A stretch of DNA of 64,000 nucleotides from assembly GCF_034377285.1 (NCBI RefSeq), contig NZ_CP139715.1, positions 2,774,001 to 2,838,000 on the forward strand. Reading direction: 5' to 3'. Positions within the stretch are counted from its first letter, which is position 1. Each line of letters begins with the position of its first letter. The notes beneath the pieces are model-generated. The model was not told the DNA's origin. It made no database searches and saw only the letters and a list, made by a program, of their open reading frames with translations. The stretch comes from Thalassobaculum sp. OXR-137 (lineage in GTDB: Bacteria; Pseudomonadota; Alphaproteobacteria; Thalassobaculales; Thalassobaculaceae). The position numbers and the translations under genes are program-made. Of this stretch, positions 1-64,000 are shown in pieces.

Positions 1-65
1 TAGCGTCTGCGGTCCGTGCCGAGAGTCAGTCGGATCGCCCCGGTCCGCAGAAGGAGTAGAAGACC

Positions 66-1475
66 ATGCAGGTCGATGCCCAGCCGTCCAACGCCACCGC
101 CCGCGATGCCGCCATGGCCGACCTGATCGCCGCCTTCGGGGCCGAGCGGATCGTCACCGGCCGGGACATCCGCAACCGCCACGGCACCGACGAGAGCTAC
201 CACCCGACCATGGCGCCGGACGCGGTGTTCTTCGCCCGCAGCACCGAGGAGGTGTCGCAGGTGGTGACGATCTGCGCCAAGCATAAGTGGCCGGTCATTC
301 CCTTCGGCGTCGGCACCTCGCTCGAGGGCGGCATCGCGGCGATGCGCGGCGGGCTCTCGGTCGACGTCTCCGAGATGAACAAGATCCTGCAGGTGAACGC
401 CGAGGACCTGGACGTGCGCGTGCAGGCCGGCGTGACCCGCAAGCAGCTCAACGAACATCTGCGCGACACCGGCCTGATGTTTCCGATCGATCCCGGCGCC
501 GACGCCTCCATCGGCGGCATGTGCGCCACCCGGGCGTCCGGCACCAACGCGGTGCGCTACGGCACCATGCGCGACAACGTCATGAGCCTGACGGTCGTCA
601 TGGCCGACGGCCGCATCGTGAAGACCGCGCGCCGGGCCAAGAAGTCGGCCGCCGGCTACGACCTGACCCGACTGTTCGTCGGCTCCGAGGGCACCCTGGG
701 CGTCATCACCGAGGTCCAGCTCAAGGTCTACGGCATTCCCGAGGCGATCTCGTCCGCCGTCGTCCAGTTCGACGACCTGGAGAGCGCGGTGAACACCTGC
801 GTGCTGACGATCCAGTCCGGCGTGCCGGTGGCCCGCATGGAACTGCTGGACGACACCCAGATGGGCGCCTGTATCTCCTACTCCAAGCTGGAGGGCTACA
901 CCGCCCGCCCGACGCTGTTCTTCGAGTTCCACGGCTCGGAGAACGGCGTGGTCGAGCAGGCGGAGACCGTCCAGGCCATCGCCGCCGATTTCGGCGGGAC
1001 CGATTTCAAATGGGCGACCAAGCCGGAAGACCGCAACAAGCTGTGGGAGGCCAGGCACAACGCGTTCTACGCCGCCCTGTCCCTGCGGCCGGGCGCCAAG
1101 GGCTGGCCGACCGATGTCTGCGTGCCGATCTCGCGCCTGGCGGAGTGCATCACGGAGACCAAGAAGGACCTGGCCGAGACCGGCCTGCTGGCCCCGCTGG
1201 TCGGCCATGTGGGCGACGGCAACTTCCATCTGGTCTACGTCATCGACCCGGAGAGCCAGGCCGAGCTGGATCTGGCCAAGGCGCATAGTGACCGCATGGT
1301 CCTGCGCGCCCTGTCCATGGACGGCACCTGCACCGGCGAGCACGGCGTCGGCTACGGCAAGATGGAGTTCCTGGCCGCCGAACTGCCGGAAGCGATCCCG
1401 GTGATGCGCGCGGTCAAGCAGGCCCTCGACCCGGACAACATCATGAACCCGGGCAAGCTGTTCCGGATGAACTGA
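66..1475 (+). CDS. FAD-linked oxidase, D-lactate dehydrogenase / GlcD type
   Basis: A 469-residue flavoprotein that should oxidise a 2-hydroxy acid such as D-lactate or glycolate and pass electrons to the respiratory chain. The N-terminal half is a PCMH-type FAD-binding domain (roughly residues 40-220) with VIPFGVGTSLEGG and the GGMCATRASG segment. The C-terminal half is the FAD-oxidase C domain with GHVGDGNFHL and the family signature GEHGVGYGK near the end. The length is normal for a single-chain Dld or GlcD protein. The ATG has AAGGAG a few bases upstream. A glcG-like gene lies just downstream at 2625, which favours the glycolate/lactate family, but the exact substrate is not fixed by sequence. 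Confidence 0.9.
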   Translation: MQVDAQPSNATARDAAMADLIAAFGAERIVTGRDIRNRHGTDESYHPTMAPDAVFFARSTEEVSQVVTICAKHKWPVIPFGVGTSLEGGIAAMRGGLSVDVSEMNKILQVNAEDLDVRVQAGVTRKQLNEHLRDTGLMFPIDPGADASIGGMCATRASGTNAVRYGTMRDNVMSLTVVMADGRIVKTARRAKKSAAGYDLTRLFVGSEGTLGVITEVQLKVYGIPEAISSAVVQFDDLESAVNTCVLTIQSGVPVARMELLDDTQMGACISYSKLEGYTARPTLFFEFHGSENGVVEQAETVQAIAADFGGTDFKWATKPEDRNKLWEARHNAFYAALSLRPGAKGWPTDVCVPISRLAECITETKKDLAETGLLAPLVGHVGDGNFHLVYVIDPESQAELDLAKAHSDRMVLRALSMDGTCTGEHGVGYGKMEFLAAELPEAIPVMRAVKQALDPDNIMNPGKLFRMN

Positions 1476-1487
1476 GGGGACTCCGGC

Positions 1488-2609
1488 ATGGCGACGCTGA
1501 TGCAGATCGACGGAGACGGTCGGCTGTCGCCCATGCAGGTAGAACCTTACGGCACGGAGGCTGAGCTTCAGGCGTTGCTTGCCCAGCACCCAGACCTTCT
1601 CTCGGCGGATGACGACGGGGGTAAGCGTTGGCTGCTGATCCGCCGGGAGATGTCGGTCCCCATCCAGGGCTCTGACATCGCCGGCGGCGACGCCACTGGC
1701 TATATCGATCATCTGTTCGTCGATCAGGACGGCGTTCCGACCATTGTCGAGGTAAAGCGGGCGACCAATACAGAGGCGCGCCGCCAGGTCGCCGGTCAGA
1801 TCCTCGATTACGCCGCGAATGCCCCATTGCATTGGAGCGGGGGTCTTTTGCGTCAGGCGTTTGAGGCACCTCTGGTGGCTGAAGGCCAGGAACCGGGCGC
1901 CGCCTTGTCGGACTTCCTCGGGGTCGAAGATGCCGACCCGGAGGCCTTCTGGGATCTGGTGGAAACCAATCTGCGGGAAGGGAGACTCCGGCTGGTGTTC
2001 GTGATGGACATCGTGCCGCCGTCCCTCCAGCGCATCGTCGAGTTCCTCAACCGGCAAATGATCTCGGTCGACGTCATGGCGGTCGAGATTAGGCGCCATA
2101 GTGGTTCGTCAGGCAACGTCCTGGAGGTGCAGCGAAAGGGCGAGACGGCCTCGCGGCGCCGAAGCCCGGCTTCAGTCAGACGAGAGCGTCCCACTCCCGA
2201 AGTGTGGCGCGACCATTTTCTGGGACATCACGGATCCGAGGTCGCTGCCGGGATTGATGCGATCATTTCTTTCATGAGGGAGCGCGGAGAGATCTTCGCG
2301 ACGGCGGCGCAGAGCCCCTCCCTTGGATTGAAACTGCCGAATGTCAGCCGCGCGCCCTATCCGCTGTTTGTGAAATGGACTGGCTCGATCACCATTTCCC
2401 TTTCCTACCTGATGCGGAACGATGCTCTGACCGACGCGGCTGTCCGTGCGCACTGGGCGGAACGCCTATTGGCTTGCGCGCCTGGCCGCAGCCGGTTCGG
2501 AGCGCCGAACGGCGATGTTGTCTTCGCCCCTGAGGTTTTGAGAGAAACCGCGACGGTTCTGAGCATCCTGCGCGTTGTAGAGGAGCTGATTTCCGTTCTG
2601 GAACCCTGA
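1488..2609 (+). CDS. PD-(D/E)xK nuclease-like protein of unknown role
   Basis: A 373-residue protein. Residues 70-110 hold a restriction-endonuclease-like core: D74 in YIDHLFVD, then E88 and K90 in VEVK, then Q104 in the following helix. This spacing is typical of NucS/DUF91-type PD-(D/E)xK folds. The rest, with a basic linker near residues 220-240, is not recognised. GAGGGGA precedes the ATG, and the gene starts 12 bases after the oxidase stop. Codon use looks more AT-tolerant than its neighbours, and it splits a glcD-glcG-like pair, so it may be an insertion. Binding or cleavage of DNA is inferred from the fold only. Confidence 0.65.
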   Translation: MATLMQIDGDGRLSPMQVEPYGTEAELQALLAQHPDLLSADDDGGKRWLLIRREMSVPIQGSDIAGGDATGYIDHLFVDQDGVPTIVEVKRATNTEARRQVAGQILDYAANAPLHWSGGLLRQAFEAPLVAEGQEPGAALSDFLGVEDADPEAFWDLVETNLREGRLRLVFVMDIVPPSLQRIVEFLNRQMISVDVMAVEIRRHSGSSGNVLEVQRKGETASRRRSPASVRRERPTPEVWRDHFLGHHGSEVAAGIDAIISFMRERGEIFATAAQSPSLGLKLPNVSRAPYPLFVKWTGSITISLSYLMRNDALTDAAVRAHWAERLLACAPGRSRFGAPNGDVVFAPEVLRETATVLSILRVVEELISVLEP

Positions 2610-2624
2610 CCGGAGAGGTCTGTT

Positions 2625-3071
2625 TTGCCCATCCCCACTTCCGAACTCTCCCTAGACGAGGCCCGGGCGATCATCGCCGGGGCCTTCGCCAAGGCCGCCG
2701 AGCTGGGATTGAAGCCGCTGGCGGTTGCCGTGCTCGATGCCGGGGGCCATATCCGTGCGATCGAACGGCAGGACGGCGCCAGCATGCACCGGCCGGAAAT
2801 CGCCATCGGCAAGGCCTACGGGGCTCTCGCCATGGGGTTCGGCAGCCGGGAGCTGGCCAATCGGGTGAAGGACAAGGGTGCTGTGTTTCTCGATGCGGTG
2901 AACGGCATGATCGGCGGGCGGTTGATACCGGCCCCCGGCGGCGTGCTGGTGAAGGACAAGGCCGGGAACGTGATCGCGGCCGTGGGCATTTCCGGCGATA
3001 CATCCGATCGGGATGAAGCCTGCGCGGTCGCCGGGATCGCGGCGGCGGGACTGGATTCCGCGACCGGATGA
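2625..3071 (+). CDS. GlcG/HbpS family heme-binding-like protein
   Basis: A 148-residue protein of the GlcG/HbpS (DUF336) family. The recognisable parts are the N-terminal helix with LSLDEARAIIAGAF, then LAVAVLDAGGHIRAIERQDGA, and the C-terminal GGVLVKDKAGNVIAAVGISG hairpin. Members sit near glycolate or lactate oxidase genes and bind heme or small ligands; their exact role is unclear. The start is TTG at 2625 with GGAGAGG upstream, the only start that keeps the family's N-terminal helix. The next gene begins inside its stop codon (ATGA), which indicates translational coupling. Confidence 0.85.
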   Translation: MPIPTSELSLDEARAIIAGAFAKAAELGLKPLAVAVLDAGGHIRAIERQDGASMHRPEIAIGKAYGALAMGFGSRELANRVKDKGAVFLDAVNGMIGGRLIPAPGGVLVKDKAGNVIAAVGISGDTSDRDEACAVAGIAAAGLDSATG

Positions 3072-3823
3072 GCGCGGTCGCCAAGTTCGCCCTGGCGGTC
3101 GCGGCCATGGCCATGGTCGGCCCGCTTCTGCTGAAGGGCGCCAGCCATTCCTGGGCCACCGAACCCTGGCACCGGGCCGACCGGAGTTCCGCCGGCCTCG
3201 CCCCGGATCCGCGCACCACCCCGGAAGCGGTCGTGCAGGTCTATGCCGCCCCCACCTATGGCTGGCGCGGCATCTTCGCCGTGCATGCCTGGATCGCGGT
3301 CAAGGACGCCGACGCGGCGCGCTATGACCGCTGGGACGTCATGGGCTGGGGCAGCGGCCGGGTGGTTCGGCACAATTACGACGGCCCGGACCACCGGTGG
3401 TTCGGCCGCGAGCCGCAGGTCCTGGCGGATATCCGGGGCGACAAGGCGGCGGCGCTGATCCCGCAGATCCGCGAGGCGGTCGCCGCCTATCCCTGGCCCG
3501 AGACCTATCGGACCTTCCCCGGTCCCAACAGCAACACCTTCGTCGCCTTCGTCGCGCGCCGGGTGCCGGATCTCGGCCTGGACCTGCCGCCCACGGCGAT
3601 CGGCAAGGACTTCCGGCCGCTCAGCGATCCCATCGGCCACGCGCCGAGCGGGCGCGGGTTTCAGGTGAGTCTGCTGGGGCTGGCCGGGCTGATCGTGGCG
3701 CCGGCCGAGGGGATCGAGCTCAACCTGCTCGGTCTCGGCATCGGCGTGGACGTCGCGCAGCCGGCCCTGCGCCTGCCCGGGATCGGCCGGATCGGCGTCG
3801 GCGGCAAGGCGGACCACCAATAG
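3068..3823 (+). CDS. DUF3750 family protein
   Basis: A 251-residue protein with an N-terminal hydrophobic segment (about residues 5-22) that is either a signal peptide or an anchor. The following domain matches DUF3750: APTYGWRGIFAVHAWIAVK, then WDVMGWG, then TFPGPNSNTFVAFVAR. It is probably periplasmic or membrane-bound. The biochemical function of the family is unknown. The ATG overlaps the stop of the GlcG-like gene by four bases, so the two are one transcript. A stem-loop follows directly at 3828-3855. Confidence 0.75.
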   Translation: MSAVAKFALAVAAMAMVGPLLLKGASHSWATEPWHRADRSSAGLAPDPRTTPEAVVQVYAAPTYGWRGIFAVHAWIAVKDADAARYDRWDVMGWGSGRVVRHNYDGPDHRWFGREPQVLADIRGDKAAALIPQIREAVAAYPWPETYRTFPGPNSNTFVAFVARRVPDLGLDLPPTAIGKDFRPLSDPIGHAPSGRGFQVSLLGLAGLIVAPAEGIELNLLGLGIGVDVAQPALRLPGIGRIGVGGKADHQ

Positions 3824-3827
3824 CGAA

Positions 3828-3855
3828 AGCCCCCGACCGTTGCCGGTCGCGGGCT
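3828..3855 (+). terminator. Putative stem-loop terminator after the DUF3750 gene
   Basis: AGCCCCCGACC and GGTCGCGGGCT form an 11-bp stem with one mismatch around a GTTGCC-type loop, five bases after the stop codon. The tail GGAATTTCC is not U-rich, so termination may be weak. Confidence 0.5.
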
Positions 3856-3907
3856 GGAATTTCCGCTCTGTGAGAGATGGCCGGCGGCAGTGCCCCGACC
3901 CGTCAGC

Positions 3908-4027
3908 TCAGGAAATGGCCGCCGCCGACAGGAACATCGTGCCGAGCAGAATGCCGTACACGAAGACCAGCGCCGGCCAGGAGGCGGCATTTCGATTGTA
4001 AGCCCGGATCATTTCGTCCTTCGTCAT
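3908..4027 (-). CDS. 39-residue single-span membrane protein
   Basis: A short reverse-strand gene with an excellent ribosome site: AAAGGAGG stands six bases before the ATG at 4027. The product has a polar start (MTKDEMIRAYNRNAASW) and one hydrophobic span of about 20 residues (PALVFVYGILLGTMFLSAAA). It ends with TGA at 3908. The length and layout fit a bacterial small inner-membrane protein. It is read divergently from the alcohol dehydrogenase gene. I do not recognise the family. The strong Shine-Dalgarno and the clean transmembrane span are the reasons to call it. Confidence 0.6.
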   Translation of the reverse strand: MTKDEMIRAYNRNAASWPALVFVYGILLGTMFLSAAAIS

Positions 4028-4334
4028 GGTCGCCTCCTTTGAGGATCACGGAACCCCCCCATGGGGTGCCTATGAAACGGACGATCTCACGCCTGCTTGG
4101 GCGCCTATCGTCAAGAAACGCCATTTAACGTACGCGCAGAGAACATCAAGCGGGATTTGCGCGGAAATCCGGCTGACGCCTGCAATGCAGTTAAGCGCAA
4201 ACCGCATAGCTCGGATTCGGCAATCGATCTGTCGAAAATTCGGCTGTCTTGTAGCTGCTTGTGGCCGTCGCGGGCGGGCGGTACGGTCACTGTCAAACGA
4301 CAGGATTCAAACACTGAGGGACGGAGGAGCCGTG
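4028..4334 (+). other. Divergent intergenic region, no gene recognised
   Basis: About 307 bases between the small membrane protein (reverse) and the iron alcohol dehydrogenase (forward). It is less GC-rich than its surroundings, as expected for a region with two divergent promoters. No convincing sigma-70 pair, riboswitch or repeat was identified. A longer frame upstream of the dehydrogenase start runs through it but has no coding character. Confidence 0.5.
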
Positions 4335-5504
4335 ATGGCCAATTTCCCGAGCGGCGTGTGGCGCTATCCGACTGAGATCCGCTTCGGTGTGGGCGAGATC
4401 GACCGGCTGGCGGATGCTTGCGCGGACGCGGGAATCCGACGCCCGCTGATCGTGACCGATGCCGGCCTGGTCCGGAATTCGATGATCACCGGCGCGCGCG
4501 ACGACCTGCAGGATGCGGGCATGGCGGCGGAGGTTTTTTCGCGCGTGCGTGGCAACCCGATCGGCGCGAACGTGACCGAGGGCTGCGAGATGTTCCGGGA
4601 CGGCGATTTCGACGGTGTGATCGGCTTCGGCGGCGGCTCGGCCCTGGATGCCGCCAAGGCCATCGCCATGGCCGCCTATCAGGACCGTCCGCTGTTCGAC
4701 CTGCATGTCAAAGCCGGCGGACCGGCCGCCATCGACGGTTCGAAGATCGCCCCGATCATCGCCGTGCCGACGACCGCCGGCACCGGGTCCGAGACCGGCC
4801 GTGCCTCGCTGATCACCGAGGAGGAGGTGCACGAGAAGCGCATCTTCCTGCATGCCCGAATGATGCCGACCATCGTGATCGAGGATCCGCAGCTCACGGT
4901 CGGCCTGCCGGCCAACCTGACCGCCTGGACGGGAATCGATGCGCTGGCCCATTGCTTCGAGGGCTTCTGCTCGCCGGAGCTTCACCCGTTCTCCGACGGC
5001 GTGGCGGTGGAGGGCATGCGGCTGATCAAGGAATACCTGCCGCGGGCGGTCGAGGACGGACGCGACCTGGAGGCGCGCGGCATGATGCTGGCGGCGGCTT
5101 CCATGGGCTCCACCGCGTTCCAGAAGGGCCTCGGCGCCATCCACTCGCTCAGCCATCCCGTGGGTGCGCGGTTCGACACCCATCACGGCCTGACCAACGG
5201 CGTGTTCTTCCCCTATGTGATCGCCTTCAACCGCGATGCGATCGCCGACAAGTGCGAGCGGCTGTCGGCCTATCTCGGGCTGAAGAAATCCGGGATCGAC
5301 GGGGTGATGGAGTGGATTCTGGACCTGCGCAAGCAGTTCGATATCCCTCATACTGCAAGGGAACTGGGCGTCGATCCGGACCGGGTCGATGAAATCGCGG
5401 CGGCCGCCGAAAAAGACCCGTCAACGGGCAGCAATCCGAAGCCGATGAGTGCGGCGGACATGGCGACGGTCCTGCGGAACGCCCTGGAGGGAACACTCGA
5501 CTGA
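4335..5504 (+). CDS. Iron-containing alcohol dehydrogenase
   Basis: A 389-residue group III alcohol dehydrogenase that oxidises an alcohol, or reduces an aldehyde, with NAD(P). The nucleotide-binding GFGGGSALDAAKAIA lies at about 97-111, followed by PTTAGTGSETG. The metal ligands of the family are present: D202 and H206 in GIDALAH, H270 in GAIHSLSHP and H284 in THHGLTNG. The ATG at 4335 is chosen because GGAGGAG precedes it and the family's N-terminus starts here, although the frame stays open upstream and a GTG is adjacent. It is followed closely by a 2-hydroxyacid dehydrogenase, so the two may act in the same catabolic route. The substrate is unknown. Confidence 0.88.
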   Translation: MANFPSGVWRYPTEIRFGVGEIDRLADACADAGIRRPLIVTDAGLVRNSMITGARDDLQDAGMAAEVFSRVRGNPIGANVTEGCEMFRDGDFDGVIGFGGGSALDAAKAIAMAAYQDRPLFDLHVKAGGPAAIDGSKIAPIIAVPTTAGTGSETGRASLITEEEVHEKRIFLHARMMPTIVIEDPQLTVGLPANLTAWTGIDALAHCFEGFCSPELHPFSDGVAVEGMRLIKEYLPRAVEDGRDLEARGMMLAAASMGSTAFQKGLGAIHSLSHPVGARFDTHHGLTNGVFFPYVIAFNRDAIADKCERLSAYLGLKKSGIDGVMEWILDLRKQFDIPHTARELGVDPDRVDEIAAAAEKDPSTGSNPKPMSAADMATVLRNALEGTLD

Positions 5505-5515
5505 AGGGAATTTCC

Positions 5516-6532
5516 GTGCGTCACAAGGCCTTACTGATCGATCCGCTCTACCACCCGGGCGGGGAGGAGCATCTGCGTGCCCATGTGGATGTCGAACTGC
5601 TGATCCGCCCCGACCGGGACGCGGTGCTGGCGGCGGCCAAGGGTGCCCATGGCATCTGCGGCCGCTATCCCAACAAGGTGGATGCGGAGGTCATTGCGGC
5701 GGCGGAAGACCTGCTGGTGGTCTGCTCGTCCGGCCGCGGCACCGATGCGATCGACATCGCGGCCGCGACCGAGGCCGGGGTGATCGTCGTGAACAACCCG
5801 GGCTTCGGCAAGATTCCGGTCTCCGAGCACGCGCTGTTCATGATGATGAGCCTGTCGCGGCACGGCTTCGAGCACGATTCCATGGTGCGCTCAGGCAAGG
5901 GCTGGTCCGACCGGCTGAGCGAGACCAACACGATCAAGGACCTGGACCAGTCGGTGCTGGGCATCGTCGGCCTCGGCCAGATCGGTACCGAGATGGCGCG
6001 CAAATGCATGGGCGCCTTCGATATGGACGTGATCGCCTACGACCCCTACGTCGATGCGGGTGCCGCCAACGATCTCGGCATCGAGATGGTGTCCGACCTG
6101 ACCGATCTGCTGGCCCGCGCCGACTACGTGTCGGTGCATGCCGAGTTGAACGACGAGACCCACCACATGTTCAACGACGCGGCCTTCGAGGCGATGCAGC
6201 CGCATGCCTGCCTGATCAACACCGCGCGCGGCAAGATCGTCAGCCAGGACGCCCTGCACAAGGCGCTGAGCGCCCGCCGGATCCGGGCGGCGGCGCTGGA
6301 CGTGTTCGAGGTCGAGCCGGTGGGGGCGGACAATCCGCTGTGCCAGCTCGACAACATCATCCTCTCCCCGCATGTGGGCGGCCTGACCCGCGGCTTCATG
6401 AAGGAGAGCGCGATGACGGTGGCGCGCACCATGCTGACGGTGTTCAACGCCGAGCAGCCGGCCAACATCCGCAATCCCGACGCCTGGGAACGCGCCAAGC
6501 AGCGGGCGACCCGGCTTCTCGCAACCGGGTAG
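5516..6532 (+). CDS. D-isomer-specific 2-hydroxyacid dehydrogenase
   Basis: A 338-residue NAD-dependent dehydrogenase of the phosphoglycerate/glyoxylate reductase family, acting on 2-hydroxy acids or their keto forms. The Rossmann motif VLGIVGLGQIGTEMA is near residue 145. The catalytic arginine lies in LINTARGKIV, the glutamate in the FEVEPVG region, and the histidine in LSPHVGG. It starts with GTG, with GAAGGGA just upstream, 11 bases after the alcohol dehydrogenase stop, so the pair is likely co-transcribed. It converges with soxG, with only 21 bases between the stops. Confidence 0.87.
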   Translation: MRHKALLIDPLYHPGGEEHLRAHVDVELLIRPDRDAVLAAAKGAHGICGRYPNKVDAEVIAAAEDLLVVCSSGRGTDAIDIAAATEAGVIVVNNPGFGKIPVSEHALFMMMSLSRHGFEHDSMVRSGKGWSDRLSETNTIKDLDQSVLGIVGLGQIGTEMARKCMGAFDMDVIAYDPYVDAGAANDLGIEMVSDLTDLLARADYVSVHAELNDETHHMFNDAAFEAMQPHACLINTARGKIVSQDALHKALSARRIRAAALDVFEVEPVGADNPLCQLDNIILSPHVGGLTRGFMKESAMTVARTMLTVFNAEQPANIRNPDAWERAKQRATRLLATG

Positions 6533-6553
6533 CCCCGTCTCAGGCGAAGAGTG

Positions 6554-7153
6554 TCAGCTGGGGGCGATGCGGACTCCGACATCGGCCCCAGCGTCGACCA
6601 GCCAGTCCCAGAGATAGGCGGCGAAGGACGGGCGGACGAACAGCCGGTAGGCGTCCTCCTCCGTCTGCTCCAGGGCGATCTGGGCGCGGCCCAGCAGCCC
6701 CTGGGAGCACTGGCCGGACTTGAAGACCGAGGGATGCAGGTCCTGCGGCCAGCCCTTGGACAAGACCCAGCGGGCGGCATGCCCGGAGAGCTCGATCACC
6801 GCGTAGTTGTCGGACAGGTCGACCACCGCGTGGTGGACCCGGGACATGGCGGCTTCCAGTTTGCCGCACAGGGCGGTGCTGTCGCCGTCCTCGGCGACCG
6901 CCAGCCACTCGTCCGGGCCGAGCCAGATCAGCGACACGCCCTCGGTGCGCGCCGTGGTGTTGGGCGTGACCGGCAGGGCGGCACCCAGCACCGTCTCCAC
7001 ATGGCCGGCGAAGGCCTTGTCGGCATCGCCGCGCAGATTGATCAGGCTCAGGCCGACCACCTCGCGCAAGACCACGCCCGCGTGGTGCGGGCCGCCGACG
7101 GGGCCGATATGACCGGAAAGCGGGCTGTTAGCCTGGGGTGCGGTATCAGCCAT
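6554..7153 (-). CDS. soxG: Sarcosine oxidase gamma subunit
   Basis: A 199-residue SoxG-type subunit of heterotetrameric sarcosine oxidase, the cytoplasmic enzyme that demethylates sarcosine to glycine and passes the methylene unit to tetrahydrofolate. Visible family features are VVGLSLINLRGD near the N-terminus, LIWLGPDEWLAV in the middle and the DLSDNYAVIELSG region. It is the last gene of the B-D-A-G operon, and its start overlaps the alpha-subunit stop. The gamma subunit is structural and has no catalytic motif. Confidence 0.88.
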   Translation of the reverse strand: MADTAPQANSPLSGHIGPVGGPHHAGVVLREVVGLSLINLRGDADKAFAGHVETVLGAALPVTPNTTARTEGVSLIWLGPDEWLAVAEDGDSTALCGKLEAAMSRVHHAVVDLSDNYAVIELSGHAARWVLSKGWPQDLHPSVFKSGQCSQGLLGRAQIALEQTEEDAYRLFVRPSFAAYLWDWLVDAGADVGVRIAPS

Positions 7154-10100
7154 CTCGGCGGCTCCCCTCGATGTCGAAGAACACGGGATCGGTCACGGTC
7201 ACCTTCACGGTCTTGCCGGCCAGCGGCACCGACAGGGTCTCACCCTTGCGGCCATGCCCGCCCTTGACCAGGGCCATGGCGATCGAGCGGCCGCAATTGG
7301 CGGAATAGTAGGACGAGGTGACGTGGCCGAGCATGACCATGGGCGGCTGCGGCTTCACATCCTCCACGATCTGCGCCCCTTCCGGCAGCACCTCGTTCGG
7401 GTTTTCGGTCAGCAGGCCGACGAGCTGCTTGCGGTCGGGCAGCATCAGGTCGGGGCGGAACAGGCCGCGCTTGCCGATGAAGTCGGTCTTGGTCTTCGAC
7501 ACGATCCAATCCATGGCGAGGTCGCTCGGGGTGACCGAGCCGTCGGTCTCCTGGCCGACGATGATGAAGCCGCGCTCGGCCCGCAGCACGTGCATCGCCT
7601 CGGTGCCGTAGGGCGTGATGCTGTGCTTCTCGCCCGCCGCCATCAGCGCCTCCCACAGCGCCATGCCGTAGCGCCGGGGCACGTTGATCTCGAAGGAGAG
7701 CTCGCCGGTGAAGGAGATCCGGTAGACCCGGGCCGGGATGCCGGCCACCGTGCCCTCTTTCATCGCCATGAACGGGAAGGCGTCGTTCGACAGGTCGATG
7801 TCGTCGCACAGCTCGGCCAGCAGCTCGCGGCACTTCGCACCGCAGATGGACGCGACCGACCACTGCTCGGTGACCGAGGTGAGATAGACCTCCAGGTCGG
7901 GCCACTCGGTCTGCAGATGCTCCTCCAGATGGGCGAGCACCCGCGGCGCGCCGCCGGTGGTGGTGGTCATGTGGAAATGGTCGTCGGCGAGCCGGGTGGT
8001 GACCCCGTCGTCGATGACGAAGCCGGCATCGTTCAGCATCAGCCCGTAGCGGCACTTGCCGACCCCGAGCTTCAGCCAGGCATTGGTGTAGACCCGGTTC
8101 AGGAACTCGGCCGAATCCTTGCCGCGTACGTCGATCTTGCCGAGGGTGGACGCGTCCAGGATGCCGACGGCGTTGCGCGCCGCCATGCATTCGCGGTCGA
8201 CCGCCTGGCGCATGGTCTCGCCCGCCTTGGGATAGTACCAGGGTCGCATCCACTGGCCGACATGTTCGAACTTGGCGCCATGGGCTTTGTGCCAGGGATC
8301 GACGGCGGTGGTGCGCACCGGGTCGAACAGCTTGCCGATATCGCGGCCGCCATAGGCGCCGATGGTCGTCGGCGTGTAGGGCGGGCGGAAGGTGGTGGTG
8401 CCGACCGCTGGGATGTCGGTGCCGAGCGTGGCTGCGACGATGGCCAGGGCGTTGACGTTGGACGTCTTGCCCTGGTCGGTGCCCATGCCGGTGGTGGTGT
8501 AGCGCTTCACATGCTCGATGGAGCGGTAGCCCTCGCGCGCCGCCAAGTTCAGATCGGCGGCGGTGACGTCGTTCTGGAAGTCGACGAAATGCTTGCCCTT
8601 GTGCCCGACCGGCTGGTCCGAGGGCAGGACCCAGATCGTGCGATGGTCGGTGGTGCCGGGCTCCTCGACCGTCGGGGCGGCGGGCTGGCGGGTTGTGCTG
8701 CCGGTGGCGCGGGCGGCGTCGAGCCCGGCCTTGATGCCGTCCTTGACCGCCTGGGCGACGGTCAGGGTGCCGGCACATCCGCCGACCGAGGCCTGCGGCG
8801 CCATCTTCGGGTCGTGCACGGCGGCCGGAACGAACGCGTCCATCTCCTCGTCCCAGTGCAGCTTGCCTCGGCTCTGGCTGAACAGGTGGACCGTCGGGTT
8901 GAAGCCGCCGCACATAGCGACGAGGTCGCAGCCGATCCGCCGGGTGACCTTGGCGAGACCGGAGCCGTCGGCGGTCATCTCGGCGACGTCCACCCCCTCG
9001 ACCCGATGATGGCCGTAGGTGCCGGTGACGGAATGGCCGGCCAGGATGTCGATGCCCTTCTCGCGGGCGGCGTCGACCAGCGGGCCCTTGGGTTCAGCGC
9101 GCAGATCGACGATGGCGGCCACCCGTGCGCCGCGGGCCGCATAGGCCAGCGCGGTGCGGTAGCCGTCGTCATGGCCGGTCACGATCAGCGGCTTGCGCCC
9201 GGCGGTCACGCCGTAGCGCACCGCGTAGCCGCGGGCGGCGGTCGACAGCATGACGCCCGGCCGGTCGTTGTCGCGGAACACCAGCGGCCGCTCCAGCGTG
9301 CCGGTGGCGAGCACCACCTGCTTGGCGCGGATCTTCCACAGGCGCTGGCGGGGCGTGTTGGGGACGACCGCGCCGATATGGTCGGTCACCCGCTCGGCGG
9401 CGAGCAGGTAGTTGTGGTCGAAATAGGCATGCACGCAGGTGCGCGGCAGCAAGGTCACCTCGGGCATGGAGGCCAGTTCGGCGACGACCTCGGCGACCCA
9501 GTCGGGACCCGGCTTGCCGTCGATGAACACGTCGTCCTCGGCCAGCAGCGAGCCGCCGAATTCGGCCTGCTCGTCGGCCAGGATCACCCGCGCGCCGGTG
9601 CGTCCGGCCGCCAGAGCGGCGGCGAGACCGGCCGGGCCGGCGCCGACGATCAGCACGTCCGGATGGGCGTGCATATGCTCGTAGCGGTCCGGGTCCGGGC
9701 CTTCCGGTGCCTTGCCGAGGCCGGCGGCATTGCGGATCACCTCCTCGTAGGTCATCCACAGGGAGGCCGGCCACATGAAGGTCTTGTAGTAGAAGCCGGC
9801 CGGGAAAAGCCGGTGCAGGGCGGAGTTCACCGCGCCGACGTCGTATTTCAGCGACGGCCAGCGGTTCTGGCTGTCGGCGTCGAGCCCGTCGAATAGTTCG
9901 ATCTGGGTGGCGCGCAGGTTCGGCTCGCTGCGATTGCCGCGGGCGAGCTGGATGAGGGCATTGGGCTCCTCGGCACCGATGCCGAGGATGCCGCGCGGCC
10001 GGTGATACTTGAAGCTGCGGCCGACCAGATGGACGTCGTTGGCCAGCAGGGCGGAGGCGAGCGTGTCGCCGGCATAGCCGGTGTAGCTCCTGCCGTCGAA

Positions 10101-10169
10101 GCGGAAGCCGAGCGGCCGGGACCGGTCGATGCGGCCGCCGGAGGCAATACGATTGGGCTGGCGGCTCAC
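7146..10169 (-). CDS. soxA: Sarcosine oxidase alpha subunit
   Basis: A 1007-residue alpha subunit. The N-terminal part carries the ferredoxin-like segment RSYTGYAGDTLASALLAN. A FAD/NAD-binding domain starts at about residue 172 with VLIVGAGPAGLAAALAAG. The last 400 residues are a GcvT-like aminomethyltransferase domain, which binds tetrahydrofolate and receives the methylene group from sarcosine oxidation. The length is normal. It overlaps soxG and lies one base from the soxD stop, which shows a tight operon. Confidence 0.93.
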   Translation of the reverse strand: MSRQPNRIASGGRIDRSRPLGFRFDGRSYTGYAGDTLASALLANDVHLVGRSFKYHRPRGILGIGAEEPNALIQLARGNRSEPNLRATQIELFDGLDADSQNRWPSLKYDVGAVNSALHRLFPAGFYYKTFMWPASLWMTYEEVIRNAAGLGKAPEGPDPDRYEHMHAHPDVLIVGAGPAGLAAALAAGRTGARVILADEQAEFGGSLLAEDDVFIDGKPGPDWVAEVVAELASMPEVTLLPRTCVHAYFDHNYLLAAERVTDHIGAVVPNTPRQRLWKIRAKQVVLATGTLERPLVFRDNDRPGVMLSTAARGYAVRYGVTAGRKPLIVTGHDDGYRTALAYAARGARVAAIVDLRAEPKGPLVDAAREKGIDILAGHSVTGTYGHHRVEGVDVAEMTADGSGLAKVTRRIGCDLVAMCGGFNPTVHLFSQSRGKLHWDEEMDAFVPAAVHDPKMAPQASVGGCAGTLTVAQAVKDGIKAGLDAARATGSTTRQPAAPTVEEPGTTDHRTIWVLPSDQPVGHKGKHFVDFQNDVTAADLNLAAREGYRSIEHVKRYTTTGMGTDQGKTSNVNALAIVAATLGTDIPAVGTTTFRPPYTPTTIGAYGGRDIGKLFDPVRTTAVDPWHKAHGAKFEHVGQWMRPWYYPKAGETMRQAVDRECMAARNAVGILDASTLGKIDVRGKDSAEFLNRVYTNAWLKLGVGKCRYGLMLNDAGFVIDDGVTTRLADDHFHMTTTTGGAPRVLAHLEEHLQTEWPDLEVYLTSVTEQWSVASICGAKCRELLAELCDDIDLSNDAFPFMAMKEGTVAGIPARVYRISFTGELSFEINVPRRYGMALWEALMAAGEKHSITPYGTEAMHVLRAERGFIIVGQETDGSVTPSDLAMDWIVSKTKTDFIGKRGLFRPDLMLPDRKQLVGLLTENPNEVLPEGAQIVEDVKPQPPMVMLGHVTSSYYSANCGRSIAMALVKGGHGRKGETLSVPLAGKTVKVTVTDPVFFDIEGSRRDG

Positions 10170-10170
10170 G

Positions 10171-10473
10171 TCAGGTGTCCTTCTTGGCGGTGAGCTGAGC
10201 GATGTCCGGCATCTGCTCGCCCGGCTTGTAGCTGGCGAAGATCTCGTGGGTGTAGGTGTCGCGGATCACGTTGAACCAGCGCCGGCAGCCGTTGGTGTGC
10301 ATCCAGCGCTCGGCGAACGGACCCTTGGTGTTGCGGCGCAGGTAGAGATACGCCTCCCACTCGGAATCGCTGCACTCGGTCGGGTCGGCGGGACGGGCCA
10401 CATGGGCCTCCGCGCCGTAATGGAACTCGGCGTCGTCGCGCGGGCCGCACCAGGGGCAGGGGATCAGTTGCAT
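10171..10473 (-). CDS. soxD: Sarcosine oxidase delta subunit
   Basis: A 100-residue zinc-binding subunit. The four expected ligands are at the positions known for this family: C6 and C9 in IPCPWCG, H59 and C63 in HTNGCRRWF. The start at 10473 is chosen because it gives this register and has GAGGACCGAGAG upstream; the frame is open further upstream but without family sequence. It lies between soxB and soxA, as in other alphaproteobacterial operons. Confidence 0.92.
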   Translation of the reverse strand: MQLIPCPWCGPRDDAEFHYGAEAHVARPADPTECSDSEWEAYLYLRRNTKGPFAERWMHTNGCRRWFNVIRDTYTHEIFASYKPGEQMPDIAQLTAKKDT

Positions 10474-10489
10474 CTCTCGGTCCTCCCGC

Positions 10490-11779
10490 TCAGTGGGCCA
10501 CGCCGGCGGCGCCGTGCTCGTCGACCAGGTATCCCGTGCGGAACCGGTCGAGCGAGAAGGGTGCTGCAAGCGCATTGGGGCGGTCATGGGCGATCAGGTC
10601 GGCGAAGACATGGCCGGAGCCCGGCGTCGCCTTGAACCCGCCGGTGCCCCAGCCGCAGTTGAAGTACAGGCCCGGGATCGGCGTCTTGGAGATGATCGGC
10701 GAGGCGTCCGGGCAGGTGTCGACGATGCCGCCCCACTGGCGCAGCATGCGCAGCCGCGAGGTGATCGGGTACAGCTCGACGGTCGCCGCCAGCAGGTGCT
10801 CGGGATGGTTCGGCGAGCCGCGCTGGGCGTAGGAATTGTAGGCGTCGGTACCGGCGCCGAGCACCAGCTCTCCCTTGTCGGACTGGCTGATATACATGTG
10901 CACGGCGTTCGACATGACGACCTTGTCGATCACCGGCTTGATCGGCTCCGACACCAGCGCCTGCAGCGGGCGGGCCTGGATCGGCAGCATGAAGCCCGCC
11001 ATTTCGGCCAGCACGCCGGAATGGCCGGCCGGCACGCAGCCGACCTTGTTGGCGGCGATGAAGCCTTTGGTCGTCTGCACGCCGATGATGTGGCCCTCCG
11101 GCGCGCGCTCGAAGCCGGTGACCTCGCAGTTCTGGATGATGTCGACACCGAGTTCGTCGGCGGCGCGGGCATAGCCCCAGGCGACCGCGTCGTGGCGGGC
11201 GGTGCCGCCGCGCTTCTGCAGGATGCCGCCCTTCACCGGATAACGGATGTCCGGATCGATGTTGATGATCGGGACCATCTTCTTGATATCGTCCGGCAGC
11301 ACCAGCTCGATATCGACGCCGTTCAGCCGGATCGCCTCGTAGCGGCGGCGCATCTCGCGCCACTCGTGCTCGCTATGGGCCAGGTTGATGACGCCGCGCT
11401 GGCTGAACATGACGTTGAAGTTCAGCTCCTGGCTCATGCCTTCCCAGAGCTTCAGGGCATGCTCGTAGAGCTTGATCGACTCGTCCCAGAGATAGCCGGA
11501 GCGGATGATCGTGGTGTTGCGGCCGGTATTGCCGCCGCCGATCCAGCCCTTCTCCAGCACCGCCACGTTGCGCACACCGTGGAGCTTGGCGAGGTAATAG
11601 GCGGTGGTCAGGCCGTGACCGCCGCCGCCGACGATGATGACGTCATACGCCTTCTTCGGCTCGGGCGAACGCCAGGCCTGCTGCCATCCCTCGTGATAGC
11701 TCAGCGCGTTCTTCGCCAGGGCGAAGAGGGAATAGCGTTGCTTGGTGGTCGGTCCGTGCCGACCGGCGCTGGCGTCCAT
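10490..11779 (-). CDS. soxB: Sarcosine oxidase beta subunit
   Basis: A 429-residue flavin subunit of the DAO family that oxidises sarcosine. The FAD-binding [19 protein letters not shown] lies at about 47-65, followed by [21 protein letters not shown], typical of SoxB. H196 in [15 protein letters not shown] is in the position expected for the histidine that binds FMN covalently. It is the first gene of the reverse-strand soxBDAG operon, and the 184 bases upstream (11780-11963) must hold the promoter. The start at 11779 agrees with the usual SoxB N-terminus. Confidence 0.93.
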
Positions 11780-11963
11780 TGGATCAACCCCCGAATTGAA
11801 GCGCTCTCATACACGCCGCGTGGGCCGGCGTCAGTGCGCAGAGTATATCGCACGTGCAGCACGGTTTTGCCGGGTGCGACGGGCGGCGTCGGTTTCGGGG
11901 GGATGTGGCATCGCGTCAAGAACGCGGCGGTTTAGAAACGGCGGGAAAAGATACCCGCGGCGC

Positions 11964-12890
11964 TCAGAACCGTGCCCAGTCCGGCTTGTGCGGGATGACG
12001 GTCGCCTCGCCTGCGGTCAGCGGGTCGCCGGAGCGCAGGGCCTCGTCCAGGCGGTTGAGGCGGATCATCGCCAGTCCCATGCCGCCGCCCTCGCTGCCGC
12101 CGCCGTTATTGGCGACGACGCTGCGCACTTCGCCGGCCTCGCGGCCGTCCAGGGTGATCTCGGTGCCCGGCGCGGGCAGGGGGCCGTTGATGATGATCGG
12201 CATCAGCCGGCGCTTCACCAGGCCGCGGTATTTGGTGCGGGCGGTGAGTTCCTGGCCCATGTAGCAGCCCTTGTCGAAATCGACGCCGCCCAGTTCCTCG
12301 AAGCCGGCCTCCAGCAGCACGGTCTTCTCCACCGCCATGTCCTTGGCACCGTCCGGCAGGCCAATCGAGACCCGACGGCGGTCGTAGGCGGCGCGGTCGG
12401 TCGGCTTCAGGCCGGCGGCCTCCAGGGCGGCGCCCCCGGTGATCTCCGGCAGCAGGACCCGCGCGCCGGCATCGGCATGGCGCGGATCGACGAAGGCCAG
12501 ACCCTCGGCGAAGCCGCTCGCCGCACCGCGTTCGGCCGGGAGCGACAGCGCGTCGAAGCTATCGGCGCCGAAGACGGCTGCGACGATCCAGTCGGCGGAC
12601 TCGACCGACAGCTCGACCTTGGAACGCAGCTTGTACATCCGCAGCTTGCCGAAGAATTCCTGGATGCGGTCGGCGGCGGTTTCCAGCAGCAGGGCGTCGC
12701 CGGTGTCGATCAGGAAGAAGTCGTACAGGAACTTGCCCTGGGCAGTCAGGAAAGCCCCGTAGCCGGCCTTCTCGGGCGTGATCTTGAGGACATCGTTGGA
12801 CACCAGGCCCTGGAGGAAGGTCGCCCGATCCTCTCCGGCAATGCGGATGACGCCGCGGTCGTCGAAGATGTGGAAATACGCGTTGGCCAT
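11964..12890 (-). CDS. ygfZ: YgfZ/GcvT-type folate-binding protein
   Basis: A 308-residue folate-binding protein of the YgfZ family, which supports maintenance or repair of iron-sulfur clusters. The signature KGCYMGQE is at about 207-214, with the essential cysteine C209. The N-terminal half has the GcvT-like fold (FLQGLVSNDV). The start at 12890 has GGAGGAA directly upstream; the open frame beyond it has no family sequence. It lies upstream of soxB on the same strand, separated by 184 bases. Its tetrahydrofolate chemistry fits the sarcosine oxidase neighbourhood. Confidence 0.88.
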   Translation of the reverse strand: MANAYFHIFDDRGVIRIAGEDRATFLQGLVSNDVLKITPEKAGYGAFLTAQGKFLYDFFLIDTGDALLLETAADRIQEFFGKLRMYKLRSKVELSVESADWIVAAVFGADSFDALSLPAERGAASGFAEGLAFVDPRHADAGARVLLPEITGGAALEAAGLKPTDRAAYDRRRVSIGLPDGAKDMAVEKTVLLEAGFEELGGVDFDKGCYMGQELTARTKYRGLVKRRLMPIIINGPLPAPGTEITLDGREAGEVRSVVANNGGGSEGGGMGLAMIRLNRLDEALRSGDPLTAGEATVIPHKPDWARF

Positions 12891-13020
12891 GGGTTCCTCC
12901 GATGCGGGTCTACAGGTAAGGCGCGGCGGCAAGACCCGCAAGGGCGCAGCGCCGAGCCGGCATTGCCTCCGGCCCGCACCCTGGCCACACTCTTCCCGAT
13001 TTTCTGTGTGGAGAACCCCG

Positions 13021-13971
13021 ATGGCCCAGAGCGACAACCCGATCAAGAAGCCCCGCTATACCGGTATCCCGACCTTCATGCGCGTGCCCTTCGCCGAGGA
13101 CTGGAGCGCGGTCGATATCGCGATGATCGGCGTGCCGTATGACGGCGGGGTCACGAATCGTCCGGGCGCGCGCCACGGTCCGCGCGAGGTGCGCAACTCC
13201 TCCAGCATGATGCGGCTGATCAACCAGGCGACCGGCTGCTGCCCCTACGACTTGGCCCGGATCGCGGATATCGGCGACTGCGTGATCGAGCGGCCGTTCC
13301 AGTTGGAAGGGGCGCATGGCGAGATCGACCGCTTCTACGAGCAGGTCATTGCGGCCGGCTTGGTGCCGCTGTCGGTCGGCGGCGACCATTCGATCTCGCT
13401 GCCGATCCTGCGGCAGATCGGCAAGGACCGGCCGGTCGGCATGATCCATATCGACGCCCATGCCGATACCGGCGACGACTATTTCGGCTCGCGCTTCCAC
13501 CACGGAGCACCCTTCCGCCGGGCGGCGGAGGAGGGCGTGCTCGACCCCAAGCGCACCATCCAGATCGGCATCCGCGGCGGCATCAACGACCGCGACCAGT
13601 GGTCGTTCAGCCACGAGAGCGGCATGCGGGTGATCTACATGCACGAGATTCCGGGCATGGGACTCGACGCGGTGATTGCCGAGGCGCTGAAGGTGGCGGG
13701 CGACGGGCCGACCTATCTCAGCTTCGATATCGACGCCTGCGACCCGGCCTACGCCCCCGGCACCGGCACGCCCGAGTTCGGCGGCTTCACCGCGGCGGAG
13801 GCGCTGCACCTGCTGCGTGGCCTGTCCGCCGTCGATTTCATCGGCGGCGACATGGTGGAGGTCTCCCCGCCCTTCGATCCGAGCGGCAACACCGCCCTGC
13901 TCGGCGCCACCATCCTGTTCGAGCAGCTCTGCCTGCTGGCCGAGGCTTTCGCCAGGCGTAAGGCGGCATAG
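13021..13971 (+). CDS. Agmatinase-family ureohydrolase
   Basis: A 316-residue manganese ureohydrolase that releases urea from a guanidino compound such as agmatine or guanidinobutyrate. The metal ligands are complete: H123 in VGGDHSIS, D145, H147 and D149 in IDAHADTGD, and D236 and D238 in SFDIDACDP. FDPSGNTALLG near the C-terminus is also typical. The start at 13021 is the family start; the frame is open further upstream without family sequence. Agmatinase, guanidinobutyrase and guanidinopropionase cannot be separated here. It is divergent from ygfZ. Confidence 0.87.
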   Translation: MAQSDNPIKKPRYTGIPTFMRVPFAEDWSAVDIAMIGVPYDGGVTNRPGARHGPREVRNSSSMMRLINQATGCCPYDLARIADIGDCVIERPFQLEGAHGEIDRFYEQVIAAGLVPLSVGGDHSISLPILRQIGKDRPVGMIHIDAHADTGDDYFGSRFHHGAPFRRAAEEGVLDPKRTIQIGIRGGINDRDQWSFSHESGMRVIYMHEIPGMGLDAVIAEALKVAGDGPTYLSFDIDACDPAYAPGTGTPEFGGFTAAEALHLLRGLSAVDFIGGDMVEVSPPFDPSGNTALLGATILFEQLCLLAEAFARRKAA

Positions 13972-13990
13972 TGCTGATGGTTGAGAAAAG

Positions 13991-14041
13991 AACGGAATAG
14001 CGCACTCTGGGCGTGCCGTTCCGCTCTGGTTTCGCTACACT
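13991..14041 (+). promoter_or_regulatory. Dyad and possible -10 upstream of the caspase gene
   Basis: An imperfect inverted repeat (AACGGAATAGCGCAC against GTGCCGTTCCGCT) lies between the agmatinase stop and the caspase-like gene. TACACT at 14036-14041 could serve as a -10 box, 40 bases before the ATG, but no good -35 is seen. The dyad could be an operator or a weak terminator. Confidence 0.25.
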
Positions 14042-14080
14042 GACCTGACGTCATGGTTGTGCAGCGGCGCCGGAGCTCGC

Positions 14081-15460
14081 ATGAAACAGCCGCCCAGGTC
14101 GATTGTCGGATGGTTCGCCGCCCTGGTCGCGGCCGTGGTTCTGGCCGCTCCGGTCCAGGCCTTGGACGCGCGCCGGGTCGATCCAGCGGCTGTGCATGCC
14201 ATTCCGAACCCAGCCCCGTCCATACGGGAGATCCGGCCGGGCGGCGTCGCCGAGAACCGGGACGCCATCGCCGTCATCGTCGGCAACCGGCGCTACGCCC
14301 ATGGCCTGCCCGAGGTCCGTTACGCCGAGAACGATGCCCAGGCCGCTCGGCGTCTGGCGGTGGGGGTGCTGGGGTACCGGCCGGGCAACGTTATCGACCT
14401 GCGCAACGCGTCCCAGGCCGAGATGCTGTCGGTCTTTGGCAGCGGGACGGATCACAAAGGCAAGCTCTGGGCCTGGGTGAAGCCCGGCGTATCCGACGTC
14501 TTCGTCTATTATTCCGGCCACGGCGTGCCGGGCCTGCGGGACAAGCGCGGCTATCTGCTGCCGGTCGACGCCGATCCGGCCACGCCGGAGATCAACGGCT
14601 ATTCCCTGGACCTGCTCCTGGCCAACCTGTCCCGGCTGGAGATCCGCTCCACCCTGGTCATGCTGGACGCCTGCTTCTCCGGCAATTCCGCCGCGGGCTG
14701 GCTGCTGCGCTCGGCCTCGCCGGTCTATATCCGCACCGAGGCACCGGCCGAGCCGATGGGCATGGCGGTGATCTCGGCCGCCCAGGGCGATCAGGTCGCG
14801 AGCTGGGACGAGGAGCGGCGTCTCGGTCTGTTCACCCGGCACATGATGGACGCCCTGGCCGGCGGTGCCGCCGACACGGGGCCCGGCGGCAATGGCGACG
14901 GGGCCGTCACCCTGGGCGAGCTGGAGGCCTATCTGGACGATGCGCTGACCTATGCCGCGCGCCGGCTCTATCGCCGGGTGCAGAAGGCGAGCGTGCAGGG
15001 CGATCCCAGGACGGTGATCGTCCCTGATCTCCGCCGCCCGCCGTCCCCGGCTCCATCCGTCTGGGCCCCCGCGCCGCTACCCGCCCCGCCGATGCCCGCC
15101 CCGCCACTACCCGCCCCCTTGCCGGGGATGCAGGACGGCAAGTACCCGCCGCCGGGCCTCTCCGTCGCCGAGGCGCAGGCCTTCGTCCTCGCCCATTGGG
15201 AGGACGTCCGGCAGACCATCCAGGAGTTCTACGCCCGTCAGGGGTCGGTCTGGGACCAGCGGGGCAACCCGCCACAGGTCGAATTCGCCGAGCATATGAA
15301 GGAGATCAGCGAGCGCCGGGTGGTCCAGGTCGCGGGCGACACTTTCGATCTGGCGATCCGCTACCGCTGGCAGGGCGGCGGCGTCTCGGACACGGCGGAG
15401 GCGATGATGCGGATCGCCGTGGCGCCGCAAGGCCTGTCGGTGGAGAAGATGTGGCGATGA
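14081..15460 (+). CDS. Exported caspase-family (C14) peptidase-like protein
   Basis: A 459-residue protein with a Sec signal peptide (cleavage near A27). The caspase fold follows: DAIAVIVGNRRYAHGLPEVRYAENDA, catalytic H147 in YYSGHG and catalytic C198 in LDACFSG. After the peptidase domain comes a proline-alanine-rich linker (about 335-355), then a C-terminal domain of about 100 residues ending in LSVEKMWR. The signal peptide places it in the periplasm, unlike cytoplasmic defence caspases. The start is ATG 14081 with CGGAG upstream; a TTG lies 24 bases earlier. The stop overlaps the next start (ATGA). It heads the 15-gene cluster. The substrate is unknown. Confidence 0.85.
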   Translation: MKQPPRSIVGWFAALVAAVVLAAPVQALDARRVDPAAVHAIPNPAPSIREIRPGGVAENRDAIAVIVGNRRYAHGLPEVRYAENDAQAARRLAVGVLGYRPGNVIDLRNASQAEMLSVFGSGTDHKGKLWAWVKPGVSDVFVYYSGHGVPGLRDKRGYLLPVDADPATPEINGYSLDLLLANLSRLEIRSTLVMLDACFSGNSAAGWLLRSASPVYIRTEAPAEPMGMAVISAAQGDQVASWDEERRLGLFTRHMMDALAGGAADTGPGGNGDGAVTLGELEAYLDDALTYAARRLYRRVQKASVQGDPRTVIVPDLRRPPSPAPSVWAPAPLPAPPMPAPPLPAPLPGMQDGKYPPPGLSVAEAQAFVLAHWEDVRQTIQEFYARQGSVWDQRGNPPQVEFAEHMKEISERRVVQVAGDTFDLAIRYRWQGGGVSDTAEAMMRIAVAPQGLSVEKMWR

Positions 15461-17085
15461 CCCCCGCCGCCCGGATTCTGCCACTGCTTGCGGCTTTGCT
15501 CCTGCTCCCGGCCGCCGTCGGTGCCGAGGATGGGTGGGCGCCGGCGCTGAGCGAACCGGCGGCGCGTCTGTGGAGCCCGCTGCCGCCCGACGCCCGGATC
15601 GCCGTGCGTCCCCTCGACCCCGACGCCAGCGGTCTGCCCGCCGCGCTGCTCGGCGTGGCGGAGCGGTCGCTCGTCGCCGCCCTGGTGGCGAGCGCGCCGA
15701 CCGGCGGCGTCGTGCTGACCCGCAGCGAGTTGCCCGCCGTCTGGGAGGAGCGGGAGAGCTTCACCGGCACCGACGCGAAAGGTCAGCTGGCCGAGGCGGC
15801 GGTCGATGCGGTGGTGGTGCCGGCCCTGGCGGAACGGCGCGGCGGGGTGTCCCTGTCGGCGGTCCTGATCGGCCTGCGCGGGCCGCAGCTCGGCGCGGTG
15901 CTCGCGGTGCTGCCGGCGACGGCGTTGCCGGCCGACCTGGAACGGTCCGACCTTGCCCGGGCGGAGTCCGGCGCCCGCCGGCTCGGGGTGGCGCTGGCCG
16001 AGGGGCTGCGGCTGGCGGCGGATCCCGCCGAAGCTATCGTCGTCCAGGTCGATCAGCGCGGCATCCGCAGTCCGGCCGCCGACTGGCTGGCCGGGATGGT
16101 CGGCGAGCATCTCATCCGCCGTCTGGCCGAGCCGCCGCCGTATCTCTCCCGTCCGCTGCGCGACCTGGGCAAGCCGGCGCCCTCGGGGGTGGTGCGCCTG
16201 AGCCTCGACCTTTGGGACCAGGGCGCGCGGCTGGATGTGCAGGCCCGGGCGGTTCTCGAGCGGACGGGACGGCAGCGGGTCGAGACGCAGGGCACCGCGC
16301 GGATCGCGCTGGCCTCGATCCCCGACGGATTTCTGCCGCTGACCCGGTCCGGCGGGCGGGTCGGGGAGGGGCTGTATCGGGCGTCGGGAGCCTACCGGCC
16401 TGCAGGCCGCACCGATCCCCGCGAGATCCGTTTCGCCGCCCGGATTCTGGCGCGCGCCGCCCTGGTCGCCGACGGGCAGGGCGGCGGCGGACATCGGGTT
16501 GGTCGGGACCCTCGCGACATCGCCGAGGCCATGCGGAGCCTCGCCCGGGTCCTGCCCCATGAGGAGATCTGGGGCGCGGCATCGGCCGGCGACGGGACCG
16601 CTACCCTGGCCGCCCGGCTGGCGCGGCTGGGCGGCGCCGATGCGCCCCGCCTGGAGGCGGCGGTGGCGCGGATGTTGTACCGGCCCGGCGAGCCGCTCAG
16701 CGCGCGGATCCTGCTGCGGGGCGGGCGCGCCTATGTCGCCGCCTATGCCTGGCAGGCCGACGACACGGTGGTGCGGATCGCCCCGACCGACGCGGCTGCC
16801 CGGGCGATGGAGCCCGACCGGCGGGTCGACCTCCCCGGCCCGGGCGATGCCCAGGTCACCGTCGCACCGCTCGCCGGCTCCGATGAGAGCGTGGAGGCGA
16901 TCCTGGTCGTCGCCAGCGCGGTGCCGTTTTCCGCCGAGACGCTGGCGCCGGCCGTGGCCGGAAGCGCCGATGCCAGTCTCGCCGGCGCGGCGCAGATGAG
17001 CGCGTTTCTCGACGCCCTGGCCGGTCTCGATCTGGCCCGGGTGAGCCTGGCGGTGCTGCCTTACCGCATCCGCGCCGCCGACTGA
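15457..17085 (+). CDS. Exported protein with CsgG-like N-domain and DUF4384-like C-domain
   Basis: A 542-residue protein with a signal peptide of about 23 residues (LLAALLLLPAAVGA). Residues 45-190 resemble the fold of CsgG/FlgT-type envelope proteins (RIAVRPLDP, AVDAVVVPALAE, then LSAVLIGLRG). Residues about 406-495 look like DUF4384 (LYRPGEPLSARILLRGGRAYVAAYAW, then VVRIAPT). DUF4384 domains are often linked with caspase-like peptidases, which matches the neighbour. It overlaps the caspase stop by four bases. It probably acts in the periplasm as a partner or regulator of the peptidase; this is inference. Confidence 0.65.
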   Translation: MTPAARILPLLAALLLLPAAVGAEDGWAPALSEPAARLWSPLPPDARIAVRPLDPDASGLPAALLGVAERSLVAALVASAPTGGVVLTRSELPAVWEERESFTGTDAKGQLAEAAVDAVVVPALAERRGGVSLSAVLIGLRGPQLGAVLAVLPATALPADLERSDLARAESGARRLGVALAEGLRLAADPAEAIVVQVDQRGIRSPAADWLAGMVGEHLIRRLAEPPPYLSRPLRDLGKPAPSGVVRLSLDLWDQGARLDVQARAVLERTGRQRVETQGTARIALASIPDGFLPLTRSGGRVGEGLYRASGAYRPAGRTDPREIRFAARILARAALVADGQGGGGHRVGRDPRDIAEAMRSLARVLPHEEIWGAASAGDGTATLAARLARLGGADAPRLEAAVARMLYRPGEPLSARILLRGGRAYVAAYAWQADDTVVRIAPTDAAARAMEPDRRVDLPGPGDAQVTVAPLAGSDESVEAILVVASAVPFSAETLAPAVAGSADASLAGAAQMSAFLDALAGLDLARVSLAVLPYRIRAAD

Positions 17086-17142
17086 GAAGGACGGCGACCG
17101 GGCGGCGCGGAAGCGAACGATCCGGCCCTGCGCCGGGAAATG

Positions 17143-17162
17143 GCCCTGGCCTGTCCATGGCT
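17143..17162 (+). promoter_or_regulatory. Repeated 20-base intergenic element, copy 1
   Basis: The sequence GCCCTGGCCTGTCCATGGCT lies 52 bases before the lipoprotein gene at 17215. Two near-identical copies stand at 18242 and 22913, each 34-38 bases before another gene of the cluster. The position suggests a shared promoter or operator. Confidence 0.55.
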
Positions 17163-17214
17163 CCGGGAAGGTCCCCACCGGTCTGCGGGCGGGGCGCGGC
17201 GCGGAGGGCGGGAA

Positions 17215-18213
17215 ATGAGGAAGGTGAGGGAGATGGCCTGCCGGGTCTTGCTGTTGACGATCGCCAGCGGATTGTTGATTTCCTGCGCTTCGGCGGCGAC
17301 CCGCGGGAACGCCCAGGATCTGGGCCGGGCCGGCGAGGGGGCGGGCGGGTCCGGGACCGGGCCGCTCAAGGTGCTGGTCCTCGGCGAGGACGGCCATGAC
17401 GCCCTGATCCCGCGCGGCGATCCGGCTTTCCGCCGCGTCGTCACCGAACTGCAGGAGATCATGGATCGCCGGGGCTTCCGGGTGGTGGACGAGGAGGCGG
17501 TGGCCGCCGATCTCGGCTGGCCGGCGCGGGACTATCGCGACAAGACCGAGGTTCTGGAGGCGGCCAAGCTGGCGAATGCGAGCGAGCGGGCCGCGTCCCG
17601 GGTGCAGGCGGCGCTGCTGTTCCGCATCGAAGGCACCTATCGCGACCTGCGCTACGCCACCCGGATCGATCTCCACCTGTCCGGCGACCTCTATGATGTG
17701 CGCAGCAACCGGTTTCTCGGCGCGGTCGATCTGCCGACGGAGAGGGTGACCGTGCCGGGGCGGTGCCTGACCGCCGCCTGCGGCTCCCACGCCGTGTCCG
17801 CGCGGGCGCGGGATCTGGCGAGCGAGCTCGGTACGGTGCTGGCGCGCAAGCTGGCGGCCCTGGCCCCGCGGGACTCGGCTACGGCGGCGCCGGTGGAGGC
17901 AGGCGCGCCGGTGCTGGAGGCGGTCTATACGGTGACGTTCCGCCACCTCACCACCGAGGAGGCGCTGTCGGTCATCGACGTCATGACCGACGGGTTCCCC
18001 GGCTACCGCAGCCATGACCTGCTGCGCGGCGGCGGCGCGGTGCGGCGCTACGAATACGTGACCACCGCCAGCGCGGCGAAGATCGAACGCTGGCTGACGT
18101 TGCTGCTGCTCGATATGGGGCTCGATCCGGAGCGCGAGATCGTTCTTGCCGTGCGCGACCGGGACATCCGGATCGAACGGGTGCTGCCGGCGACCGCGAC
18201 CACCCCCCAGTGA
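17215..18213 (+). CDS. Predicted lipoprotein of the caspase cluster
   Basis: A 332-residue protein with a lipobox (LLTIASGLLISC), so it should be lipidated on about residue 24 and anchored to a membrane facing the periplasm. The mature part is not recognised. It has a first domain starting LKVLVLGEDGHDALIP with strands and helices like CsgG-type assembly proteins, and a second one after residue 230 with VTFRHLTTEEALSVIDVMTDGFPGYRSH, which resembles the small CsgG-associated domain. The ATG at 17215 has GGAGGGCGGGA upstream; a longer frame lacks a signal. It is preceded by a 129-base gap that carries the repeated element. Confidence 0.65.
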   Translation: MRKVREMACRVLLLTIASGLLISCASAATRGNAQDLGRAGEGAGGSGTGPLKVLVLGEDGHDALIPRGDPAFRRVVTELQEIMDRRGFRVVDEEAVAADLGWPARDYRDKTEVLEAAKLANASERAASRVQAALLFRIEGTYRDLRYATRIDLHLSGDLYDVRSNRFLGAVDLPTERVTVPGRCLTAACGSHAVSARARDLASELGTVLARKLAALAPRDSATAAPVEAGAPVLEAVYTVTFRHLTTEEALSVIDVMTDGFPGYRSHDLLRGGGAVRRYEYVTTASAAKIERWLTLLLLDMGLDPEREIVLAVRDRDIRIERVLPATATTPQ

Positions 18214-18241
18214 CCGCCGGCGAGGGGGCTGCGCGAAACTC

Positions 18242-18261
18242 GCCCTGGCTCTTCCATGGCT
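18242..18261 (+). promoter_or_regulatory. Repeated 20-base intergenic element, copy 2
   Basis: GCCCTGGCTCTTCCATGGCT lies 38 bases before the gene at 18300. It differs from copy 1 at only three positions. It follows the lipoprotein stop by 28 bases. Confidence 0.55.
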
Positions 18262-18299
18262 AGGTGAACGATCGGAAAGCTGCGGCCGAGGAGGGTTTC

Positions 18300-18698
18300 A
18301 TGGAAGACGACGCGATCGCCGGCGGACTGACCGAAATCGCTCTGGCCCTGGCCATGGCCTTCTTCTGCATCCTGGTGCTGGCCCTGATGTCCATGGGCGC
18401 CCCGACCACCACCGCGCAGGACGGAGTGCCGGCGGTGCGGACCGCCGGCGGAAGCGCGGCGCCGCCCGCCGCCGAGGCGGAGCGGACCGTCGTGCTGTTT
18501 CACGCGGGAGGGTTCCGGGATCGGCAAGGGCGGACGGTCGACCCGCAAGCCTTGTCGGGACGGGTGCTGCTGGCCGTCGATCCGGCCCTGCCGCTGACCG
18601 AAGTGCTGGCGGCCCAGGGCCGGGTGGCGGGCGACGTCCTGGTCGCCGCCCTCGACCCGGCCTGGCTCGACCAGCTGCCCCGGGGCGTCGTGCCATGA
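18300..18698 (+). CDS. Single-span membrane protein with a MotB-like helix
   Basis: A 132-residue protein. GAGGAGGG precedes the ATG. Residues 10-33 form one membrane helix, LTEIALALAMAFFCILVLAL followed by MSMG. This pattern resembles the MotB/ExbD/ZorB membrane helix, with E12 where those proteins have the proton-carrying aspartate. The remaining 100 residues are periplasmic, with a proline-alanine linker and a small unrecognised domain; no OmpA-like peptidoglycan-binding domain is visible. The stop overlaps the lytic transglycosylase start. The MotB comparison is by eye and needs a profile search. Confidence 0.6.
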   Translation: MEDDAIAGGLTEIALALAMAFFCILVLALMSMGAPTTTAQDGVPAVRTAGGSAAPPAAEAERTVVLFHAGGFRDRQGRTVDPQALSGRVLLAVDPALPLTEVLAAQGRVAGDVLVAALDPAWLDQLPRGVVP

Positions 18699-19438
18699 GA
18701 GGGGGCGTTCTGGCGTTGGTCGCCGCTCTGTTGCTCGCTTCTCCCGCCGGGGCGCGGGAGGAGGGGGCTTCGCGGGAGGAGGTGCGGCGCATGGTGGTGC
18801 AGGAGGCGCTGCGCAGCGATCTGGTGCCGCCGTCCCTGGCCCTTGCGGTCGCCGAAGCGGAATCCGGGTTCGACGCCGACGCGGTCAGCCCGGCCGGCGC
18901 ACGCGGGGTCATGCAGATCATGCCGGCGACCGCGCGGGGCGAGTTCGGCGTGGCGGCGGACGAGCTCTGGAACCCCCGCCTCAACATCCAGCTCGGGATC
19001 GCCTTCCTCGAGCACCTGATCGACCGGTACGACGGCCGCTGGGATCTGGCCCTGTCGCATTACAACGGCGGCTCCGCGGTCGGGCGCGGACGCGACGCGC
19101 GCGTCATCCCGGCGACCCGCGCCTATGTGGACAAGGTGCTGACCGGCGAGCGCCGCCACGCCCGCGACGCCGCGATCCGCGCCCTGACCGACAGCGTCGC
19201 CGACGCCGCCGCCGGGCTCGACCGGCAGGGGCGCGTACTGGCCCTGGCCGACGTCGCGCCCGACCGCCCAGCCGACCGTGCCGCTGCCGAGCGCGAAAGC
19301 CGGCACGGCGACCCGCACCGGGAGTGGCCGCCGGTCCGGCACGGGGCCCTGGACGACGACCGGTCCGGCTCGGCCGGGCTGCTGGACCGCATCGCCCGGC
19401 GCAAGGCCCGGTTCCGCGCGCTTCTCGTTTCCGGTTGA
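18695..19438 (+). CDS. Exported lytic transglycosylase (SLT domain)
   Basis: A 247-residue protein with a signal peptide (VLALVAALLLASPAGA). The SLT domain covers about 35-145: E56 in AEAESGFDADAVSPAGARG is the expected catalytic acid, followed by VMQIMPATA, LWNPRLNIQLG and the LSHYNGGS segment. It should cleave peptidoglycan, as expected for a complex that crosses the cell wall. The C-terminal 90 residues are charged and probably disordered. It overlaps the preceding membrane protein gene by four bases. Confidence 0.85.
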   Translation: MRGGVLALVAALLLASPAGAREEGASREEVRRMVVQEALRSDLVPPSLALAVAEAESGFDADAVSPAGARGVMQIMPATARGEFGVAADELWNPRLNIQLGIAFLEHLIDRYDGRWDLALSHYNGGSAVGRGRDARVIPATRAYVDKVLTGERRHARDAAIRALTDSVADAAAGLDRQGRVLALADVAPDRPADRAAAERESRHGDPHREWPPVRHGALDDDRSGSAGLLDRIARRKARFRALLVSG

Positions 19439-19505
19439 AAAATACGCGATCATAAACTCCAATGCGTGCAGGAGCTTCGCCCCGCGACCCGATCAGGATA
19501 CCGCC

Positions 19506-21146
19506 ATGGACGGCATCTCCACCGAACGCGCGCTGCTCTCCGGGGCGATCAGTCCGGAGCTGGAGGCGGCATTCCGCACGGTGGCGGATGCGGATCTCGG
19601 CGGCGGGCGAAAATATGCGCCGGCGATCATGCGCGCCCTGTCCCGCACCGTCGCCGCCCGGGCCTACGGCAAGCCGATGCTCGAGCTTTGCCACCTGCTG
19701 CGGGTCGCCGATGCGGTCGGCGGGCGCCACGGCTGGCCCGCCCTGATCTTCGGGGTTCAGGTCGCCCGCGGCCCGGCCTTCCGCGCCCATGTCCAGGACG
19801 GGGCCCGCCGCTGCCCGGCCTTCGGCCAGGATTTCCGGCTGGAGGCGGACGGGGTGACGATCGCCTATCCCGACGGGCCGTTCACCGTGAGCTACGGGCG
19901 CATGGGCTTTCTCGCCGCCCTGCTGGAGCTGATGGTCACGGCCCTGGGCTACCGGGCGGTCGATGCGGAGATCCGCGCCTGGCTGGACGCCCCGTTCGAC
20001 GGCCGCCGGGCCACGGCCCATGCCAATGCCCTGTCCCGCCTGTTCTACGACCACCTGCGGGAGCATCTGTCGACCGCCCAGAGCCTGCGGATCTTCGCCC
20101 GGATCGTCGGCTTCCTGGAGGCCGACCGCGGCGGGGGCTTCACCCTGGACGATCTCGACGACCGCGCCGTGCTGGACTACTGGCACCGGGGCGTCACCGC
20201 CGGCGACGAGGACGCGGCGGAGCTGCGCGGATTCCGGGCCGTCACCGAGCGCTTCGGCATGCTGCGCACGGCCCTGCAGGCGGCATTCGAGCGCCATGCC
20301 GTCGACACCGCCGCGCCGGTCGGCCCCGACCGGGATGCGGGGGAGGTCGATCCCGGCACGATCCTCGCCCTGGTGGAGGCGCATGACGGGGAGGCCGACG
20401 AGCTGCGGGCGTTGCAGGGCGACCCGGCCGCCGCGGTGAAGTTCCTCACCGGCAAGGAGGTCGGCGAGCTCGACCTGATCGCCCGGCTCGGCTCCCATGC
20501 CGGCACCCTCGCGCTTTCCGTCCTGCGCGCCTCCACCTTCGGCGCGGTCCAGGCCCGGTTGAGCCAGGCCATGCGCCGCCGGGCGCCCGAGGCGGAGGTC
20601 GCGGCGTTGATCGGTCTCAGCGCGTGCGAAACCTACGGTCAGCGGCTCGAGCAGTGGCGGCGCCTGGAGCGCCGGCTCGACCGCATGGCCCTGGCGGCGC
20701 TCGCGGTGCTGGTCGACGCCGACCGGGCCGAGGCGGCGTTGGAGGTCCTGGCCTGGGTGCCGGCGGCCGATCTGAGCGGCCTGCGGGATCGGCTGCCGAG
20801 TGCCGAGGACGGCCCCAATGTCGTCGCCTTGCGGCCGGGCGGGGTCGCCGGCATGGTCGCCGCCCTGGCCGATCCGACCGTCGTCGGACCCGACGTCGCC
20901 GGACTGATCGCCGACGCCCGGCGGGCCCTGCGCGGTCTCGCCCGGTCCGGCTTCGCCCCGGAGGACCGGCGGTCGGGCGCGGCGGTCGACGGCATGGCGG
21001 CGGGCGCGCCGTTGGTGCGGCGCCTGCTGGTGCGGCTTCAGACCGTGCGCGCCACGGCCGAGAAGCGGATCGGCGACGGCGGTTTCGCTCGGGACGCGGA
21101 CCGCTTCCGCGACGGCTTCCGGGCTCTGTACGGCGCCGCCGCATGA
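19506..21146 (+). CDS. Unknown 546-residue cytoplasmic protein of the caspase cluster
   Basis: No signal peptide or membrane span is visible; the protein is mostly helical. No known motif was recognised. It starts with MDGISTERALLSGAI and has a repeated-helix look throughout, with KYAPAIMRALSRTVAARAYG near residue 37 and a second half rich in short helices. The ATG at 19506 follows GGATACCGCC; a longer open frame upstream overlaps the transglycosylase and is a shadow. The downstream gene starts inside its stop codon, so the two products are probably made in fixed ratio. Its size and position suggest a cytoplasmic scaffold or adaptor of the complex. Confidence 0.65.
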   Translation: MDGISTERALLSGAISPELEAAFRTVADADLGGGRKYAPAIMRALSRTVAARAYGKPMLELCHLLRVADAVGGRHGWPALIFGVQVARGPAFRAHVQDGARRCPAFGQDFRLEADGVTIAYPDGPFTVSYGRMGFLAALLELMVTALGYRAVDAEIRAWLDAPFDGRRATAHANALSRLFYDHLREHLSTAQSLRIFARIVGFLEADRGGGFTLDDLDDRAVLDYWHRGVTAGDEDAAELRGFRAVTERFGMLRTALQAAFERHAVDTAAPVGPDRDAGEVDPGTILALVEAHDGEADELRALQGDPAAAVKFLTGKEVGELDLIARLGSHAGTLALSVLRASTFGAVQARLSQAMRRRAPEAEVAALIGLSACETYGQRLEQWRRLERRLDRMALAALAVLVDADRAEAALEVLAWVPAADLSGLRDRLPSAEDGPNVVALRPGGVAGMVAALADPTVVGPDVAGLIADARRALRGLARSGFAPEDRRSGAAVDGMAAGAPLVRRLLVRLQTVRATAEKRIGDGGFARDADRFRDGFRALYGAAA

Positions 21147-21688
21147 CGGCGGGCTGGAACGCGCTGGACCGCGACGGCCAGGAGATTGCGGCGACGGTCT
21201 TCGTTGCCCTGGATGCCGCGCGGGCGCTGAGCGACGGGGCGGCCCGGAGCGTTTCCTCCGCCGCCCGACCGTCGCCCTCCGCCATCTGGTCTGCCCTGGC
21301 GACCGGCCGTCCCCTGCCGGCCGGCATCGAGGCCGACGCGGATCTCGACGCCCTGCTGGCGGATGCCGCCGCCGTCGCGTTCCCCCGTCCGGCCGCGGCG
21401 GCGACCCCCCAGGCGGCGTCCCTGCCGGCGTCGATCGACCGCCGGGCGGAAGGGGCGCGGATCCGGGTCGTCGCCTCCCGCGGCGCGCCGGGGCAGAGCT
21501 ATGTCACGGTCGCCCTGGAGGAAACCGCGGTTCCGGTGACCCGCCTGATCGTCGTGCTGGATGCGCGGGCACCGGTGGAGGTCGCCCTGCCGGCCCCGCG
21601 CGCCGGCGCGATCCAGCTTCTCGTCGACGATGCCGATCCGCTCCTGGGGGCCCTGAGGGATGCGGATGCCCGTCTCTACCTCGTGTAA
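21143..21688 (+). CDS. Unknown 181-residue protein of the caspase cluster
   Basis: A soluble protein with an N-terminal helical half (NALDRDGQEIAATVFVALD) and a C-terminal strand-rich half (ARIRVVASRG-like segment, SYVTVALEET, RLIVVLDARAPVEVALP). It overlaps the preceding gene (ATGA) and ends three bases before the GTG of the Lon-like gene. No family was recognised. The strand-rich half could be a small binding domain. Confidence 0.55.
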   Translation: MTAGWNALDRDGQEIAATVFVALDAARALSDGAARSVSSAARPSPSAIWSALATGRPLPAGIEADADLDALLADAAAVAFPRPAAAATPQAASLPASIDRRAEGARIRVVASRGAPGQSYVTVALEETAVPVTRLIVVLDARAPVEVALPAPRAGAIQLLVDDADPLLGALRDADARLYLV

Positions 21689-21691
21689 GGC

Positions 21692-22906
21692 GTGACGGCC
21701 GAGCGCACCGATCGGCCGGCGGCGGCCGGCGACCGGCTGCGGGTCGCCATCGCCACCACGGCCGGGCCCAGCGTGGTGCGCCGGATCACGCCGGAGGATC
21801 CGGAGCTGCGCTCGGTGGTCTGCCTCCGGGGCACTGCGACCGCCCTGGCGATCTCCGACGATTACGACGCGTTCGTGCGCCGGCCCACCGGGGTGGTCGA
21901 GCGGGACGTCGGCCACCGGGTCTTCCGGGTCGATGTCGACCGCCCCATCGACGACGGGCGGAGCTGGCAGCTCGGCCTCTACATCGCCCATCGTCTGAAG
22001 GCCGCGGGCCGGCTCGCCGAGGACGATGAGCCGGCGGCCGGCATCGTCTGGGCCACCGGCACCGTCTCCGCCGACCTGGCGATCGGACCGGTGGAGCGGG
22101 TGGCGGAGAAGGCGCGCCGCTCGGCCGACTTGATGGCGGTGGGGGTGCCCGTGCTCGCCGTCGCCGCCCCGGTCCATGCCGACGCCCTACCCGACCTGGC
22201 GGAGCCGCTCGCGGCGGCGCGGGTGGAGGAGGTTCTGGCCCATCTCGGCCTGGCGGCGCCCAAGGTCCGGCGTGGCGATCCGAGGCGGCGCGCCGGGGCC
22301 GCCGTGGCGCTGCTCCTGGCTGTCGGCGGCGGCTTCTGGGCCCTCCGGCCGGACGGTGAGGCAGCGCGCAGCCCGCCCGACGCCGTCCCGTCGGCGGAGG
22401 CATCCGCATCGCCGATGCCCGCCGGGCCGCCGGCCTTCGATGCCGGGGCCGTGGCCTTCGAGGTGCTGGAGGCGCGGATGGCCGGCGACGGTTGCGGCAC
22501 CGGGCATCCCGTCGATCCGGCGGTGGTCTCCGTTGCCGGGGTCTGTGCGGTGGCGTTCCGCGCGACCAATACCGGGGGCGGGCCCGTGCGGCTGTGGCTG
22601 TATGGGGCCGTCCAGGGGGGCGTGCGCGAATACGCCTCGCGCCGGCGCCACACCGAACTGGCGGTCGGGACCCTCGATCCCGGCGCGAGCGGCACAGTCC
22701 GGGTGCAGCCGCCGGACTGGGCGCGGCGCCCGATCGTGGTGCGCGGCTTGCTGGTTCTGGCCGAGGGCGACCGGCCACAGGTCGACGGTGCGCTTGCCGG
22801 TATCGACCTGCTGTCGGCCGGCGAGGTCGACACGCTGGTCGCCGGACTGCGCGATCTGGACGTGGAGGTGCGAGAAATTTTTCATCGGGTGACGCCGGCA
22901 CGCTGA
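21692..22906 (+). CDS. Membrane-anchored protein with a Lon-like (S16) protease domain
   Basis: A 404-residue protein starting with GTG. Residues 60-165 resemble the Lon protease domain: S91 in DDGRSWQLGLYIAH corresponds to the GPSAG serine, and K140 in PVERVAEKARR to the KEK lysine, after WATGTVSADLAIG which matches the Lon MTGEI strand. No ATPase domain is present. A membrane helix (about 201-218) follows, then a proline-alanine linker and a strand-rich C-terminal domain of 150 residues in the periplasm, with FEVLEARMAGDGCGTGHP. So a cytoplasmic protease-like head is tied to an envelope domain. The assignment is by motif order only; activity is unproven. Confidence 0.55.
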   Translation: MTAERTDRPAAAGDRLRVAIATTAGPSVVRRITPEDPELRSVVCLRGTATALAISDDYDAFVRRPTGVVERDVGHRVFRVDVDRPIDDGRSWQLGLYIAHRLKAAGRLAEDDEPAAGIVWATGTVSADLAIGPVERVAEKARRSADLMAVGVPVLAVAAPVHADALPDLAEPLAAARVEEVLAHLGLAAPKVRRGDPRRRAGAAVALLLAVGGGFWALRPDGEAARSPPDAVPSAEASASPMPAGPPAFDAGAVAFEVLEARMAGDGCGTGHPVDPAVVSVAGVCAVAFRATNTGGGPVRLWLYGAVQGGVREYASRRRHTELAVGTLDPGASGTVRVQPPDWARRPIVVRGLLVLAEGDRPQVDGALAGIDLLSAGEVDTLVAGLRDLDVEVREIFHRVTPAR

Positions 22907-22912
22907 AAACCG

Positions 22913-22932
22913 GCCCTGGGCTGTCCATGGCG
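22913..22932 (+). promoter_or_regulatory. Repeated 20-base intergenic element, copy 3
   Basis: GCCCTGGGCTGTCCATGGCG lies 34 bases before the lipoprotein gene at 22967 and seven bases after the Lon-like gene's stop. Compared with copy 1 it differs at three positions, including the last base. Confidence 0.55.
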
Positions 22933-22966
22933 ATGGAGATCACCCCGCTCGCCGCAGGAGGCAGCC

Positions 22967-23515
22967 ATGGGCAAAGCCGGGCTCCGTTCCGTTTCCGCCG
23001 TCGCGCCAGCCGTCACCCTGGCCGTGACCCTGGCTGCGGCCTTGGCCGCCTGCGCCGTGCCGCCTCCGCCGGCGGCGGAGGGGATCGGCTATCGCGAGGC
23101 GCGGTTCGCCGAGGTGGAGGCCATGCGGGCCTACCGGTCCTGCCGCGACGAGGGACTGGCTCTGGACCGGCAGGCGCGCGCGTCCGGCGATGCCGTCCGC
23201 TACCTCGCGGTCGCCCGACTGCTGGAGGGCTGCGAGGCGGATCTCGGTGCCGCGGCCGCCCAGCTCGATCTGGAAGAGCGCATGCGCGCCTACGCGGTGG
23301 CGGTGCAGAGCCGACTGAAAGGCGGCGACGTGGCGGGCGCGCGCGCCGGTCTGGATCGGTTCGCGGAGGCGTTTCCGGCCCGCGACCTGTACTTCGAGGA
23401 CGGGGCGTCCTTCCTCGACAGCCTGCGGGCGGTGGTCGCGGCGGAAAGCGGGCGGGGCAGCGTGCCGCGCCCGCTGGCCGAGGAACTGGCCCGGATCGAA
23501 CGGTGGCACCGATGA
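22967..23515 (+). CDS. Small predicted lipoprotein of the caspase cluster
   Basis: A 182-residue protein with a long signal (TLAVTLAAALAAC) and a cysteine at about residue 29 that fits a lipobox. The mature part is helical and charged, with two more cysteines (YRSCRDEG and LEGCEADLG) that could pair. No family recognised. GGAGG precedes the ATG. The next gene starts in its stop codon. Confidence 0.65.
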   Translation: MGKAGLRSVSAVAPAVTLAVTLAAALAACAVPPPPAAEGIGYREARFAEVEAMRAYRSCRDEGLALDRQARASGDAVRYLAVARLLEGCEADLGAAAAQLDLEERMRAYAVAVQSRLKGGDVAGARAGLDRFAEAFPARDLYFEDGASFLDSLRAVVAAESGRGSVPRPLAEELARIERWHR

Positions 23516-24402
23516 GGGCGCTCCGGAGCGTGCGGCTTGCTGTGCTGGCGGCCCTGGTCTGCGCCGCCGCGGGGATGCGGCCGGGATCGGCCCAGGAACC
23601 GCCGAGCTGGGCCCCGGTGGCGAGCGAGACGCTTGTGCGCTTGCCGACTTTCTCTCTGGAAAAGGCGGTGGAGCGGGATTTCCGCGACTCCTCCCTGGCC
23701 GATGCCCTGCGCGACACGGCGGCGGCCGCGGACGGCGCCGCCGGGTCCCTGGCTGCTCTTCAGGCGGCGGCCGAGGCCACGTCGGGGCCGGAGCGTGACG
23801 CGGCGCGCCATCGCTTCCTGGTCGCCAAGCAGGATTACGTGGCCCTGATGGGCGCGCGTCAGGATCTGGAGCGCCGGCGGATCGAGACCGAACTCGGCCT
23901 CTACAGGCGGCTTCTGGAGCGGGTGACCCGTGCCGGATCGCCGGCCGGCGATCCGGCGCTGGCGGATCTTGCGGACCGGCGCCAGGCGGCGCAGCGGCGG
24001 CTCGAGGCGAGTGCCGAGGCCGTCGACATGAAGCTATTCGCCGCGTCCGCGGCACCGGAGAGCCGATACGGGCGCGAGTACCGCATCCAGGCGGCCGCCA
24101 TCGACGGTCTGCTGGCGGCGATCGACGCCCATCCGATGAACGCCGCGCCCGTCGTGGACGGCCGCGACCTCGGCAAGGCCGAGTATCTGGCGCACCTCAT
24201 CGCCGAGGCGGAGAGCGGACTGGCCCTGCTCGATCAGAAGGATCTGGTGCTGGCCTATATGGCGAAGCTGGTGGCGCTGGACGCGATGGCTCTGGCCGAC
24301 GAGGTGGAGACCCGGCCCCAGGGCGGTGCGACGGGTGCTGGCCGACCGCCCGATCTGCGCGACCCGAGCGCGGCGGTCGGTTTCTTCACCGCCCCGCAGT
24401 GA
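23512..24402 (+). CDS. Exported helical coiled-coil protein
   Basis: A 296-residue protein with a signal peptide (VLAALVCAAAGMRPGSAQ). The mature part, from about residue 60 to 260, is almost all helix, with RQDLERRRIETELGLYRRLL and DLADRRQAAQRRLEASAE typical of coiled coils. It should act in the periplasm, perhaps as a spacer or structural rod. It overlaps the lipoprotein gene by four bases. A longer open frame upstream is a shadow of the previous gene. Confidence 0.65.
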   Translation: MRALRSVRLAVLAALVCAAAGMRPGSAQEPPSWAPVASETLVRLPTFSLEKAVERDFRDSSLADALRDTAAAADGAAGSLAALQAAAEATSGPERDAARHRFLVAKQDYVALMGARQDLERRRIETELGLYRRLLERVTRAGSPAGDPALADLADRRQAAQRRLEASAEAVDMKLFAASAAPESRYGREYRIQAAAIDGLLAAIDAHPMNAAPVVDGRDLGKAEYLAHLIAEAESGLALLDQKDLVLAYMAKLVALDAMALADEVETRPQGGATGAGRPPDLRDPSAAVGFFTAPQ

Positions 24403-24408
24403 GCTCGG

Positions 24409-24460
24409 CTTGCCCAGGTCCCGACTTGCTCAGGTCCAGGTTGGGCCCGCTCCAGGTCTT
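24409..24460 (+). repeat. Short direct repeats upstream of the gene at 24498
   Basis: CTTGCCCAGGTCC (24409-24421) and CTTGCTCAGGTCC (24425-24437) repeat with a 16-base period, and a further CCAGGTC stands at 24452. They fill a 95-base gap inside the cluster and could be an operator. Confidence 0.4.
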
Positions 24461-24497
24461 CGCTGTCCGGAGGTCCTGTCGACATAAGGAGGAAGCC

Positions 24498-24884
24498 ATG
24501 GTGCCGATGATCCCGTTCGTTCTCGCCGTGTTGTTGTTCCTGATCCCGGGCGGGGCCGCCTCGGCCGATGCGCTGGAAAGCCTGGAGCGGGAGCGGGCCA
24601 GGCTGCTCGTCACCCTGCTCGACCCGGACCGGGAGGCGGCGGCCCGGCAGAGCGCGGTGGAGGTCGCCCGGCGCCGGTTGATCGACCTGGAGCGGATCGC
24701 CCTGCGCGACCCGAAGACGGCGGCCGACACCCGGCCGATCGCCCGGCGGGCCTTCGCCGATTACGACCTGACGTTCCTCGCCCACGCCTCGCTCGAGCGG
24801 GACATGGCGGTGCTCGACCTCTGGCTCGAGCGGGTCGGCCTGTCGACCGCGCGGATCATGGCCGCCCGGGTGGGACGGCGGTGA
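24498..24884 (+). CDS. Small exported helical protein
   Basis: A 128-residue protein with an excellent AAGGAGG ribosome site and a signal peptide (PFVLAVLLFLIPGGAASA). The mature 105 residues are charged helices (LESLERERARLLVTLLD) and resemble in style the coiled-coil protein encoded just upstream. No family recognised. The next gene starts at its stop codon. Confidence 0.65.
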   Translation: MVPMIPFVLAVLLFLIPGGAASADALESLERERARLLVTLLDPDREAAARQSAVEVARRRLIDLERIALRDPKTAADTRPIARRAFADYDLTFLAHASLERDMAVLDLWLERVGLSTARIMAARVGRR

Positions 24885-25402
24885 TGCGGCCGGGCGCGGT
24901 TCCGGCCCGGCCCGGGCCGGGGGAGGTGTCGCGGGCGCTGGCGATCCTGCTGGCGGCGGTGAGTATCGGTCTCGCCCTTGCGGTCTGGACGACCGGCGAC
25001 CGGCCCTCGGCGCTCGCTCTGCAGGCGGAGCGGGTGACCGGGCCGGTGTTCATCGCCGGTGTCCTGCTCCTGACGCTGATCGCCCTGGTGGCGGCCGTCC
25101 GGCTGCATCGCAATCCCGGCGACCGGACCTGGCGCGCGCTGGGACTGCAGGCCGCCTCGGGGATCGCCACCCTGGCCCTGACCTTCACCCTGCTGGGCAT
25201 CGGTCTCGGCATCTCCAGCCTGTCCAGCGCGCCGATCGGGCCGGACACGGTCGCGGGGGTGATCGCCACCCTGACCGGCCGGTTCGCCCTGGCCTTCGCC
25301 ACCACCGTGGTCGGGCTGCCCCTGGCCGCCTCGCTGCGCGCCGTGCTGCTGGTGCTGGCCTCCCGCCGGCCCGGGGCGCAGGAGCGGGGGGACACACCGT
25401 GA
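24881..25402 (+). CDS. Four-helix membrane protein resembling MotA/TolQ/ExbB
   Basis: A 173-residue integral membrane protein with helices at about 16-36, 54-75, 91-114 and 135-160. The last two, with LTFTLLGIGLGISS and RFALAFATTVVGLPLAASL, follow the pattern of the proton-channel helices of MotA/TolQ/ExbB, where a GLLGTV-type helix is followed by a helix with AL-TT--GL. It is shorter than those families and lacks a large cytoplasmic loop. It starts with GTG (an ATG follows immediately) overlapping the previous stop. Together with the MotB-like helix at 18300 it suggests an ion-driven pair. By-eye assignment. Confidence 0.5.
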   Translation: MMRPGAVPARPGPGEVSRALAILLAAVSIGLALAVWTTGDRPSALALQAERVTGPVFIAGVLLLTLIALVAAVRLHRNPGDRTWRALGLQAASGIATLALTFTLLGIGLGISSLSSAPIGPDTVAGVIATLTGRFALAFATTVVGLPLAASLRAVLLVLASRRPGAQERGDTP

Positions 25403-25827
25403 AGTTCGTCCTGTTCAACGCCGTGGTGGGCGCGGCCCTGGCCTATCTGATCCTGGCGGAGCGCGGCCAGACCCCTGCCGACTGGGTGCCGGATCCCCGG
25501 CAGCGCGTGGCGGAAGCGGTGGCTCCGGCGTCCTCTGGGGCCGATCTCCCGGTTGCGGTCGGTCCCGCGCCGCAGCCGGATCGGTCTCCATCGGGCGAAC
25601 CTGCGGCCCCGGCACCGGACTCGGTCTCGCAGGGGCCGGGCGCGCCGGCGGGACGTCCGGGTGAACCCCGACCGGACCCTCCTCCGTCGGCAGGTCCCCC
25701 GCCTGACGGGCCGAGGTCCGACCCGGTGCAGGCATTGCTCCATGACCTGCCGGCGCGGGATTTGCCGGACCGCCTGCGCGACCTCGCCCGGACCATGGAG
25801 AGCCGGTTCCTCGCCGGCATGAAGTGA
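25399..25827 (+). CDS. Single-span protein with long proline-rich periplasmic region
   Basis: A 142-residue protein starting with GTG in the previous stop (GTGA). Residues 2-20 form a membrane helix (VLFNAVVGAALAYLILA). Residues 45-110 are rich in proline, alanine and glycine, as in TonB-type spacers, and a short helix at the end (DLPDRLRDLARTMESRF) closes the protein. It may span the periplasm. No acidic residue lies in the helix, so it is not an obvious TolR/MotB protein. Confidence 0.6.
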   Translation: MKFVLFNAVVGAALAYLILAERGQTPADWVPDPRQRVAEAVAPASSGADLPVAVGPAPQPDRSPSGEPAAPAPDSVSQGPGAPAGRPGEPRPDPPPSAGPPPDGPRSDPVQALLHDLPARDLPDRLRDLARTMESRFLAGMK

Positions 25828-26691
25828 ATGGCGGCCGCCGAGGATACGGCGCCCGAGGAGAAGGCGCCGAAAGTGACGGCGCCCGACGCACCGGCCGTCT
25901 TGCAACACGCCTCCGGCCTGTGGGCCCCGGTCCTGCTGGCCCTGGTTCTTGGCGCTCTGGTCTTTCTCGCCCGGAACCCGGCCGGGCCGCCCCCTCGATC
26001 CAGTCCGCCGCCGGTCGCCTCGGTCCATCCGATGCCGCGGGCGATGGCTTTGACCGGGATCGGCCTGCCGCCGCCTCCGATCCCGGCGGGCGCGGCCGCG
26101 TCGGCGCCTGCACCCGCCCGCCCGCCCGCGGAGCCGGCCGCTTCCGGATCGCCCGAGAGCCCCAGCCGGGAGGCCGGGACCGCTGCCGGGGCGGCGCTGC
26201 TCCGGGCCTTGTCGTCCGGGACGGGCCCGACCCTGACCCTGCTCTGGCCGCCGTCGCCGGCGGACCGGCGGCGGATCGCCGACCATCTCGCCCGCTGCGG
26301 CGGCCTGGTCGTGGCGCTGATGGCGGCGGGACGGCTTTGGCGGCTGGAGGATCCGCCGGGCCGGCCTTGGACCGGTCGCGACGGCTATTCCCCGCTGCTC
26401 CGCCGGGCGGACGCTCTCGCCGCCGCCGGCTCGGGACGGCTGGCGCAGCGGATCCGGACCCATCACGGGAGGCGGGACGGCACGCCGGTGGCCTTGCTGG
26501 CGCGGGACTTCGATGCCCGTCTGCTCGGCGGTCTCGCCCGGCTGGCCGGCCCCGGCGCGACGGCCCTGTCCGCCGCCTATGCGGTGGACGGGGACCTGCT
26601 CGTGCTTGCCGATATCCGCATCGACGGCCGGCCGGCCGGCTCATCGTCCGGCGACCGGGTCGCGCTGGGGAGGCTCGGGCAATGCGACTGA
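25828..26691 (+). CDS. Single-span protein with periplasmic unknown domain
   Basis: A 287-residue protein beginning directly after the previous stop with no gap. A cytoplasmic tail of 30 residues, a membrane helix (about 31-48, LWAPVLLALVLGALVFLA), a proline-alanine linker (50-120) and a C-terminal domain of 150 residues follow; the domain includes TLTLLWPPSPADRRRIADHL, a cysteine in LARCGGLVVALM and the segment SAAYAVDGDLLVLADIRIDG. No family recognised. Its end overlaps the lipoprotein start at 26682 by ten bases. Confidence 0.6.
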   Translation: MAAAEDTAPEEKAPKVTAPDAPAVLQHASGLWAPVLLALVLGALVFLARNPAGPPPRSSPPPVASVHPMPRAMALTGIGLPPPPIPAGAAASAPAPARPPAEPAASGSPESPSREAGTAAGAALLRALSSGTGPTLTLLWPPSPADRRRIADHLARCGGLVVALMAAGRLWRLEDPPGRPWTGRDGYSPLLRRADALAAAGSGRLAQRIRTHHGRRDGTPVALLARDFDARLLGGLARLAGPGATALSAAYAVDGDLLVLADIRIDGRPAGSSSGDRVALGRLGQCD

Positions 26692-27436
26692 TCCGGGCGG
26701 CGCCGATAGGGCGGGGTCTCGGCCTCGCCCTGCTCCTGGGCGTGTCGGCCTGCATCGCGGTTCCCGCGCCGGATCCGGGCGGGGAGGGGCCGACTCCGGA
26801 CTTCTGGCGCGCCCCCCGTCCTGCGTGGCGATCCTGCCGGCCGCCGCGTCGGGAGAGATCGCGGCCCGGGTCGCCGAGCACGCCTTGACCCGGCACCTGT
26901 CCGGCCGGGTCGATACCGTCATCGGGCCCGAGGCGCGCGACCGTCTGACCCGCCGGCTGGCCCTCGATCTGGCGCCCGCCGCTTTTCCTGAATTTTCGCA
27001 AGACGCATCCCTCGATTCCGGCGTTCCATACGACGATTTTCGTGTCACCGAACGCCAGTCGGTGGAACGAAAACGTTTCGCCGAGCGGGTCGGATGCGGC
27101 CATGGTGCCGAGCTGTCGGTGCACGCGACCCGCACCTTCGCGGTCGTCTGGAGCGTGGCGCAGGTCGATCTGGCGCTGCGACTCGTGGACCTGCGCCACG
27201 GCGTCACCCTGTGGCGGTCCCGGCATCGGGCGAGCCGCGGCGCGGGCGGCGTGCCGGCCTCGCCTGTCGGTCTCGCGCTGGCCCTGGGGCAGGCCGGGCT
27301 TTTCGTCGCCGACCGGGACCTGCTGGCCTCGGTCCTGGACGACGGGCTGCGGGCGGTGCTGCGCGATCTGCCGGACATGCGCGGTCACCCGCACTCCCCG
27401 CCGCCGGTCCCGCCGCCGCCCGGTCCAATCCCTTGA
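26682..27436 (+). pseudogene. CsgG/GNA1162-like lipoprotein gene, frame broken at a C6 run
   Basis: Translation from ATG 26682 (GGGGAGG upstream) gives a signal with the lipobox LLLGVSAC, but the frame is then lost. From about 26818 the coding continues one frame over with SCVAILPAAASGEIAARVAE and, later, VDLALRLVDLRHGVTLWRS, which is typical of CsgG-like envelope lipoproteins. The two frames join if the six-C run at 26812-26817 had seven Cs, giving an intact 251-residue lipoprotein. A sequencing error, a true mutation or phase variation at the C run are all possible. It is the last gene of the cluster. Confidence 0.7.
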
Positions 27437-27499
27437 TTCCGCAAAGCCGGGGGCGGATCATGGCCGACGGCTTTGCAAATTTCGACCGAGGTGACGGGC

Positions 27500-28444
27500 A
27501 TGTCCGGCGGCGCGTCTGGCCACATGGGCTCTGGCAGCATGAACTGGGACGACCTGCGCTACTTCCTGGCGGTGGCGGCGGAGGGCAGCCTGTCGGCGGC
27601 GGCGCGGACCCTGCGGGTCAACCCGGCCACGGTTAGCCGTCACATCGACGCGCTGGAGGCCCGGTTCGAGGTTCGGCTGTTCGACCGGCGCCAGGACGGC
27701 TACGGCCTCACCGAGGCGGGCGAGAAGCTGGCGGGTCGCGCCCGTGCCATCGAGACCGAGATGTTCGGCCTCGCCCGCGCCTTCGACGCCGAGGACCGGG
27801 GGCTGACCGGCACGGTGGCCGTGACCTCCACCGAGTCCCTCATCGTCCCGTTTCTCATCCGTAACCTGCCGCTGCTGCAGGATCGCCACCCGGGCATCCG
27901 GCTGCAGGTCGTCAACGAGTACCGCTTCCTCAACCTGTCGCGCCGCGAGGCGGACGTCGCCATCCGCATGGCCCGGCCGGAGCAGGGCGACCTGGTGATC
28001 CGCCGCATCGGCACGCTCGGCTTCGGCCTGTACGCGTCGTCCGCCTATCTGGAGACCCATGGAATGCCGGCCGCGCCCGGCGATCTGGCCGGACACGCGG
28101 TGATCGACTGGCTGGACGGGTTTCCGGAGAACGCGCCGGTGAGCTGGCTGCGTCAGCAGATGGGCGGGCGGCCGCCGGCCTTCGCCACCAATCCGGCCAG
28201 CGCCCGCCTCGCCGCCGCCCGGGCGGGGATCGGCATCGCCCTGGTGCCCTGCATGGTGGGCGACGAAGCCCGCGATGTCGTCCGGGTGCTGCCCGGCACC
28301 GAGATCCCCGGCGTGGACCTCTGGCTGCTGGTCCACCGCGACCTGTCGAAGCTAGCGCGGATCCGCGCGGTGCTGGACTTCATCCACGAGCGCGCCCAGG
28401 CCGAGGCCGACCGGATCGCCGGCAGGACCGCGCCCCGATCCTGA
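27500..28444 (+). CDS. LysR-family transcriptional regulator
   Basis: A 314-residue LysR regulator. The helix-turn-helix lies near the N-terminus (LRYFLAVAAEGSLSAAARTL, then NPATVSRHIDALE). The effector domain follows, ending in the usual VPCMVGDEA region. The start at 27500 is preferred because CGAGGTG precedes it; a TTG 27 bases upstream and an ATG at 27539 are alternatives, the last giving the most typical LysR N-terminus. It lies 63 bases after the caspase cluster on the same strand, but a link to that cluster is not shown. Confidence 0.85.
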   Translation: MSGGASGHMGSGSMNWDDLRYFLAVAAEGSLSAAARTLRVNPATVSRHIDALEARFEVRLFDRRQDGYGLTEAGEKLAGRARAIETEMFGLARAFDAEDRGLTGTVAVTSTESLIVPFLIRNLPLLQDRHPGIRLQVVNEYRFLNLSRREADVAIRMARPEQGDLVIRRIGTLGFGLYASSAYLETHGMPAAPGDLAGHAVIDWLDGFPENAPVSWLRQQMGGRPPAFATNPASARLAAARAGIGIALVPCMVGDEARDVVRVLPGTEIPGVDLWLLVHRDLSKLARIRAVLDFIHERAQAEADRIAGRTAPRS

Positions 28445-28580
28445 CCCCGGGTCGGAGCGATTACCGGCCGCTCGTGGCATTCCTCACGGCATTGCGAGTT
28501 GATCGCTGCCACCCTGCCACTTTGAATTCCTGAAGTGCTGCTACTCGCACATGTGACAGACACCTTCGAGCGATGGGGCT

Positions 28581-29501
28581 GTGGATGTGATGTGGACAAT
28601 TTTTGGCCTTCGGAATCATAGGCGATCCGCCGAAACCGACTTGGATTTTAAAGTTAAAAATTCGCCGGATCGTCGGTTGAGCGAAAAGCGGCGGGTTTCT
28701 CCCCTTGGTGGCCTTTCGGCGCTTCGGCACATATCCACAGGCTGGACCGGGTTTTTTCTGTTGGCGGCGCTGGTCTTAACCCCCGTCGCGCAGGCCCAGG
28801 TGCAGGTCCAGACCGGGTCCCCGATCGAGGTCGATCTGGAACTGGTTTTCGCCTCGGACGGGTCGGGATCGATCGACGACGAGGAGCTCCGTTTCCAGCG
28901 TCAGGGCTATGCCGCGGCCCTTGCCGACCAGCGGGTGCAGGACGTGATCGCCGCCGGTCCGCTCGGCCGGATCGCGGTGGCCTTCGTGGAATGGGGCGCG
29001 CCGGAGAGCCAGCACACCATCGTCGACTGGACCGTCATCGCCGGCCGCGACGACGCCCTGGCTTGGGGCGCGAAGCTGCTGGCGGCCCCTCGGGCGGCCT
29101 ATGGCTACAACTCGATCAGCGAGGCCATCGCCTATTCCGCCGACCTGATCCGCACCAACGACATTCAGGGTGCCCGCAAGGTGATCGACCTGTCCGGCGA
29201 CGGCCCGCAGATCGGCGGCCGGCCGCTCGCCCTGATCCGCTCGATGGCCGTCGCCGACGGCATCACCATCAACGGGCTGGTCGTCGCCAACCGCAATGTG
29301 CGCACCGGGCCGAGCGGCGAGCCGCTGGAGGAGCATTACGAGATGGACGTGATCGGCGGACTCGGCGCCTTCGTCGTGGTGGCGACCGAAGAGAGGGGCT
29401 TTACCCAGACCGTGCTGGCGAAGATGGTGCGGGAGATCGCCGACGCCCGGCCGACGGGTGCGGCGACGCAATTTGCCCAGGACACGCCGGATGAGCGCTG
29501 A
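28581..29501 (+). CDS. DUF1194 (von Willebrand A-like) exported protein
   Basis: A 306-residue protein. From about residue 85 it has a von Willebrand A-type fold with a metal-site-like LVFASDGSGSIDDEE and later DLSGDGPQIGG, matching DUF1194. A hydrophobic segment (GFFLLAALVLTPVAQAQ) before it is a signal sequence. The 50 residues upstream of the signal are unusual and lower in GC, so the GTG at 28581 is uncertain; an internal start near residue 33 is possible. Its function is unknown. Its end overlaps the TusA-like gene by 11 bases. Confidence 0.75.
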   Translation: MDVMWTIFGLRNHRRSAETDLDFKVKNSPDRRLSEKRRVSPLGGLSALRHISTGWTGFFLLAALVLTPVAQAQVQVQTGSPIEVDLELVFASDGSGSIDDEELRFQRQGYAAALADQRVQDVIAAGPLGRIAVAFVEWGAPESQHTIVDWTVIAGRDDALAWGAKLLAAPRAAYGYNSISEAIAYSADLIRTNDIQGARKVIDLSGDGPQIGGRPLALIRSMAVADGITINGLVVANRNVRTGPSGEPLEEHYEMDVIGGLGAFVVVATEERGFTQTVLAKMVREIADARPTGAATQFAQDTPDER

Positions 29502-29730
29502 CGAACCGATTGCCAAATCCCTCGACGTGCGCGGCCTGAAATGTCCGCTGCCGGTGCTGAAGGCGCGCAAGACGATCGGACAGGTCGAGATCGGGGCGCT
29601 GCTGGAGGTGCTGGTCACCGATCCGGCGGCGGTGCTGGATTTCCGCCACTACGCCCGCCAATCCGGCCACGAACTGGTCGCGGCGGAGGAGGGCGAGGTC
29701 CTACGCTTCGTCCTGCGCCGCACGAGCTGA
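29491..29730 (+). CDS. TusA/SirA-like sulfurtransferase
   Basis: A 79-residue protein of the TusA family, which carries a persulfide on a conserved cysteine for sulfur transfer (tRNA thiolation or other pathways). The signature is LKCPLPVLKARK with the CPLP active site. The start ATG 29491 overlaps the DUF1194 stop and gives the normal family length. The frame is open further upstream but there it is a shadow. Confidence 0.85.
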   Translation: MSADEPIAKSLDVRGLKCPLPVLKARKTIGQVEIGALLEVLVTDPAAVLDFRHYARQSGHELVAAEEGEVLRFVLRRTS

Positions 29731-29777
29731 GACCGGGCGGACGCCGCGGTCCCGAGAGCTCCGATCGCCCAATAACC

Positions 29778-29898
29778 GACTTCCTGGACCCCTCCGGCCC
29801 TTCGCCGGAGGAGATCAAGGACCGTGCTCCGTCTACCGGGTGCCACGGTCCTGGATCTCCCCTCCCGGACGGGGTCCGGAAGGTCCGTCCAGGCAGTC
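29778..29898. repeat. Palindromic intergenic repeat, copy 1 (121 bp)
   Basis: Begins GACTTCCTGGAC and ends GTCCAGGCAGTC, which are inverted copies of each other. Inside are a CTCCGGCC...GGAG stem, a central GGTCCTGGATC and a CCGGACGGGGTCCGG stem. Two related copies are at 29991 and 33989. The structure is like a REP/BIME or a small non-autonomous element. Confidence 0.7.
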
Positions 29899-29922
29899 GC
29901 GTTGGGAGAAGTCGCGTTGGGA
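29895..29922. repeat. 15-base tandem duplication beside repeat copy 1
   Basis: AGTCGCGTTGGGA occurs at 29895-29907 and again at 29910-29922, a 15-base period, at the right edge of the first palindromic repeat. It may be left from insertion or slippage. Confidence 0.5.
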
Positions 29923-29990
29923 AATGGGGCGAGGCGGCTACGCCGGTCTCGGCGCATGCTGTCGGCTCTCCTGCATTCCTGCATTTTCCC

Positions 29991-30113
29991 GACTTCCTGG
30001 ACGTCCTGCCCGGACTCCGTCCGGGTGGGGCGATCCAGGATCGTGGCACGTCGCTGCCAGTGCCACGATCCTGGATCTCATCCGACCTTGCGGCCGGAGG
30101 CGTCCAGGAAGGC
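29991..30113. repeat. Palindromic intergenic repeat, copy 2 (123 bp)
   Basis: Begins GACTTCCTGGAC and ends GTCCAGGAAGGC. It contains CCCGGACTCCGTCCGGG, GATCCAGGATCGTGGCACG, then CGTGCC-type pairing with GTGCCACGATCCTGGATC, so that the whole unit can fold as one long cruciform. It lies 110 bases before the dehydratase gene. Confidence 0.7.
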
Positions 30114-30224
30114 GCTGTGAGGGAAAAGATTGAAGGATCGCCGGGAGAGGCGTGTCCCTTCGATTTGCGCGCCTTCCCAATCCGCACCGCCCGCGACTAT
30201 GGTGCGCGCGGGAGGAACCAAATA

Positions 30225-31949
30225 ATGACCAATGACGAAACGCCCAAGGGCCTCGGACGCGGCCTGACCAACTACGGCGACAACGAGTTCAGCCTCTACC
30301 TGCGGCGCTCCATGGCCTCGTCCATGGGCTACAGCCGCGAGATGCTGGACAAGCCCGTGGTCGGGATCTGCTCCTCGGGGAGCGGCTTCAACAACTGCCA
30401 CCGGCTGATGCCGGAACTGGTCGAGGCCACCAAGCGCGGGGTGCTCGCCGCCGGCGGCCTGCCGATCGAGTTCCCGACGATCTCCCTGGGCGAGACCTTC
30501 CTGAACCCGACCTCCCTGATGTACCGCAACCTGATGAGCATGGACGTGGAGGAGATGATCCGCGCCCAGCCGATGGACGCGGTCGTGGTGATCGGCGGCT
30601 GCGACAAGACCCTGCCGGCCCAGCTCATGGGGGCGGCCAACGCGGAAGTCCCGGTGGTCTACTGCGCCGTCGGCCCGATGCTGACCTCGCCCTATGACGG
30701 CGAGCGCCTGGGCGCGTGCACCGACTGCCGCCGGTTCTGGGGCAAGTACCGCGCCGGCGAGGTGTCGGACGAGGGCATCAAGCGGATCGAGGGCAGCCTC
30801 GCCACCACCGCCGGCACCTGCGCCGTCATGGGCACGGCCAGCACCATGGCCTGCATCGCCGAGGCCCTGGGCATGACCCTGCCGGGCACCGCTTCCATCC
30901 CGGGGGTCCATGCCGACCGCCTGCGCGCCGCCGAGGCATCGGGCGTGCGCGCCATGGAACTGGCGCTCGCCAAGGGCGACGACCGGCTGCTGCCGCGCGA
31001 CATCATCACCGAGAAGTCGGTGGAGAATGCCCTGCGCGTTCTGCTCGCCATCGGCGGGTCGACCAACGCCATCGTCCACCTGACCGCCATCGCCGGCCGT
31101 CTCGGCATCCCCGTCGATCTCAACCGGCTGAACGTGATGTCGGACGAGACCCCGGTGCTGGTCGACCTGAAGCCGACGGGTGCGCATTACATGGAGGACC
31201 TGTTCGCCGCCGGCGGGCTGGTCGGCGTGCTCCACGCCCTGCGGCCGCTGCTGCATCTGGACACGGTGAGCGTCACCGGCGAGACCCTGGGCGACCGGCT
31301 GGATGCGGACAAGACCTGGATCGACCACAACATCGTGCGCACCTTCGAGGAGCCGTTCCAGGACAAGGGCGGCCTGGTCGCCCTGTTCGGCTCGCTCGCC
31401 CCGCGCGGCGCGATCCTCAAGCGCTCGGCGGCCGATCCGACCCTGTTCGAGAAGGAAGGCCGGGCGGTGGTGTTCTCCAGCCTGGCGGACCTGGCGGCGC
31501 GGATCGACGATCCCGACCTGGACGTCAATCCCGACGACTTCCTGGTGCTGCAGAATGCCGGCCCGAAGAGCCCGGCGGCGATGCCGGAGGCGGGCTACCT
31601 GCCGATCCCGAAGAAGCTGGCCCGCGCCGGGGTGAAGGACATGGTCCGCATCTCCGACGCCCGCATGAGCGGCACGGCCTTCGGCACCATCGTCCTGCAC
31701 GTCACCCCGGAAGCCGCCGATGGCGGCCCGCTCGGCGTGGTGCGCACCGGGGACCGCATCCGGATCTCGGTGGAGAACCGCTCCATCGACCTGCTGGTGG
31801 ACGACGCGGAGATCGCGAAGCGCCTGGAGGAGATCAAGCCGGAGACGGTGCAGCCGACCCACAAGCGCGGCTATCGGAACCTATACATGAACACGGTCAC
31901 CCAGGCCGATCAGGGCGTCGATTTCGACTTCCTGGTCTGGAAGGACTGA
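30225..31949 (+). CDS. IlvD/Edd family dehydratase, sugar-acid type
   Basis: A 574-residue iron-sulfur dehydratase that removes water from a dihydroxy acid. Three cysteines expected to hold the cluster are C58 (FNNCHR), C126 (IGGCDKTLPAQ) and C199 (TAGTCAVMG), the spacing known from L-arabinonate and related sugar-acid dehydratases. The length also fits that group. The substrate may be an aldonic acid rather than the valine/isoleucine precursor. The ATG at 30225 has GGGAGGAA upstream. It is followed by a DUF3237 gene 29 bases on and an amidase, which suggests a catabolic operon. Confidence 0.88.
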   Translation: MTNDETPKGLGRGLTNYGDNEFSLYLRRSMASSMGYSREMLDKPVVGICSSGSGFNNCHRLMPELVEATKRGVLAAGGLPIEFPTISLGETFLNPTSLMYRNLMSMDVEEMIRAQPMDAVVVIGGCDKTLPAQLMGAANAEVPVVYCAVGPMLTSPYDGERLGACTDCRRFWGKYRAGEVSDEGIKRIEGSLATTAGTCAVMGTASTMACIAEALGMTLPGTASIPGVHADRLRAAEASGVRAMELALAKGDDRLLPRDIITEKSVENALRVLLAIGGSTNAIVHLTAIAGRLGIPVDLNRLNVMSDETPVLVDLKPTGAHYMEDLFAAGGLVGVLHALRPLLHLDTVSVTGETLGDRLDADKTWIDHNIVRTFEEPFQDKGGLVALFGSLAPRGAILKRSAADPTLFEKEGRAVVFSSLADLAARIDDPDLDVNPDDFLVLQNAGPKSPAAMPEAGYLPIPKKLARAGVKDMVRISDARMSGTAFGTIVLHVTPEAADGGPLGVVRTGDRIRISVENRSIDLLVDDAEIAKRLEEIKPETVQPTHKRGYRNLYMNTVTQADQGVDFDFLVWKD

Positions 31950-31978
31950 CAAGAAACGATCCCGAGGGAGATATACGC

Positions 31979-32443
31979 ATGTCCGAGATCCAGACCGAAT
32001 TCGTGATGGAGCTGAAGCTCAGCGTCGACCTGCCGCTGGCGGCGATCGGCAATACCCAGTACGGCGACCGGCGCATCGCGCGGGTCAAGGGCGGCACCTT
32101 CGAGGGGCCGAACCTCAAGGGCACCGTGCGCGACGGCGGCGGCGACTGGATCCTCAACCGGACCGACGGGGTCACCCAGCTCGACGTGCGGCTGATCCTC
32201 GACACCGAGGACGGCACGCCGATCTACATGACCTACAAGGGCCTGCGCCACGGCCCCAAGGAGGTCATGGACCGGATCGCCGCCGGCCAGCCGGTGGATC
32301 CCTCGGAGCTGTATTTCCGCACCGCGCCGTTCTTCGAGACCGCCGCCGACGGCCCCTATGCCTGGATGAACAGGGCGGTGTTCGTGTCCACCGGCGACCG
32401 CAAGCCGGAAGGGCCGGTCTACCGGGTGTTCAAGGTTCTCTGA
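31979..32443 (+). CDS. DUF3237 family protein
   Basis: A 154-residue protein of the DUF3237 family, with ARVKGGTFEGPNLKGTV near residue 35, then WILNRTDGVTQLDVRLIL and RTAPFFETAADGPYAWMNR. These proteins adopt a beta-barrel and are common in sugar or aromatic catabolic operons, but no reaction is firmly assigned. It sits between the dehydratase and the amidase on the same strand. Confidence 0.82.
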   Translation: MSEIQTEFVMELKLSVDLPLAAIGNTQYGDRRIARVKGGTFEGPNLKGTVRDGGGDWILNRTDGVTQLDVRLILDTEDGTPIYMTYKGLRHGPKEVMDRIAAGQPVDPSELYFRTAPFFETAADGPYAWMNRAVFVSTGDRKPEGPVYRVFKVL

Positions 32444-32555
32444 CGGCGGGCCAGGGCGTGGCCCGGCACTCCGTACATTGATCTTCGGCTGACGGCTTGC
32501 CAAGCTGGCGGGGACCCACCTCTCGACCACTCCCCCGCCAGCATTGGAGACCGTC

Positions 32556-33959
32556 ATGACCGGCGCCACGCGCTATGACCCCCGTCAGTTCAAGGCCCTG
32601 ACCTGGTTCGACGCGACCGACGCCTTCGCCAAGGGCAGCGACACGCCGCGCGACTATCTGGAGCGCTGCCTGGAGACGGTCGACGCCCGCGAGCCGGTGG
32701 TGAAGGCCTTCGCCGCGCTGAACCGGGAGAGCGCGCGCGAGGCCGCCGACGCCAGCACCGCGCGCTGGAAGGACGGCAAGCCGCTGTCTCCCATCGACGG
32801 CATGCCGGTCGGCATCAAGGACCTGCTGGAAACCAAGGACATGCCCACGCAGCTCGGCTGCGAGGCGATGACCGGGAACTTTCCCAAGAACGACAACGCG
32901 GCCGTCTGGGCGCTGCGCCAGGCCGGCGCGGTGATTTTCGGCAAGACCGTGACGGCGGAGCTGGGCGGCAACCATCCGGGGCCGACCACCAACCCGTTCG
33001 ATCCGGCGCGTACGCCGGGCGGATCGTCCTCCGGCTCGGCGGCGGCGGTGGGCGCGGGCTTCATGCCGGCGGCCATCGGCTCCCAGGTCGGCGGCTCGAT
33101 CATCCGGCCGGCGGCGTTCTGCGGCAACTTCGCCCTGAAGCCGAGCCAGGGCGGCATCCATCGCGGCGAGCGCCAGGCCACCTCCATGAGCACCCACGGC
33201 CCCCATGCCGGCTCGATCGAGGACATGTGGCAGGTCGCCATCGAGGTGGCGAGCCGCTGCGGCGGCGATCCGGGCCGCGCCGGCCTCCAGGGGCCGAAGA
33301 CCACTCCGCAGGCGATCAGGCCGAGCCGGCTGATCCTGCTGGAGACCGACGGCTGGGCGCGCACCGATGCGGACAGCCACAAGGCGATGGCGGGCCTGCT
33401 GGACCGGCTGCAGGCGGCCGGGGTGGAGATCCTGCAGCGCGGCGATCATCCGCTGATCGAGAGCCTGGAGCAGTCCCTGGTGGGGGCCGGCGACCTCGCC
33501 AACACCATCACCGCCTGGGAGAACCGCTGGACCCTGCGCAACCTGATCGACAACAAGGGCGAGGGGGTGAGCGAGCGGATCAAGGCGCGCATCGGCGCGG
33601 TGGAGGCGTTGAGCCCGGACGACTACCGCCAGCTCCTGTGGCGCCGCGAGGGACTGCGCGCCGCCTGGCGGGCGCTCGGTCCGGTCGCCGACGCGTTCCT
33701 GACCTTCTCCTGCCCGGGTCCGGCGCCGCTGTGGCCGGGCGACATCCCGGGTCAGCCGCTCGCCAAGCAGCCGACCGGCGATGCGGTGTTCAACACGCCG
33801 AGCTCGCTCGCCGGCGCGCCGGCGGTGACCATGCCGATGCTGGCGGTGAACGGGTTGCCGGTGGGCGTCCAGGTGATGGGCCAGGAGGGCGACGACGCCC
33901 GCATGACTGGCCTGGCACGCTGGATCAGCGGCACCCTCGATCCGGTGATCGTGGGATAG
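32556..33959 (+). CDS. Amidase-signature family hydrolase
   Basis: A 467-residue amidase (AS family) that hydrolyses an amide. The Ser-Ser-Lys triad is recognisable: the lysine in PVGIKDLLE, the cis-serine within GGSSSGSAAAV and the nucleophile serine in QVGGSIIRPA. ATG 32556 is used because TTGGAGA precedes it; a TTG 12 bases earlier lies inside that site. The substrate is unknown. It ends 30 bases before the third palindromic repeat. Confidence 0.88.
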   Translation: MTGATRYDPRQFKALTWFDATDAFAKGSDTPRDYLERCLETVDAREPVVKAFAALNRESAREAADASTARWKDGKPLSPIDGMPVGIKDLLETKDMPTQLGCEAMTGNFPKNDNAAVWALRQAGAVIFGKTVTAELGGNHPGPTTNPFDPARTPGGSSSGSAAAVGAGFMPAAIGSQVGGSIIRPAAFCGNFALKPSQGGIHRGERQATSMSTHGPHAGSIEDMWQVAIEVASRCGGDPGRAGLQGPKTTPQAIRPSRLILLETDGWARTDADSHKAMAGLLDRLQAAGVEILQRGDHPLIESLEQSLVGAGDLANTITAWENRWTLRNLIDNKGEGVSERIKARIGAVEALSPDDYRQLLWRREGLRAAWRALGPVADAFLTFSCPGPAPLWPGDIPGQPLAKQPTGDAVFNTPSSLAGAPAVTMPMLAVNGLPVGVQVMGQEGDDARMTGLARWISGTLDPVIVG

Positions 33960-33988
33960 GGCGCTCCCCCAACCCCCACCCCAAACCC

Positions 33989-34090
33989 GACTTCCTGGAC
34001 GTCCCGGCCCTCTGCCGGGGCGATCCAGGATCCTGTGATGAACGCCCGGGCACGGTCCTGGATCGGCCCTGCGGGACCGTCCAGGAAGTC
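33989..34090. repeat. Palindromic intergenic repeat, copy 3 (102 bp)
   Basis: Begins GACTTCCTGGAC and ends GTCCAGGAAGTC, a perfect 12-base inverted pair. The middle has GATCCAGGATC and GGTCCTGGATC, as in the other copies, with a shorter spacer. It lies between the convergent amidase and SDR genes, where it may serve as a bidirectional transcription stop. Confidence 0.72.
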
Positions 34091-34109
34091 GTGTGGGTTA
34101 AAGCGAGCT

Positions 34110-34823
34110 TCAGAACCCCACCGTCTCGCCCTTCTGGTCCACCAGTTCCCCGCTGCGCGCAGGGGTGAGCCCGTCGACAACCGCCAGCAGTTCGGCCGCT
34201 GCGGTTTCCGGCGGGCGGACCTCCAGCCCGGCCTTGGCGAAGGGGGCCGACAGGCCGGTGTCGACCGTGCCGGGATGCAGGGCGACGCAGACCGCCTCCC
34301 GGTGCGTCCGCCCCAGTTCGATCGCCGCACAGCGCACGAGCTGGTTCAGCGCCGCCTTCGACGCGCGGTAGGCGTACCAGCCGCCGATCCGGTTGTCCGA
34401 GATCGAGCCGACCCGGGCCGACAGGGTGGCGAACACCGCCTTGCCCGCGCGCGGCAGCAGCGGCAGGAAATGCTTCATCAGCAGGGCCGGGCCGGTGGCG
34501 TTCAGGGCGAAGGCGCGGGCGAGGTGTTCGGGGTCGAGCTGGCGCCAGGATTTCTCCGGCTGGAACCGGTCGTCGTGCAGGAACCCGGTGGCGTCGACGA
34601 TCAGCCGGGGCGCGGCGTCGGCGTCCCGCAGGCGGTCGGCGGCGGCGGCGATCGACGCCTCGTCCAGCAGGTCGAGCGGTGGGTCGCCGCGCCGGGACAG
34701 GCCGATCGTGCGCTCGAAGCGGCCGCTGGCATCGATCGCGGACAGAAGGGCGGCGCCGATGCCGCCGGACGCGCCGACGACCACGGCCGTCCCCGAGGCG
34801 GGGAAGGAGGAAAGCTGTGTCAT
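34110..34823 (-). CDS. Short-chain dehydrogenase/reductase
   Basis: A 237-residue SDR with the nucleotide-binding VVVGASGGIGAALL at the N-terminus, an aspartate-rich strand (DLLDEASI), the catalytic serine in ATLSARVGS and YRASK. The short overall length and the segment LHPGTVDTGLSAPF resemble the C-factor/CsgA-like subgroup. The substrate is unknown. It converges with the amidase. Confidence 0.85.
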   Translation of the reverse strand: MTQLSSFPASGTAVVVGASGGIGAALLSAIDASGRFERTIGLSRRGDPPLDLLDEASIAAAADRLRDADAAPRLIVDATGFLHDDRFQPEKSWRQLDPEHLARAFALNATGPALLMKHFLPLLPRAGKAVFATLSARVGSISDNRIGGWYAYRASKAALNQLVRCAAIELGRTHREAVCVALHPGTVDTGLSAPFAKAGLEVRPPETAAAELLAVVDGLTPARSGELVDQKGETVGF

Positions 34824-34928
34824 GCGGCGACGGAGATGGGGGCCGCCCGCCCGCCGTCAAGCGCCGGACGACGGTTTCGCGTTGTGGCGCCGCCGGCCGT
34901 CTTGACCGGCTCCCCGATCGGAGACCCG

Positions 34929-36290
34929 CTATTCCCGGCGCATCCAGAGCCGGGTGACGACCCACAGAACGATGCCGATGCCGATGAGGACCGCGGCGAT
35001 GCCGTACTGGGCGGGGTCCCGGCCGGTCCACGGCCCCACGAGAAACGCGCAGGTCACCGCTCCGGCAATCGCGACCCAGGTCGGCGTGCGGAAATGGTCG
35101 TGCTCCACCTTGTCCTTGCGCAGGACCAGCACGGCGATGTTGACCACCGTGAACACGCCGAGCAGCAGCAGGGCCGTGGTGCCGCCGAGCTGCGGCACCG
35201 CGCCGACGAAGGTGATCAGGCCGGCCGCCAGCACGGTGGTGAACAGGATGGCGGTCACCGGGGTCCGGCGTTTGCGGTTCACCTTGCCGAGCACGCCGGG
35301 CAGCACGCCCTCCTCGCTCATCCCGTAGATCAGGCGGCTGGCCATCAGCAGGTTGATCAGGGCGGAGTTGCCGACCGCGATCATGGTGATCAGGCCGAAG
35401 ATCCACGGCGGAAAGCCGGGGGCGCCGGCCTCCACCACTTTCAGCAGCGGCGTGTCGCCCTCCGACAGCTGGTCCAGCGGGACGATGGAGACCGCGACCA
35501 CTGAGACCAGGACATAGAGGATCGCCGCGATGATCAGGCCGGCGAACAGCATCTTGGGGAAGTTCCGGCCCGGATCCTTGGTCTCCTCCGCCATGTTGAC
35601 CGAGTCCTCGAACCCGACCATGGCGAAGAAGGCCAGGGTGGTCCCGGCGATCACCGGCCAGAAGACGCCGTCCTCGCCGGTGTCGAAGTCGAACGCCTTG
35701 CCGATATCGACGTCCCCCGCCCCGAAGACCAGCATGCCAATGACCAGGATGATGATCAGCCCGGTCAGCTCGATACAGGTGAAGACGGCGTTGACCAGGA
35801 CGCTCTCGCCAACCCCGCGCATATTGATCAGCGCGATGGCGGCGACGAAGCCGAGGCCGATCAGGGTGATCATCCAGCCGCCGAGTTCGAGGCCGAACCC
35901 GTTGGAGAAGTTCTCGGCGAAGGCCCGCGCGGCGGTGGAGGAGGAGGTCAGGCCCGAGGACATGACCGCGAAGGCGACGAGGAAGGTCACGAAATGGATG
36001 CCGAACGCCTTCTCGGTGTACAGCGCCGCGCCCGCGGCCTTGGGGTATTTGGTAACCAGTTCGAGATAGCTGCAGGCGGTCAGCGCGGCGACGACGAAGG
36101 CCACGAGGAAGGGCAGCCAGACGATGCCGCCGACCTCCTCGGCCACCTTGCCGGTGAGGGCGTAGATGCCGGTTCCGAGAACGTCGCCGACAATGAAGAG
36201 CAGCAGCAGACCCGGTCCGATGGCGCGCTTCAACTTGGGCTTGTCGCGGTCAGCCCGCGGGGTGGAGTCCTGCTCAGTGACGTCAGACAT
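34929..36290 (-). CDS. APC-family amino acid permease
   Basis: A 453-residue transporter with about 12 membrane helices. The first helix carries GPGLLLLFIVGDVLGTGIYAL, the typical APC substrate site, and FFAMVGFEDSVNMAEETKDP is the conserved loop after helix 6. It should import an amino acid or amine. The start at 36290 is chosen because GGAG stands ten bases upstream and it removes four residues that lack support. Which substrate it carries cannot be read from sequence. Confidence 0.87.
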   Translation of the reverse strand: MSDVTEQDSTPRADRDKPKLKRAIGPGLLLLFIVGDVLGTGIYALTGKVAEEVGGIVWLPFLVAFVVAALTACSYLELVTKYPKAAGAALYTEKAFGIHFVTFLVAFAVMSSGLTSSSTAARAFAENFSNGFGLELGGWMITLIGLGFVAAIALINMRGVGESVLVNAVFTCIELTGLIIILVIGMLVFGAGDVDIGKAFDFDTGEDGVFWPVIAGTTLAFFAMVGFEDSVNMAEETKDPGRNFPKMLFAGLIIAAILYVLVSVVAVSIVPLDQLSEGDTPLLKVVEAGAPGFPPWIFGLITMIAVGNSALINLLMASRLIYGMSEEGVLPGVLGKVNRKRRTPVTAILFTTVLAAGLITFVGAVPQLGGTTALLLLGVFTVVNIAVLVLRKDKVEHDHFRTPTWVAIAGAVTCAFLVGPWTGRDPAQYGIAAVLIGIGIVLWVVTRLWMRRE

Positions 36291-36615
36291 TGGCAACTCC
36301 AAATCTCGGTTGCGATCCGGGCTGCGGCCGCATGGAAGCGCGGTCGACGGGAGACGCTGAAGAGTGCCGGGCTTGGCCCGTTACCGATGAACGCCGCGTC
36401 GGTCGATCAGTTCCCCTGATTTTTGAAGGGATAAGGGCGGGCGACGGCGCGTCGGCCGACTTCGGGACCTCGGCGGCGGACAGACGCGGTCTGTGGCGAA
36501 ACCGGCGATCGCGCGCGGCTCACCTTCATCCGCAGCCCTCCGGCATGGGCGACGGTCACCGGTCGCTTGCGCGACCTGGCTGCGGAGTGTCCGGTCCTTG
36601 ATCCGGCAAAGTCTC
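36291..36615. other. Intergenic region, no gene recognised
   Basis: About 325 bases upstream of the permease gene and downstream of the cytochrome gene. It must hold the permease promoter on the reverse strand, but no clear -35/-10 pair was found. Open frames here are shadows without coding character. Confidence 0.45.
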
Positions 36616-37848
36616 TCAGTGGGCGCCGCGGAGGTCCGCGACGGCCTCTTCGGTCACCGCGCTCGCGGAATTGCCGAAGGCGTTCCGCACGTAGGTAAGA
36701 GTGGCGGCCACCTCGGCGTCGCTGAGCTTCCAGTGGAAGGGCGGCATGGCGAACGGGGTCGGATAGCGATCGGTCGGCACCGCCTTGGCCCCGTCCAGGA
36801 CCGCCCGGATGAGGGTCGTCGGATTGCGCGAATGGACCAGGGACGATCCGGCCAGGGTCGCGAACATGCCTTTCACGCCTTCGCCCTTCGGCCCGTGACA
36901 GGCGGCGCATTGGGTGGCGTAGATCTCGGCACCGAGAGTCATGACCGTGTCCTCCGGACGCGCGGTCTCGTCGCGGTCGTTTTCCTCTTCGGCGTCCACC
37001 GGCAGGTCGCGCAGGTAGGCGACCACCGCGGAGATATCCGCATCGGTCATCCAGCGGGTCGACTTGTCGATCACTTCCGCCATCGGCCCGAACGCGGCCG
37101 TCCGGTCGTTGCGGCCGTGCTTCAGGAAGGCCTTCAACTCGGTCTCGGGCCAGTCGCCGATCCCGTCGCGCCCCTCGGCCCGCAGGGACGGGGCGAACCA
37201 GCCCTCGGCCATCCCGCCGGTATAGCGGGCGCTGCCCTGCTTCTCCGCCCCGATGAGATTGCGCGGGCTGTGGCAGGCCGAGCAGTGGCCCAGCCCTTCG
37301 ACCAGATAGCGCCCGCGGTTCCAGTCGGCCGATTTCTCGGGATCCGGCACGAAATCCTTCTCCTCGAAGTTCAGCAGGTTCCAGGCGCGCATGGAGGCCC
37401 GCATCCCGATCAGCGGCGGCAGCTCCGGCTTGCGGATCTCGTTGCGGACCGGGTCGAGGCTCTGGAGATAGGCGAAGATCGCGTCGGAATCCTCCCGCGT
37501 GACATAGGTGAAATGGGTGTAGGGGAAGGCCGGATAGAGGCGCTCGCCGTCCTCGCCCACGCCCTCGTCCAGGGCGCGGAAGAAGGTGTCGGCGTTCCAG
37601 TCGCCGATGCCGGTGTCCGGGTCGGGGGTCAGGTTGGCCGAATAGATCGTGCCGAACGGGGTCGGCAGGGCGCGGTTGCCCGCATAGGACGGCTGTCCTG
37701 CGACCGTGTGGCAGGCCTCGCAGTCGCCGACGCGGGTGAGATAGAGGCCGCGCTTCACGGTCGACCAGGTGTTGGCGTCCTGGGCGGCGACCGGTCCCGC
37801 GGCCAGCAGGCCGATCAGCGCGATGACAAGAGTGCCTGTCCGGGTCAT
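36616..37848 (-). CDS. Triheme cytochrome c subunit of a membrane dehydrogenase
   Basis: A 410-residue exported cytochrome. A signal peptide (VIALIGLLAAGPVAAQ) is followed by three heme c sites: CEACH at 43-47, CSACH at 189-193 and CAACH at 314-318. This is the layout of the cytochrome subunit of gluconate 2-dehydrogenase and alcohol dehydrogenase, which passes electrons from the flavin subunit to ubiquinone. It is the last gene of the operon, and its start overlaps the GMC stop by four bases. Confidence 0.9.
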   Translation of the reverse strand: MTRTGTLVIALIGLLAAGPVAAQDANTWSTVKRGLYLTRVGDCEACHTVAGQPSYAGNRALPTPFGTIYSANLTPDPDTGIGDWNADTFFRALDEGVGEDGERLYPAFPYTHFTYVTREDSDAIFAYLQSLDPVRNEIRKPELPPLIGMRASMRAWNLLNFEEKDFVPDPEKSADWNRGRYLVEGLGHCSACHSPRNLIGAEKQGSARYTGGMAEGWFAPSLRAEGRDGIGDWPETELKAFLKHGRNDRTAAFGPMAEVIDKSTRWMTDADISAVVAYLRDLPVDAEEENDRDETARPEDTVMTLGAEIYATQCAACHGPKGEGVKGMFATLAGSSLVHSRNPTTLIRAVLDGAKAVPTDRYPTPFAMPPFHWKLSDAEVAATLTYVRNAFGNSASAVTEEAVADLRGAH

Positions 37849-39605
37849 GCCTGCACCAAGGGGCCGGGATTGCGCAGATACTGCTCGCGGATCGCCTTGG
37901 CCGAATGATAGGCGAGCGCGGCGACGGTGCCGGTCGGGTTGTAGCCCGGGTTCTGCGGGAAGGCGCCGGCCCCCATCAGGAACAGGTTCGGCAGGTCCCA
38001 GCTCTGCAGATAGCGGTTGATCACGCTGCCCTGCGGGGTGGCGCCCATCATGGTGCCGCCGGTGTTGTGGGTGGTCTGGTAGGGCGCGATGTCGTACGGG
38101 ACCTTGGCCTGGCTCACCTTGATCTCGCGTCCGCCCATTGCCCGGGCGATCTCGGTGGCGCGCTCGGTGATGTAGCGCGACATGGCGATATCGTTGGGCT
38201 TGCAGTCGAAGGTCATCCGCATCAGCGGGCGGCCGTAGACGTCCTTGTAGGTCGGGTCGAGGTCGAGATAGTTCGAGCGGTAGCTCATGACGGCACCATG
38301 GGTGCCGACCTTGATCGTGTGGTTGTAGCTGTCGCGGACCGCCTGCTTCCAGCCGAGCCCGAACTTCGGCGTGCCGTCCGGCACCGGGTGGCTCTCGATC
38401 GGCCGGCCGTTGGTCTGCCATTGGGCGATGTAGCCGCCGCCGATGAAGCCCAGGCCGCTGTGGTCGAAATTGTCGCCGTTGAACTCGTCGATGACCTGTC
38501 CCAGCGCGCCGGCGCCGATGAACGGGTTCACCGCCAGGTCGTCGTAGAAGACGCTGACGCCCGAGACGATCTGATAGGCGTAGTTCTTGCCGACCACGCC
38601 CTGTCCGGTTGCCGGGTCGTAGGGCTGCCCGATGCCGGAATGCAGCATCAGGTGGACGTTGTGAGTGATGTAGGCGGCCAGAATCACCATGTCGGCGGGC
38701 TGGTGGAAGACCTGGCCTTCCTCGTTGACGTACTCCACGCCGGTGGCCTGTTTGCCGTCATGCAGCACCCGCAGCACCATCGCCCCGGTGCGCAGGCTGA
38801 AATTGTCGCGCCGTGCCAGGGCCGGCAGGATCGTGGTCGAGGCGGTCGCCTTCGAGTAGTTGCCGCAGGCGAACTTCTCGCAGAAGCCGCAATAGGTGCA
38901 GGGTGCGAGCTGCACGCCGAGCGGGTTGGTATAGGCTTGGCTCATATTGGCCGACGGCCCCGGGAACGGTGCGTAGCCGAGCTCGCGCGCGGCATCGGCG
39001 AAAACCATTGGCGCCTTCACCATCTGCATCGGCGGCGTCGGATACTCGCTGGATCGCGGCCCTTCGAACGGGTTGCCGCCCTCCTGGATCCGGCCGTTCA
39101 GGTTGCCGGCCTTGCCGGCGATGCCGCAGATCTTCTCGAACGTGTCGTAATGCGGCTCGAGCTCGTCATAGGTGACGCCCCAGTCCTGGATCGTCATATC
39201 CTCGGGGATCGCATCCCCGCCGTACCGCTCCTCGTTGTGGCTGCGCGCCTGGAAGTCCGACGGCAGGAAGCGCCAGGTCTGGCCGTTCCAGTGCACGCCT
39301 GAGCCGCCGACGCCCGTCCCGGGCAGGAACGAGCCCAGCATGCGCATCGGCAGCGCGGTCTGGTCTTGCGTGTTGCGGAAGGTCAGGGTCTCTCGCGAGA
39401 GGCTCTCGAACAGCTCGTCGCGGTAGCGGTACCGGACCTCGTCCTGGGCGTTGGTGACCGCGTAGTCGGTCGAGGTGTTGCGCCAGAGCCCGCGCTCCAG
39501 GGCCAGGACGTCCAGACCCTCCAGGGTGAGCTGTTCGGCCATGATCGCGCCGGTCCAGCCGAACCCGACGATGACGACGTCCTTGCGGGGGAGTTTGGTG
39601 GTCAT
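37845..39605 (-). CDS. GMC oxidoreductase, flavin subunit of a membrane dehydrogenase
   Basis: A 586-residue flavoprotein with the FAD-binding VVIVGFGWTGAIMAEQL at the N-terminus and the C-terminal histidine region with TTHNTGGTMMG. It groups with gluconate 2-dehydrogenase-type GMC subunits, helped by its neighbours: a gamma-type subunit upstream and a triheme cytochrome downstream. It oxidises a polyol or sugar acid in the periplasm. The cysteines in CTYCGFCEKFACG could form an iron-sulfur or structural site. The substrate is uncertain. Confidence 0.88.
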   Translation of the reverse strand: MTTKLPRKDVVIVGFGWTGAIMAEQLTLEGLDVLALERGLWRNTSTDYAVTNAQDEVRYRYRDELFESLSRETLTFRNTQDQTALPMRMLGSFLPGTGVGGSGVHWNGQTWRFLPSDFQARSHNEERYGGDAIPEDMTIQDWGVTYDELEPHYDTFEKICGIAGKAGNLNGRIQEGGNPFEGPRSSEYPTPPMQMVKAPMVFADAARELGYAPFPGPSANMSQAYTNPLGVQLAPCTYCGFCEKFACGNYSKATASTTILPALARRDNFSLRTGAMVLRVLHDGKQATGVEYVNEEGQVFHQPADMVILAAYITHNVHLMLHSGIGQPYDPATGQGVVGKNYAYQIVSGVSVFYDDLAVNPFIGAGALGQVIDEFNGDNFDHSGLGFIGGGYIAQWQTNGRPIESHPVPDGTPKFGLGWKQAVRDSYNHTIKVGTHGAVMSYRSNYLDLDPTYKDVYGRPLMRMTFDCKPNDIAMSRYITERATEIARAMGGREIKVSQAKVPYDIAPYQTTHNTGGTMMGATPQGSVINRYLQSWDLPNLFLMGAGAFPQNPGYNPTGTVAALAYHSAKAIREQYLRNPGPLVQA

Positions 39606-40303
39606 GGGGTTGTCCTTCTGGCGACGGACACGGGATCCAGGATCACGGGCTTGCCGCCGTGATCGATCCAGGGGCGGTAGTCGTAGCGGGCACCGGGGAA
39701 GCCGATCATCCGCCAGCCCTGCATGTCCCGGTTGCCGCCATAGACCGGGTCGCCGAAGAATCCTTCCAGGGTGTTCTGCCAGAGCGTGTCGAAGAACGTC
39801 TTGGCGTGGACATGCTCCAGCTCGATCTCCCCCTCCGACAGGCGGGTCAGCACGTCGTCCTGGGCGTCGTCGTCGAGATCGGCGAAGGGACCGTTGTTCG
39901 CGGCGGCGAGGAACGCCTCGATATCCGCGATCGCCTGGCGGTACAGCAGGGCCGGAGCCTCGGCCTGATATCCCTGGGTGGCGAGACCGGCCTGGAAGGG
40001 CGGTTGCAGATAGTAGATATCGCCGCGGCCATAGGCGCCGGCGAGCTGGGCATCGATGTAGTCCACCACGCCGAGTTCGGAGGCCGACGGTGTGTCGTCG
40101 GCGGGGATGAGGCGATCGACGGCGGCGGTGACGAACGTCCGTTCCTCGTCCGTGAGGAACCGCCTGGACGCGTCGAAGTCATTTGGCGGCTGGGCCTTGC
40201 CCGATGTCCAAGGGATCCCTCCCCGGAACTCACGCGCCTGGGCCCCTGCGGCAAGGGCCAGGGCGGAGACCCCGACAAGAAACGATCGGCGCAACATGTG
40301 CAT
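39602..40303 (-). CDS. Gluconate 2-dehydrogenase subunit 3 family protein
   Basis: A 233-residue gamma-type subunit with a twin-arginine-like signal (MLRRSFLVGVSALALAAGAQA). This is usual because the subunit carries the folded flavin subunit through the Tat system. The domain has FLTDEERTFVTAAVDRLIPAD and ends in PGARYDYRPWIDHGG, typical of the family. The next gene overlaps its stop by four bases. An ATG two codons later (MLRRS) is an equal start. Confidence 0.88.
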   Translation of the reverse strand: MHMLRRSFLVGVSALALAAGAQAREFRGGIPWTSGKAQPPNDFDASRRFLTDEERTFVTAAVDRLIPADDTPSASELGVVDYIDAQLAGAYGRGDIYYLQPPFQAGLATQGYQAEAPALLYRQAIADIEAFLAAANNGPFADLDDDAQDDVLTRLSEGEIELEHVHAKTFFDTLWQNTLEGFFGDPVYGGNRDMQGWRMIGFPGARYDYRPWIDHGGKPVILDPVSVARRTTP

Positions 40304-40634
40304 GAGCCTGTCTCCCGGTCTTCGTTCCTGGGAAACGGCGGGGGCGGAGGTCGGTTCCAGCGGAATCGGAAACTCGCGATCCTTCGATGCAACCGAAAGC
40401 GGATCCTCACGTTGCCCTCGAGAGGGATCGCCGACCGAGCGGCGGGATCCGCTTTCTGAAGGGGATTCCGCTCCTGGCGCCAGGCTTGCCCATCACCGCC
40501 TTGTTTGAGGGGAATTCAAGCGCACAATCAATCTAAGCGAGAATTAATAAATCATAAAATCAGAGATTGATGATATAGTTGCGTGCCACTTGGGCGGGGA
40601 ACGACTAGTCGACTAATAGTACCGGAGACGCCAA
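40304..40634. other. Intergenic transition with AT-rich segment
   Basis: About 330 bases between the dehydrogenase operon (reverse) and the small gene at 40635. From about 40500 the sequence becomes AT-rich. CGACTAGTCG at 40602-40611 is a perfect palindrome, and CGACTAGT/CGACTAAT form an 8-base direct repeat, placed as an operator would be before 40635. No other gene was seen. Confidence 0.45.
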
Positions 40635-40826
40635 ATGGATGGTCACCGAGAGGAAAAGCGACTCAATCGTCAGCAAATCATGCTGTCAGACAGTGAAATT
40701 GAGATACTGAAGGACTGGCAATTCGGAAACCGGATTCCGACGATGGCGGCCGCAATACGCGAAGCATTGCGGATCGGTCTTGAAAAGGAATTGACTTCGG
40801 ATATTGGGCCACATTTTCGAGAGTAG
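40635..40826 (+). CDS. Small ribbon-helix-helix-like protein
   Basis: A 63-residue protein with ATG preceded by CCGGAGACGCC. The core LSDSEIEILKDWQFG followed by AAAIREALRIGLEKEL has the strand-helix-helix character of Arc/CopG-type DNA-binding proteins and antitoxins. It is lower in GC than the host genes. The palindromic sequence just upstream may be its own operator. No partner toxin was identified. Confidence 0.55.
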   Translation: MDGHREEKRLNRQQIMLSDSEIEILKDWQFGNRIPTMAAAIREALRIGLEKELTSDIGPHFRE

Positions 40827-41131
40827 GAAAATCAGAATTTAGTCATGGTCCTGTATGTGTCGCTATTTGGAGGGGGACGCTTCCAATCTTCGGAAGATTA
40901 GGATCGCCCGACATAGATATACGAAGCATCGAACCCTCTCGGTCCTGAAGCGGACTGAGGCGCTTGCCGATATCGGCATTCTTTCTCAGTCGAATACCGA
41001 TCGGAACCGGCACCCGTCGCGCGCAGAGGTTTGCCGGAGCCTGCCGGCATTCCATGCGAACGGAGGCGCCGGCTGCGAAGGCCATTGAGCGCTTGTGGCT
41101 AGATCCCGAAACTCGACCTCCCGGCCCAGGA
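40827..41131. other. Intergenic region with a 15-base palindrome
   Basis: About 305 bases. AATCTTC-G-GAAGATT at 40885-40899 is a perfect dyad. Two overlapping open frames of about 78 residues on opposite strands have no family likeness or good ribosome site, so neither is called. Confidence 0.4.
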
Positions 41132-41314
41132 TCAGGACCTGTTCTCCGGCTTCAGCTTCGGATCGGTCTCGGAAAGGCCCTTGAGTTGGGCCTCGCTCAG
41201 GGTGTCGTACAGTTCGCGGGCCGCGTCGTTGAGCTGGTCCTTCGCGATCTCGCCCCGCTTTGCGGCGAGGGCCATCGCCGCGGCCTGCTCCTGGTCCTGT
41301 GAATTTCCCGTCAT
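41132..41314 (-). CDS. DUF3008-like small protein
   Basis: A 60-residue protein, starting at 41314 with GGAGAA upstream. Its layout, AAAMALAAKRGEIAKDQLND followed by LYDTLSEAQLKGLSE and a lysine-rich end, matches the DUF3008 family of small proteins. Function unknown. It appears to be the last host gene before the integrated element. Confidence 0.65.
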   Translation of the reverse strand: MTGNSQDQEQAAAMALAAKRGEIAKDQLNDAARELYDTLSEAQLKGLSETDPKLKPENRS

Positions 41315-41514
41315 CGTCGGTTCTCCGGTAAAGAGGGGCATCAAGCCCTACTATGACGGAAACAGCCTGCCGGGCCGGAGGTTCCCGCCCGTCCGCCGAA
41401 TGCCGGGAGCAAGGCCCTGCGTCTGCGCCGCGCGCCCATCGTCGATCGGCGAGGGAAAAGTGCTGGCCGACGACGGCTTTCGTCATCCAATAAGTTATTG
41501 AATTAATTATAATT

Positions 41515-41535
41515 TGGTGGCCCCGGAGGGAGTCG
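41515..41535 (-). other. Putative attachment site: tRNA 3'-end copy
   Basis: Read on the reverse strand, these 21 bases are CGACT, CCCTC, CGGGGCC, A, CCA. They are exactly the end of a T-loop, the 3' side of a 5-bp T-stem, a 7-base acceptor strand, a discriminator base and CCA. The sequence further upstream does not continue as a tRNA. That is what an integrase leaves at one end when it inserts in a tRNA gene. Host genes lie to the left and phage genes to the right, so the whole tRNA should lie beyond the right end of the window. Confidence 0.7.
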
Positions 41536-41590
41536 TTACCAGAATCCAATATCGTAAATAATTCAATTGGTTATTTAAGATATTAGAGGT

Positions 41591-41613
41591 CGGACTAGGC
41601 AGAGACTAGGCAG
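41591..41613. repeat. Tandem GACTAGGCAG motifs near the attachment site
   Basis: GACTAGGCAG occurs at 41593-41602 and again at 41604-41613. An inverted copy of CGGACTAGGC is at 41691-41700. They lie 55-185 bases inside the element from the putative attachment core, where integrase arm-binding or excisionase sites usually are. Confidence 0.45.
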
Positions 41614-41690
41614 TTTTCTATCCGGATCGTCGTCTACCAGGTCGTCTCGAAATCGAACAGCGGTGCCGACGTCGGCGCGATGACATTGAC

Positions 41691-41700
41691 GCCTAGTCCG
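41691..41700. repeat. Inverted copy of the CGGACTAGGC motif
   Basis: GCCTAGTCCG, the exact reverse complement of 41591-41600, at the end of the first reverse-strand gene of the element. Confidence 0.4.
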
Positions 41701-42340
41701 CGAGCACGACGACCGGCTTTCGCCCGCCCTTGACGACGGGGTTGCGCCAGGGGTGGGCGTATCGTTTTCCAGACGGGATCTTGCGCGACGTCCGGATCTC
41801 CCGTCCCGACGCTTCCCACTCAGTGATTCCCGCGAGTAGATGGTCCGGCCTGTAGCCGTCGAACTTCGTCTTCGTATCGTTCAGCTGGAATGTAGGAGCC
41901 GGGAGACCAAGCTCTGCCGCGCGAAGAATCGCAGCTTCGATCAAGTCGACGAGCCGGATAACTCGGGTCTTCGGGAGGCCCGCGATACGCGCCACCCATT
42001 GTATCCCGTCGGTCATCGCTGTCTCAACATGATCGCCCATCCGGATCGTCAAGACCTGAACGACGTTCCGCCCACCTTCTGGGATGGCAAAGCCTTCGAC
42101 CCCTCCGGGCGTTCTACTGAACCGCATCGTCGCTGGGAGGAAGGACGGCGGCACGTTCAACCGGATCAGTTCGCCGCCGGGGAGACGCATTTCGTTTCGT
42201 CCAACAATCCGGACGGCACCGTTGTCGCAACGCTCTGCGCGGATTGCCCACTCGACACCTGCGCTCGCAGATCGGCGAGTATTGCCCTGTCCATAGACCT
42301 CGCGAATGACAGTCTCAGCGGTTCTGGGGTCGAGCTTCAT
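41693..42340 (-). CDS. Unknown protein at the left end of the prophage
   Basis: A 215-residue protein from ATG 42340 (MKLDPRTAETVIREVYG). The frame is open for another 62 residues upstream, but these look non-coding. A central part has AVRIVGRNEMRLPGGELIRL and VQVLTIRMGDHVETAMTDG, suggesting strands; the C-terminal part is basic (KGGRKPVVVLAD). It does not look like an integrase although it lies next to the attachment site. No good ribosome site is visible, so the start is uncertain. Confidence 0.5.
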   Translation of the reverse strand: MKLDPRTAETVIREVYGQGNTRRSASAGVEWAIRAERCDNGAVRIVGRNEMRLPGGELIRLNVPPSFLPATMRFSRTPGGVEGFAIPEGGRNVVQVLTIRMGDHVETAMTDGIQWVARIAGLPKTRVIRLVDLIEAAILRAAELGLPAPTFQLNDTKTKFDGYRPDHLLAGITEWEASGREIRTSRKIPSGKRYAHPWRNPVVKGGRKPVVVLAD

Positions 42341-42910
42341 AGGCGGGATTGTAGCCAATCCGACCCCACTGAAAGGAACGGGCGTGGAGGGGCCAATCCG
42401 AAAGGGCAGAAAATTGAAATCTTCACTAAAGAATAGCTGGCGGTCGTTTGTTCGATGACTACGTGCAGCTCCGCAACGTCTAGATGACGCCGCGACCACC
42501 CCATAGGCGGACGCCAAATTCTGCACTCACGGATATTACTACCCAGGGAACGAAGGAGGGTAGACGAGGTAAAGCGACGAGTTCCGGGTCCGACCCCCGC
42601 GTCTCGTTCGATTACCTCCTTTCGGAGCCGGTGAGGCTCCCCGAGAGGCCGGTCTCATCCCGGCGGGCTCGGATAGCCGGAACTGGTATACGGCATCGCG
42701 GAGTAGGTCGGTCACCCGAAACCACACTGCAAAAAGAGAGAACCCCGACGGCGCTAACCGTCGAGGCTCTTCATCTCGGGTCTCTCAGCGCGAGCAAGCG
42801 ATAGAGCAACCGTCCTAGCGAGACGAGTTCTACCAAATCTCGCCCTGAGACGCCAAACTGAACATGGTGTCGAACGAGCCGTGACGCGGCGCAAGGCGAA
42901 AGAATAGACG
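42341..42910. other. Intergenic region upstream of the primase-helicase gene
   Basis: About 570 bases. Open frames here have no family likeness. It contains the stem-loop at 42731-42766 and several short GC-rich hairpins, and could include the replication origin of the element, but no repeated iterons were seen. Confidence 0.4.
42731..42766 (-). terminator. Stem-loop with U-rich tail on the reverse strand
   Basis: CCCCGACGG and CCGTCGAGG pair with one mismatch around CGCTAA. On the reverse strand the stem is followed by TTCTCTCTTTTT, a good intrinsic terminator tail. It would stop reverse transcription entering the left module. Confidence 0.5.
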
Positions 42911-45900
42911 GTGGAACAGGGTAATCCCAACGCAGTAACGATCCTGAAGACTTACGACGGGAAGCTCGTCGGTAAGCACGTCTCGCGCGGGCCGGACGGT
43001 CAGCTGAAGAAGCTGATCTACTCCGGCTCGAAGTCGTTCAATTGGACGTCCAGAGAGGTTCAAGTCGACGGCATTTATGGCCTCAAGGATGTTCTAGAGT
43101 CCCTTCGCAATAGCCCGACCGAGTGCGTCATAAGGGGCGCAGCGGGTACCGACTTCGACACCAATCAGCCCCACTACCGGCGGGGAGCCAATAAGAAGAA
43201 TGGTGTCTACCAAGACGTTGGGCGTTGCTGGATGGGCATTGATATTGACGGCTTCTCATACGACACGGCCGAGTTCGACCCATACCGCGAGCCGGAGGAG
43301 TTCTTCGAGCACATGTGCCGGCAGATTTCGCCGGACCTCGAAGACGTCACCGTCGTCTACCAGTTCTCGACCGGTGCCGGGATCGCGCAGGAGGGAAAGA
43401 AGCATAATATCGTTAAGGTCCACCTCTGGTTCTGGCTCAACCGCGCCTATACCTGCGCCGAGATCAAGCGCTGGGCACAAGCGGTAAATGCTCGGACAAA
43501 GTCGTTCGCCGATAAGGAGGATAAGAAGGCCAAGGTCATCGACACGAACCCGCTTCAGCCCGTCGGCATCCTCTATACCGCCGACCCTCGCCTCGAAGGC
43601 GTCTCTACGTCGGTCGTCCGCCGCGTGGGGATCGTCGATCTCGGGAAGGAAGAGGCAACCCTTCAAATCCCGTCGGAAATACAGCACAACGCGAGCAAGG
43701 TTTCTGGGAGTACGGTCGTCGACGGAAAGCGCATCCACGGTTTCCGAAACTACGTCTATCGCCTTCGCAACCTCGACGGCGGAGATGGCGCGCATGAACT
43801 CTACCGCAGCGCAGCGGCATCATACCTCCTACACGTAGAACCGGACGCGGACTATACCCAGGCAAAGGCGGAGATCATCGATGCCATCCGATGCTGGGCG
43901 AACTCCGACCGGAAGACGGAACTCCTACAGAGAGCCGGTCCGGGAGGCGATATCGACCGCGCGTTCGAGACCGGACGCGACTTCGCACGGAAAAAGTGGG
44001 CGGAAGGCTTTACTCCAATCGGTGACCGAAACGCGACTATCGAGACCGATACGTCGGTCCCTCGCTATCCCGCCCCGAAGTTACTCGACCGAGAGGAGGC
44101 CCGCCGCGCGTTCGGCGCCTACATCGACGACTGGTTCGATCACGCCGTCCGGATCGCGTTCGTCAACAACCGCCCCGAGGACCGCGAAGACATCACGCTT
44201 GAAGGCGTGGGCGTCCCGGCGGATTACAACCCGCGCAAGGTCGCGAAGGCACTCGTCGGCTTCGGCAAGACCAAAACCGTCAACGGCAACCTTGCGGAGC
44301 GAGCCCAGGCGATCCTCGATAGCTTGAACGAACAGTTCGGGACGTCGGTCAGCATCACGATTGCCTACGCGCACCTCTTGAAGAAAAAGGCGTCTGAGGC
44401 AAGGGAAGACATCGCAGACGAGAGCGAAAACGTGAGCGTCGACACCGTTTTTGGTCCGGTTTCCGAGGGCTTCTGCCAAAAGCCGAAGGCTATCGAGGCT
44501 GCTCAGAAGGCGGGTATCAGCCCGTCGACCGTTTGCGGCACTTGCCCAGCCCGCTTTGTCTGCAAGTACCGCTTCCAGATCGCCGACATTCAGAAGTCGA
44601 GCGAGGAAGAGGGCAGGGCTCAGATCCGGGTCATCCCGCACCAATATCTCGCGCTCAATTCCGCCGCCGGGAGCTTCGACGTGGTCATCGTCGACGAGAC
44701 CTACTCCCCGGTCGAAGAGTTCGCGATCCCCGCGTCTGACATCGTCTTTTACACCTTCGACTTCTCCGACTTCGTCCAGCCGGAGGAGGAGGAGGACGCG
44801 GTCGAGATCGAACTCATCAACGAAATCCTGAACGCACTCTCGAAGGTGTTCACCGAGCGACCGAACGAGATCCTCTCGGGCATCCGAGAGATTTACCTCA
44901 ACAGTCGGATGCGCAAGATCGAACCGCGCGACTTCCGCCGCGCCGCATTCGCCGTCAAAGCCGTCATCCGGCAGCGGACACCGGACAACCTTGGGAAGGT
45001 CGCACCGTCGTCGATCACCCGCCAGGTCAAAGCCGCGAAACTCGACACGCTCTCGCACGTCGAGAAGATCCTCATCGCGTTTGCCGACGAGTTCGAGGCC
45101 AAGCGGTCGCAGTCGAACTTCGTCCGGATCATCGACGAGGACAATGGCGTTCAGAGCATCGAGTACCGGCGAGGACTCGCCCCGGAGCGGGTCGCGAAGT
45201 CCGCCCCCGTCCTTCTCCTCGACGCAACCGCACGACCGGAGGTCATCAAGCGGACATTCGCCCGCCTCGGGTCGTTCGACTTCGAGGAGTTCAGGGCGCC
45301 GGATCTGACGACATACATCCAGCTTACCCTCGACCAGGGCTGGTCCGCCCGATCTCTCTCGGAAGAAGGCAGCAAGGGCAAGGTCGAGGCCGTAGTCTCT
45401 TTCATCAAACGGCTATCTAAGCCGTTCGTCGCCGCACCGGAGAAGGTCGAGGTTGAACTCAGTAAGCACCTACCCACCGACTTCCAGCTCGCCCACTTCC
45501 GCGCGCTCCGTGGCCTCAACACCTTCGAGAACTGCGAGACCGCCGTTATCGTCACGAACCCGGACGTCCCGCCGGAAGCGGTCGTTCGCGACCTCCGAGC
45601 CTGGGCGACCACCGACGACGGAGAAGTCGCCCCTCAAAGATACCAGGCCGCCGACTACCGCATCCGGACCGTCGAGGGGCACGAAGAAGGGCCGGAGCTT
45701 ATCCAAACCTGCAACGTCTTCCCTGACCCGGTCCTTGAAGAGTTCCGGCAGGCCAAGGTCGAAGACGAGGTCGTACAGGCCATCGGGCGCGTTCGCGGCT
45801 ATCACAACGAGCGGACCGTCTTCCTCCTGTCGAACAACGTCTACGACCTTACTATCGACCACGTCGGCGATTTCTCCAAGGCAGCCAGGTGCCTAGAGTC

Positions 45901-46828
45901 GAACGAACTCGCGCTATCTCTCCTGAGAAGCGGAGAGAACGTCATCCCCTTGACCAGGACAGCCGTCGAGAAACGCCTTGGCGTGACCCGGCGCGCGGCG
46001 TTCTTCTCCCTAGTCGTCGGCTCTGTCGAGCGGTTCGCTGACAAGGAGGGCTTTCAACTCGTCCAGAAGATCAACCCGAAGAACGGACGGGTCATCCGGC
46101 TCGCCATCAAGGGAGACCCTACCCAGGACGATTACGTCGCGGCTTACGGTGCAGAGCTAACTGACCCCGCGAACGACAACGACGAGCATCCGCTCCTGAC
46201 TTTCGCGAAAGACGCCATCGACCGGGAGGCCCCGTTCGTCATCCTCTCGAAACCCTGGATCAAGGCGAACGATCCGAACGGAATCGCTAAGTCACGCAGA
46301 CACCTTGATAAAATCTCAAAGGCAGATTCTTCAATTTTTTACCAGCTCTGTCCCATTCTCTCTAGGTATATTAAGAGAGATCCGGACATTGCCGTGCAAT
46401 TTTTGAAGACGTGGGCCTTTGAAGAGATGGGCTCGCAAGGACGCTACAAAAAAGGCGCCCCCTTGATCTCCTTCGTGAGCGAGTTTCGGCTCCGGGCCGA
46501 TCTCGACGCGATCTACGGGGTGGGAAGCTATTGCCTGACCGAGACCGCGATCCTTGAGTCCTCCGAAGAGCGGCGTAGCGAGATCGCCCGTCGCCTCGTC
46601 GCCGGGCAGGATTTCTCCGGCGCCACCCACGACGAGAGCGCGGCACTTGCCAAGGGCTACTTCGGCAACTCCCCAATCCTCGTCGACATGGAAGCTGCCG
46701 AGCGTTTCGAGGCGCAGCAGGGGGAAGAAAACGCCATCGATGAGTATGAGGCCGACGTCCGTCAAGACCGCGCCCTTCAGGCCAAACTCGACAAGCTCTT
46801 CGACCTCACCCCAGCGTTCCGGAACTAG
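42911..46828 (+). CDS. Primase-helicase fusion with four-cysteine cluster
   Basis: A 1305-residue protein beginning with GTG. The first 250 residues resemble an archaeo-eukaryotic-type primase: D111 and D113 in MGIDIDGF, then a histidine strand in VKVHLWFWLN. A superfamily 2 helicase follows: Walker A GFGKTKT at 450-456, VIVDET (592-597), a motif III-like LLLDATARPEV near 770 and motif VI QAIGRVR at 956-962. Between motifs I and II lie C522, C542, C545 and C551, the pattern of the iron-sulfur cluster in XPD/DinG helicases. It is probably the replication protein of the element. The last 300 residues are not recognised. Confidence 0.65.
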   Translation: MEQGNPNAVTILKTYDGKLVGKHVSRGPDGQLKKLIYSGSKSFNWTSREVQVDGIYGLKDVLESLRNSPTECVIRGAAGTDFDTNQPHYRRGANKKNGVYQDVGRCWMGIDIDGFSYDTAEFDPYREPEEFFEHMCRQISPDLEDVTVVYQFSTGAGIAQEGKKHNIVKVHLWFWLNRAYTCAEIKRWAQAVNARTKSFADKEDKKAKVIDTNPLQPVGILYTADPRLEGVSTSVVRRVGIVDLGKEEATLQIPSEIQHNASKVSGSTVVDGKRIHGFRNYVYRLRNLDGGDGAHELYRSAAASYLLHVEPDADYTQAKAEIIDAIRCWANSDRKTELLQRAGPGGDIDRAFETGRDFARKKWAEGFTPIGDRNATIETDTSVPRYPAPKLLDREEARRAFGAYIDDWFDHAVRIAFVNNRPEDREDITLEGVGVPADYNPRKVAKALVGFGKTKTVNGNLAERAQAILDSLNEQFGTSVSITIAYAHLLKKKASEAREDIADESENVSVDTVFGPVSEGFCQKPKAIEAAQKAGISPSTVCGTCPARFVCKYRFQIADIQKSSEEEGRAQIRVIPHQYLALNSAAGSFDVVIVDETYSPVEEFAIPASDIVFYTFDFSDFVQPEEEEDAVEIELINEILNALSKVFTERPNEILSGIREIYLNSRMRKIEPRDFRRAAFAVKAVIRQRTPDNLGKVAPSSITRQVKAAKLDTLSHVEKILIAFADEFEAKRSQSNFVRIIDEDNGVQSIEYRRGLAPERVAKSAPVLLLDATARPEVIKRTFARLGSFDFEEFRAPDLTTYIQLTLDQGWSARSLSEEGSKGKVEAVVSFIKRLSKPFVAAPEKVEVELSKHLPTDFQLAHFRALRGLNTFENCETAVIVTNPDVPPEAVVRDLRAWATTDDGEVAPQRYQAADYRIRTVEGHEEGPELIQTCNVFPDPVLEEFRQAKVEDEVVQAIGRVRGYHNERTVFLLSNNVYDLTIDHVGDFSKAARCLESNELALSLLRSGENVIPLTRTAVEKRLGVTRRAAFFSLVVGSVERFADKEGFQLVQKINPKNGRVIRLAIKGDPTQDDYVAAYGAELTDPANDNDEHPLLTFAKDAIDREAPFVILSKPWIKANDPNGIAKSRRHLDKISKADSSIFYQLCPILSRYIKRDPDIAVQFLKTWAFEEMGSQGRYKKGAPLISFVSEFRLRADLDAIYGVGSYCLTETAILESSEERRSEIARRLVAGQDFSGATHDESAALAKGYFGNSPILVDMEAAERFEAQQGEENAIDEYEADVRQDRALQAKLDKLFDLTPAFRN

Positions 46829-47292
46829 CCGAACCGCTAACCCGCCCCGCCCGCCCGGCGGGATAGTGTCGCCATAGGCCAGAATGGCAGTGACCCCAAG
46901 ACCGACGCGACTCGGCGGGCGCGTATACGACCATCACTCTTCTGAATTGGAGCAAGCGCGGACGGGAACACCGCCCCTGTCCTGCGTCGATCTCCCGCAC
47001 ACAACCGGTTCGGCCGACATAACCTCCTCTGAGGCCAATATAGCGCCATCAGCCTCCCCGGCTACGGGTCTAGCCCACCACCCCGACTGGCTGCCGTAGC
47101 ACCCCTCCTAGCGCCACGGAGCCGTGCTCCCGTCCCGACGTTCGCCCGCCACCCCAGGCGGAGGGGTCGCCCGGCCTGTTTGAGCGTCAAGCTGACCAGA
47201 AAAACCGCTTCCGCACTCTAGTAGAAGTTCAATCAGAACAGGTGGTCGAGTATATTCTCCGTCCCAGCTAGGAACGACCCAGGAGACGCCCA
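46829..47292. other. Intergenic region of the prophage
   Basis: About 464 bases between the primase-helicase and the small gene at 47293. It starts with a GC-rich stem (CCCGCCCGGCGGG) without a U tail. A possible promoter (TTCAAT, 17 bases, TATATT) is at 47228-47256. No gene was recognised. Confidence 0.4.
47228..47256 (+). promoter_or_regulatory. Weak sigma-70-like promoter
   Basis: TTCAAT at 47228-47233 and TATATT at 47251-47256 with a 17-base spacer, 37 bases before the GTG of the small gene. The -35 is poor, the -10 good. Confidence 0.35.
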
Positions 47293-47445
47293 GTGTCCAT
47301 CGAGAAAGCTCGCGAGATCGCCGACCTCATCATCGCCCAGCGCGAGCGGTCCGCCCGCCGTCGCAACCCGACCGTCGCCGATGCGCTCGCTCGCGCGAAC
47401 GAGATCCGCGCCCAACGGATCGAAGAGGTTCGCCGCGCCGCGTAA
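47293..47445 (+). CDS. 50-residue basic helical protein
   Basis: Starts with GTG; AGGAG lies eight bases upstream. The product (starting MSIEKAREIADLIIAQRERS) is almost entirely helical, with 11 arginines. It has its own promoter-like site upstream and a strong intrinsic terminator 28 bases downstream, so it is a separate transcription unit. It may bind nucleic acid. No family recognised. Confidence 0.55.
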   Translation: MSIEKAREIADLIIAQRERSARRRNPTVADALARANEIRAQRIEEVRRAA

Positions 47446-47472
47446 GAACCATCCCCAATAGGTCATGTAGAG

Positions 47473-47499
47473 AGCCCCGCAAAAGCGGGGCTTTTTCTT
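47473..47499 (+). terminator. Intrinsic terminator
   Basis: AGCCCCGC-AAAA-GCGGGGCT is a perfect 8-bp stem with a tetraloop, followed by TTTTCTT. It is the clearest rho-independent terminator in the window. Confidence 0.9.
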
Positions 47500-47610
47500 G
47501 CATGTGACGGTTCGACAACTCGCACTCACGGAGATTGGGTCAGCCGTGACTGGTCAGCGTATAGCTTGCGTATAGGTAGAGCTTCAACGCGAGCGAGAGA
47601 AGACATCGAA

Positions 47611-47838
47611 ATGGCAAAGCAGCAGCTAAACGTCCGCCTCCCAGCGGAGTACATCGACGCTGCGAGGGATATTGCGACGAGTCGTGGCGTCACCCTTACG
47701 CAGTTCATCACGGACGCCCTGCGGCGGGCTATCGCCCAGGACGAAGACCTCTCGGTCGAGCACCGGGTTGAGCTTGTCGAGCAGTCGCTCGCACGCCTCC
47801 ACGAGCGCTTGAAGACGGAAGGTTGCGAGAGCGAATAG
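47611..47838 (+). CDS. Ribbon-helix-helix DNA-binding protein
   Basis: A 75-residue protein with KQQLNVRLPAEYIDAARDIA and then LTQFITDALRRAIAQ, the strand-helix-helix pattern of the Arc/CopG family. It may repress phage promoters. ATG 47611 is the start that gives the short N-terminal strand; a frame open upstream adds residues without support. Confidence 0.7.
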   Translation: MAKQQLNVRLPAEYIDAARDIATSRGVTLTQFITDALRRAIAQDEDLSVEHRVELVEQSLARLHERLKTEGCESE

Positions 47839-47898
47839 CACAACCGTAGCGACGTCGCGGGAGCACCGCGCTGCCGCAATCGCCAATTCAAAAAACCA

Positions 47899-47913
47899 AG
47901 GGCCAGAGGCCCT
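47899..47913 (-). terminator. Short stem-loop with reverse-strand U tail
   Basis: AGGGCC-AGA-GGCCCT is a perfect stem. On the reverse strand it is followed by TGGTTTTTTGA. It lies between the ribbon-helix-helix gene and the next small gene. Confidence 0.4.
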
Positions 47914-47933
47914 AATCTAGAGGATTAATACCA

Positions 47934-48155
47934 ATGACGATCATCAACATCATCGAACGCCAGACCAAGACGCTCCAGCAGGACGTAGACCGTCTCGACG
48001 CCCTCGCCGACACCGCTACCCGCGCTCTTCATGCCGGGGACACCGACCGGTATCGCGAACTTGTCGAGGCATACCGGACCATCCTCGAAAACGCCGCCGA
48101 CCAGATCGAAAGCATCGCCTTCCTCGCCCGCCGCGCAACGCCGGGGGCGTCATGA
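47934..48155 (+). CDS. Small helical phage protein
   Basis: A 73-residue helical protein starting MTIINIIERQTKTLQQDVD. AGAGGA lies upstream of the ATG. The next gene starts in its stop (ATGA), so the two are translated together. No family recognised. It belongs to a string of five small forward genes of unknown function before the packaging module. Confidence 0.6.
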   Translation: MTIINIIERQTKTLQQDVDRLDALADTATRALHAGDTDRYRELVEAYRTILENAADQIESIAFLARRATPGAS

Positions 48156-48379
48156 CCGACGCGCAAGACGTCGCCGGTCTCGTCTCAAAAAGCCGGAAGC
48201 TCCTCGCCGAAGCAAAGGAGGCCAAGAACGCGCGCCGCGCTGCCGAGGCCGCTCTTGCCGAAGCTCACCGAACCATCGACCTCCTTCGCGCCGATCTCCG
48301 GGCCATCGCGACCGGCAACCTATCAGCTCCCTGCGAGCCAGGTCGCGTGTGGAGGCCGAACCGCCTCAAAGGCGCCTAA
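48152..48379 (+). CDS. Small coiled-coil phage protein
   Basis: A 75-residue protein; residues 10-50 (SKSRKLLAEAKEAKNARRAA and following) form a likely coiled coil, and the C-terminal end is basic (GRVWRPNRLKGA). It overlaps the previous gene by four bases. No family recognised. Confidence 0.55.
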   Translation: MTDAQDVAGLVSKSRKLLAEAKEAKNARRAAEAALAEAHRTIDLLRADLRAIATGNLSAPCEPGRVWRPNRLKGA

Positions 48380-48407
48380 CCCCTCCATTTGAAAAGGAAC
48401 GTGTCCC

Positions 48408-48692
48408 ATGACCGCGAACAACCCATTCGCCGCCGCTAAGACTGCCGCTGACCGCCCGTTCTCCGCTTCTGTCCGGGAGTACGTCGAGGCCCACCTGAAA
48501 GCTCTGAACAAGCTCGCCGCTGCCCTTCCGGCGACCGACGACGGCTTGCCGCTCGAAGAGGGGCTCGACCTCCTGGAGGCCGTGAAGGGCTACTCGACGA
48601 CCGCTGAACCTCTAGGCCAGAGGCTCACCCGCTCGATTGAGGCGACGACCAAGCGCTTCGACAAAGCGACCGACCTGGGCCAGCGCGTCTAA
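48408..48692 (+). CDS. Small phage protein
   Basis: A 94-residue mostly helical protein (MTANNPFAAAKTAADRPFSA and following), with AAAAGGAAC upstream of the ATG. Its stop shares a base with the start of the next gene. No family recognised. Confidence 0.55.
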   Translation: MTANNPFAAAKTAADRPFSASVREYVEAHLKALNKLAAALPATDDGLPLEEGLDLLEAVKGYSTTAEPLGQRLTRSIEATTKRFDKATDLGQRV

Positions 48693-48901
48693 TGGCGCGT
48701 TCCTCGGCGCTTCTCCGGGCAGCGAAGGGCCTCCGCCGTAAGGTCGAGGCCGTCGCCCGTCGGGAGCAGGAGATCCGCGATAGCGAGGCCGCGTCTGACT
48801 ATTGCTTCGCGATCTCCGAGGGATGGGATCTCGACGACCGGCGGCGTGCGCGGGCGAACGAGTGGGCTCGGCGGAACGGTCAGCCGGAGATTTTGCGATA
48901 G
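48692..48901 (+). CDS. Small basic phage protein
   Basis: A 69-residue basic protein (LLRAAKGLRRKVEAVARREQ) that overlaps the previous stop by one base (TAATG). The C-terminal WDLDDRRRARANEWARRNG is charged. It could bind DNA or RNA. No family recognised. Confidence 0.5.
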   Translation: MARSSALLRAAKGLRRKVEAVARREQEIRDSEAASDYCFAISEGWDLDDRRRARANEWARRNGQPEILR

Positions 48902-48987
48902 GGGAGGGGCGGCTTCGGTGGCCTAGATTCTGACCATGGGAATCACTAATTTCGGCCCTGCCATTTCAACCATCAAGCAGGGGCCAC

Positions 48988-49581
48988 ATGTTCGGTTTCT
49001 TCAAGAAGGTAGGCGCTACGGCGAAGGCGAGGATATCAGCTGAGCAAATCTTCGCGTTTGCCATAGTAGAAGGTAGTGACAGCTTGATTAAGGCTCTTGG
49101 TGAGCTTGTGAAGGAGCTTGAGCGCGACCCTGAAGCTGCCAGGGAGGCTGTCATCAGATTTATGGGAATCGAAGATCAAGAATCAGAACTGTCCCATGAT
49201 TTCAGTCGGGAAGCTCTAATTCAAACAGAGGGCGTCGTATTGGCGCTTGCCGCTGTTGAAAGGTCAGCGGAGCAGTATGCTGCTTTGATGGGGAGATCTT
49301 TTGATTGGGGGGCGGCTGCGCTCGACCATGGAGGCTTCATTGGCGAAACGCAGGTCAAGACACTTGGGTCTTCACTGGTCTTGTTCAGCGCGGTGGCGAA
49401 TTGGTTAGATGAACCGTTTGGAAACAAAGAACGCTATGCGCCGTCGTGGTTTCCACGTCGATTAGAACTCAAAGACGCGGTTTCTCGCCTCTACTCGCAG
49501 TCTTTTCAGGTGCTGGCATCAATGAAGATCGATGTTGACCGGGGACACGATCACGTCTTTCGAAAACGCGCATGGTTCTAA
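48988..49581 (+). CDS. Unknown 197-residue cargo protein, lower GC
   Basis: A protein starting MFGFFKKVGATAKARI. It is mainly helical, with ALGELVKELERDPEAAREAV and then VLALAAVERSAEQYAALMG. The base composition is clearly lower in GC than both host and phage neighbours, which suggests separate acquisition. The ATG follows CAAGCAGGGGCCAC. No family recognised, and no toxin or defence motif is visible. Confidence 0.55.
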   Translation: MFGFFKKVGATAKARISAEQIFAFAIVEGSDSLIKALGELVKELERDPEAAREAVIRFMGIEDQESELSHDFSREALIQTEGVVLALAAVERSAEQYAALMGRSFDWGAAALDHGGFIGETQVKTLGSSLVLFSAVANWLDEPFGNKERYAPSWFPRRLELKDAVSRLYSQSFQVLASMKIDVDRGHDHVFRKRAWF

Positions 49582-49716
49582 GAGCGGCTTCGGTCGCGCT
49601 GTCTGTTTGTCCCGATAGCTGACCCTGCCCCGTTACCCCTTGGGCATCGCGGCACCCGATGATGGCTCCTACCCCGCGCAGGATGGTCCGGCGCGAAGAA
49701 GCAGGAGCTTGAAACC

Positions 49717-50352
49717 ATGACCACCGACGCCATCACTATGTCCAAAGCTGACTTGGACACCCTGATCAACACCGCTGTTTCCAAAGCTATCGAGACGAAC
49801 GTCGACGGCCTCCGCGCCAATCGAGACGCTATCCTCTCCGAGCACAAGCAGGGTTCCGTCGCCTTGGCCGAAGCCAACGCCCGCGTCCGGGAACTCGAAG
49901 CACAACTGCAGACCGCTACCACCACCCTGAACTCCGGCTCGGTGGACAAGGCCCTGCGCGACGCCATCGCCGCGTCCGATATTGACGCCAAGTTCGCCGA
50001 CACCGCCCTGAATGTGATGCGGACCCGGTTCTCTGTCGAACCGAAGACCGGCAAGACCCACGGGTACGACGAAGCCGGTCAGGTCGCGACGTTCGACGAC
50101 ACCTTCAAGGCCCTACTTTCCGACCCGGCTATCGCCCCGATGCGGACCAACGTTGAGGTAACCACCTCGAAAGACCCGTTCGGCCAGATCCGGAACGAGG
50201 TCCACGAGAACAACCCCTTCGCTATCGGCGGTGACGCTGCCAAGGCTCGCGCGGCGTTCAAGCAGGACCCGCAGGCCGCGAAGACCTTGATGGGCAAGGC
50301 GGGCGACAAGCTGTCTCCGATCTGGCGCGTCTGGTTCACGAAGAACCGCTAA
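49717..50352 (+). CDS. Scaffold-like phage protein
   Basis: A 211-residue protein with a helical N-terminal half (LIEALE-type coiled coil around ALAEANARVRELEAQLQTA), then ALRDAIAASDIDAKFADTALNVMR, and a C-terminal part ending in SPIWRVWFTKNR. The same order (coiled coil, then a helical domain, then a basic tail) is seen in the longer protein at 53686, so both may be scaffold or head-assembly proteins. CAGGAGC precedes the ATG. Its exact role is inferred. Confidence 0.5.
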   Translation: MTTDAITMSKADLDTLINTAVSKAIETNVDGLRANRDAILSEHKQGSVALAEANARVRELEAQLQTATTTLNSGSVDKALRDAIAASDIDAKFADTALNVMRTRFSVEPKTGKTHGYDEAGQVATFDDTFKALLSDPAIAPMRTNVEVTTSKDPFGQIRNEVHENNPFAIGGDAAKARAAFKQDPQAAKTLMGKAGDKLSPIWRVWFTKNR

Positions 50353-50431
50353 CCGCCACCAGTTTTGACGATGACGGAGCCTGGGACGATAATTCGATCC
50401 CCGGCTTCGCTTCCTGTTTGAGAGGCAAGCC

Positions 50432-50950
50432 GTGCCATCGCCCCGAAAAGGTAGGTCACCTGAAGAGCAGGCCGCGCAGTCGCGCGAAGCCGGAAAGAAG
50501 GGCGGGCGTCCGAAGGGAACGAGGACGTCGGTCCGACGCTCGTCGACTCTCACGTATTTCAGTCGCATCCCGAAGGCCGACCTTGAAGTGGTCATCAAGA
50601 ACACCGTCGCCCTCGCGATGGCGGGAGATAGGGACGCGCTGAAGCTCGTCGCCCCGGTGATCCTGCCGACCGCCCCGATCTCGCCTGTCGACCTTTCTGC
50701 GTTCGACCTCGGAACGCTGCGCGGCATCCTCGAAGCGAAGAAGTATGTCGTGGCCCTCGGCGCGGAGGACGGCATTCCTCCGGAGAAGCAGCGTCAGGTC
50801 CTCGAAGGTCTCTCTTCGCTGGAACACTCAATCGACGGCGGGAAGCTTGAAGCCGAACTCGAAGCCCTGACCGCTAAGCTCGAAGCTATCGGCGTTGAAG
50901 GAGTCGGAAGGGCGACCGTCGTCCCTCTGCGTCCGGTGAACGCGGGATAA
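50432..50950 (+). CDS. terS: Probable small terminase subunit
   Basis: A 172-residue protein starting with GTG, encoded directly before the large terminase. The N-terminal 35 residues are basic (REAGKKGGRPKGTRTSVRR), suited to DNA binding, and the rest is helical, with a coiled coil near the end (KLEAELEALTAKLEAI). No known TerS motif is clear; the position and the general layout are the evidence. It would recognise phage DNA for packaging. Confidence 0.6.
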   Translation: MPSPRKGRSPEEQAAQSREAGKKGGRPKGTRTSVRRSSTLTYFSRIPKADLEVVIKNTVALAMAGDRDALKLVAPVILPTAPISPVDLSAFDLGTLRGILEAKKYVVALGAEDGIPPEKQRQVLEGLSSLEHSIDGGKLEAELEALTAKLEAIGVEGVGRATVVPLRPVNAG

Positions 50951-50954
50951 GACG

Positions 50955-52691
50955 ATGGGGCGTTACGGAGCCAAGCGGAAGCAACTCGACGTGCTGAAGC
51001 GTAGGGTCGAGGAGATCGTCTCGACCGAGCCGACGGTCTTCGAAGTGCCGTTCTCGACCCTTTGGGATGTTTCGTCCCCAAGCCTGCGCGGCAAGCTCGC
51101 GCTGCAAGGTCGTCCGGACGCGCCGCACCGTTCCGTCGCCCTGATCCCTGAGAAGGTCGCGAACGATAACGACTGGTCAGCCCTTGCTGTTCCATACGAG
51201 CGCGATCTCGCAGCCAGCCTCGAAGAGCGGCTCTCTGTCCGGAAGCCCATCGCCGAAGACTTCGACCCCTTCAACTACAACCCGGTCCTGTGGTCGCCGT
51301 TCTCGGGATCTCAGATGCTGTTCCTGGCATCGCCCGTCCGGGAGGTGCTCTTCCACGGATCGCGAGGGACCGGGAAGTCTGACACCCTATTGATGGACTT
51401 CGCGCAAGACGTAGGGCGAGGCTGGGGCGCGCACCTGAAGGGATTGATCGTCCGGCGGACGTTCCCCGAGTTGAAGGACCTGATCGACAAGTCGTCGAAG
51501 CTCTTCCCCGTCCTCTATCCCGGCGCCCGGTACAACGCGTCCGATCATGTCTGGCGCTTCCCTGGCGGCGAACAGTTGGTCTTCGGCTACCTCGACCGCC
51601 CCACCGATTACCTTCGCTATCACGGCCACGAGGTGACGTTCCTCGGGTTCGACGAGCTTACGTCCTGGGTGGACTCGAAGGCGTATCTTGAGCTTCAGAC
51701 GACGGTCAGGTCGCCGGTCTCCGGCATCCCGTTGAAGATCCGGGCGACGACGAACCCGAGCGGACCGGGCCACAACTGGGTGATGCGCCGGTTCATCGAC
51801 AAGGTCGAGCCGGGCGAGGTCTTTGCCGATCCTGAGACCGGGCTGACCCGGTCGCACGTTTTCTCCAACGTCATCGAGAACGTGTTCATCGCGAACAGCT
51901 ACCTACCGACCCTCCGGGCGATTGAGGAGCCGAACCGGCGCCGGGCTTGGCTCTATGGCGACTGGAACGTGACGGCTGGCGGAGCCCTAGACGATCTCTG
52001 GAAGCGCGAGGCGCACGTCCTGACTCCGTTTGATGTCCCGGCGACGTGGCGGGTCTCGCGGTCTTATGACCACGGCGAGTCCTCGCCCGGTGCCTGTCTC
52101 TGGATCGCCGAGAGCAACGGCGACGACGCGACGATGGCCGATGGGACAAAGCGGAGCTTCCCCGCCGGTACGCTCTTCGTGATCGTCGAGTATTTCACGG
52201 CGAAGCAAGGGACGTTTGACCAGGGGCTGCGGCTACCGGCGAAAGAGGTCGCGACAAACATCAAAGAGTATGAGCGCGTCAACCCGCGCCTATTTAGACA
52301 CCGGGTCGCGCCCGGCCCGGCGGATAACAGCATCTTCGACGCGGGGTCCGGGAACTCCGACTCAATCGCGAAGCAGATGGCAAAAATCGGTGTCCATTGG
52401 GATCGGTCGGACAAGTCGCCCGGCTCGCGCCGGAATGGCCTCTCTCTGGTCCGCCAGAGGCTCAAGGAGAGCCTGCGCGGATACGAGGGTGGGTACATGG
52501 ATGGGCCGGGGTTGTTCGTCTTCTCGACCTGCGAGGCGGTGCTGGCTACGGTTCCAAGCCTGCCGCGCAACCCGAAGGATCTCGACGACGTCGATACGAC
52601 GGCGAACGATCACGCATACGACGCTCTGCGCTACCGGGTCCTCGCCGGAGCGCGAGGGAAGGGCGGGTCGAAGAAAATCAAGATGGGCTAA
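50955..52691 (+). CDS. terL: Large terminase subunit
   Basis: A 578-residue packaging motor. Walker A is HGSRGTGKS (K141), Walker B is TFLGFDELTSW (D233, E234), and the C-terminal nuclease begins with D372 in VSRSYDHGESS; later DTTANDHAYDALRY supplies further metal ligands. It starts four bases after the TerS stop. It cuts phage DNA and pumps it into proheads. Confidence 0.9.
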   Translation: MGRYGAKRKQLDVLKRRVEEIVSTEPTVFEVPFSTLWDVSSPSLRGKLALQGRPDAPHRSVALIPEKVANDNDWSALAVPYERDLAASLEERLSVRKPIAEDFDPFNYNPVLWSPFSGSQMLFLASPVREVLFHGSRGTGKSDTLLMDFAQDVGRGWGAHLKGLIVRRTFPELKDLIDKSSKLFPVLYPGARYNASDHVWRFPGGEQLVFGYLDRPTDYLRYHGHEVTFLGFDELTSWVDSKAYLELQTTVRSPVSGIPLKIRATTNPSGPGHNWVMRRFIDKVEPGEVFADPETGLTRSHVFSNVIENVFIANSYLPTLRAIEEPNRRRAWLYGDWNVTAGGALDDLWKREAHVLTPFDVPATWRVSRSYDHGESSPGACLWIAESNGDDATMADGTKRSFPAGTLFVIVEYFTAKQGTFDQGLRLPAKEVATNIKEYERVNPRLFRHRVAPGPADNSIFDAGSGNSDSIAKQMAKIGVHWDRSDKSPGSRRNGLSLVRQRLKESLRGYEGGYMDGPGLFVFSTCEAVLATVPSLPRNPKDLDDVDTTANDHAYDALRYRVLAGARGKGGSKKIKMG

Positions 52692-52708
52692 ACAGGACCC
52701 TTGTGTGC

Positions 52709-53527
52709 TCAGAATGGGAGATTCAACAACTCCATCCATTTGGATGTTGCCGAAACCAAATCGTCGATGCTGGTTTTTAGGGCAATCCATAATTCACCCT
52801 CCCCGAGCCCAAACCGCGCGCCCGCAGCTGTAACGGCGGCCACTATAAATTTGTCTGCATAGCCCCGGATTTTTGCTGAGGCGGCTCGAAGCACTGACAG
52901 AGCTCGGCTTGCTGTGCTTGCATCTGCTGGCGCGTCGGCTGCAGCGTATTCTAACGCACCGGCAGCGGCACTGACTTCATCGAGGTCTGCATTTGTAAGA
53001 GGCGCTTCAGTTTGCTCCGTTTCCTCTGGGGGGTGGTTATGTCCAATGCCTGGTGGATGGTTTCGTAAGGCTTCGACCCTAGCGCGGACTTGTTGCGCGG
53101 CAGATCGAACAAATTCGCGTGCGTCATCCGTCGAAGTCGGTTCCTCGTCAAATGACTCGCTGCCGTCCGGATGATCGTCTGGAGTTGGTGACCAGACGGC
53201 GCAAACGCTTTCAAGCTCTGATATGAGCCGATCAAGCGTTTCTTCTGGCAGATATGAACCAAATAAATCATCGACAGCTTCGCTGGTGTAGTATGGGCCT
53301 CCATATATCCACAAATATCCCCATTCATTTTCTTTGTCGTAAGGTAATTGATTTTGAGGATCTTCATAAAACTGGAAGAAAATTTCTTTAAGCAAATCCA
53401 AATCAGTATCTGAGACAGCCTCAGAAAGGTGCTCTGCGCGAATACCGTCTGGATAGTCTGCCGTATAGAATTTCATGGACATAACCGGCGCATCCGTCTG
53501 TAAAATGTTATTTATCAGCTCTACCAA
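52709..53527 (-). CDS. Antisense cargo gene with GIGHNHPP motif
   Basis: A 272-residue protein on the reverse strand between the terminase and scaffold-like genes. The N-terminal 140 residues are acidic and may form a globular domain (YLWIYGGPYYTSEAVDDLFG). Then comes GIGHNHPPEE, a short motif seen in many alphaproteobacterial proteins of unknown role, followed by a helical C-terminal domain with AAVTAAGARFGLGEGE. The DNA is lower in GC than its neighbours. TTG 53527 is the longest start; ATG 53482 is possible. The position and composition are typical of a phage moron. Confidence 0.6.
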   Translation of the reverse strand: MVELINNILQTDAPVMSMKFYTADYPDGIRAEHLSEAVSDTDLDLLKEIFFQFYEDPQNQLPYDKENEWGYLWIYGGPYYTSEAVDDLFGSYLPEETLDRLISELESVCAVWSPTPDDHPDGSESFDEEPTSTDDAREFVRSAAQQVRARVEALRNHPPGIGHNHPPEETEQTEAPLTNADLDEVSAAAGALEYAAADAPADASTASRALSVLRAASAKIRGYADKFIVAAVTAAGARFGLGEGELWIALKTSIDDLVSATSKWMELLNLPF

Positions 53528-53685
53528 AGGACCGTGCCGAAAAATCTAGTCGATCTCAGTGGAGCGCCTAACACCTGCTAGATTAGTAGACCTGTCGTTG
53601 GTTACCAGTCGATACAATACGGTCGATATATTTCGGTCATCCGCCGGCAGTGCCGGCCCCTCCCTCGTCTGTGACAGGAGCTACA

Positions 53686-54624
53686 ATGACCGACGATCCG
53701 AAGACCGCCGAAGAGGCGGCGAACGAGGACGTGAGAGGCGCCGCCGCGACTGAAACGAACGATACCCCCGACAATCAGGGCCAGGACAACGCCCCGGCGG
53801 AAGATGCGGGCGGCGATGACTTGTCCGACGATCTCGCGAAGCTCCTCGCTCATCCGGGCGTGCAGGAGGCTATCGCTGCGGCGGTCGAGGAAACCCACGG
53901 TAAGCTTCTGGGCAAGCGTGACGAGCTTCTCGCCGAGGTGAAGGCAGAGCGGACCGCCAAAAGGGATGCCGAAACGGCTCTCGCCGAACTGCGGCAACGG
54001 ATCGACGCCCTGGAAGCCGACAAGGCGACCCTGTCCGGTCAGCTTGCGGACGCCAAGGAAGCCCGCGAGGCGGCGATCACGAAGGCAAAGGCCGATCTTG
54101 CCAAGGCCCAGGCTGATGGCGACGAGAAGGCGCGAGCGGCGGCTCTCGACGCCCTTGAACGCGCAACCGCCGATAAGGAAGCCGCCGTCTCCTCTATCGA
54201 GCAGGCCGCGCGTGAGCGGAACGACCGGGCGACGCAGCGGCTTATCGGTCTCGCGTCCGAAAATGCCCTTCTGTCCGCGCTCTCCGGCGTCGGCGTAAAG
54301 GCCGACCTGTTCGGTGCCGCGAAGGCGATCCTGGCCGCGAAGGTCTCGGTCGACGACGACCTGAACGCGACCATCGAGGGCCAGCCGGTGGCCGAGTACG
54401 TCTCCGTGTGGGCTCAGTCGTCCGAGGGGCGGCACTTCGTCCGCGCCAAGCTCTCGACCGGAGGAGGGGGCATTTCGAAGCCAAGTTCGACCTCTAGTCA
54501 GCGTGGGGCGTTCGCCGACAACCCGTGGAAGCGCGAGACGCGCAACCTGACGCGCCAGGGCCAGATCACGAAGTCGAACCCGAGCCTTGCGGCGCAGTTG
54601 AAGCGCGCGGCGGGCGTCTTGTAG
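53686..54624 (+). CDS. Scaffold-like phage head protein
   Basis: A 312-residue protein: an acidic disordered start, a long coiled coil (about 80-190, KRDAETALAELRQRIDALEA), a helical segment (LIGLASENALLSALSGVG) and a basic end with NPWKRETRNLTRQGQITKSN and SLAAQLKRAAG. This end is common in scaffold-type proteins of tailed phages. ACAGGAG precedes the ATG. It is separated from the terminase by the antisense cargo gene, which suggests a later insertion. Confidence 0.65.
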   Translation: MTDDPKTAEEAANEDVRGAAATETNDTPDNQGQDNAPAEDAGGDDLSDDLAKLLAHPGVQEAIAAAVEETHGKLLGKRDELLAEVKAERTAKRDAETALAELRQRIDALEADKATLSGQLADAKEAREAAITKAKADLAKAQADGDEKARAAALDALERATADKEAAVSSIEQAARERNDRATQRLIGLASENALLSALSGVGVKADLFGAAKAILAAKVSVDDDLNATIEGQPVAEYVSVWAQSSEGRHFVRAKLSTGGGGISKPSSTSSQRGAFADNPWKRETRNLTRQGQITKSNPSLAAQLKRAAGVL

Positions 54625-54662
54625 GGCAGGTTGGTGGGCGGCGGAAAGTAGGGAGGCTCGGC

Positions 54663-55109
54663 TCACGTACCAAGCTCCAATGCACTTTCCGCCGCACTCA
54701 GAATAGCCCTGTTCGAGTGCATTATGTCATCTGCAGGTGGTGCGGGCGGGTCCTGTTTGGGAAATTCAGACGTCCAGAGTGGTTGACGGCTGACGATGAC
54801 GGGGGCGCCGCCGTTTTGATCGCCGGTTATATCGACAAACAGGCCATTTGCGACGACCCAAGAGTGGGAGCGGGAGTCTCGCGGACCTTGGTTTGTCTAA
54901 ACCGTTATGACCTGAGCATCGACACCTAATTTACCGCTTAGATGCTGTGCCAGTGCGCATGCGACGTTGCCGCAACACCCCCTTGGGAAATCTGCGAGCA
55001 CTGTGCGGAGATGTGAGGAGAGAAGACCCTTACTAACTGCGGTTTCCAAGCCCTTCCTGATCCCAGCAGCTTCAGTGCGGATCTCCTCGTCGCATGGTGC
55101 CAAGCTCAT
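54663..55109 (-). pseudogene. Papain/transglutaminase-like protein gene with in-frame amber stop
   Basis: From ATG 55109 the frame gives 70 residues with DFPRGCCGNVACALAQHL, then TAG at 54897-54899. The same frame then continues for 77 more codons with SHSWVVANGLFVDITGDQ and PVIVSRQPLW, ending with TGA at 54663. The complete 148-codon product would have Cys (GCCG), His (SHSW) and Asp (VDIT) in the order of a papain or transglutaminase-like triad. A single base change explains the stop. It is either a fresh pseudogene or read through by suppression. Confidence 0.65.
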
Positions 55110-55276
55110 TTGACGCTTCCCTCTCTAGACGGCACTCAAAAGGGCGGCTCGTCTCACATCGCTAACGTACCTTAGGCCAACCCGCCGATTACTTCCCGGC
55201 GGACCAATCCCGGCAAATTGAACTTGTCCGAGGCAGTGCCGACGACGCCAAGTTCAGTGAACCGGGAACCTTTGAA

Positions 55277-56791
55277 ATGACCACCTCTACGCGTCAGCCG
55301 AACGACGGCGTCGCCAAAGTACACATAGACCTCGACTACGCCCGCGAGGACTACATCCTTCTTCGCGACGCCTTCGAGGGCGAGCGTGCTATGAAGGAGC
55401 GCGCCTCCTCCTACATCATCGCCCTGGATAGCCAGACGAACGACGCGAACGCTTTCGCGGCCTACGTCGAGCGCGGCGAGTACCTCCTGGTCGTCTCTCA
55501 GACGGTCGAGGCCCTGCGCGGTCTCGCGTTCCGAAAGCAGCCGGTTATCTCGGCGCCCGACGACTCCGCGATTGCCGAATGGCTGAAGCGCGTCGATGGC
55601 GATCGGCAGACTGTCGTCGACTTGGCTCGCAAGCTCCTGACCGAACGGCTCCTGATGGGCCGGTCGGCTCTCTTCCTCGACTTCCCTACCGCAGATGAGA
55701 TCGACGAAGACGACGACCTGTCCGTCGCCGAGGCGATGGAGAAGGGCTTCGCGCCGCTCCTGTCCGTCGTTCCGACCGAGAGCATCGTCAACTGGGTGGA
55801 GAAGTCCGGGCGCCTCGTCTACGTCGCGATCCACGAGCGGGTGACCGGGTTCGATCACCTGACGATGGACGAAGAGGTCGAGGAGCATATCCGCGTCTTG
55901 AAGCTCGACGCTCAGGGCGTCTACATCCAGCAAATCTGGGTTGCTGAAGGTGCGGAGAGGGACACGCAACTCGGCGGAAAGCACAATCGGAAATTCAACG
56001 GCACCTCGATAAGCGGCGCGGCGGGCTACGCCCTGAAGACGGAGATCGTCCCGACCCTGAATGGCGAGCCGCTCGACTATATTCCGATCTACTTCGCGAC
56101 CGAGGGTGGCTATCCGGACGTCGCCAAGTCGCCGATGCTCGATCTTGCCCGGAAGGCGCGGGACTACTTCCGCAAGTCGTGCGAGATCAATCACGCCGAA
56201 CACCTCGTCATGCTGCCAACACCCTACGCCATCGGCTTCTCGGAGAGCGAGCTTGAAGAGCTTGACGAGATCGGTCCGGGAACGCGCTGGTCGAGCACAA
56301 ACGAAAGTGCGAAGGTCGGCTTCCTCGAAAGCGACGGCACCGGGATCGGTGTCGTCCACAAGAGCCTCGACCGTATCGAGAAGCAGCTCTCGTCCCTTGG
56401 CGCCCGCATCCTCGCCCCGGCGAGCGATCTGGCTCCGGAGAGCGGTATCGCCTTGTCGATCCGCGCGGCTTCGGAGAACGCGTCTCTGACCGATGCTGTT
56501 CAGGACGTAGAGCGGGTTATCAAGCAAGTCCTGCGGATCGTCGAGCAGTTCTACGAACTCGCGCCGGGCTCGGTCTCGTTCAAGATGAACCGTGATTTCG
56601 TCTCCAGCCGCCTCGGTGCGAACGAGGTCAAGGCCCTCCACGACATGCTGATCGCGGGATCGATCTCCTACGAGACGTTCATCGCGAACCTGAAGGCGGG
56701 AGAGATCGTCGATCAGGACGTCAGCGCGGACGACGAGCGCGAGCGGATCGAAACCGACGGTGCCGGTCTCGGCGCTGGCTTCGGCGAGTAG
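55277..56791 (+). CDS. Phage portal protein (DUF4055 type)
   Basis: A 504-residue portal that forms the DNA gate at one prohead vertex. It matches DUF4055: the N-terminal segment with ASSYIIALDSQTNDANAFAA, the middle with PLDYIPIYFATEGG and KSPMLDLARKARDYFRKSCE, and a C-terminal helical region ending in FIANLKAGEIVD. The next gene follows after seven bases. Confidence 0.82.
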   Translation: MTTSTRQPNDGVAKVHIDLDYAREDYILLRDAFEGERAMKERASSYIIALDSQTNDANAFAAYVERGEYLLVVSQTVEALRGLAFRKQPVISAPDDSAIAEWLKRVDGDRQTVVDLARKLLTERLLMGRSALFLDFPTADEIDEDDDLSVAEAMEKGFAPLLSVVPTESIVNWVEKSGRLVYVAIHERVTGFDHLTMDEEVEEHIRVLKLDAQGVYIQQIWVAEGAERDTQLGGKHNRKFNGTSISGAAGYALKTEIVPTLNGEPLDYIPIYFATEGGYPDVAKSPMLDLARKARDYFRKSCEINHAEHLVMLPTPYAIGFSESELEELDEIGPGTRWSSTNESAKVGFLESDGTGIGVVHKSLDRIEKQLSSLGARILAPASDLAPESGIALSIRAASENASLTDAVQDVERVIKQVLRIVEQFYELAPGSVSFKMNRDFVSSRLGANEVKALHDMLIAGSISYETFIANLKAGEIVDQDVSADDERERIETDGAGLGAGFGE

Positions 56792-56798
56792 CTGACCG

Positions 56799-57938
56799 AT
56801 GGCAGACAACGTCCCGACGCGTCTCTATGACGCCACCGTTCAACGCGCGACGCGTATCGAGCGGTTCAAGAGCGGCTTTGTCCGCTCCCTGATCGCCGTG
56901 ATCGACGATACGACCGAGGATCTCGTCGACCGCATCTGCCGGTCGCTTGAAGGCTCGCAGTCCCGGACGCGGCTCGAAACCATGCTCCGCGAGCTTCGGA
57001 CCCTCAATGCTGACCTGAAGGGCGCCCTCGAAGAGCAGCTCGTCGACGAACTTGAGGCGTTCGCCCAGGAGGAAGTCGCGCGGACGGCGGCGACGTTGCA
57101 GCGGGCGTTGCCGGACTCGATTTCCGGCGCGGTCCAGTTCGCGGTTCCGTCCGAGGCGGTCCTGTTCACTTCAGCCGACGGCGAGTTCAAGAACACGCTG
57201 GTCCGGGGCAAGACTATCCAGGCTTGGCTCGACGATCTCGTTACGGGCGACTCGAACCGGATCGCGCAGGCGGTCCGTCTCGGCTTCGTTGAAGGGCAGG
57301 GGATCGACAGCATCGTCCGCCGGGTACGGGGGACCTCGACCCTCCGGTTCCGCGACGGCGAGCGGGCGTTGACCAAGCGCCAGGCCGAGGCCCTGGTCCG
57401 GACGTCGATCCAGGCTGCGGCGACTGAGGCGCGGGATCGTGTCTATCGCGCAAACGAGCCCCTGATAAAGGGCGTTCGATGGGTCTCGACCCTTGATGGC
57501 CGGACGTCGTCGATCTGCCAGAGCCTCGACGGGAAGGAGTTCGGAATCGACGATGGCCCACGACCCCCGAGCCATTTCAAATGCCGTAGTACGGTCGTCC
57601 CGATCATCAAGTCGTGGCGGGAACTTGGTTTCGACCGGGACGAGCCGCCGGGTCCGGTTCGTCCGTTCCTCCGGTCAAAACGGCGCCTGAAGGACGTCCC
57701 CAAGCCCGACCGCGACGCGCTACGTGGGACCGTGCCGGGCGACCTCAATTACGGCGACTGGCTCCGGAAGCAGCCAGCCAGCTTTCAGGACGAGGTTCTC
57801 GGTCCGACGAAGGCCAAACTCTTCCGCGATGGCGGTCTGCCGATTGAGAAGTTTAGGGACATTCGGATGACGTCTGACTTCACGCTCGACGAGCTTCGGC
57901 AACGGGAGCCCGAGGCTTGGCGGAAAGCCTTTGAGTAG
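56799..57938 (+). CDS. Phage head morphogenesis protein (MuF/SPP1 gp7 type)
   Basis: A 379-residue minor head protein. The signature region near residues 205-270 is ALVRTSIQAAATEARDRVY, WVSTLDGRTSSICQSLDGK and RPPSHFKCRSTVVPI, which is diagnostic of the MuF domain. N-terminal helices and a C-terminal tail of 100 residues surround it. It works next to the portal, as the gene order shows. Confidence 0.85.
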   Translation: MADNVPTRLYDATVQRATRIERFKSGFVRSLIAVIDDTTEDLVDRICRSLEGSQSRTRLETMLRELRTLNADLKGALEEQLVDELEAFAQEEVARTAATLQRALPDSISGAVQFAVPSEAVLFTSADGEFKNTLVRGKTIQAWLDDLVTGDSNRIAQAVRLGFVEGQGIDSIVRRVRGTSTLRFRDGERALTKRQAEALVRTSIQAAATEARDRVYRANEPLIKGVRWVSTLDGRTSSICQSLDGKEFGIDDGPRPPSHFKCRSTVVPIIKSWRELGFDRDEPPGPVRPFLRSKRRLKDVPKPDRDALRGTVPGDLNYGDWLRKQPASFQDEVLGPTKAKLFRDGGLPIEKFRDIRMTSDFTLDELRQREPEAWRKAFE

Positions 57939-58111
57939 CCTGAGGGCGCGCTTCACCGAGCGCAGTTGTGTACGCATTAACTGATATGTGCAGTCGAATC
58001 TCCTGGTGGACGGAGTATCGACGGTTCGTCCGCCCAAGCTAGCCGTGTCGAGCGAAGGGCGACGAACTTGCGTGAGAAAATGTTTATTGGTTCTATATGA
58101 ATAGTTATGAA

Positions 58112-58140
58112 TTGACATGGTTCATCAGGAATCGTATCTG
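58112..58140 (+). promoter_or_regulatory. Sigma-70-like promoter of the cargo gene at 58184
   Basis: TTGACA (58112-58117) is a perfect -35; TATCTG (58135-58140) follows with a 17-base spacer. It is 43 bases before the ATG in an AT-rich stretch. Confidence 0.6.
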
Positions 58141-58183
58141 TGTGTCTCCGCGATCTGCGGTGTTGCATATAGGAGTATGAACG

Positions 58184-58669
58184 ATGCAATCAGGTGTATT
58201 TCTGTCGTCCACAGCCTTGACGCTGCTCTCTGATGTCGCGCTCGAAGAGGTGCTATCTGCGGTGCAGGGTTCGTCCTCATCCAAGCGCAAGGTCTCAGAG
58301 GCTTCATCCACATATGCGGTTGGGGGAGAGGGCGAGGGGGAAGAAGGGCCTAGCGACCTAACGGTTGCGCAGGCCCGCAAGTTGGTGAACGGTTGCTCTG
58401 AGCGCCCCCGGAAGGCGCTTCGGCTAATCTCCGAGCGGGGAAGTACTGAAGTGCTGACGTCCGATCTGGAGTCATATGTTGGTCTGGATGAAGCAGGGGG
58501 ACTGCGTGGGGTGTACGCTGCTCTGACGCGCCGCACTCGAAATGTCACCGGCGATCCGGACGCCAATCTCATTTGGTGGGATTCAGACTTAACGGAAGAA
58601 GGCTCTTACCGGGGGCGGCTTTCCGACATGACCGTCACGTCTCTCCGTAAGGTGTTCGGCCTCGACTGA
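58184..58669 (+). CDS. Unknown cargo protein with own promoter and terminator
   Basis: A 161-residue protein. AGGAG lies eight bases before the ATG. After a low-complexity acidic linker (about 45-60), the last 100 residues form a compact domain: KALRLISERGSTEVLTSDLE, GLRGVYAALTRRTRNVTGD, then ANLIWWDSD and SYRGRLSDMTVTSLRKVFG, which may be a winged-helix-like fold. Lower GC, a strong -35 and a stem-loop after it mark it as an independent unit inserted between head and tail genes. Function unknown. Confidence 0.6.
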   Translation: MQSGVFLSSTALTLLSDVALEEVLSAVQGSSSSKRKVSEASSTYAVGGEGEGEEGPSDLTVAQARKLVNGCSERPRKALRLISERGSTEVLTSDLESYVGLDEAGGLRGVYAALTRRTRNVTGDPDANLIWWDSDLTEEGSYRGRLSDMTVTSLRKVFGLD

Positions 58670-59000
58670 TTTTTCCAGATTAAGGCACGGAGCGGAATTA
58701 CGTCCCGTCTCCGTGCCTCTGTCCTTACCTCGCGAGCAGAACTTTTCTCCAGTGAATTGCAGTTCATGATCTTGCGTGTTTCTTGGCGCCTTGTATTTGG
58801 TTCGCGAATAAGTTCGCCATGCGTTCTTTCACGCATACCTCGGTAACGCCGTCTCTCTTTGATCTCGTCAGCCGGCGCTCCAATTTTCGAAGGACTAGAC
58901 ACTTGGTCGCCTGTATTGCCTGCGAGCAATTGGTTGTCTGCTGACTTGGCTAATTAGCTTTTGACGCTATCGAGACCAATCCAGCAGCCGTAGGCCACCT
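58670..59000. other. Intergenic region before the tape-measure gene
   Basis: About 331 bases. It starts with the stem-loop at 58683-58718. The rest is lower in GC, and no gene or repeat was recognised. Confidence 0.45.
58683..58718 (+). terminator. Stem-loop after the cargo gene
   Basis: AGGCACGGAG and CTCCGTGCCT form a perfect 10-bp stem, extended inside by CGG/CCG. The tail CTGTCCTT is only weakly U-rich. It ends the cargo unit. Confidence 0.6.
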
Positions 59001-61238
59001 ATGACCGACCGTACAATCCGGATCAACATCGATCCAACTGGCGCAAAATCCGGCGCGCAGCAAACCGTCAAATCACTTGAGTCGATCCGGGCTGCTAGTG
59101 GCAATGCTGCTGGCGGGATCAATCGCAGTTCATCCGCTATGGAGCAGGCGAAGGTAGCTGCGAACGACTATGCGGGAGCTACAGGACGTGCGCGCGACGA
59201 GCTGGGGCGTTTCGTTGCTGGCGCAGGACAGGCTGAACGCGCATCGCGCGGTGTGGGTTCGGCTATGAGCGCAGCGAAGGCCGCTGCCGTCGGTCTCGTC
59301 GGCGGTCTCGGCATCCGGTCCATTGTTGGCTACGCGGACGCCTGGACGGAGACGGAGAGCAAGCTCCGTCTGGTGACCTCGTCGAGCCGCGAGCTTGACT
59401 CTGTTCAGAAACAGCTTTTCGCGTCGGCTCAGGCGAACCGTTCGTCGTTCGGCGCGACCGCCGACCTCTATGCTGGCCTAGCGCGCAGCACGAAGGAACT
59501 CGGTGTCATGCAGGGCCAGTTGATGACGGTGACTAACGCCGTTAGCCAGGCGATGGTCATCTCCGGCGCCGACGCCCAGGCGGCTTCCGGCGCGATCCGG
59601 CAGCTTTCGCAAGCATTCGCGTCCGGCACCCTTCGCGGGGACGAGTTCAACTCCGTGAACGAAGCCGCTCCGCGCATCATGGATGCGGTCGCGAAGTCTA
59701 TCGGTGTCACGCGCGGCGAAATCCGCGAGATGGCTGCCGATGGCCAGCTAACCTCCCAGATCCTCCTCGCCGCTCTGACCGACTCCGCCGAAGAGATCGG
59801 CGCCGAGTTCGGCTCTATGTCGATCACGGTCGGCCAGTCACTGACCCAACTCGACAACGCGTTCGGGAAGTTTGTCGGGAACCTCTCCGGATCGACCGGG
59901 GCGTCGTCCGGGCTCGCGTCGGTCATTACGACTCTCGCCGAGAACATGGATCTCCTCGCCTCCGCAGCCATTGGCGTCGGGACCGCAATCGCGGTGAACG
60001 CCTTCGGCCCGGTTGTCGTAGGTGCTATCGGGACCGTGACGACCGCTCTCCGTGGCGCGACCGGCGCGATGGCCGCTCTGAACGTTGCCGTCCGAGCGAA
60101 CCCTCTCGGTCTGCTTGCGACCGCCATCGGTCTGGCTGCTGGCGGTCTAGCCTGGATGGCGACCGCTACCGACGACTCCGCCGATGCGACCAAGCGGCTT
60201 AACGATCTTCAGGGCACGAGCAAGTCGGTCACCGAGCAGCTAGAGGCCGCGACCCGAAGTAACGCCGCAGCGCGTTACGAAGAGGCGAACGCGACCCGTG
60301 AGCAGATTAAGGCGGAGATCGAACAGGCTCGACAGCGGCAGAAGTCGCTTCTCGAAGAAGCCGGTCTTCCTGCAGGCACGTCCCTCGAAGAGATCGACAA
60401 CGCTCGCGTGAACCAGCGAGGTCGGGCGCAGATCGGTCGCATCCAATTCAACAACCGCGAGCTTCAAGCCCTGAAGGGCGTCGTCGCAACGATCCGCGAA
60501 CTCGACGAAGAGATGACATCGGTCGACGAAGCGATGGCGGCTGCTGAGAAGCGCTTCGGCAAGCTCGGCGGTGCGGCCAGCAAGGCGGGCGGCGGGACCA
60601 AGGATCTCACCGACGAGCAGAAGAAGCTCCAGGAGAGGATCGACGACACCATCGGCGGTCTTGAGTCCGAGCTTACCCAGGTCCGGGCGCTAGAAGTCGC
60701 CATCGGCCAGGGGGAGGGAGCGGTCGAGGATTGGACCGACGCCCGTGACGCTTTCAACACCATCCAGCGTCTCGGGATTGATACTGATAGCGAAGCGGCG
60801 AAGGAGATCATCCGCCTGACGGTCGCGATCAACGAACAGAACCGGGCGAATGACGACGCCCGCGATGCGATCAAAAAGCAGGCCGACGCGCAGTCTGAAC
60901 TGAGCCGCTTGATCGACGACACGCTGACCCCTGCGGAGAAGTACCGCGCCAAGCTCGCGGAGATCGAAAAGCTGCGCCCGTTCGCGGATACGCCGAAGGA
61001 AATCGAGGCCATCGACCGGGCTCTGAGGGCGGTCGAACTTGAAGAGTTTGAGAGGCGGAACAAGGAGGCGGCGGACGCCGTCGAAGCCGCCTGGGGCAAC
61101 TCGATTGACGCCGTCCCATCCGTCCCGGCGGACGACGATCCGGAGGGCGTCCAGGTCCTCGCCGACGCAATTGGGGATGCTCTCGCCGCCGAAGATAGGG
61201 TCACGGTCGAAGTCAATCCCCAACGCAAGGCCGCCTGA
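59001..61238 (+). CDS. Phage tape-measure protein
   Basis: A 745-residue protein that sets tail length. Residues about 85-260 match the tape-measure domain (ADAWTETESKLRLVT, ATADLYAGLARSTKELG, then QLSQAFASGTLRGDEFNSV and EAAPRIMDAVAKSIG). A hydrophobic part follows (about 310-395, with ALNVAVRANPLGLLATAIGL), and the C-terminal half is coiled coil. It shows that the element encodes a long-tailed (siphovirus- or myovirus-like) particle. The length suggests a short tail. Confidence 0.85.
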   Translation: MTDRTIRINIDPTGAKSGAQQTVKSLESIRAASGNAAGGINRSSSAMEQAKVAANDYAGATGRARDELGRFVAGAGQAERASRGVGSAMSAAKAAAVGLVGGLGIRSIVGYADAWTETESKLRLVTSSSRELDSVQKQLFASAQANRSSFGATADLYAGLARSTKELGVMQGQLMTVTNAVSQAMVISGADAQAASGAIRQLSQAFASGTLRGDEFNSVNEAAPRIMDAVAKSIGVTRGEIREMAADGQLTSQILLAALTDSAEEIGAEFGSMSITVGQSLTQLDNAFGKFVGNLSGSTGASSGLASVITTLAENMDLLASAAIGVGTAIAVNAFGPVVVGAIGTVTTALRGATGAMAALNVAVRANPLGLLATAIGLAAGGLAWMATATDDSADATKRLNDLQGTSKSVTEQLEAATRSNAAARYEEANATREQIKAEIEQARQRQKSLLEEAGLPAGTSLEEIDNARVNQRGRAQIGRIQFNNRELQALKGVVATIRELDEEMTSVDEAMAAAEKRFGKLGGAASKAGGGTKDLTDEQKKLQERIDDTIGGLESELTQVRALEVAIGQGEGAVEDWTDARDAFNTIQRLGIDTDSEAAKEIIRLTVAINEQNRANDDARDAIKKQADAQSELSRLIDDTLTPAEKYRAKLAEIEKLRPFADTPKEIEAIDRALRAVELEEFERRNKEAADAVEAAWGNSIDAVPSVPADDDPEGVQVLADAIGDALAAEDRVTVEVNPQRKAA

Positions 61239-61810
61239 TGTCCCTCCTGATTGCTGTCGTCGGTAGCGAGCGCGTCGTGTTCGCCACCGACACCCTCCGT
61301 TACCGCGACCGGACGCCGTCCGGCATGGTCCCAACGAAGACCTTCATCGGCTCCGGTTTCGCCATCGCGACCCGAGGCAACGTCGGCGCTATCGAAACTG
61401 CCATCGACTTTTTGGTCGGGAAGCCTGACTTCCGGTCTGCCGTCGCTTCGGTCGACGAGGCGTTCGCCGCCGTCCGGTCGCACTCGAAGTTCGATCAGGA
61501 CGTTGCAGTCGAGTTGACTATCGCTGGGCTCGTCGACTTCAAGCCTCGCTGCCGCCGCTTCTCGCTCGCAGGTGTCGACCTCCCGATGGGACCGGGCGCG
61601 TACTGCTTCCCTGATCTTGGTCGCCCGCTCCCCGCGCAGATCTCCGAGAAGCAACTCGTCAAGGTCGCTCAGGTCGTCGAGCGGGTCGCTCGTGAGCGCA
61701 GATGGAACCTCTGCATCGGCGGCAGGCTCCACCTGACGACCGTCGACCGCGCAGGCGCACGCCAAGAAGAGATCGAAGCCTTCGGAGGCATCGATGCACT
61801 GGCAGCTTGA
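61238..61810 (+). CDS. Ntn-hydrolase-like phage protein
   Basis: A 190-residue protein overlapping the tape-measure stop by one base (TGATG). The first strand pair, LIAVVGSERVVFATDTLR, and IGSGFAIATRGNVGAIETA resemble the core of HslV/proteasome-type Ntn hydrolases, which use a threonine or serine near the N-terminus. No cleavable propeptide is seen, so activity is uncertain. Its tail position suggests a role in tail assembly or processing. Confidence 0.5.
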   Translation: MSLLIAVVGSERVVFATDTLRYRDRTPSGMVPTKTFIGSGFAIATRGNVGAIETAIDFLVGKPDFRSAVASVDEAFAAVRSHSKFDQDVAVELTIAGLVDFKPRCRRFSLAGVDLPMGPGAYCFPDLGRPLPAQISEKQLVKVAQVVERVARERRWNLCIGGRLHLTTVDRAGARQEEIEAFGGIDALAA

Positions 61811-62114
61811 GGCTCAGCGAGCCGCCCAGGACCTCGACGCGTGTCTCGCCGCCGAACGCTCCCGCTGGGAGACCGGCGGCTATAGCGGCAGCTTCACCGC
61901 CTTCCGGACCTCAATCGAGGCAGCCTTCGAGATCGCAGACAAGGCATTCGAGCGGCTGACCATCCGCCCCGGCGCGGCGAGCACGATGTTCCAGCTTCGG
62001 GCAACGCTCCGGGCGAGGAAGCGCGACTTGATAGCCGGGTTGCAGGCGGCATGGGACAAGGCGCAAGACGCGAAACGCGAGATCGACGATGAGTTCGGCG
62101 ACATCTTCGCGTGA
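61794..62114 (+). CDS. Small helical phage protein after the tape measure
   Basis: A 106-residue helical protein (MHWQLEAQRAAQDLDACLA and following) that overlaps the previous gene by 17 bases. FERLTIRPGAASTMFQLR is the only distinctive segment. No family recognised. It probably belongs to the tail module. Confidence 0.55.
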   Translation: MHWQLEAQRAAQDLDACLAAERSRWETGGYSGSFTAFRTSIEAAFEIADKAFERLTIRPGAASTMFQLRATLRARKRDLIAGLQAAWDKAQDAKREIDDEFGDIFA

Positions 62115-62133
62115 ATGGACCATCTGTTCTGCT

Positions 62134-62364
62134 TTGGAATTGGTCGCTCTGGTATTAGTTCCGTATCAAAAAGGGTCAAGCTCGTATGAAAGGCTTAAAA
62201 AAGAATATATTATAAGCCTTTATGAAGACCTTGACCTTTTTCAAGTAACTGAAAAACAAGAATTAATCGCGATTGGAAATAAAACGTTCCTATCGCGGAA
62301 AAAAATTCCTATAGCCTGGCTCGCTCAAACGCGTGCGGCTCGCGAACGCGAAGCTCTCTCGTAG
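62134..62364 (+). CDS. Possible small AT-rich gene
   Basis: An open frame from TTG 62134 of 76 residues, with LKKEYIISLYEDLDLFQVTE and LIAIGNKTFLSRKKIPIAWL. The DNA is among the most AT-rich in the window. No ribosome site is evident and no family recognised. It may be a remnant of a cargo gene. The rest of the 62115-62495 gap holds nothing else recognised. Confidence 0.25.
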   Translation: MELVALVLVPYQKGSSSYERLKKEYIISLYEDLDLFQVTEKQELIAIGNKTFLSRKKIPIAWLAQTRAAREREALS

Positions 62365-62495
62365 CACTGCGCCACGGAAAACAAAGATTGCCCTATAAGC
62401 CTCGCTGATCAGCTAACGGCCTGATCGGGTAGCGAGGTAGCCGAAGCTCCCATTCTGCTGGCCTAGCGCCTGCTTCTGCGTCATTGGCGCGGGTT

Positions 62496-63305
62496 CTAAG
62501 TCCGGTTCTTCCGTCGGGCTTTTAACCGCGCCTTCCTTCCCAGCTTGCCGGTATGCGGAACCGGGGTTTCGTCGACGTCTTGTGCTGGGGTCGGCTCCGT
62601 GACCTTTCGCGTCGCTCGCTTGATCGCGGCGGTCAGTCTCTTGTCGGACTCGATCATCGCCCAGCGGAGGGCGTCCACCTGGCCGAATATCTGGACCGCC
62701 GCTTCCCACTCGTCCGGGCGGATCAGGGCGGGGAGGACGACCCGGATCGCGTCCGGATCGCAAACCCCACAGACCGCGTCTTCGGCGATCTGCAACAGTG
62801 CGCGCTTCTGATCGGGGATGCGGACGAGGACACTCTGGACCAAGACGACCGCTCGCCGGGTCTGGCTGCTCTCCGTGACCTTGACCCCGGTCGGGAGGAG
62901 TTCCCCCGCGTCCTGAGCCCGCTTGATCGCCGCGCGGACTCGCTTCACGGCTTTCCGGACAGCGCCTGTCGCGTCGGTCGCGCAACCTTCACCAAGGGCG
63001 GCGACGTCGCGATTGCCCCAGAGAATCCGGGCGACGTCGGCTTCGGTCTCGGCGAAATCGATGCTCGCTGCGCGGTAATTCTTAATCAGGGCTCCGTCGA
63101 CGGTGTCGGACGTAAACGCCTCTCCGAGTTTGGTCGCGCACGCCATGACGTCAACGAACCGGGGAAGGGACCGGAAGCCACCGCGCCCGTGGACGCGACG
63201 ACCGATCCGCGCGTCGTCGAGCGGAACTATGGCGCTCTCGGGGATGATATCCGGGAAGAGGGACGCTTGAACCTGGGGCATGACCCGGATGATACCGGGC
63301 GCCAT
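62496..63305 (-). CDS. Unknown 269-residue phage protein
   Basis: A reverse-strand protein. The N-terminal part (PQVQASLFPDIIPESAIVPL) is followed by helices with two cysteines (VCGVCDPD) and a very basic C-terminus (KLGRKARLKARRKNR). LASEXX-type toxin or enzyme motifs are absent. Starts at 63305 or 63281 are equal; neither has a ribosome site. It lies after the terminator at 63345, so it needs its own promoter. It could bind nucleic acid. Confidence 0.5.
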   Translation of the reverse strand: MAPGIIRVMPQVQASLFPDIIPESAIVPLDDARIGRRVHGRGGFRSLPRFVDVMACATKLGEAFTSDTVDGALIKNYRAASIDFAETEADVARILWGNRDVAALGEGCATDATGAVRKAVKRVRAAIKRAQDAGELLPTGVKVTESSQTRRAVVLVQSVLVRIPDQKRALLQIAEDAVCGVCDPDAIRVVLPALIRPDEWEAAVQIFGQVDALRWAMIESDKRLTAAIKRATRKVTEPTPAQDVDETPVPHTGKLGRKARLKARRKNRT

Positions 63306-63344
63306 ATTGAAAGTAGAAACCGGACCGGAAGGAAGACCGGGCGA

Positions 63345-63374
63345 GGAAAGAAAGCCCCGGCGCGGGGCCGGGGC
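63345..63374 (-). terminator. Intrinsic terminator, reverse strand
   Basis: GCCCCGGC (63354-63361) and GCCGGGGC (63367-63374) form a perfect 8-bp stem with a five-base loop. On the reverse strand CTTTCTTTCC follows. It ends the transcript of the gene at 63401-63613. Confidence 0.75.
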
Positions 63375-63400
63375 GAGTCTTGGGAGCCAAGCGGAAGTGG

Positions 63401-63613
63401 TTACTGCGCGACCTCCTTCGCCAAAGCGATGAAGCGATCTTCGACGTCGTCGTCGACCTCGATGTTCCGGGTCTCCATGCAGGCGCGGAACGCGGCGAAC
63501 GCGGCAACCCCGGCGGCTTCGGCAGCGGTTTCGGCGCCGACGTCCGAGCGATGCTCTTCGAGGAGACGGAGGTAGTCTTCCTGGATGCCGCCGACGGTGA
63601 TGGGGTTGAACAT
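63401..63613 (-). CDS. Small acidic phage protein
   Basis: A 70-residue protein (MFNPITVGGIQEDYLRLLEE and following), with AAAGGAC upstream of the ATG. It is mainly helical and acidic. The gene is followed by a good terminator. No family recognised. Confidence 0.6.
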   Translation of the reverse strand: MFNPITVGGIQEDYLRLLEEHRSDVGAETAAEAAGVAAFAAFRACMETRNIEVDDDVEDRFIALAKEVAQ

Positions 63614-63657
63614 GATCTGAGTCCTTTCGGTTTGCTAGGGGTAGGGGAGACGTGCGG

Positions 63658-64000
63658 TTAGACCGCGCGCCAGACTTGCGCGAGACCTTCGCCGGTCTTC
63701 GCGATCCGGTAGCCAGCCTGCGCGGCGGTCCGGGTCGCCGTGACGCGCGGGATCGCCCGCCAGCCGGTGATTTCCTTCAACTCTCCGAGGGTAACCCCGC
63801 CTTTCCGGCGTAGGGCGTCGAGGAGCTTCGCCCTCTTCGAGCTGGCACGGGGGAGCTTGATCTCGGAGCCCGTCGCGACCTTGGAGTAGGCTGGGCCGTC
63901 TTCCACCTTCGCCTTTTTCGGCGCGGGAACGACCGACGGCTCGACGGCTTCGATCTCGGTCCAGTTCGGGACGCTGCTGTGAAGCGCGTCCCACTTTGTG
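63658..64000 (-). CDS. DUF3489-like protein, 5' end outside the window
   Basis: A reverse-strand frame that is open to the window edge, giving 113 residues so far. The C-terminal part has KRAKLLDALRRKGGVTLGEL and KEITGWRAIPRVTATRTAAQ, with GYRIAKTGEG after it, which resembles the winged-helix-like DUF3489 family found in alphaproteobacteria and phages. The start lies beyond 64000, so an internal GTG at 63906 should not be taken as the start. The gene at 63401 follows 44 bases on. Confidence 0.6.
   Translation of the reverse strand, partial: TKWDALHSSVPNWTEIEAVEPSVVPAPKKAKVEDGPAYSKVATGSEIKLPRASSKRAKLLDALRRKGGVTLGELKEITGWRAIPRVTATRTAAQAGYRIAKTGEGLAQVWRAV

Follow-up and report, generated by a model that had tools for sequence, protein, structure and literature searches.

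A conserved envelope gene cluster of Alpha- and Gammaproteobacteria combines a TolQ/ExbB-like protein with a predicted Lon-type protease domain

Described relatives and gene content of the locus

Few ion-driven machines of the bacterial envelope have been described: flagellar stators and the Tol, Ton, Gld, Agl, and Zorya systems. Among proteases, YlbL/DdcP of Bacillus is tied to the membrane and carries a Lon domain without an ATPase (PMC6051672), and the DUF4384 domain has been reported with caspase, trypsin-like, and kinase domains in work on bacterial orthocaspases (PMC6426788). The locus described here shares features with the Tol, Ton, and Zorya systems and with these proteases. We give roughly even weight to the reading that it is one copy of a conserved trans-envelope system made of two linked modules, a motor and regulated proteolysis. 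If confirmed, this system would be a new branch among the ion-driven machines, and its components would set it apart from them: an anchored protease of Lon type, together with seven or more core families below the Pfam cut-off. Neither the family libraries nor the open-licence papers that were searched gave a description of it.

The locus occupies positions 14,081-27,436 of the window, a 64,000-nucleotide stretch from Thalassobaculum sp. OXR-137. The original prediction of fifteen same-strand genes was verified, as all 15 open reading frames lie on the plus strand; we numbered them g1 to g15, 5′ to 3′ (Table 1). Their junctions, described as mostly overlaps of four bases or fewer, are roughly so: six of the 14 are 4-bp overlaps, one is a 10-bp overlap, one abuts, and one is a 3-bp gap, but five are gaps of 60-129 bp. 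No promoter-like sites were found in the region, and terminator-like matches were few.

Table 1. Genes of the locus, with positions in the window
Gene	Product	Position	Strand	Evidence
g1	Exported caspase-fold (C14) peptidase, H147/C198; accessory	14081..15460	+	Pfam Peptidase_C14 E 1.9e-13
g2	Secreted, C-terminal DUF4384; accessory	15457..17085	+	DUF4384 in 11/11 family members
g3	Lipoprotein, LLISC lipobox, without Pfam family	17215..18213	+	Invariant C184, C189, L213
g4	Single-span, Glu12 and periplasmic domain; ExbD/TolR-like partner candidate	18300..18698	+	
g5	Exported SLT lytic transglycosylase, catalytic-type E56	18695..19438	+	Pfam SLT E 1.1e-23; motif
g6	546 aa, cytoplasmic, nearly all-helical; leads g6-g7-g8 triad	19506..21146	+	AF2 pLDDT 85.3
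g7	181 aa, cytoplasmic; second triad gene	21143..21688	+	Conserved A85, A86, R100, Q158; without Pfam family
g8	Predicted N-terminal Lon-type Ser91/Lys140 protease domain, one span, periplasmic tail	21692..22906	+	
g9	Lipoprotein (C29); opens block B	22967..23515	+	C29 invariant, alignment n=16
g10	Exported, probably helical	23512..24402	+	Mean column identity 53%, alignment n=16
g11	Small exported protein, invariant ERERA motif	24498..24884	+	Present in 43/43 loci
g12	Four-span TolQ/ExbB/MotA/ZorA-like, without large cytoplasmic domain	24881..25402	+	AF2 fold
g13	N-terminal span, proline-rich linker, short conserved C-terminal helix	25399..25827	+	39/43 loci
g14	N-terminal span, proline-rich stretch, C-terminal domain with invariant C157, C286	25828..26691	+	
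g15	GNA1162-like lipoprotein, frame break near 26,812	26682..27436	+	

A motor-like pair and the envelope components

The likeness of g12 to MotA, TolQ, and ExbB, proposed from its four helices, is supported by the predicted fold. Its AF2 monomer model (pLDDT 91.9) has two very long C-terminal helices, with threonine-rich motifs, as in TolQ-TolR and ExbB-ExbD. The top 21 rows of a Foldseek search with this model were TolQ or MotA complexes, at E-values of 0.1 or more. VIA-align gave Z-scores of 11.6 for TolQ, 10.7 for ExbB, and 9.2 for ZorA (8vvi_C, 19% identity), the top nine rows all being TolQ or ExbB (Z 9.8-11.6), although for a helical bundle a Z of about 11 does not settle the matter by itself. 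The model aligned with TolQ at 2.7 Å over 112 residues. At the sequence level, 17 of 84 family members matched Pfam MotA_ExbB weakly (best E 0.017, below the curated cut-off), and comparison of g12 and g4 profiles with the PDB returned nothing relevant; within the named set, the apparent conservation of g12 is too high around ALTFTLLGI, the pattern used for the search. By its modeled fold, g12 is a remote TolQ/ExbB/MotA/ZorA-type protein. Unlike TolQ and ExbB, it is only 172 aa long, has an extra N-terminal span, lacks the large cytoplasmic domain, and stays below the Pfam cut-off.

As with TolR and ExbD, the candidate partner is a separate single-span protein with a conserved acidic residue. 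Glu12 of g4, at the start of the transmembrane helix, was present in 98% of 58 sequences, whereas ExbD and TolR have Asp. The ExbD family was the best of 52 hhalign comparisons, a weak match (E 0.0038-0.0058, probability 6-9%) that lies mainly in the periplasmic domain and not in the transmembrane helix; a PF02472 search of the strain's own genome did not report the g4 place. All 12 of the named genomes that were checked carried g4, as did 16 of 18 alphaproteobacterial genomes with g12, compared with two of six genomes without detected g12. With its conserved Glu and its presence tracking g12 genome by genome, g4 is a candidate ExbD/TolR-like partner, and the earlier suggestion that the single-span product encoded at 18,300 is partner-like is supported. 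The two had been cast as a proton-channel-like MotA/MotB pair. They do appear pair-like, but since the best g4 profile is ExbD and the best g12 structures are TolQ and ExbB, the pair is probably closer to TolQR/ExbBD than to MotAB. As the same genome carries separate MotA_ExbB/ExbD pairs elsewhere, the locus is an additional system.

The Pfam match of g5 confirmed the predicted SLT transglycosylase. Of the three lipoproteins proposed, g3, g9, and g15 all stood, as did the split in g15, where the lipobox is read in one frame, starting at 26,682, and the remainder in another, after a CCCCCC run near 26,812. Because its relatives have a single reading frame and the break falls at this run, the split is best explained as a frameshift or assembly error, and probably not as overlapping genes. 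A weak GNA1162-like match was found in six of 14 g15 family members. For g14, hhalign against TonB_C gave no signal and a profile search of the PDB gave no match; identity as TonB thus found no support, and only the layout (span, proline-rich stretch, C-terminal domain) is TonB/TolA-like. Seven further core families fell below every Pfam cut-off.

The three lipoproteins, the transglycosylase, the TolQR-like pair, and the proline-rich arms, together with the GNA1162-like g15 and largely vertical inheritance (see below), are also consistent with a Tol/Ton-like energized machine for outer-membrane transport or assembly, in which the motor would move or insert lipoproteins, lipids, or polymer and the proteases would serve quality control, not signal output. 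We regard this as possible but doubtful: in contrast to Tol-Pal and Ton, no TolA, TolB, Pal, or TonB_C was detected in the cluster's 15 proteins, including g14; Pfam revealed no outer-membrane channel or receptor among them; and the Lon-type protease is a candidate for the cytoplasmic side.

The trans-envelope machine originally predicted was borne out in its parts, as the locus is a conserved envelope cluster with a TolQ/ExbB/MotA-type protein, a wall enzyme, lipoproteins, and an anchored Lon domain; its working as a system can be proposed. In the two-module system that we favor, g12 and g4 would form an ion-driven inner-membrane motor, g13 and g14 would carry its movement through the wall, and g5 would open the wall locally for them. 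The periplasmic and outer-membrane part would consist of g9, g10, g11, and the further lipoproteins.

The Lon-type triad and accessory genes

The membrane-tethered Lon-like domain assigned to g8 held up well. A profile search of the PDB found solved Lon domains (best E 5.9e-5, archaeal Lon), and alignment of 61 sequences revealed that S91 and K140 are 100% conserved and G89, W92, and G123 at least 98%, with the dyad in motifs matching those of Lon (S16) (GxSWQLG; TG...K). Unlike full-length Lon, which has an AAA+ ATPase domain, the 404-aa protein gave no Pfam match at E up to 1. From these comparisons, g8 is a predicted Lon-type Ser-Lys protease domain without an ATPase. In this it resembles YlbL/DdcP (PMC6051672), with which it was compared by description only, but its Lon domain is predicted on the cytoplasmic side, its predicted periplasmic tail has two conserved cysteines (C268 and C285), and it has fixed partners, g6 and g7. 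The first of these belongs to no Pfam family, and neither Foldseek nor VIA-align matched its model confidently to a PDB entry, although such an absence is no proof that the fold is new.

Upstream of the triad, the predicted caspase-fold peptidase and its DUF4384-type partner were both confirmed. The His-Cys dyad of g1 lies in the p20 domain, and both dyad and spacing are kept in homologues; DUF4384 matched the whole g2 family (best E 6.9e-17). Apart from chance matches, NCBIfam returned a caspase domain alone, and that below its cut-off. The caspase gene adjoins the DUF4384 gene, recalling the orthocaspases with DUF4384 (PMC6426788), but in this locus the caspase is exported as a protein of its own and is optional to the conserved envelope system. 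Only eight of 43 well-flanked loci have the caspase, and 15 have the DUF4384 gene. Both genes are accessory, not core; thus "caspase plus Lon" does not define the system. Other loci have OmpA, subtilisin, trypsin-like, or kinase genes (Ser/Thr kinase with FHA) nearby. The N-terminal half of g2 is weakly similar to g3 (hhalign E 0.01).

On the two-module reading, g6, g7, and g8 would assemble into a complex in the cytoplasm, with a single span tying its Lon-type protease to the two-cysteine periplasmic domain, and proteolysis on the cytoplasmic side would be controlled by how the envelope part moves or what state it is in. Outputs or sensors particular to each lineage could plug in, the caspase and DUF4384 proteins here and the OmpA, subtilisin, trypsin-like, or kinase proteins elsewhere. 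Coupling of this kind might amount to a new class of energized transmembrane signaling, in which an ExbB/ExbD-type motor acts on a cytoplasmic, ATP-independent Lon-type protease and so turns the state of the wall or outer membrane into proteolysis. We consider this stronger claim unlikely.

Conservation, linkage, and distribution

About 11 genes make up the conserved set, which stays clustered in many marine Alpha- and Gammaproteobacteria. Block B (g9-g14) was collinear in 42 of the 43 well-flanked loci; g9, g10, and g11 were each present in all 43 and g13 in 39. The complete triad was found in 36 loci and was collinear in 36 of 36. Thalassobaculaceae and distant Alpha- and Gammaproteobacteria share the same order, and in SAR116 the blocks are inverted with linkage still kept. 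Recurrent gene order in dozens of genomes and invariant residues across two classes are more than chance. The two results that would have refuted the original prediction did not appear: a search of other genomes recovered the order, and profile comparisons did not assign the genes to unrelated known families.

Among 367 genomes, 21 had g12 and 21 had g6, with 14 common to both compared to about 1.2 expected (hypergeometric p 1.7e-15, a value that ignores relatedness). Since seven genomes had g12 without g6 and seven had g6 without g12, the two modules are not obligatory partners. The locus could then hold two independent neighbors, a motor/lipoprotein complex (g4, g5, g9-g15) and a protease module of g6-g7-g8, to which the caspase and DUF4384 genes would be accessory. 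Genomes with one but not the other fit this: one genus and several further genomes have the triad by itself, and others have block B without it. However, the co-occurrence is far above chance and extends to genomes with inverted blocks or with blocks separated by hundreds of kilobases (about 300 kb in one genome), and we judge independence quite unlikely.

Distribution also bears on whether the linked modules serve defense, as a Zorya-type anti-phage or abortive infection system with the motor as sensor and the caspase or Lon domain as killing output. Presence of g12 is patchy (21 of 367 class genomes), g12 resembles ZorA, and caspases occur in defense systems; PADLOC gave a weak caspase match. 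That was its only match among ten proteins scanned, with ZorC, ZorD, and ZorE unmatched, so that neither Zorya nor another known defense system was recovered. Moreover, g12 is too short for the long ZorA tail, g4 has no OmpA domain, and the caspase is confined to few loci. The g10 tree follows taxonomy, with 22 of 23 gammaproteobacterial rows in one supported clade, and inheritance is probably largely vertical, unlike that of a defense island. Searches for phage, plasmid, and viral-contig copies gave no match, and in Thalassobaculaceae the locus has a fixed chromosomal place between housekeeping genes. The killing output suggested earlier was therefore not upheld, and a defense role seems very unlikely.

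The two-module system has copies in Terasakiella, Glaciecola, Colwellia, Paraglaciecola, Pseudoalteromonas, and SAR116, which points to a role in marine bacteria. Carrier genera include cultured isolates, making direct genetic tests possible.

Conserved parts and linkage of the cluster

All fifteen ORFs, g1 to g15, lie on the + strand of a 5.65-Mb genome in three contigs, with an arginase-family gene flanking them on one side and genes for a LysR regulator and a DUF1194 protein on the other. Their junctions are 4-bp overlaps (six), a 10-bp overlap (one), direct abutment (one), a 3-bp gap (one), and gaps of 60–129 bp (five). Only g1 (E 1.9e-13) and g5 (E 1.1e-23) scored above the Pfam cut-off. 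Assignment of g2 came through its family members (11/11 match; best E 6.9e-17), and g15 gave a weak GNA1162-like match; g3, g4, g6–g11, g13, and g14 were below the cut-off of every Pfam family. The lipobox and the remainder of g15, which share a single frame in relatives, are in different frames, and the break coincides with a run of six cytosines.

A search with g8 detected it in 15/36 family genomes and 15/289 class genomes. When iterated profiles were run over 28 neighborhoods, several loci from Thalassobaculaceae, the nearest named relatives of this cluster, had complete or nearly complete g1–g15 order, and distant loci had parts of this order, as blocks. Scanning 84,980 species (one genome each) with a g12 profile yielded 119 relatives, for which 80 loci were read. 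These included Rhodospirillales, Terasakiella, Magnetovibrio, and SAR116, as well as the gammaproteobacteria Glaciecola, Colwellia, Paraglaciecola, Pseudoalteromonas, Agaribacter, and Ningiella. Gene presence was counted at the 43 loci where both flanks of g12 extend for 8.5 kb or more (table). Block B (g9–g14) was on one strand and collinear in 42 of them, and the g6-g7-g8 triad (block A) was collinear in 36/36; in SAR116, the two blocks are adjacent but divergent. The parts of the cluster and their linkage are shown.

Gene presence at 43 loci, and positions of individual features
Feature	Position	Description	Loci (of 43)
g1		caspase	8
g2		DUF4384	15
g3		lipoprotein	27
g4		ExbD/TolR-like candidate	32
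g5		SLT transglycosylase	30
g6		triad	37
g7		triad	36
g8		triad, Lon-type domain	36
g9		lipoprotein	43
g10		exported	43
g11		exported	43
g12		four-span, TolQ/ExbB/MotA-like	
g13		single-span	39
g14		single-span	43
g15	window 26682-27436	lipoprotein	20
CCCCCC run	window, near 26,812	g15 frame break	
Prophage-like genes	window 50955-61238	terminase (Terminase_6N), DUF4055, tape-measure protein	
Peptidase_S8 (subtilisin)-OmpA fusion	L052:2129-4363	adjoins two caspase genes and the triad	
Ser/Thr kinase	L143:232-4639	has FGE-sulfatase domain; FHA protein comes next	
L045	G287:C1:3287000-3306900	stops or frame breaks interrupt g6 and g8	

In one genus of the same family (L038–L042), the triad alone sits beside the DUF1194 gene at the same chromosomal place, where g4, g5, and g9–g15 are absent. 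The L045 copy looks decayed or affected by assembly errors.

A candidate motor pair and an anchored protease domain

The AlphaFold2 model of g12 (84 sequences; pLDDT 91.9) contains two very long helices (81–115 and 123–160). With Foldseek, the top 21 rows were TolQ or MotA complexes (E 0.1–0.6), while VIA-align gave TolQ (Z 11.6; 112 residues, 2.7 Å), ExbB (10.7), and ZorA (9.2), with the highest-placed unrelated row at 9.7. MotA_ExbB was the most frequent Pfam match among the 84 family members (17, all below cut-off), and g12 against MotA/ExbB ranked first of 52 profile pairings (E 0.02). Although each line is weak singly, their combination makes g12 a likely remote relative of TolQ/ExbB/MotA. 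For g4, the pairing with ExbD ranked highest of 52 (E 0.004–0.006), aligning chiefly over the periplasmic domain, and Glu12, at the start of the transmembrane helix, is present in 98% of 58 sequences. It is reasonable to consider g4 a candidate ExbD-like partner.

T22, G89, S91, W92, G123, and K140 of g8 were invariant in 24 aligned sequences, and S91 and K140 were kept in 61/61. In the PDB, its profile matched several Lon domains, among them an archaeal one (E 5.9e-5); a Pfam search found no ATPase domain. Because a basic stretch precedes the span, the Lon domain would lie in the cytoplasm and the tail, which has two conserved cysteines, in the periplasm. The g6 model (pLDDT 85.3) is helical almost throughout and had no confident match among PDB chains.

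Co-occurrence of the blocks and a proposed mechanism

Among 367 class genomes, g12 and g6 each occurred in 21 and together in 14 (hypergeometric p 1.7e-15, overstated since related genomes are non-independent). As blocks A and B are ~300 kb apart in one genome, proximity cannot by itself account for the g12-g6 link, a result that speaks against the alternative that the blocks are two separate systems. g4 was found in 12/12 named genomes tested, having been missing from the stretch read in 10 of these and lying just outside it in several. It was present in 16/18 alphaproteobacterial g12 genomes (the two negatives are assemblies of >400 contigs), versus 2/6 genomes with g6 but no detected g12. 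Thus, g4 tracks g12.

We favor a model in which ion flow would drive an envelope complex whose state would regulate g8 proteolysis, with outputs that may differ by lineage. A machine for outer-membrane transport or assembly is a rival reading. The candidate motor component is close to a known kind, that of ion-driven machines such as ExbB-ExbD-TonB, GldLM, AglRQS, and ZorAB, which PMC10341847 lists side by side. Beyond this component, no described system in the family libraries and open-licence papers searched matches the core set.

Inheritance and accessory genes

A role in defense is a further alternative. However, one supported clade of the g10 tree holds 22/23 gammaproteobacterial rows, phage, plasmid, and viral-contig searches gave no matches, and Thalassobaculaceae retain the chromosomal neighbors of the locus; together, these data argue against a mobile defense island. 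The 23rd row (L126), a MAG labeled Gammaproteobacteria, has a SAR116-type cluster and falls within SAR116 in this tree; it is perhaps mislabeled, or else a transfer.

Neighbors of other copies include OmpA-family proteins, caspases, and trypsin-like proteases. Gammaproteobacterial clusters have Ser/Thr kinase genes inside or adjoining them; besides L143, such kinases are at L146, L150, L153, L154, L179, L181, and L185. According to a published survey (PMC6426788), DUF4384 is found together with domains of the caspase, trypsin-like, and kinase types.

Follow-up and report, generated by a model that had tools for sequence, protein, structure and literature searches.

A copy of a tRNA-Leu(UAA) 3' end as left attachment scar of a probably defective prophage, and a candidate attachment layout for integrases with a DUF6538 domain

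For the KplE1 prophage of E. coli (argW-intS), and for other prophages in which a tRNA gene and then the integrase gene lie on the same strand, self-repression of the integrase has been argued (PMC2951348, in the parts of that article available to us). The arm-binding domains of tyrosine recombinases, for their part, are described as N-terminal, built of three strands and a helix, and falling into six subgroups (PMC8138268, likewise in the parts available). Here, we analyze a window of 64 kb (C1:2774001-2838000 of the host genome G000, which counts 5,646,840 bases, or 5.65 Mb, in three contigs), whose numbering is carried on past 64000 as "extended" coordinates. Overall, our observations make it almost certain that a prophage integrated at the 3' end of a tRNA-Leu(UAA) gene, its integrase recombining attP with attB, and that the 21 bases at 41515-41535 are its left attachment scar. 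The element is an ordinary tRNA-targeted prophage, of a kind already known, the interest of which is slightly raised by an attachment layout that appears to be family-wide.

On the plus strand, positions 41515-41535 read TGGTGGCCCCGGAGGGAGTCG, the reverse complement of which is composed of a T-loop end, the 3' side of a T-stem (CCCTC), an acceptor side (CGGGGCC), A, and CCA. The first-pass annotation, made from the raw sequence, had recognized here a tRNA 3' end on the reverse strand without the rest of the tRNA, which fits both this reverse complement and the fact that ARAGORN found no tRNA in the whole 64-kb window. With up to three mismatches allowed, the 21-mer matches the window at a single place, which is itself (0.00 matches expected), and with up to two it occurs at two places in the whole genome, 41515-41535 and, with one mismatch, G000:C1:2842868-2842888 (extended 68868-68888), when its backwards control occurs at none. 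This partner is the 3' end of a minus-strand tRNA-Leu(UAA) gene (extended 68868-68952), which begins with GGCCCCG, ends with CGGGGCCACCA, and is the sole match of an Rfam search. An intact reverse-strand tRNA with acceptor GGCCCCG had been predicted to the right, the whole proposal being staked on the existence of a tRNA with such a 3' end on that side, and this gene stands 4.9 kb past the window. It had also been expected to end in the same 21 bases, but 20 of the 21 agree, and the identical core amounts to 17 consecutive bases (TGGTGGCCCCGGAGGGA, 41515-41531), after which the left copy has G (41532) where the tRNA has C, then TCG follows and similarity ends. Among all the 17-mers of the tRNA gene, the outermost one alone recurs in the window, and the ends of the element are now fixed to within this 17-bp core. 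An exact scan of viral contigs with the 21-mer returned 0 matches; an exact 25-mer was matched in an Acidobacteriaceae contig, which we take to be a tRNA end. By eye, AT-rich stretches at 41490-41514 and 41546-41585, which flank the left core, have inverted AATAATTCAAT-like words in common, possibly sites for bending or for an accessory protein.

The segment bounded by this direct repeat of the tRNA 3' end, with the tRNA itself intact, measures 27.35 kb, from 41515 to extended 68867 (G000:C1:2842867), of which 22.5 kb lie inside the window (41515-64000). Its G+C content is 60.2%, against 68.4% to the left (28000-40480) and 67.7% to the right of the tRNA. The compositional step that had been noticed at the copy is therefore real, but it is misplaced by about 1 kb, since G+C is already low (55.8%) in the 1 kb just left of it (40480-41514). 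From a comparative perspective, DNA similarity to two genomes of the same genus, G002 and G003, spans the right flank together with the tRNA gene and is lost 3-4 bp past its 3' end. In a third one, G004, homologs of window 30271-34787 (by position, an amidase and a dehydrogenase) are found 1.6 kb from tRNA-Leu, separated from it by a short stretch that has two other ORFs and lacks the element; G003 has a match to window 32345-32444 at 4.4 kb from tRNA-Leu. The left and right flanks are thus neighbors elsewhere in the genus, which identifies the 27 kb as an insertion at the level of the neighborhood rather than base for base: no exact empty site exists among G002-G004, owing to the low-G+C kilobase left of the scar, from which the tRNA-adjacent DNA of these genomes differs. 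The tRNA stretches of relatives are informative at the level of single bases as well, because 17 of 18 carry C (ACTCG or ACTTG) where the left copy has G (AGTCG), the exception being L087 with G. On this basis, the G at 41532 most likely came with the attP of the phage, which would place strand exchange within the 17 identical bases.

The surroundings of this tRNA also deserve mention in their own right. Four genomes of a single genus each have different DNA beside the 3' end of tRNA-Leu (L080, L092, L093), namely the prophage here, a TerC-like gene (by eye) in G002, two other ORFs in G003, and a transporter-like gene (by eye) in G004, which gives the site the appearance of a hot spot of change. 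The kilobase at 40480-41514 holds an ORF of 63 aa (40635-40826), ribbon-helix-helix-like as far as its fold can be guessed by eye and part of whose DNA has weak relatives elsewhere in the host genome and in G002, as well as a DUF3008 gene (41132-41344); it may be what is left of an older element at this tRNA.

Phage structural and packaging genes lie between the copy and the tRNA. On the plus strand follow one another a protein of 1305 aa with an N-terminal match to the phage DNA primase family phrog_16950 (42911-46828; E 3.9e-14), the terminase large subunit (50955-52691; PF03237; phrog_2, E 1.8e-33), a possible head scaffolding protein (53650-54624; coiled-coil-like, weak) and, from family matches, a portal protein of the DUF4055 type (55277-56791), a head morphogenesis protein of the MuF / SPP1 gp7 type (56799-57938), and the tail tape measure protein (59001-61238). 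The right-hand module starts with a minus-strand DUF3489 protein (extended 63658-64440, of which 63658-64000 in the window). Beyond it come a second tyrosine-recombinase-like ORF of 338 aa on the minus strand (extended 64593-65609; L004:2593-3609), where HxxR and Y motifs are kept and the beginning looks ribbon-helix-helix-like by eye, and, between the two recombinases, a plus-strand AAA ATPase of 420 aa (extended 65847-67109; L004:3847-5109; phrog_6841, of unknown function). The match of this ATPase to the defence library is marginal, and it is possibly an accessory or defence gene; a search for defence families gave nothing convincing.

In such phages, capsid and tail genes are expected between MuF and the tape measure, and here just 1.06 kb separates the two. 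The 29 element ORFs that were scanned singly, along with one host ORF, yielded no family for capsid, tail fibre or lysis, and neither did 65 of the remaining 93 ORFs with at least 70 codons; the sole match with a lysis label, which involves a portion of the tape measure protein, is weak. A full set of virion and lysis genes was thus not recovered and, with capsid, fibre and lysis genes unrecognized, we read the element as a defective prophage, though with probability rather than certainty, as diverged genes can escape HMM searches. Where the copy had been read as the left end of a prophage, the phage genes support the reading, but "probably defective prophage" is the better term, and an infectious phage is unlikely given that the structural gene set looks incomplete.

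One may then wonder whether the segment is a single element at all, rather than several islands accreted at the same tRNA, with 41515 merely the boundary between two of them. The low G+C of 40480-41514, together with its ribbon-helix-helix-like and DUF3008 genes, the variable DNA beside tRNA-Leu in G000, G002, G003, and G004, and the second recombinase-like ORF would all suit such a history. We nevertheless regard it as unlikely, given that no further tRNA-end copy exists in the window at up to three mismatches and that the 27.35-kb segment is exactly what the matching pairs of repeats described below enclose; even with an older remnant on its left, 41515 would still be the left end of the present element.

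At the other end of the prophage, an integrase is encoded on the minus strand (extended 67298-68770), with matches to PF00589 (E 1.1e-9), in which the R, HxxR, and Y motifs of the tyrosine recombinase catalytic domain can be picked by eye, and to PF20172 (E 2.6e-9). It starts 97 bp inside the tRNA-Leu(UAA) 3' end and thus adjoins one attachment site, at the place where the integrase missing from the window had been anticipated. Its relatives in phages amount to three records with 28-29% identity, and none was confirmed in viral contigs. The first-pass annotation, a prediction from raw sequence alone that is hereby confirmed, was right in its essentials: the biology is ordinary, the prediction good.

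The repeats alluded to above form one pair near each end. The far pair, GGACTAGGC / AGACTAGGC, lies on the plus strand at 41592-41611 with a period of 11 bp and starts 57 bp inside the att copy; its partner, on the side of the integrase, lies at extended 68782-68801, 66 bp inside the tRNA. Their common 8-mer, GACTAGGC, has three occurrences in the 64-kb window, none of them outside 41592-41699, and two more at extended 68782-68801. Alone it is not rare (five occurrences in 76 kb against 2.9 expected from base composition), and it is its paired clustering at both ends, not the 8-mer itself, that counts. Indeed, with up to two mismatches allowed, the whole genome holds GACTAGGC-nnn-GACTAGGC at two places, both exact, one per end and in the same orientation, when the backwards control occurs 14 times at that threshold and never exactly, and 0 of 3834 control zones inside the element match as well as the near and far zones do. 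Repeats are thus present on both sides of the core, as in recombinases with arm-binding domains, and the GACTAGGC pairs are placed as expected of integrase arm sites, to which we putatively assign them. A third, inverted GGACTAGGC on the minus strand (41691-41699), overlapping the stop of a minus-strand ORF (41693-42526), is possibly an extra arm site. Among 36 genomes of the order, the pair was found in the host genome only, so that what can be shared there is the layout and not the sequence. Five viral contigs with the pair were dropped as support: tblastn found no relative of the integrase in the DNA available for them, and their count is within that estimated for chance.

Taken together, these features point to an entry of the phage by attP x attB recombination under its integrase, with the tRNA-Leu(UAA) 3' end as target. 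As the phage supplied the last 17 tRNA bases anew, the tRNA beside int, at the right end, remained whole, and the tRNA end displaced from the chromosome was left behind as the scar on the left. The catalytic part of the integrase would exchange strands in the 17-bp core, and the N-terminal PF20172 domain would grip two direct-repeat arm sites per side, with a period of 11 bp and about 57-66 bp from the core. In this regard, the position of the pair on the integrase side is suggestive: a promoter-like TGGACG-17-TATGAT (mean of 0.0 in shuffles) stands on the tRNA side just upstream of the pair, itself immediately upstream of the int start codon, so that an integrase bound there would repress its own gene. 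Excision may still be possible, and the junction of the excised circle would then run from the int-side GTGAGGAA through the 17-bp core to GTCGTTACC.

PF20172 (DUF6538) is listed in Pfam as being of unknown function. Its 27 aligned members showed no other Pfam family above noise with HMMER, a comparison with PDB found no related solved structure by sequence, and a full-text literature search for DUF6538, most subscription journals being outside its coverage, returned no paper. Across 193 genomes of the class, 41 have the domain, 36 of them over the cut-off, against 0 of 14 control genomes. In 19 of 30 listed loci, the present one included, a tRNA on the same strand ends shortly before the PF20172 domain, many different tRNAs being concerned, and none of the 30 was reported with a tRNA on the opposite strand. 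Integrases with an N-terminal PF20172/DUF6538 domain thus mostly sit just inside a tRNA 3' end. At one locus (L161; G078:C114), the far tRNA-end copy is just 2.7 kb from such an integrase, and the element is then very small or decayed.

Of 16 comparison elements, drawn from these loci and from hits obtained before, one (G095, 1.3 kb) was dropped before analysis. A far copy of the tRNA end, 17-29 bp long, is present in 10 of the 15 others; the five without a far copy of at least 15 bp are G130, G277, and G228, whose contigs end 3.5-6 kb on, G113 (14.7 kb), and G202, with 12 bp only. We then compared the zone near int with the zone before the far copy, against equal-size zones inside the element, which overlap and make all p-values approximate. 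In the first set of ten, five elements gave values of at most 0.0168, G231 0.023, G240 0.035, and G242 a marginal 0.073, and G078 and G025 had no signal in the set zone; combined, and with the present element excluded, they yield 1.9e-10 (Fisher). Because this zone had been chosen after seeing the data, a slightly wider one was written down in advance, and 20 new stretches were then fetched as a hold-out. Four of them had no same-strand tRNA, leaving 16, and 10 had no far copy, so that six were tested, with p-values of 0.0005, 0.0027, 0.0097, 0.075, 0.0007, and 0.895, that is, four of six below 0.01 (Fisher, 1.2e-7 combined). Paired repeats that match from one end to the other are thus seen again in other elements. 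Within the hold-out, L175 is marginal, and for L181 the set zone yields no signal, though similar words are visible in it by eye. In an unbiased scan of whole elements, the far pair came out on top in 4 of 11 (G000, G072, G030, and G044), tied for first in G018 and G231, stood among the best four and one point below in G078 and G245, and fell outside the best four in G242, G240, and G025. Finally, with repeats near int tested without regard to the far ends, 14 of 38 loci, including that of the present element, came out with 5 of 500 shuffles or fewer.

These comparisons also bear on the idea that the GACTAGGC pairs are operators for another regulator, or leftover repeats, rather than integrase arm sites. 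A repressor could well bind the int-side pair, lying as it does on a promoter-like region, and the same string turned up in the five viral contigs in whose available DNA tblastn found no integrase relative; yet the presence of a pair at both ends, at similar distances from the core, and the conservation of this layout in relatives with different repeat sequences make us think this improbable. As for a chance resemblance, or an inactive tRNA fragment unrelated to integration, which the one mismatch inside the 21 bases might evoke, its likelihood is negligible, as it is already refuted by the single genome-wide partner on the predicted strand beside an integrase, by the neighborhoods without the element in relatives, and by the recurrence, in 10 of 15 comparison elements, of a far copy of the tRNA end 17-29 bp long.

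Reading the pairs as arm sites, DUF6538 may reasonably be inferred, from sequence and in a form open to test, to be an arm-binding domain. Beyond this, we lean toward the view that PF20172 serves arm binding in a wide class of integrases, as yet without a name, that are specialized for tRNA 3' ends and follow a fixed attP plan: a core made of about the last 17 bases of the tRNA, a tandem pair of 8-9-bp repeats (period 11-13 bp) some 60-80 bp to either side, and an int-side pair over the transcription start of int, which would make a single device of integration geometry and self-repression. Since the repeat sequence varies between elements, the domain and the arm sequence would then co-vary. 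The new part is modest, namely an att layout for the DUF6538 family, which is unnamed in the papers searched. Such a layout provides an uncharacterized domain with a testable function and gives a rule for both ends of an element (from a tRNA end over paired repeats to the integrase, and on to a second occurrence of that pair and of the tRNA end), when locating both ends is usually the hard part of annotating such elements.

With regard to known systems, the portal protein is homologous to that of Dinoroseobacter phage vB_DshS-R5C, which has the same DUF4055 type, over 98% of its length with an identity of only 28%, and most structural genes of the present element are unrecognizable. With recombinases that carry arm-binding domains, our integrase has in common an N-terminal domain before the catalytic one and paired, here putative, arm sites flanking the core, the difference being that this domain is here PF20172, which the available parts of PMC8138268 do not name. 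As compared with KplE1 (argW-intS), on what the available parts of PMC2951348 describe, the tRNA and the arm sequence (here GACTAGGC) are different and autoregulation is for our element a matter of inference, but the adjacency of tRNA and int on the same strand and an int promoter, here a putative one, within the att region are shared, an analogy by which the present arrangement fits the class of self-repressing prophages argued for KplE1.
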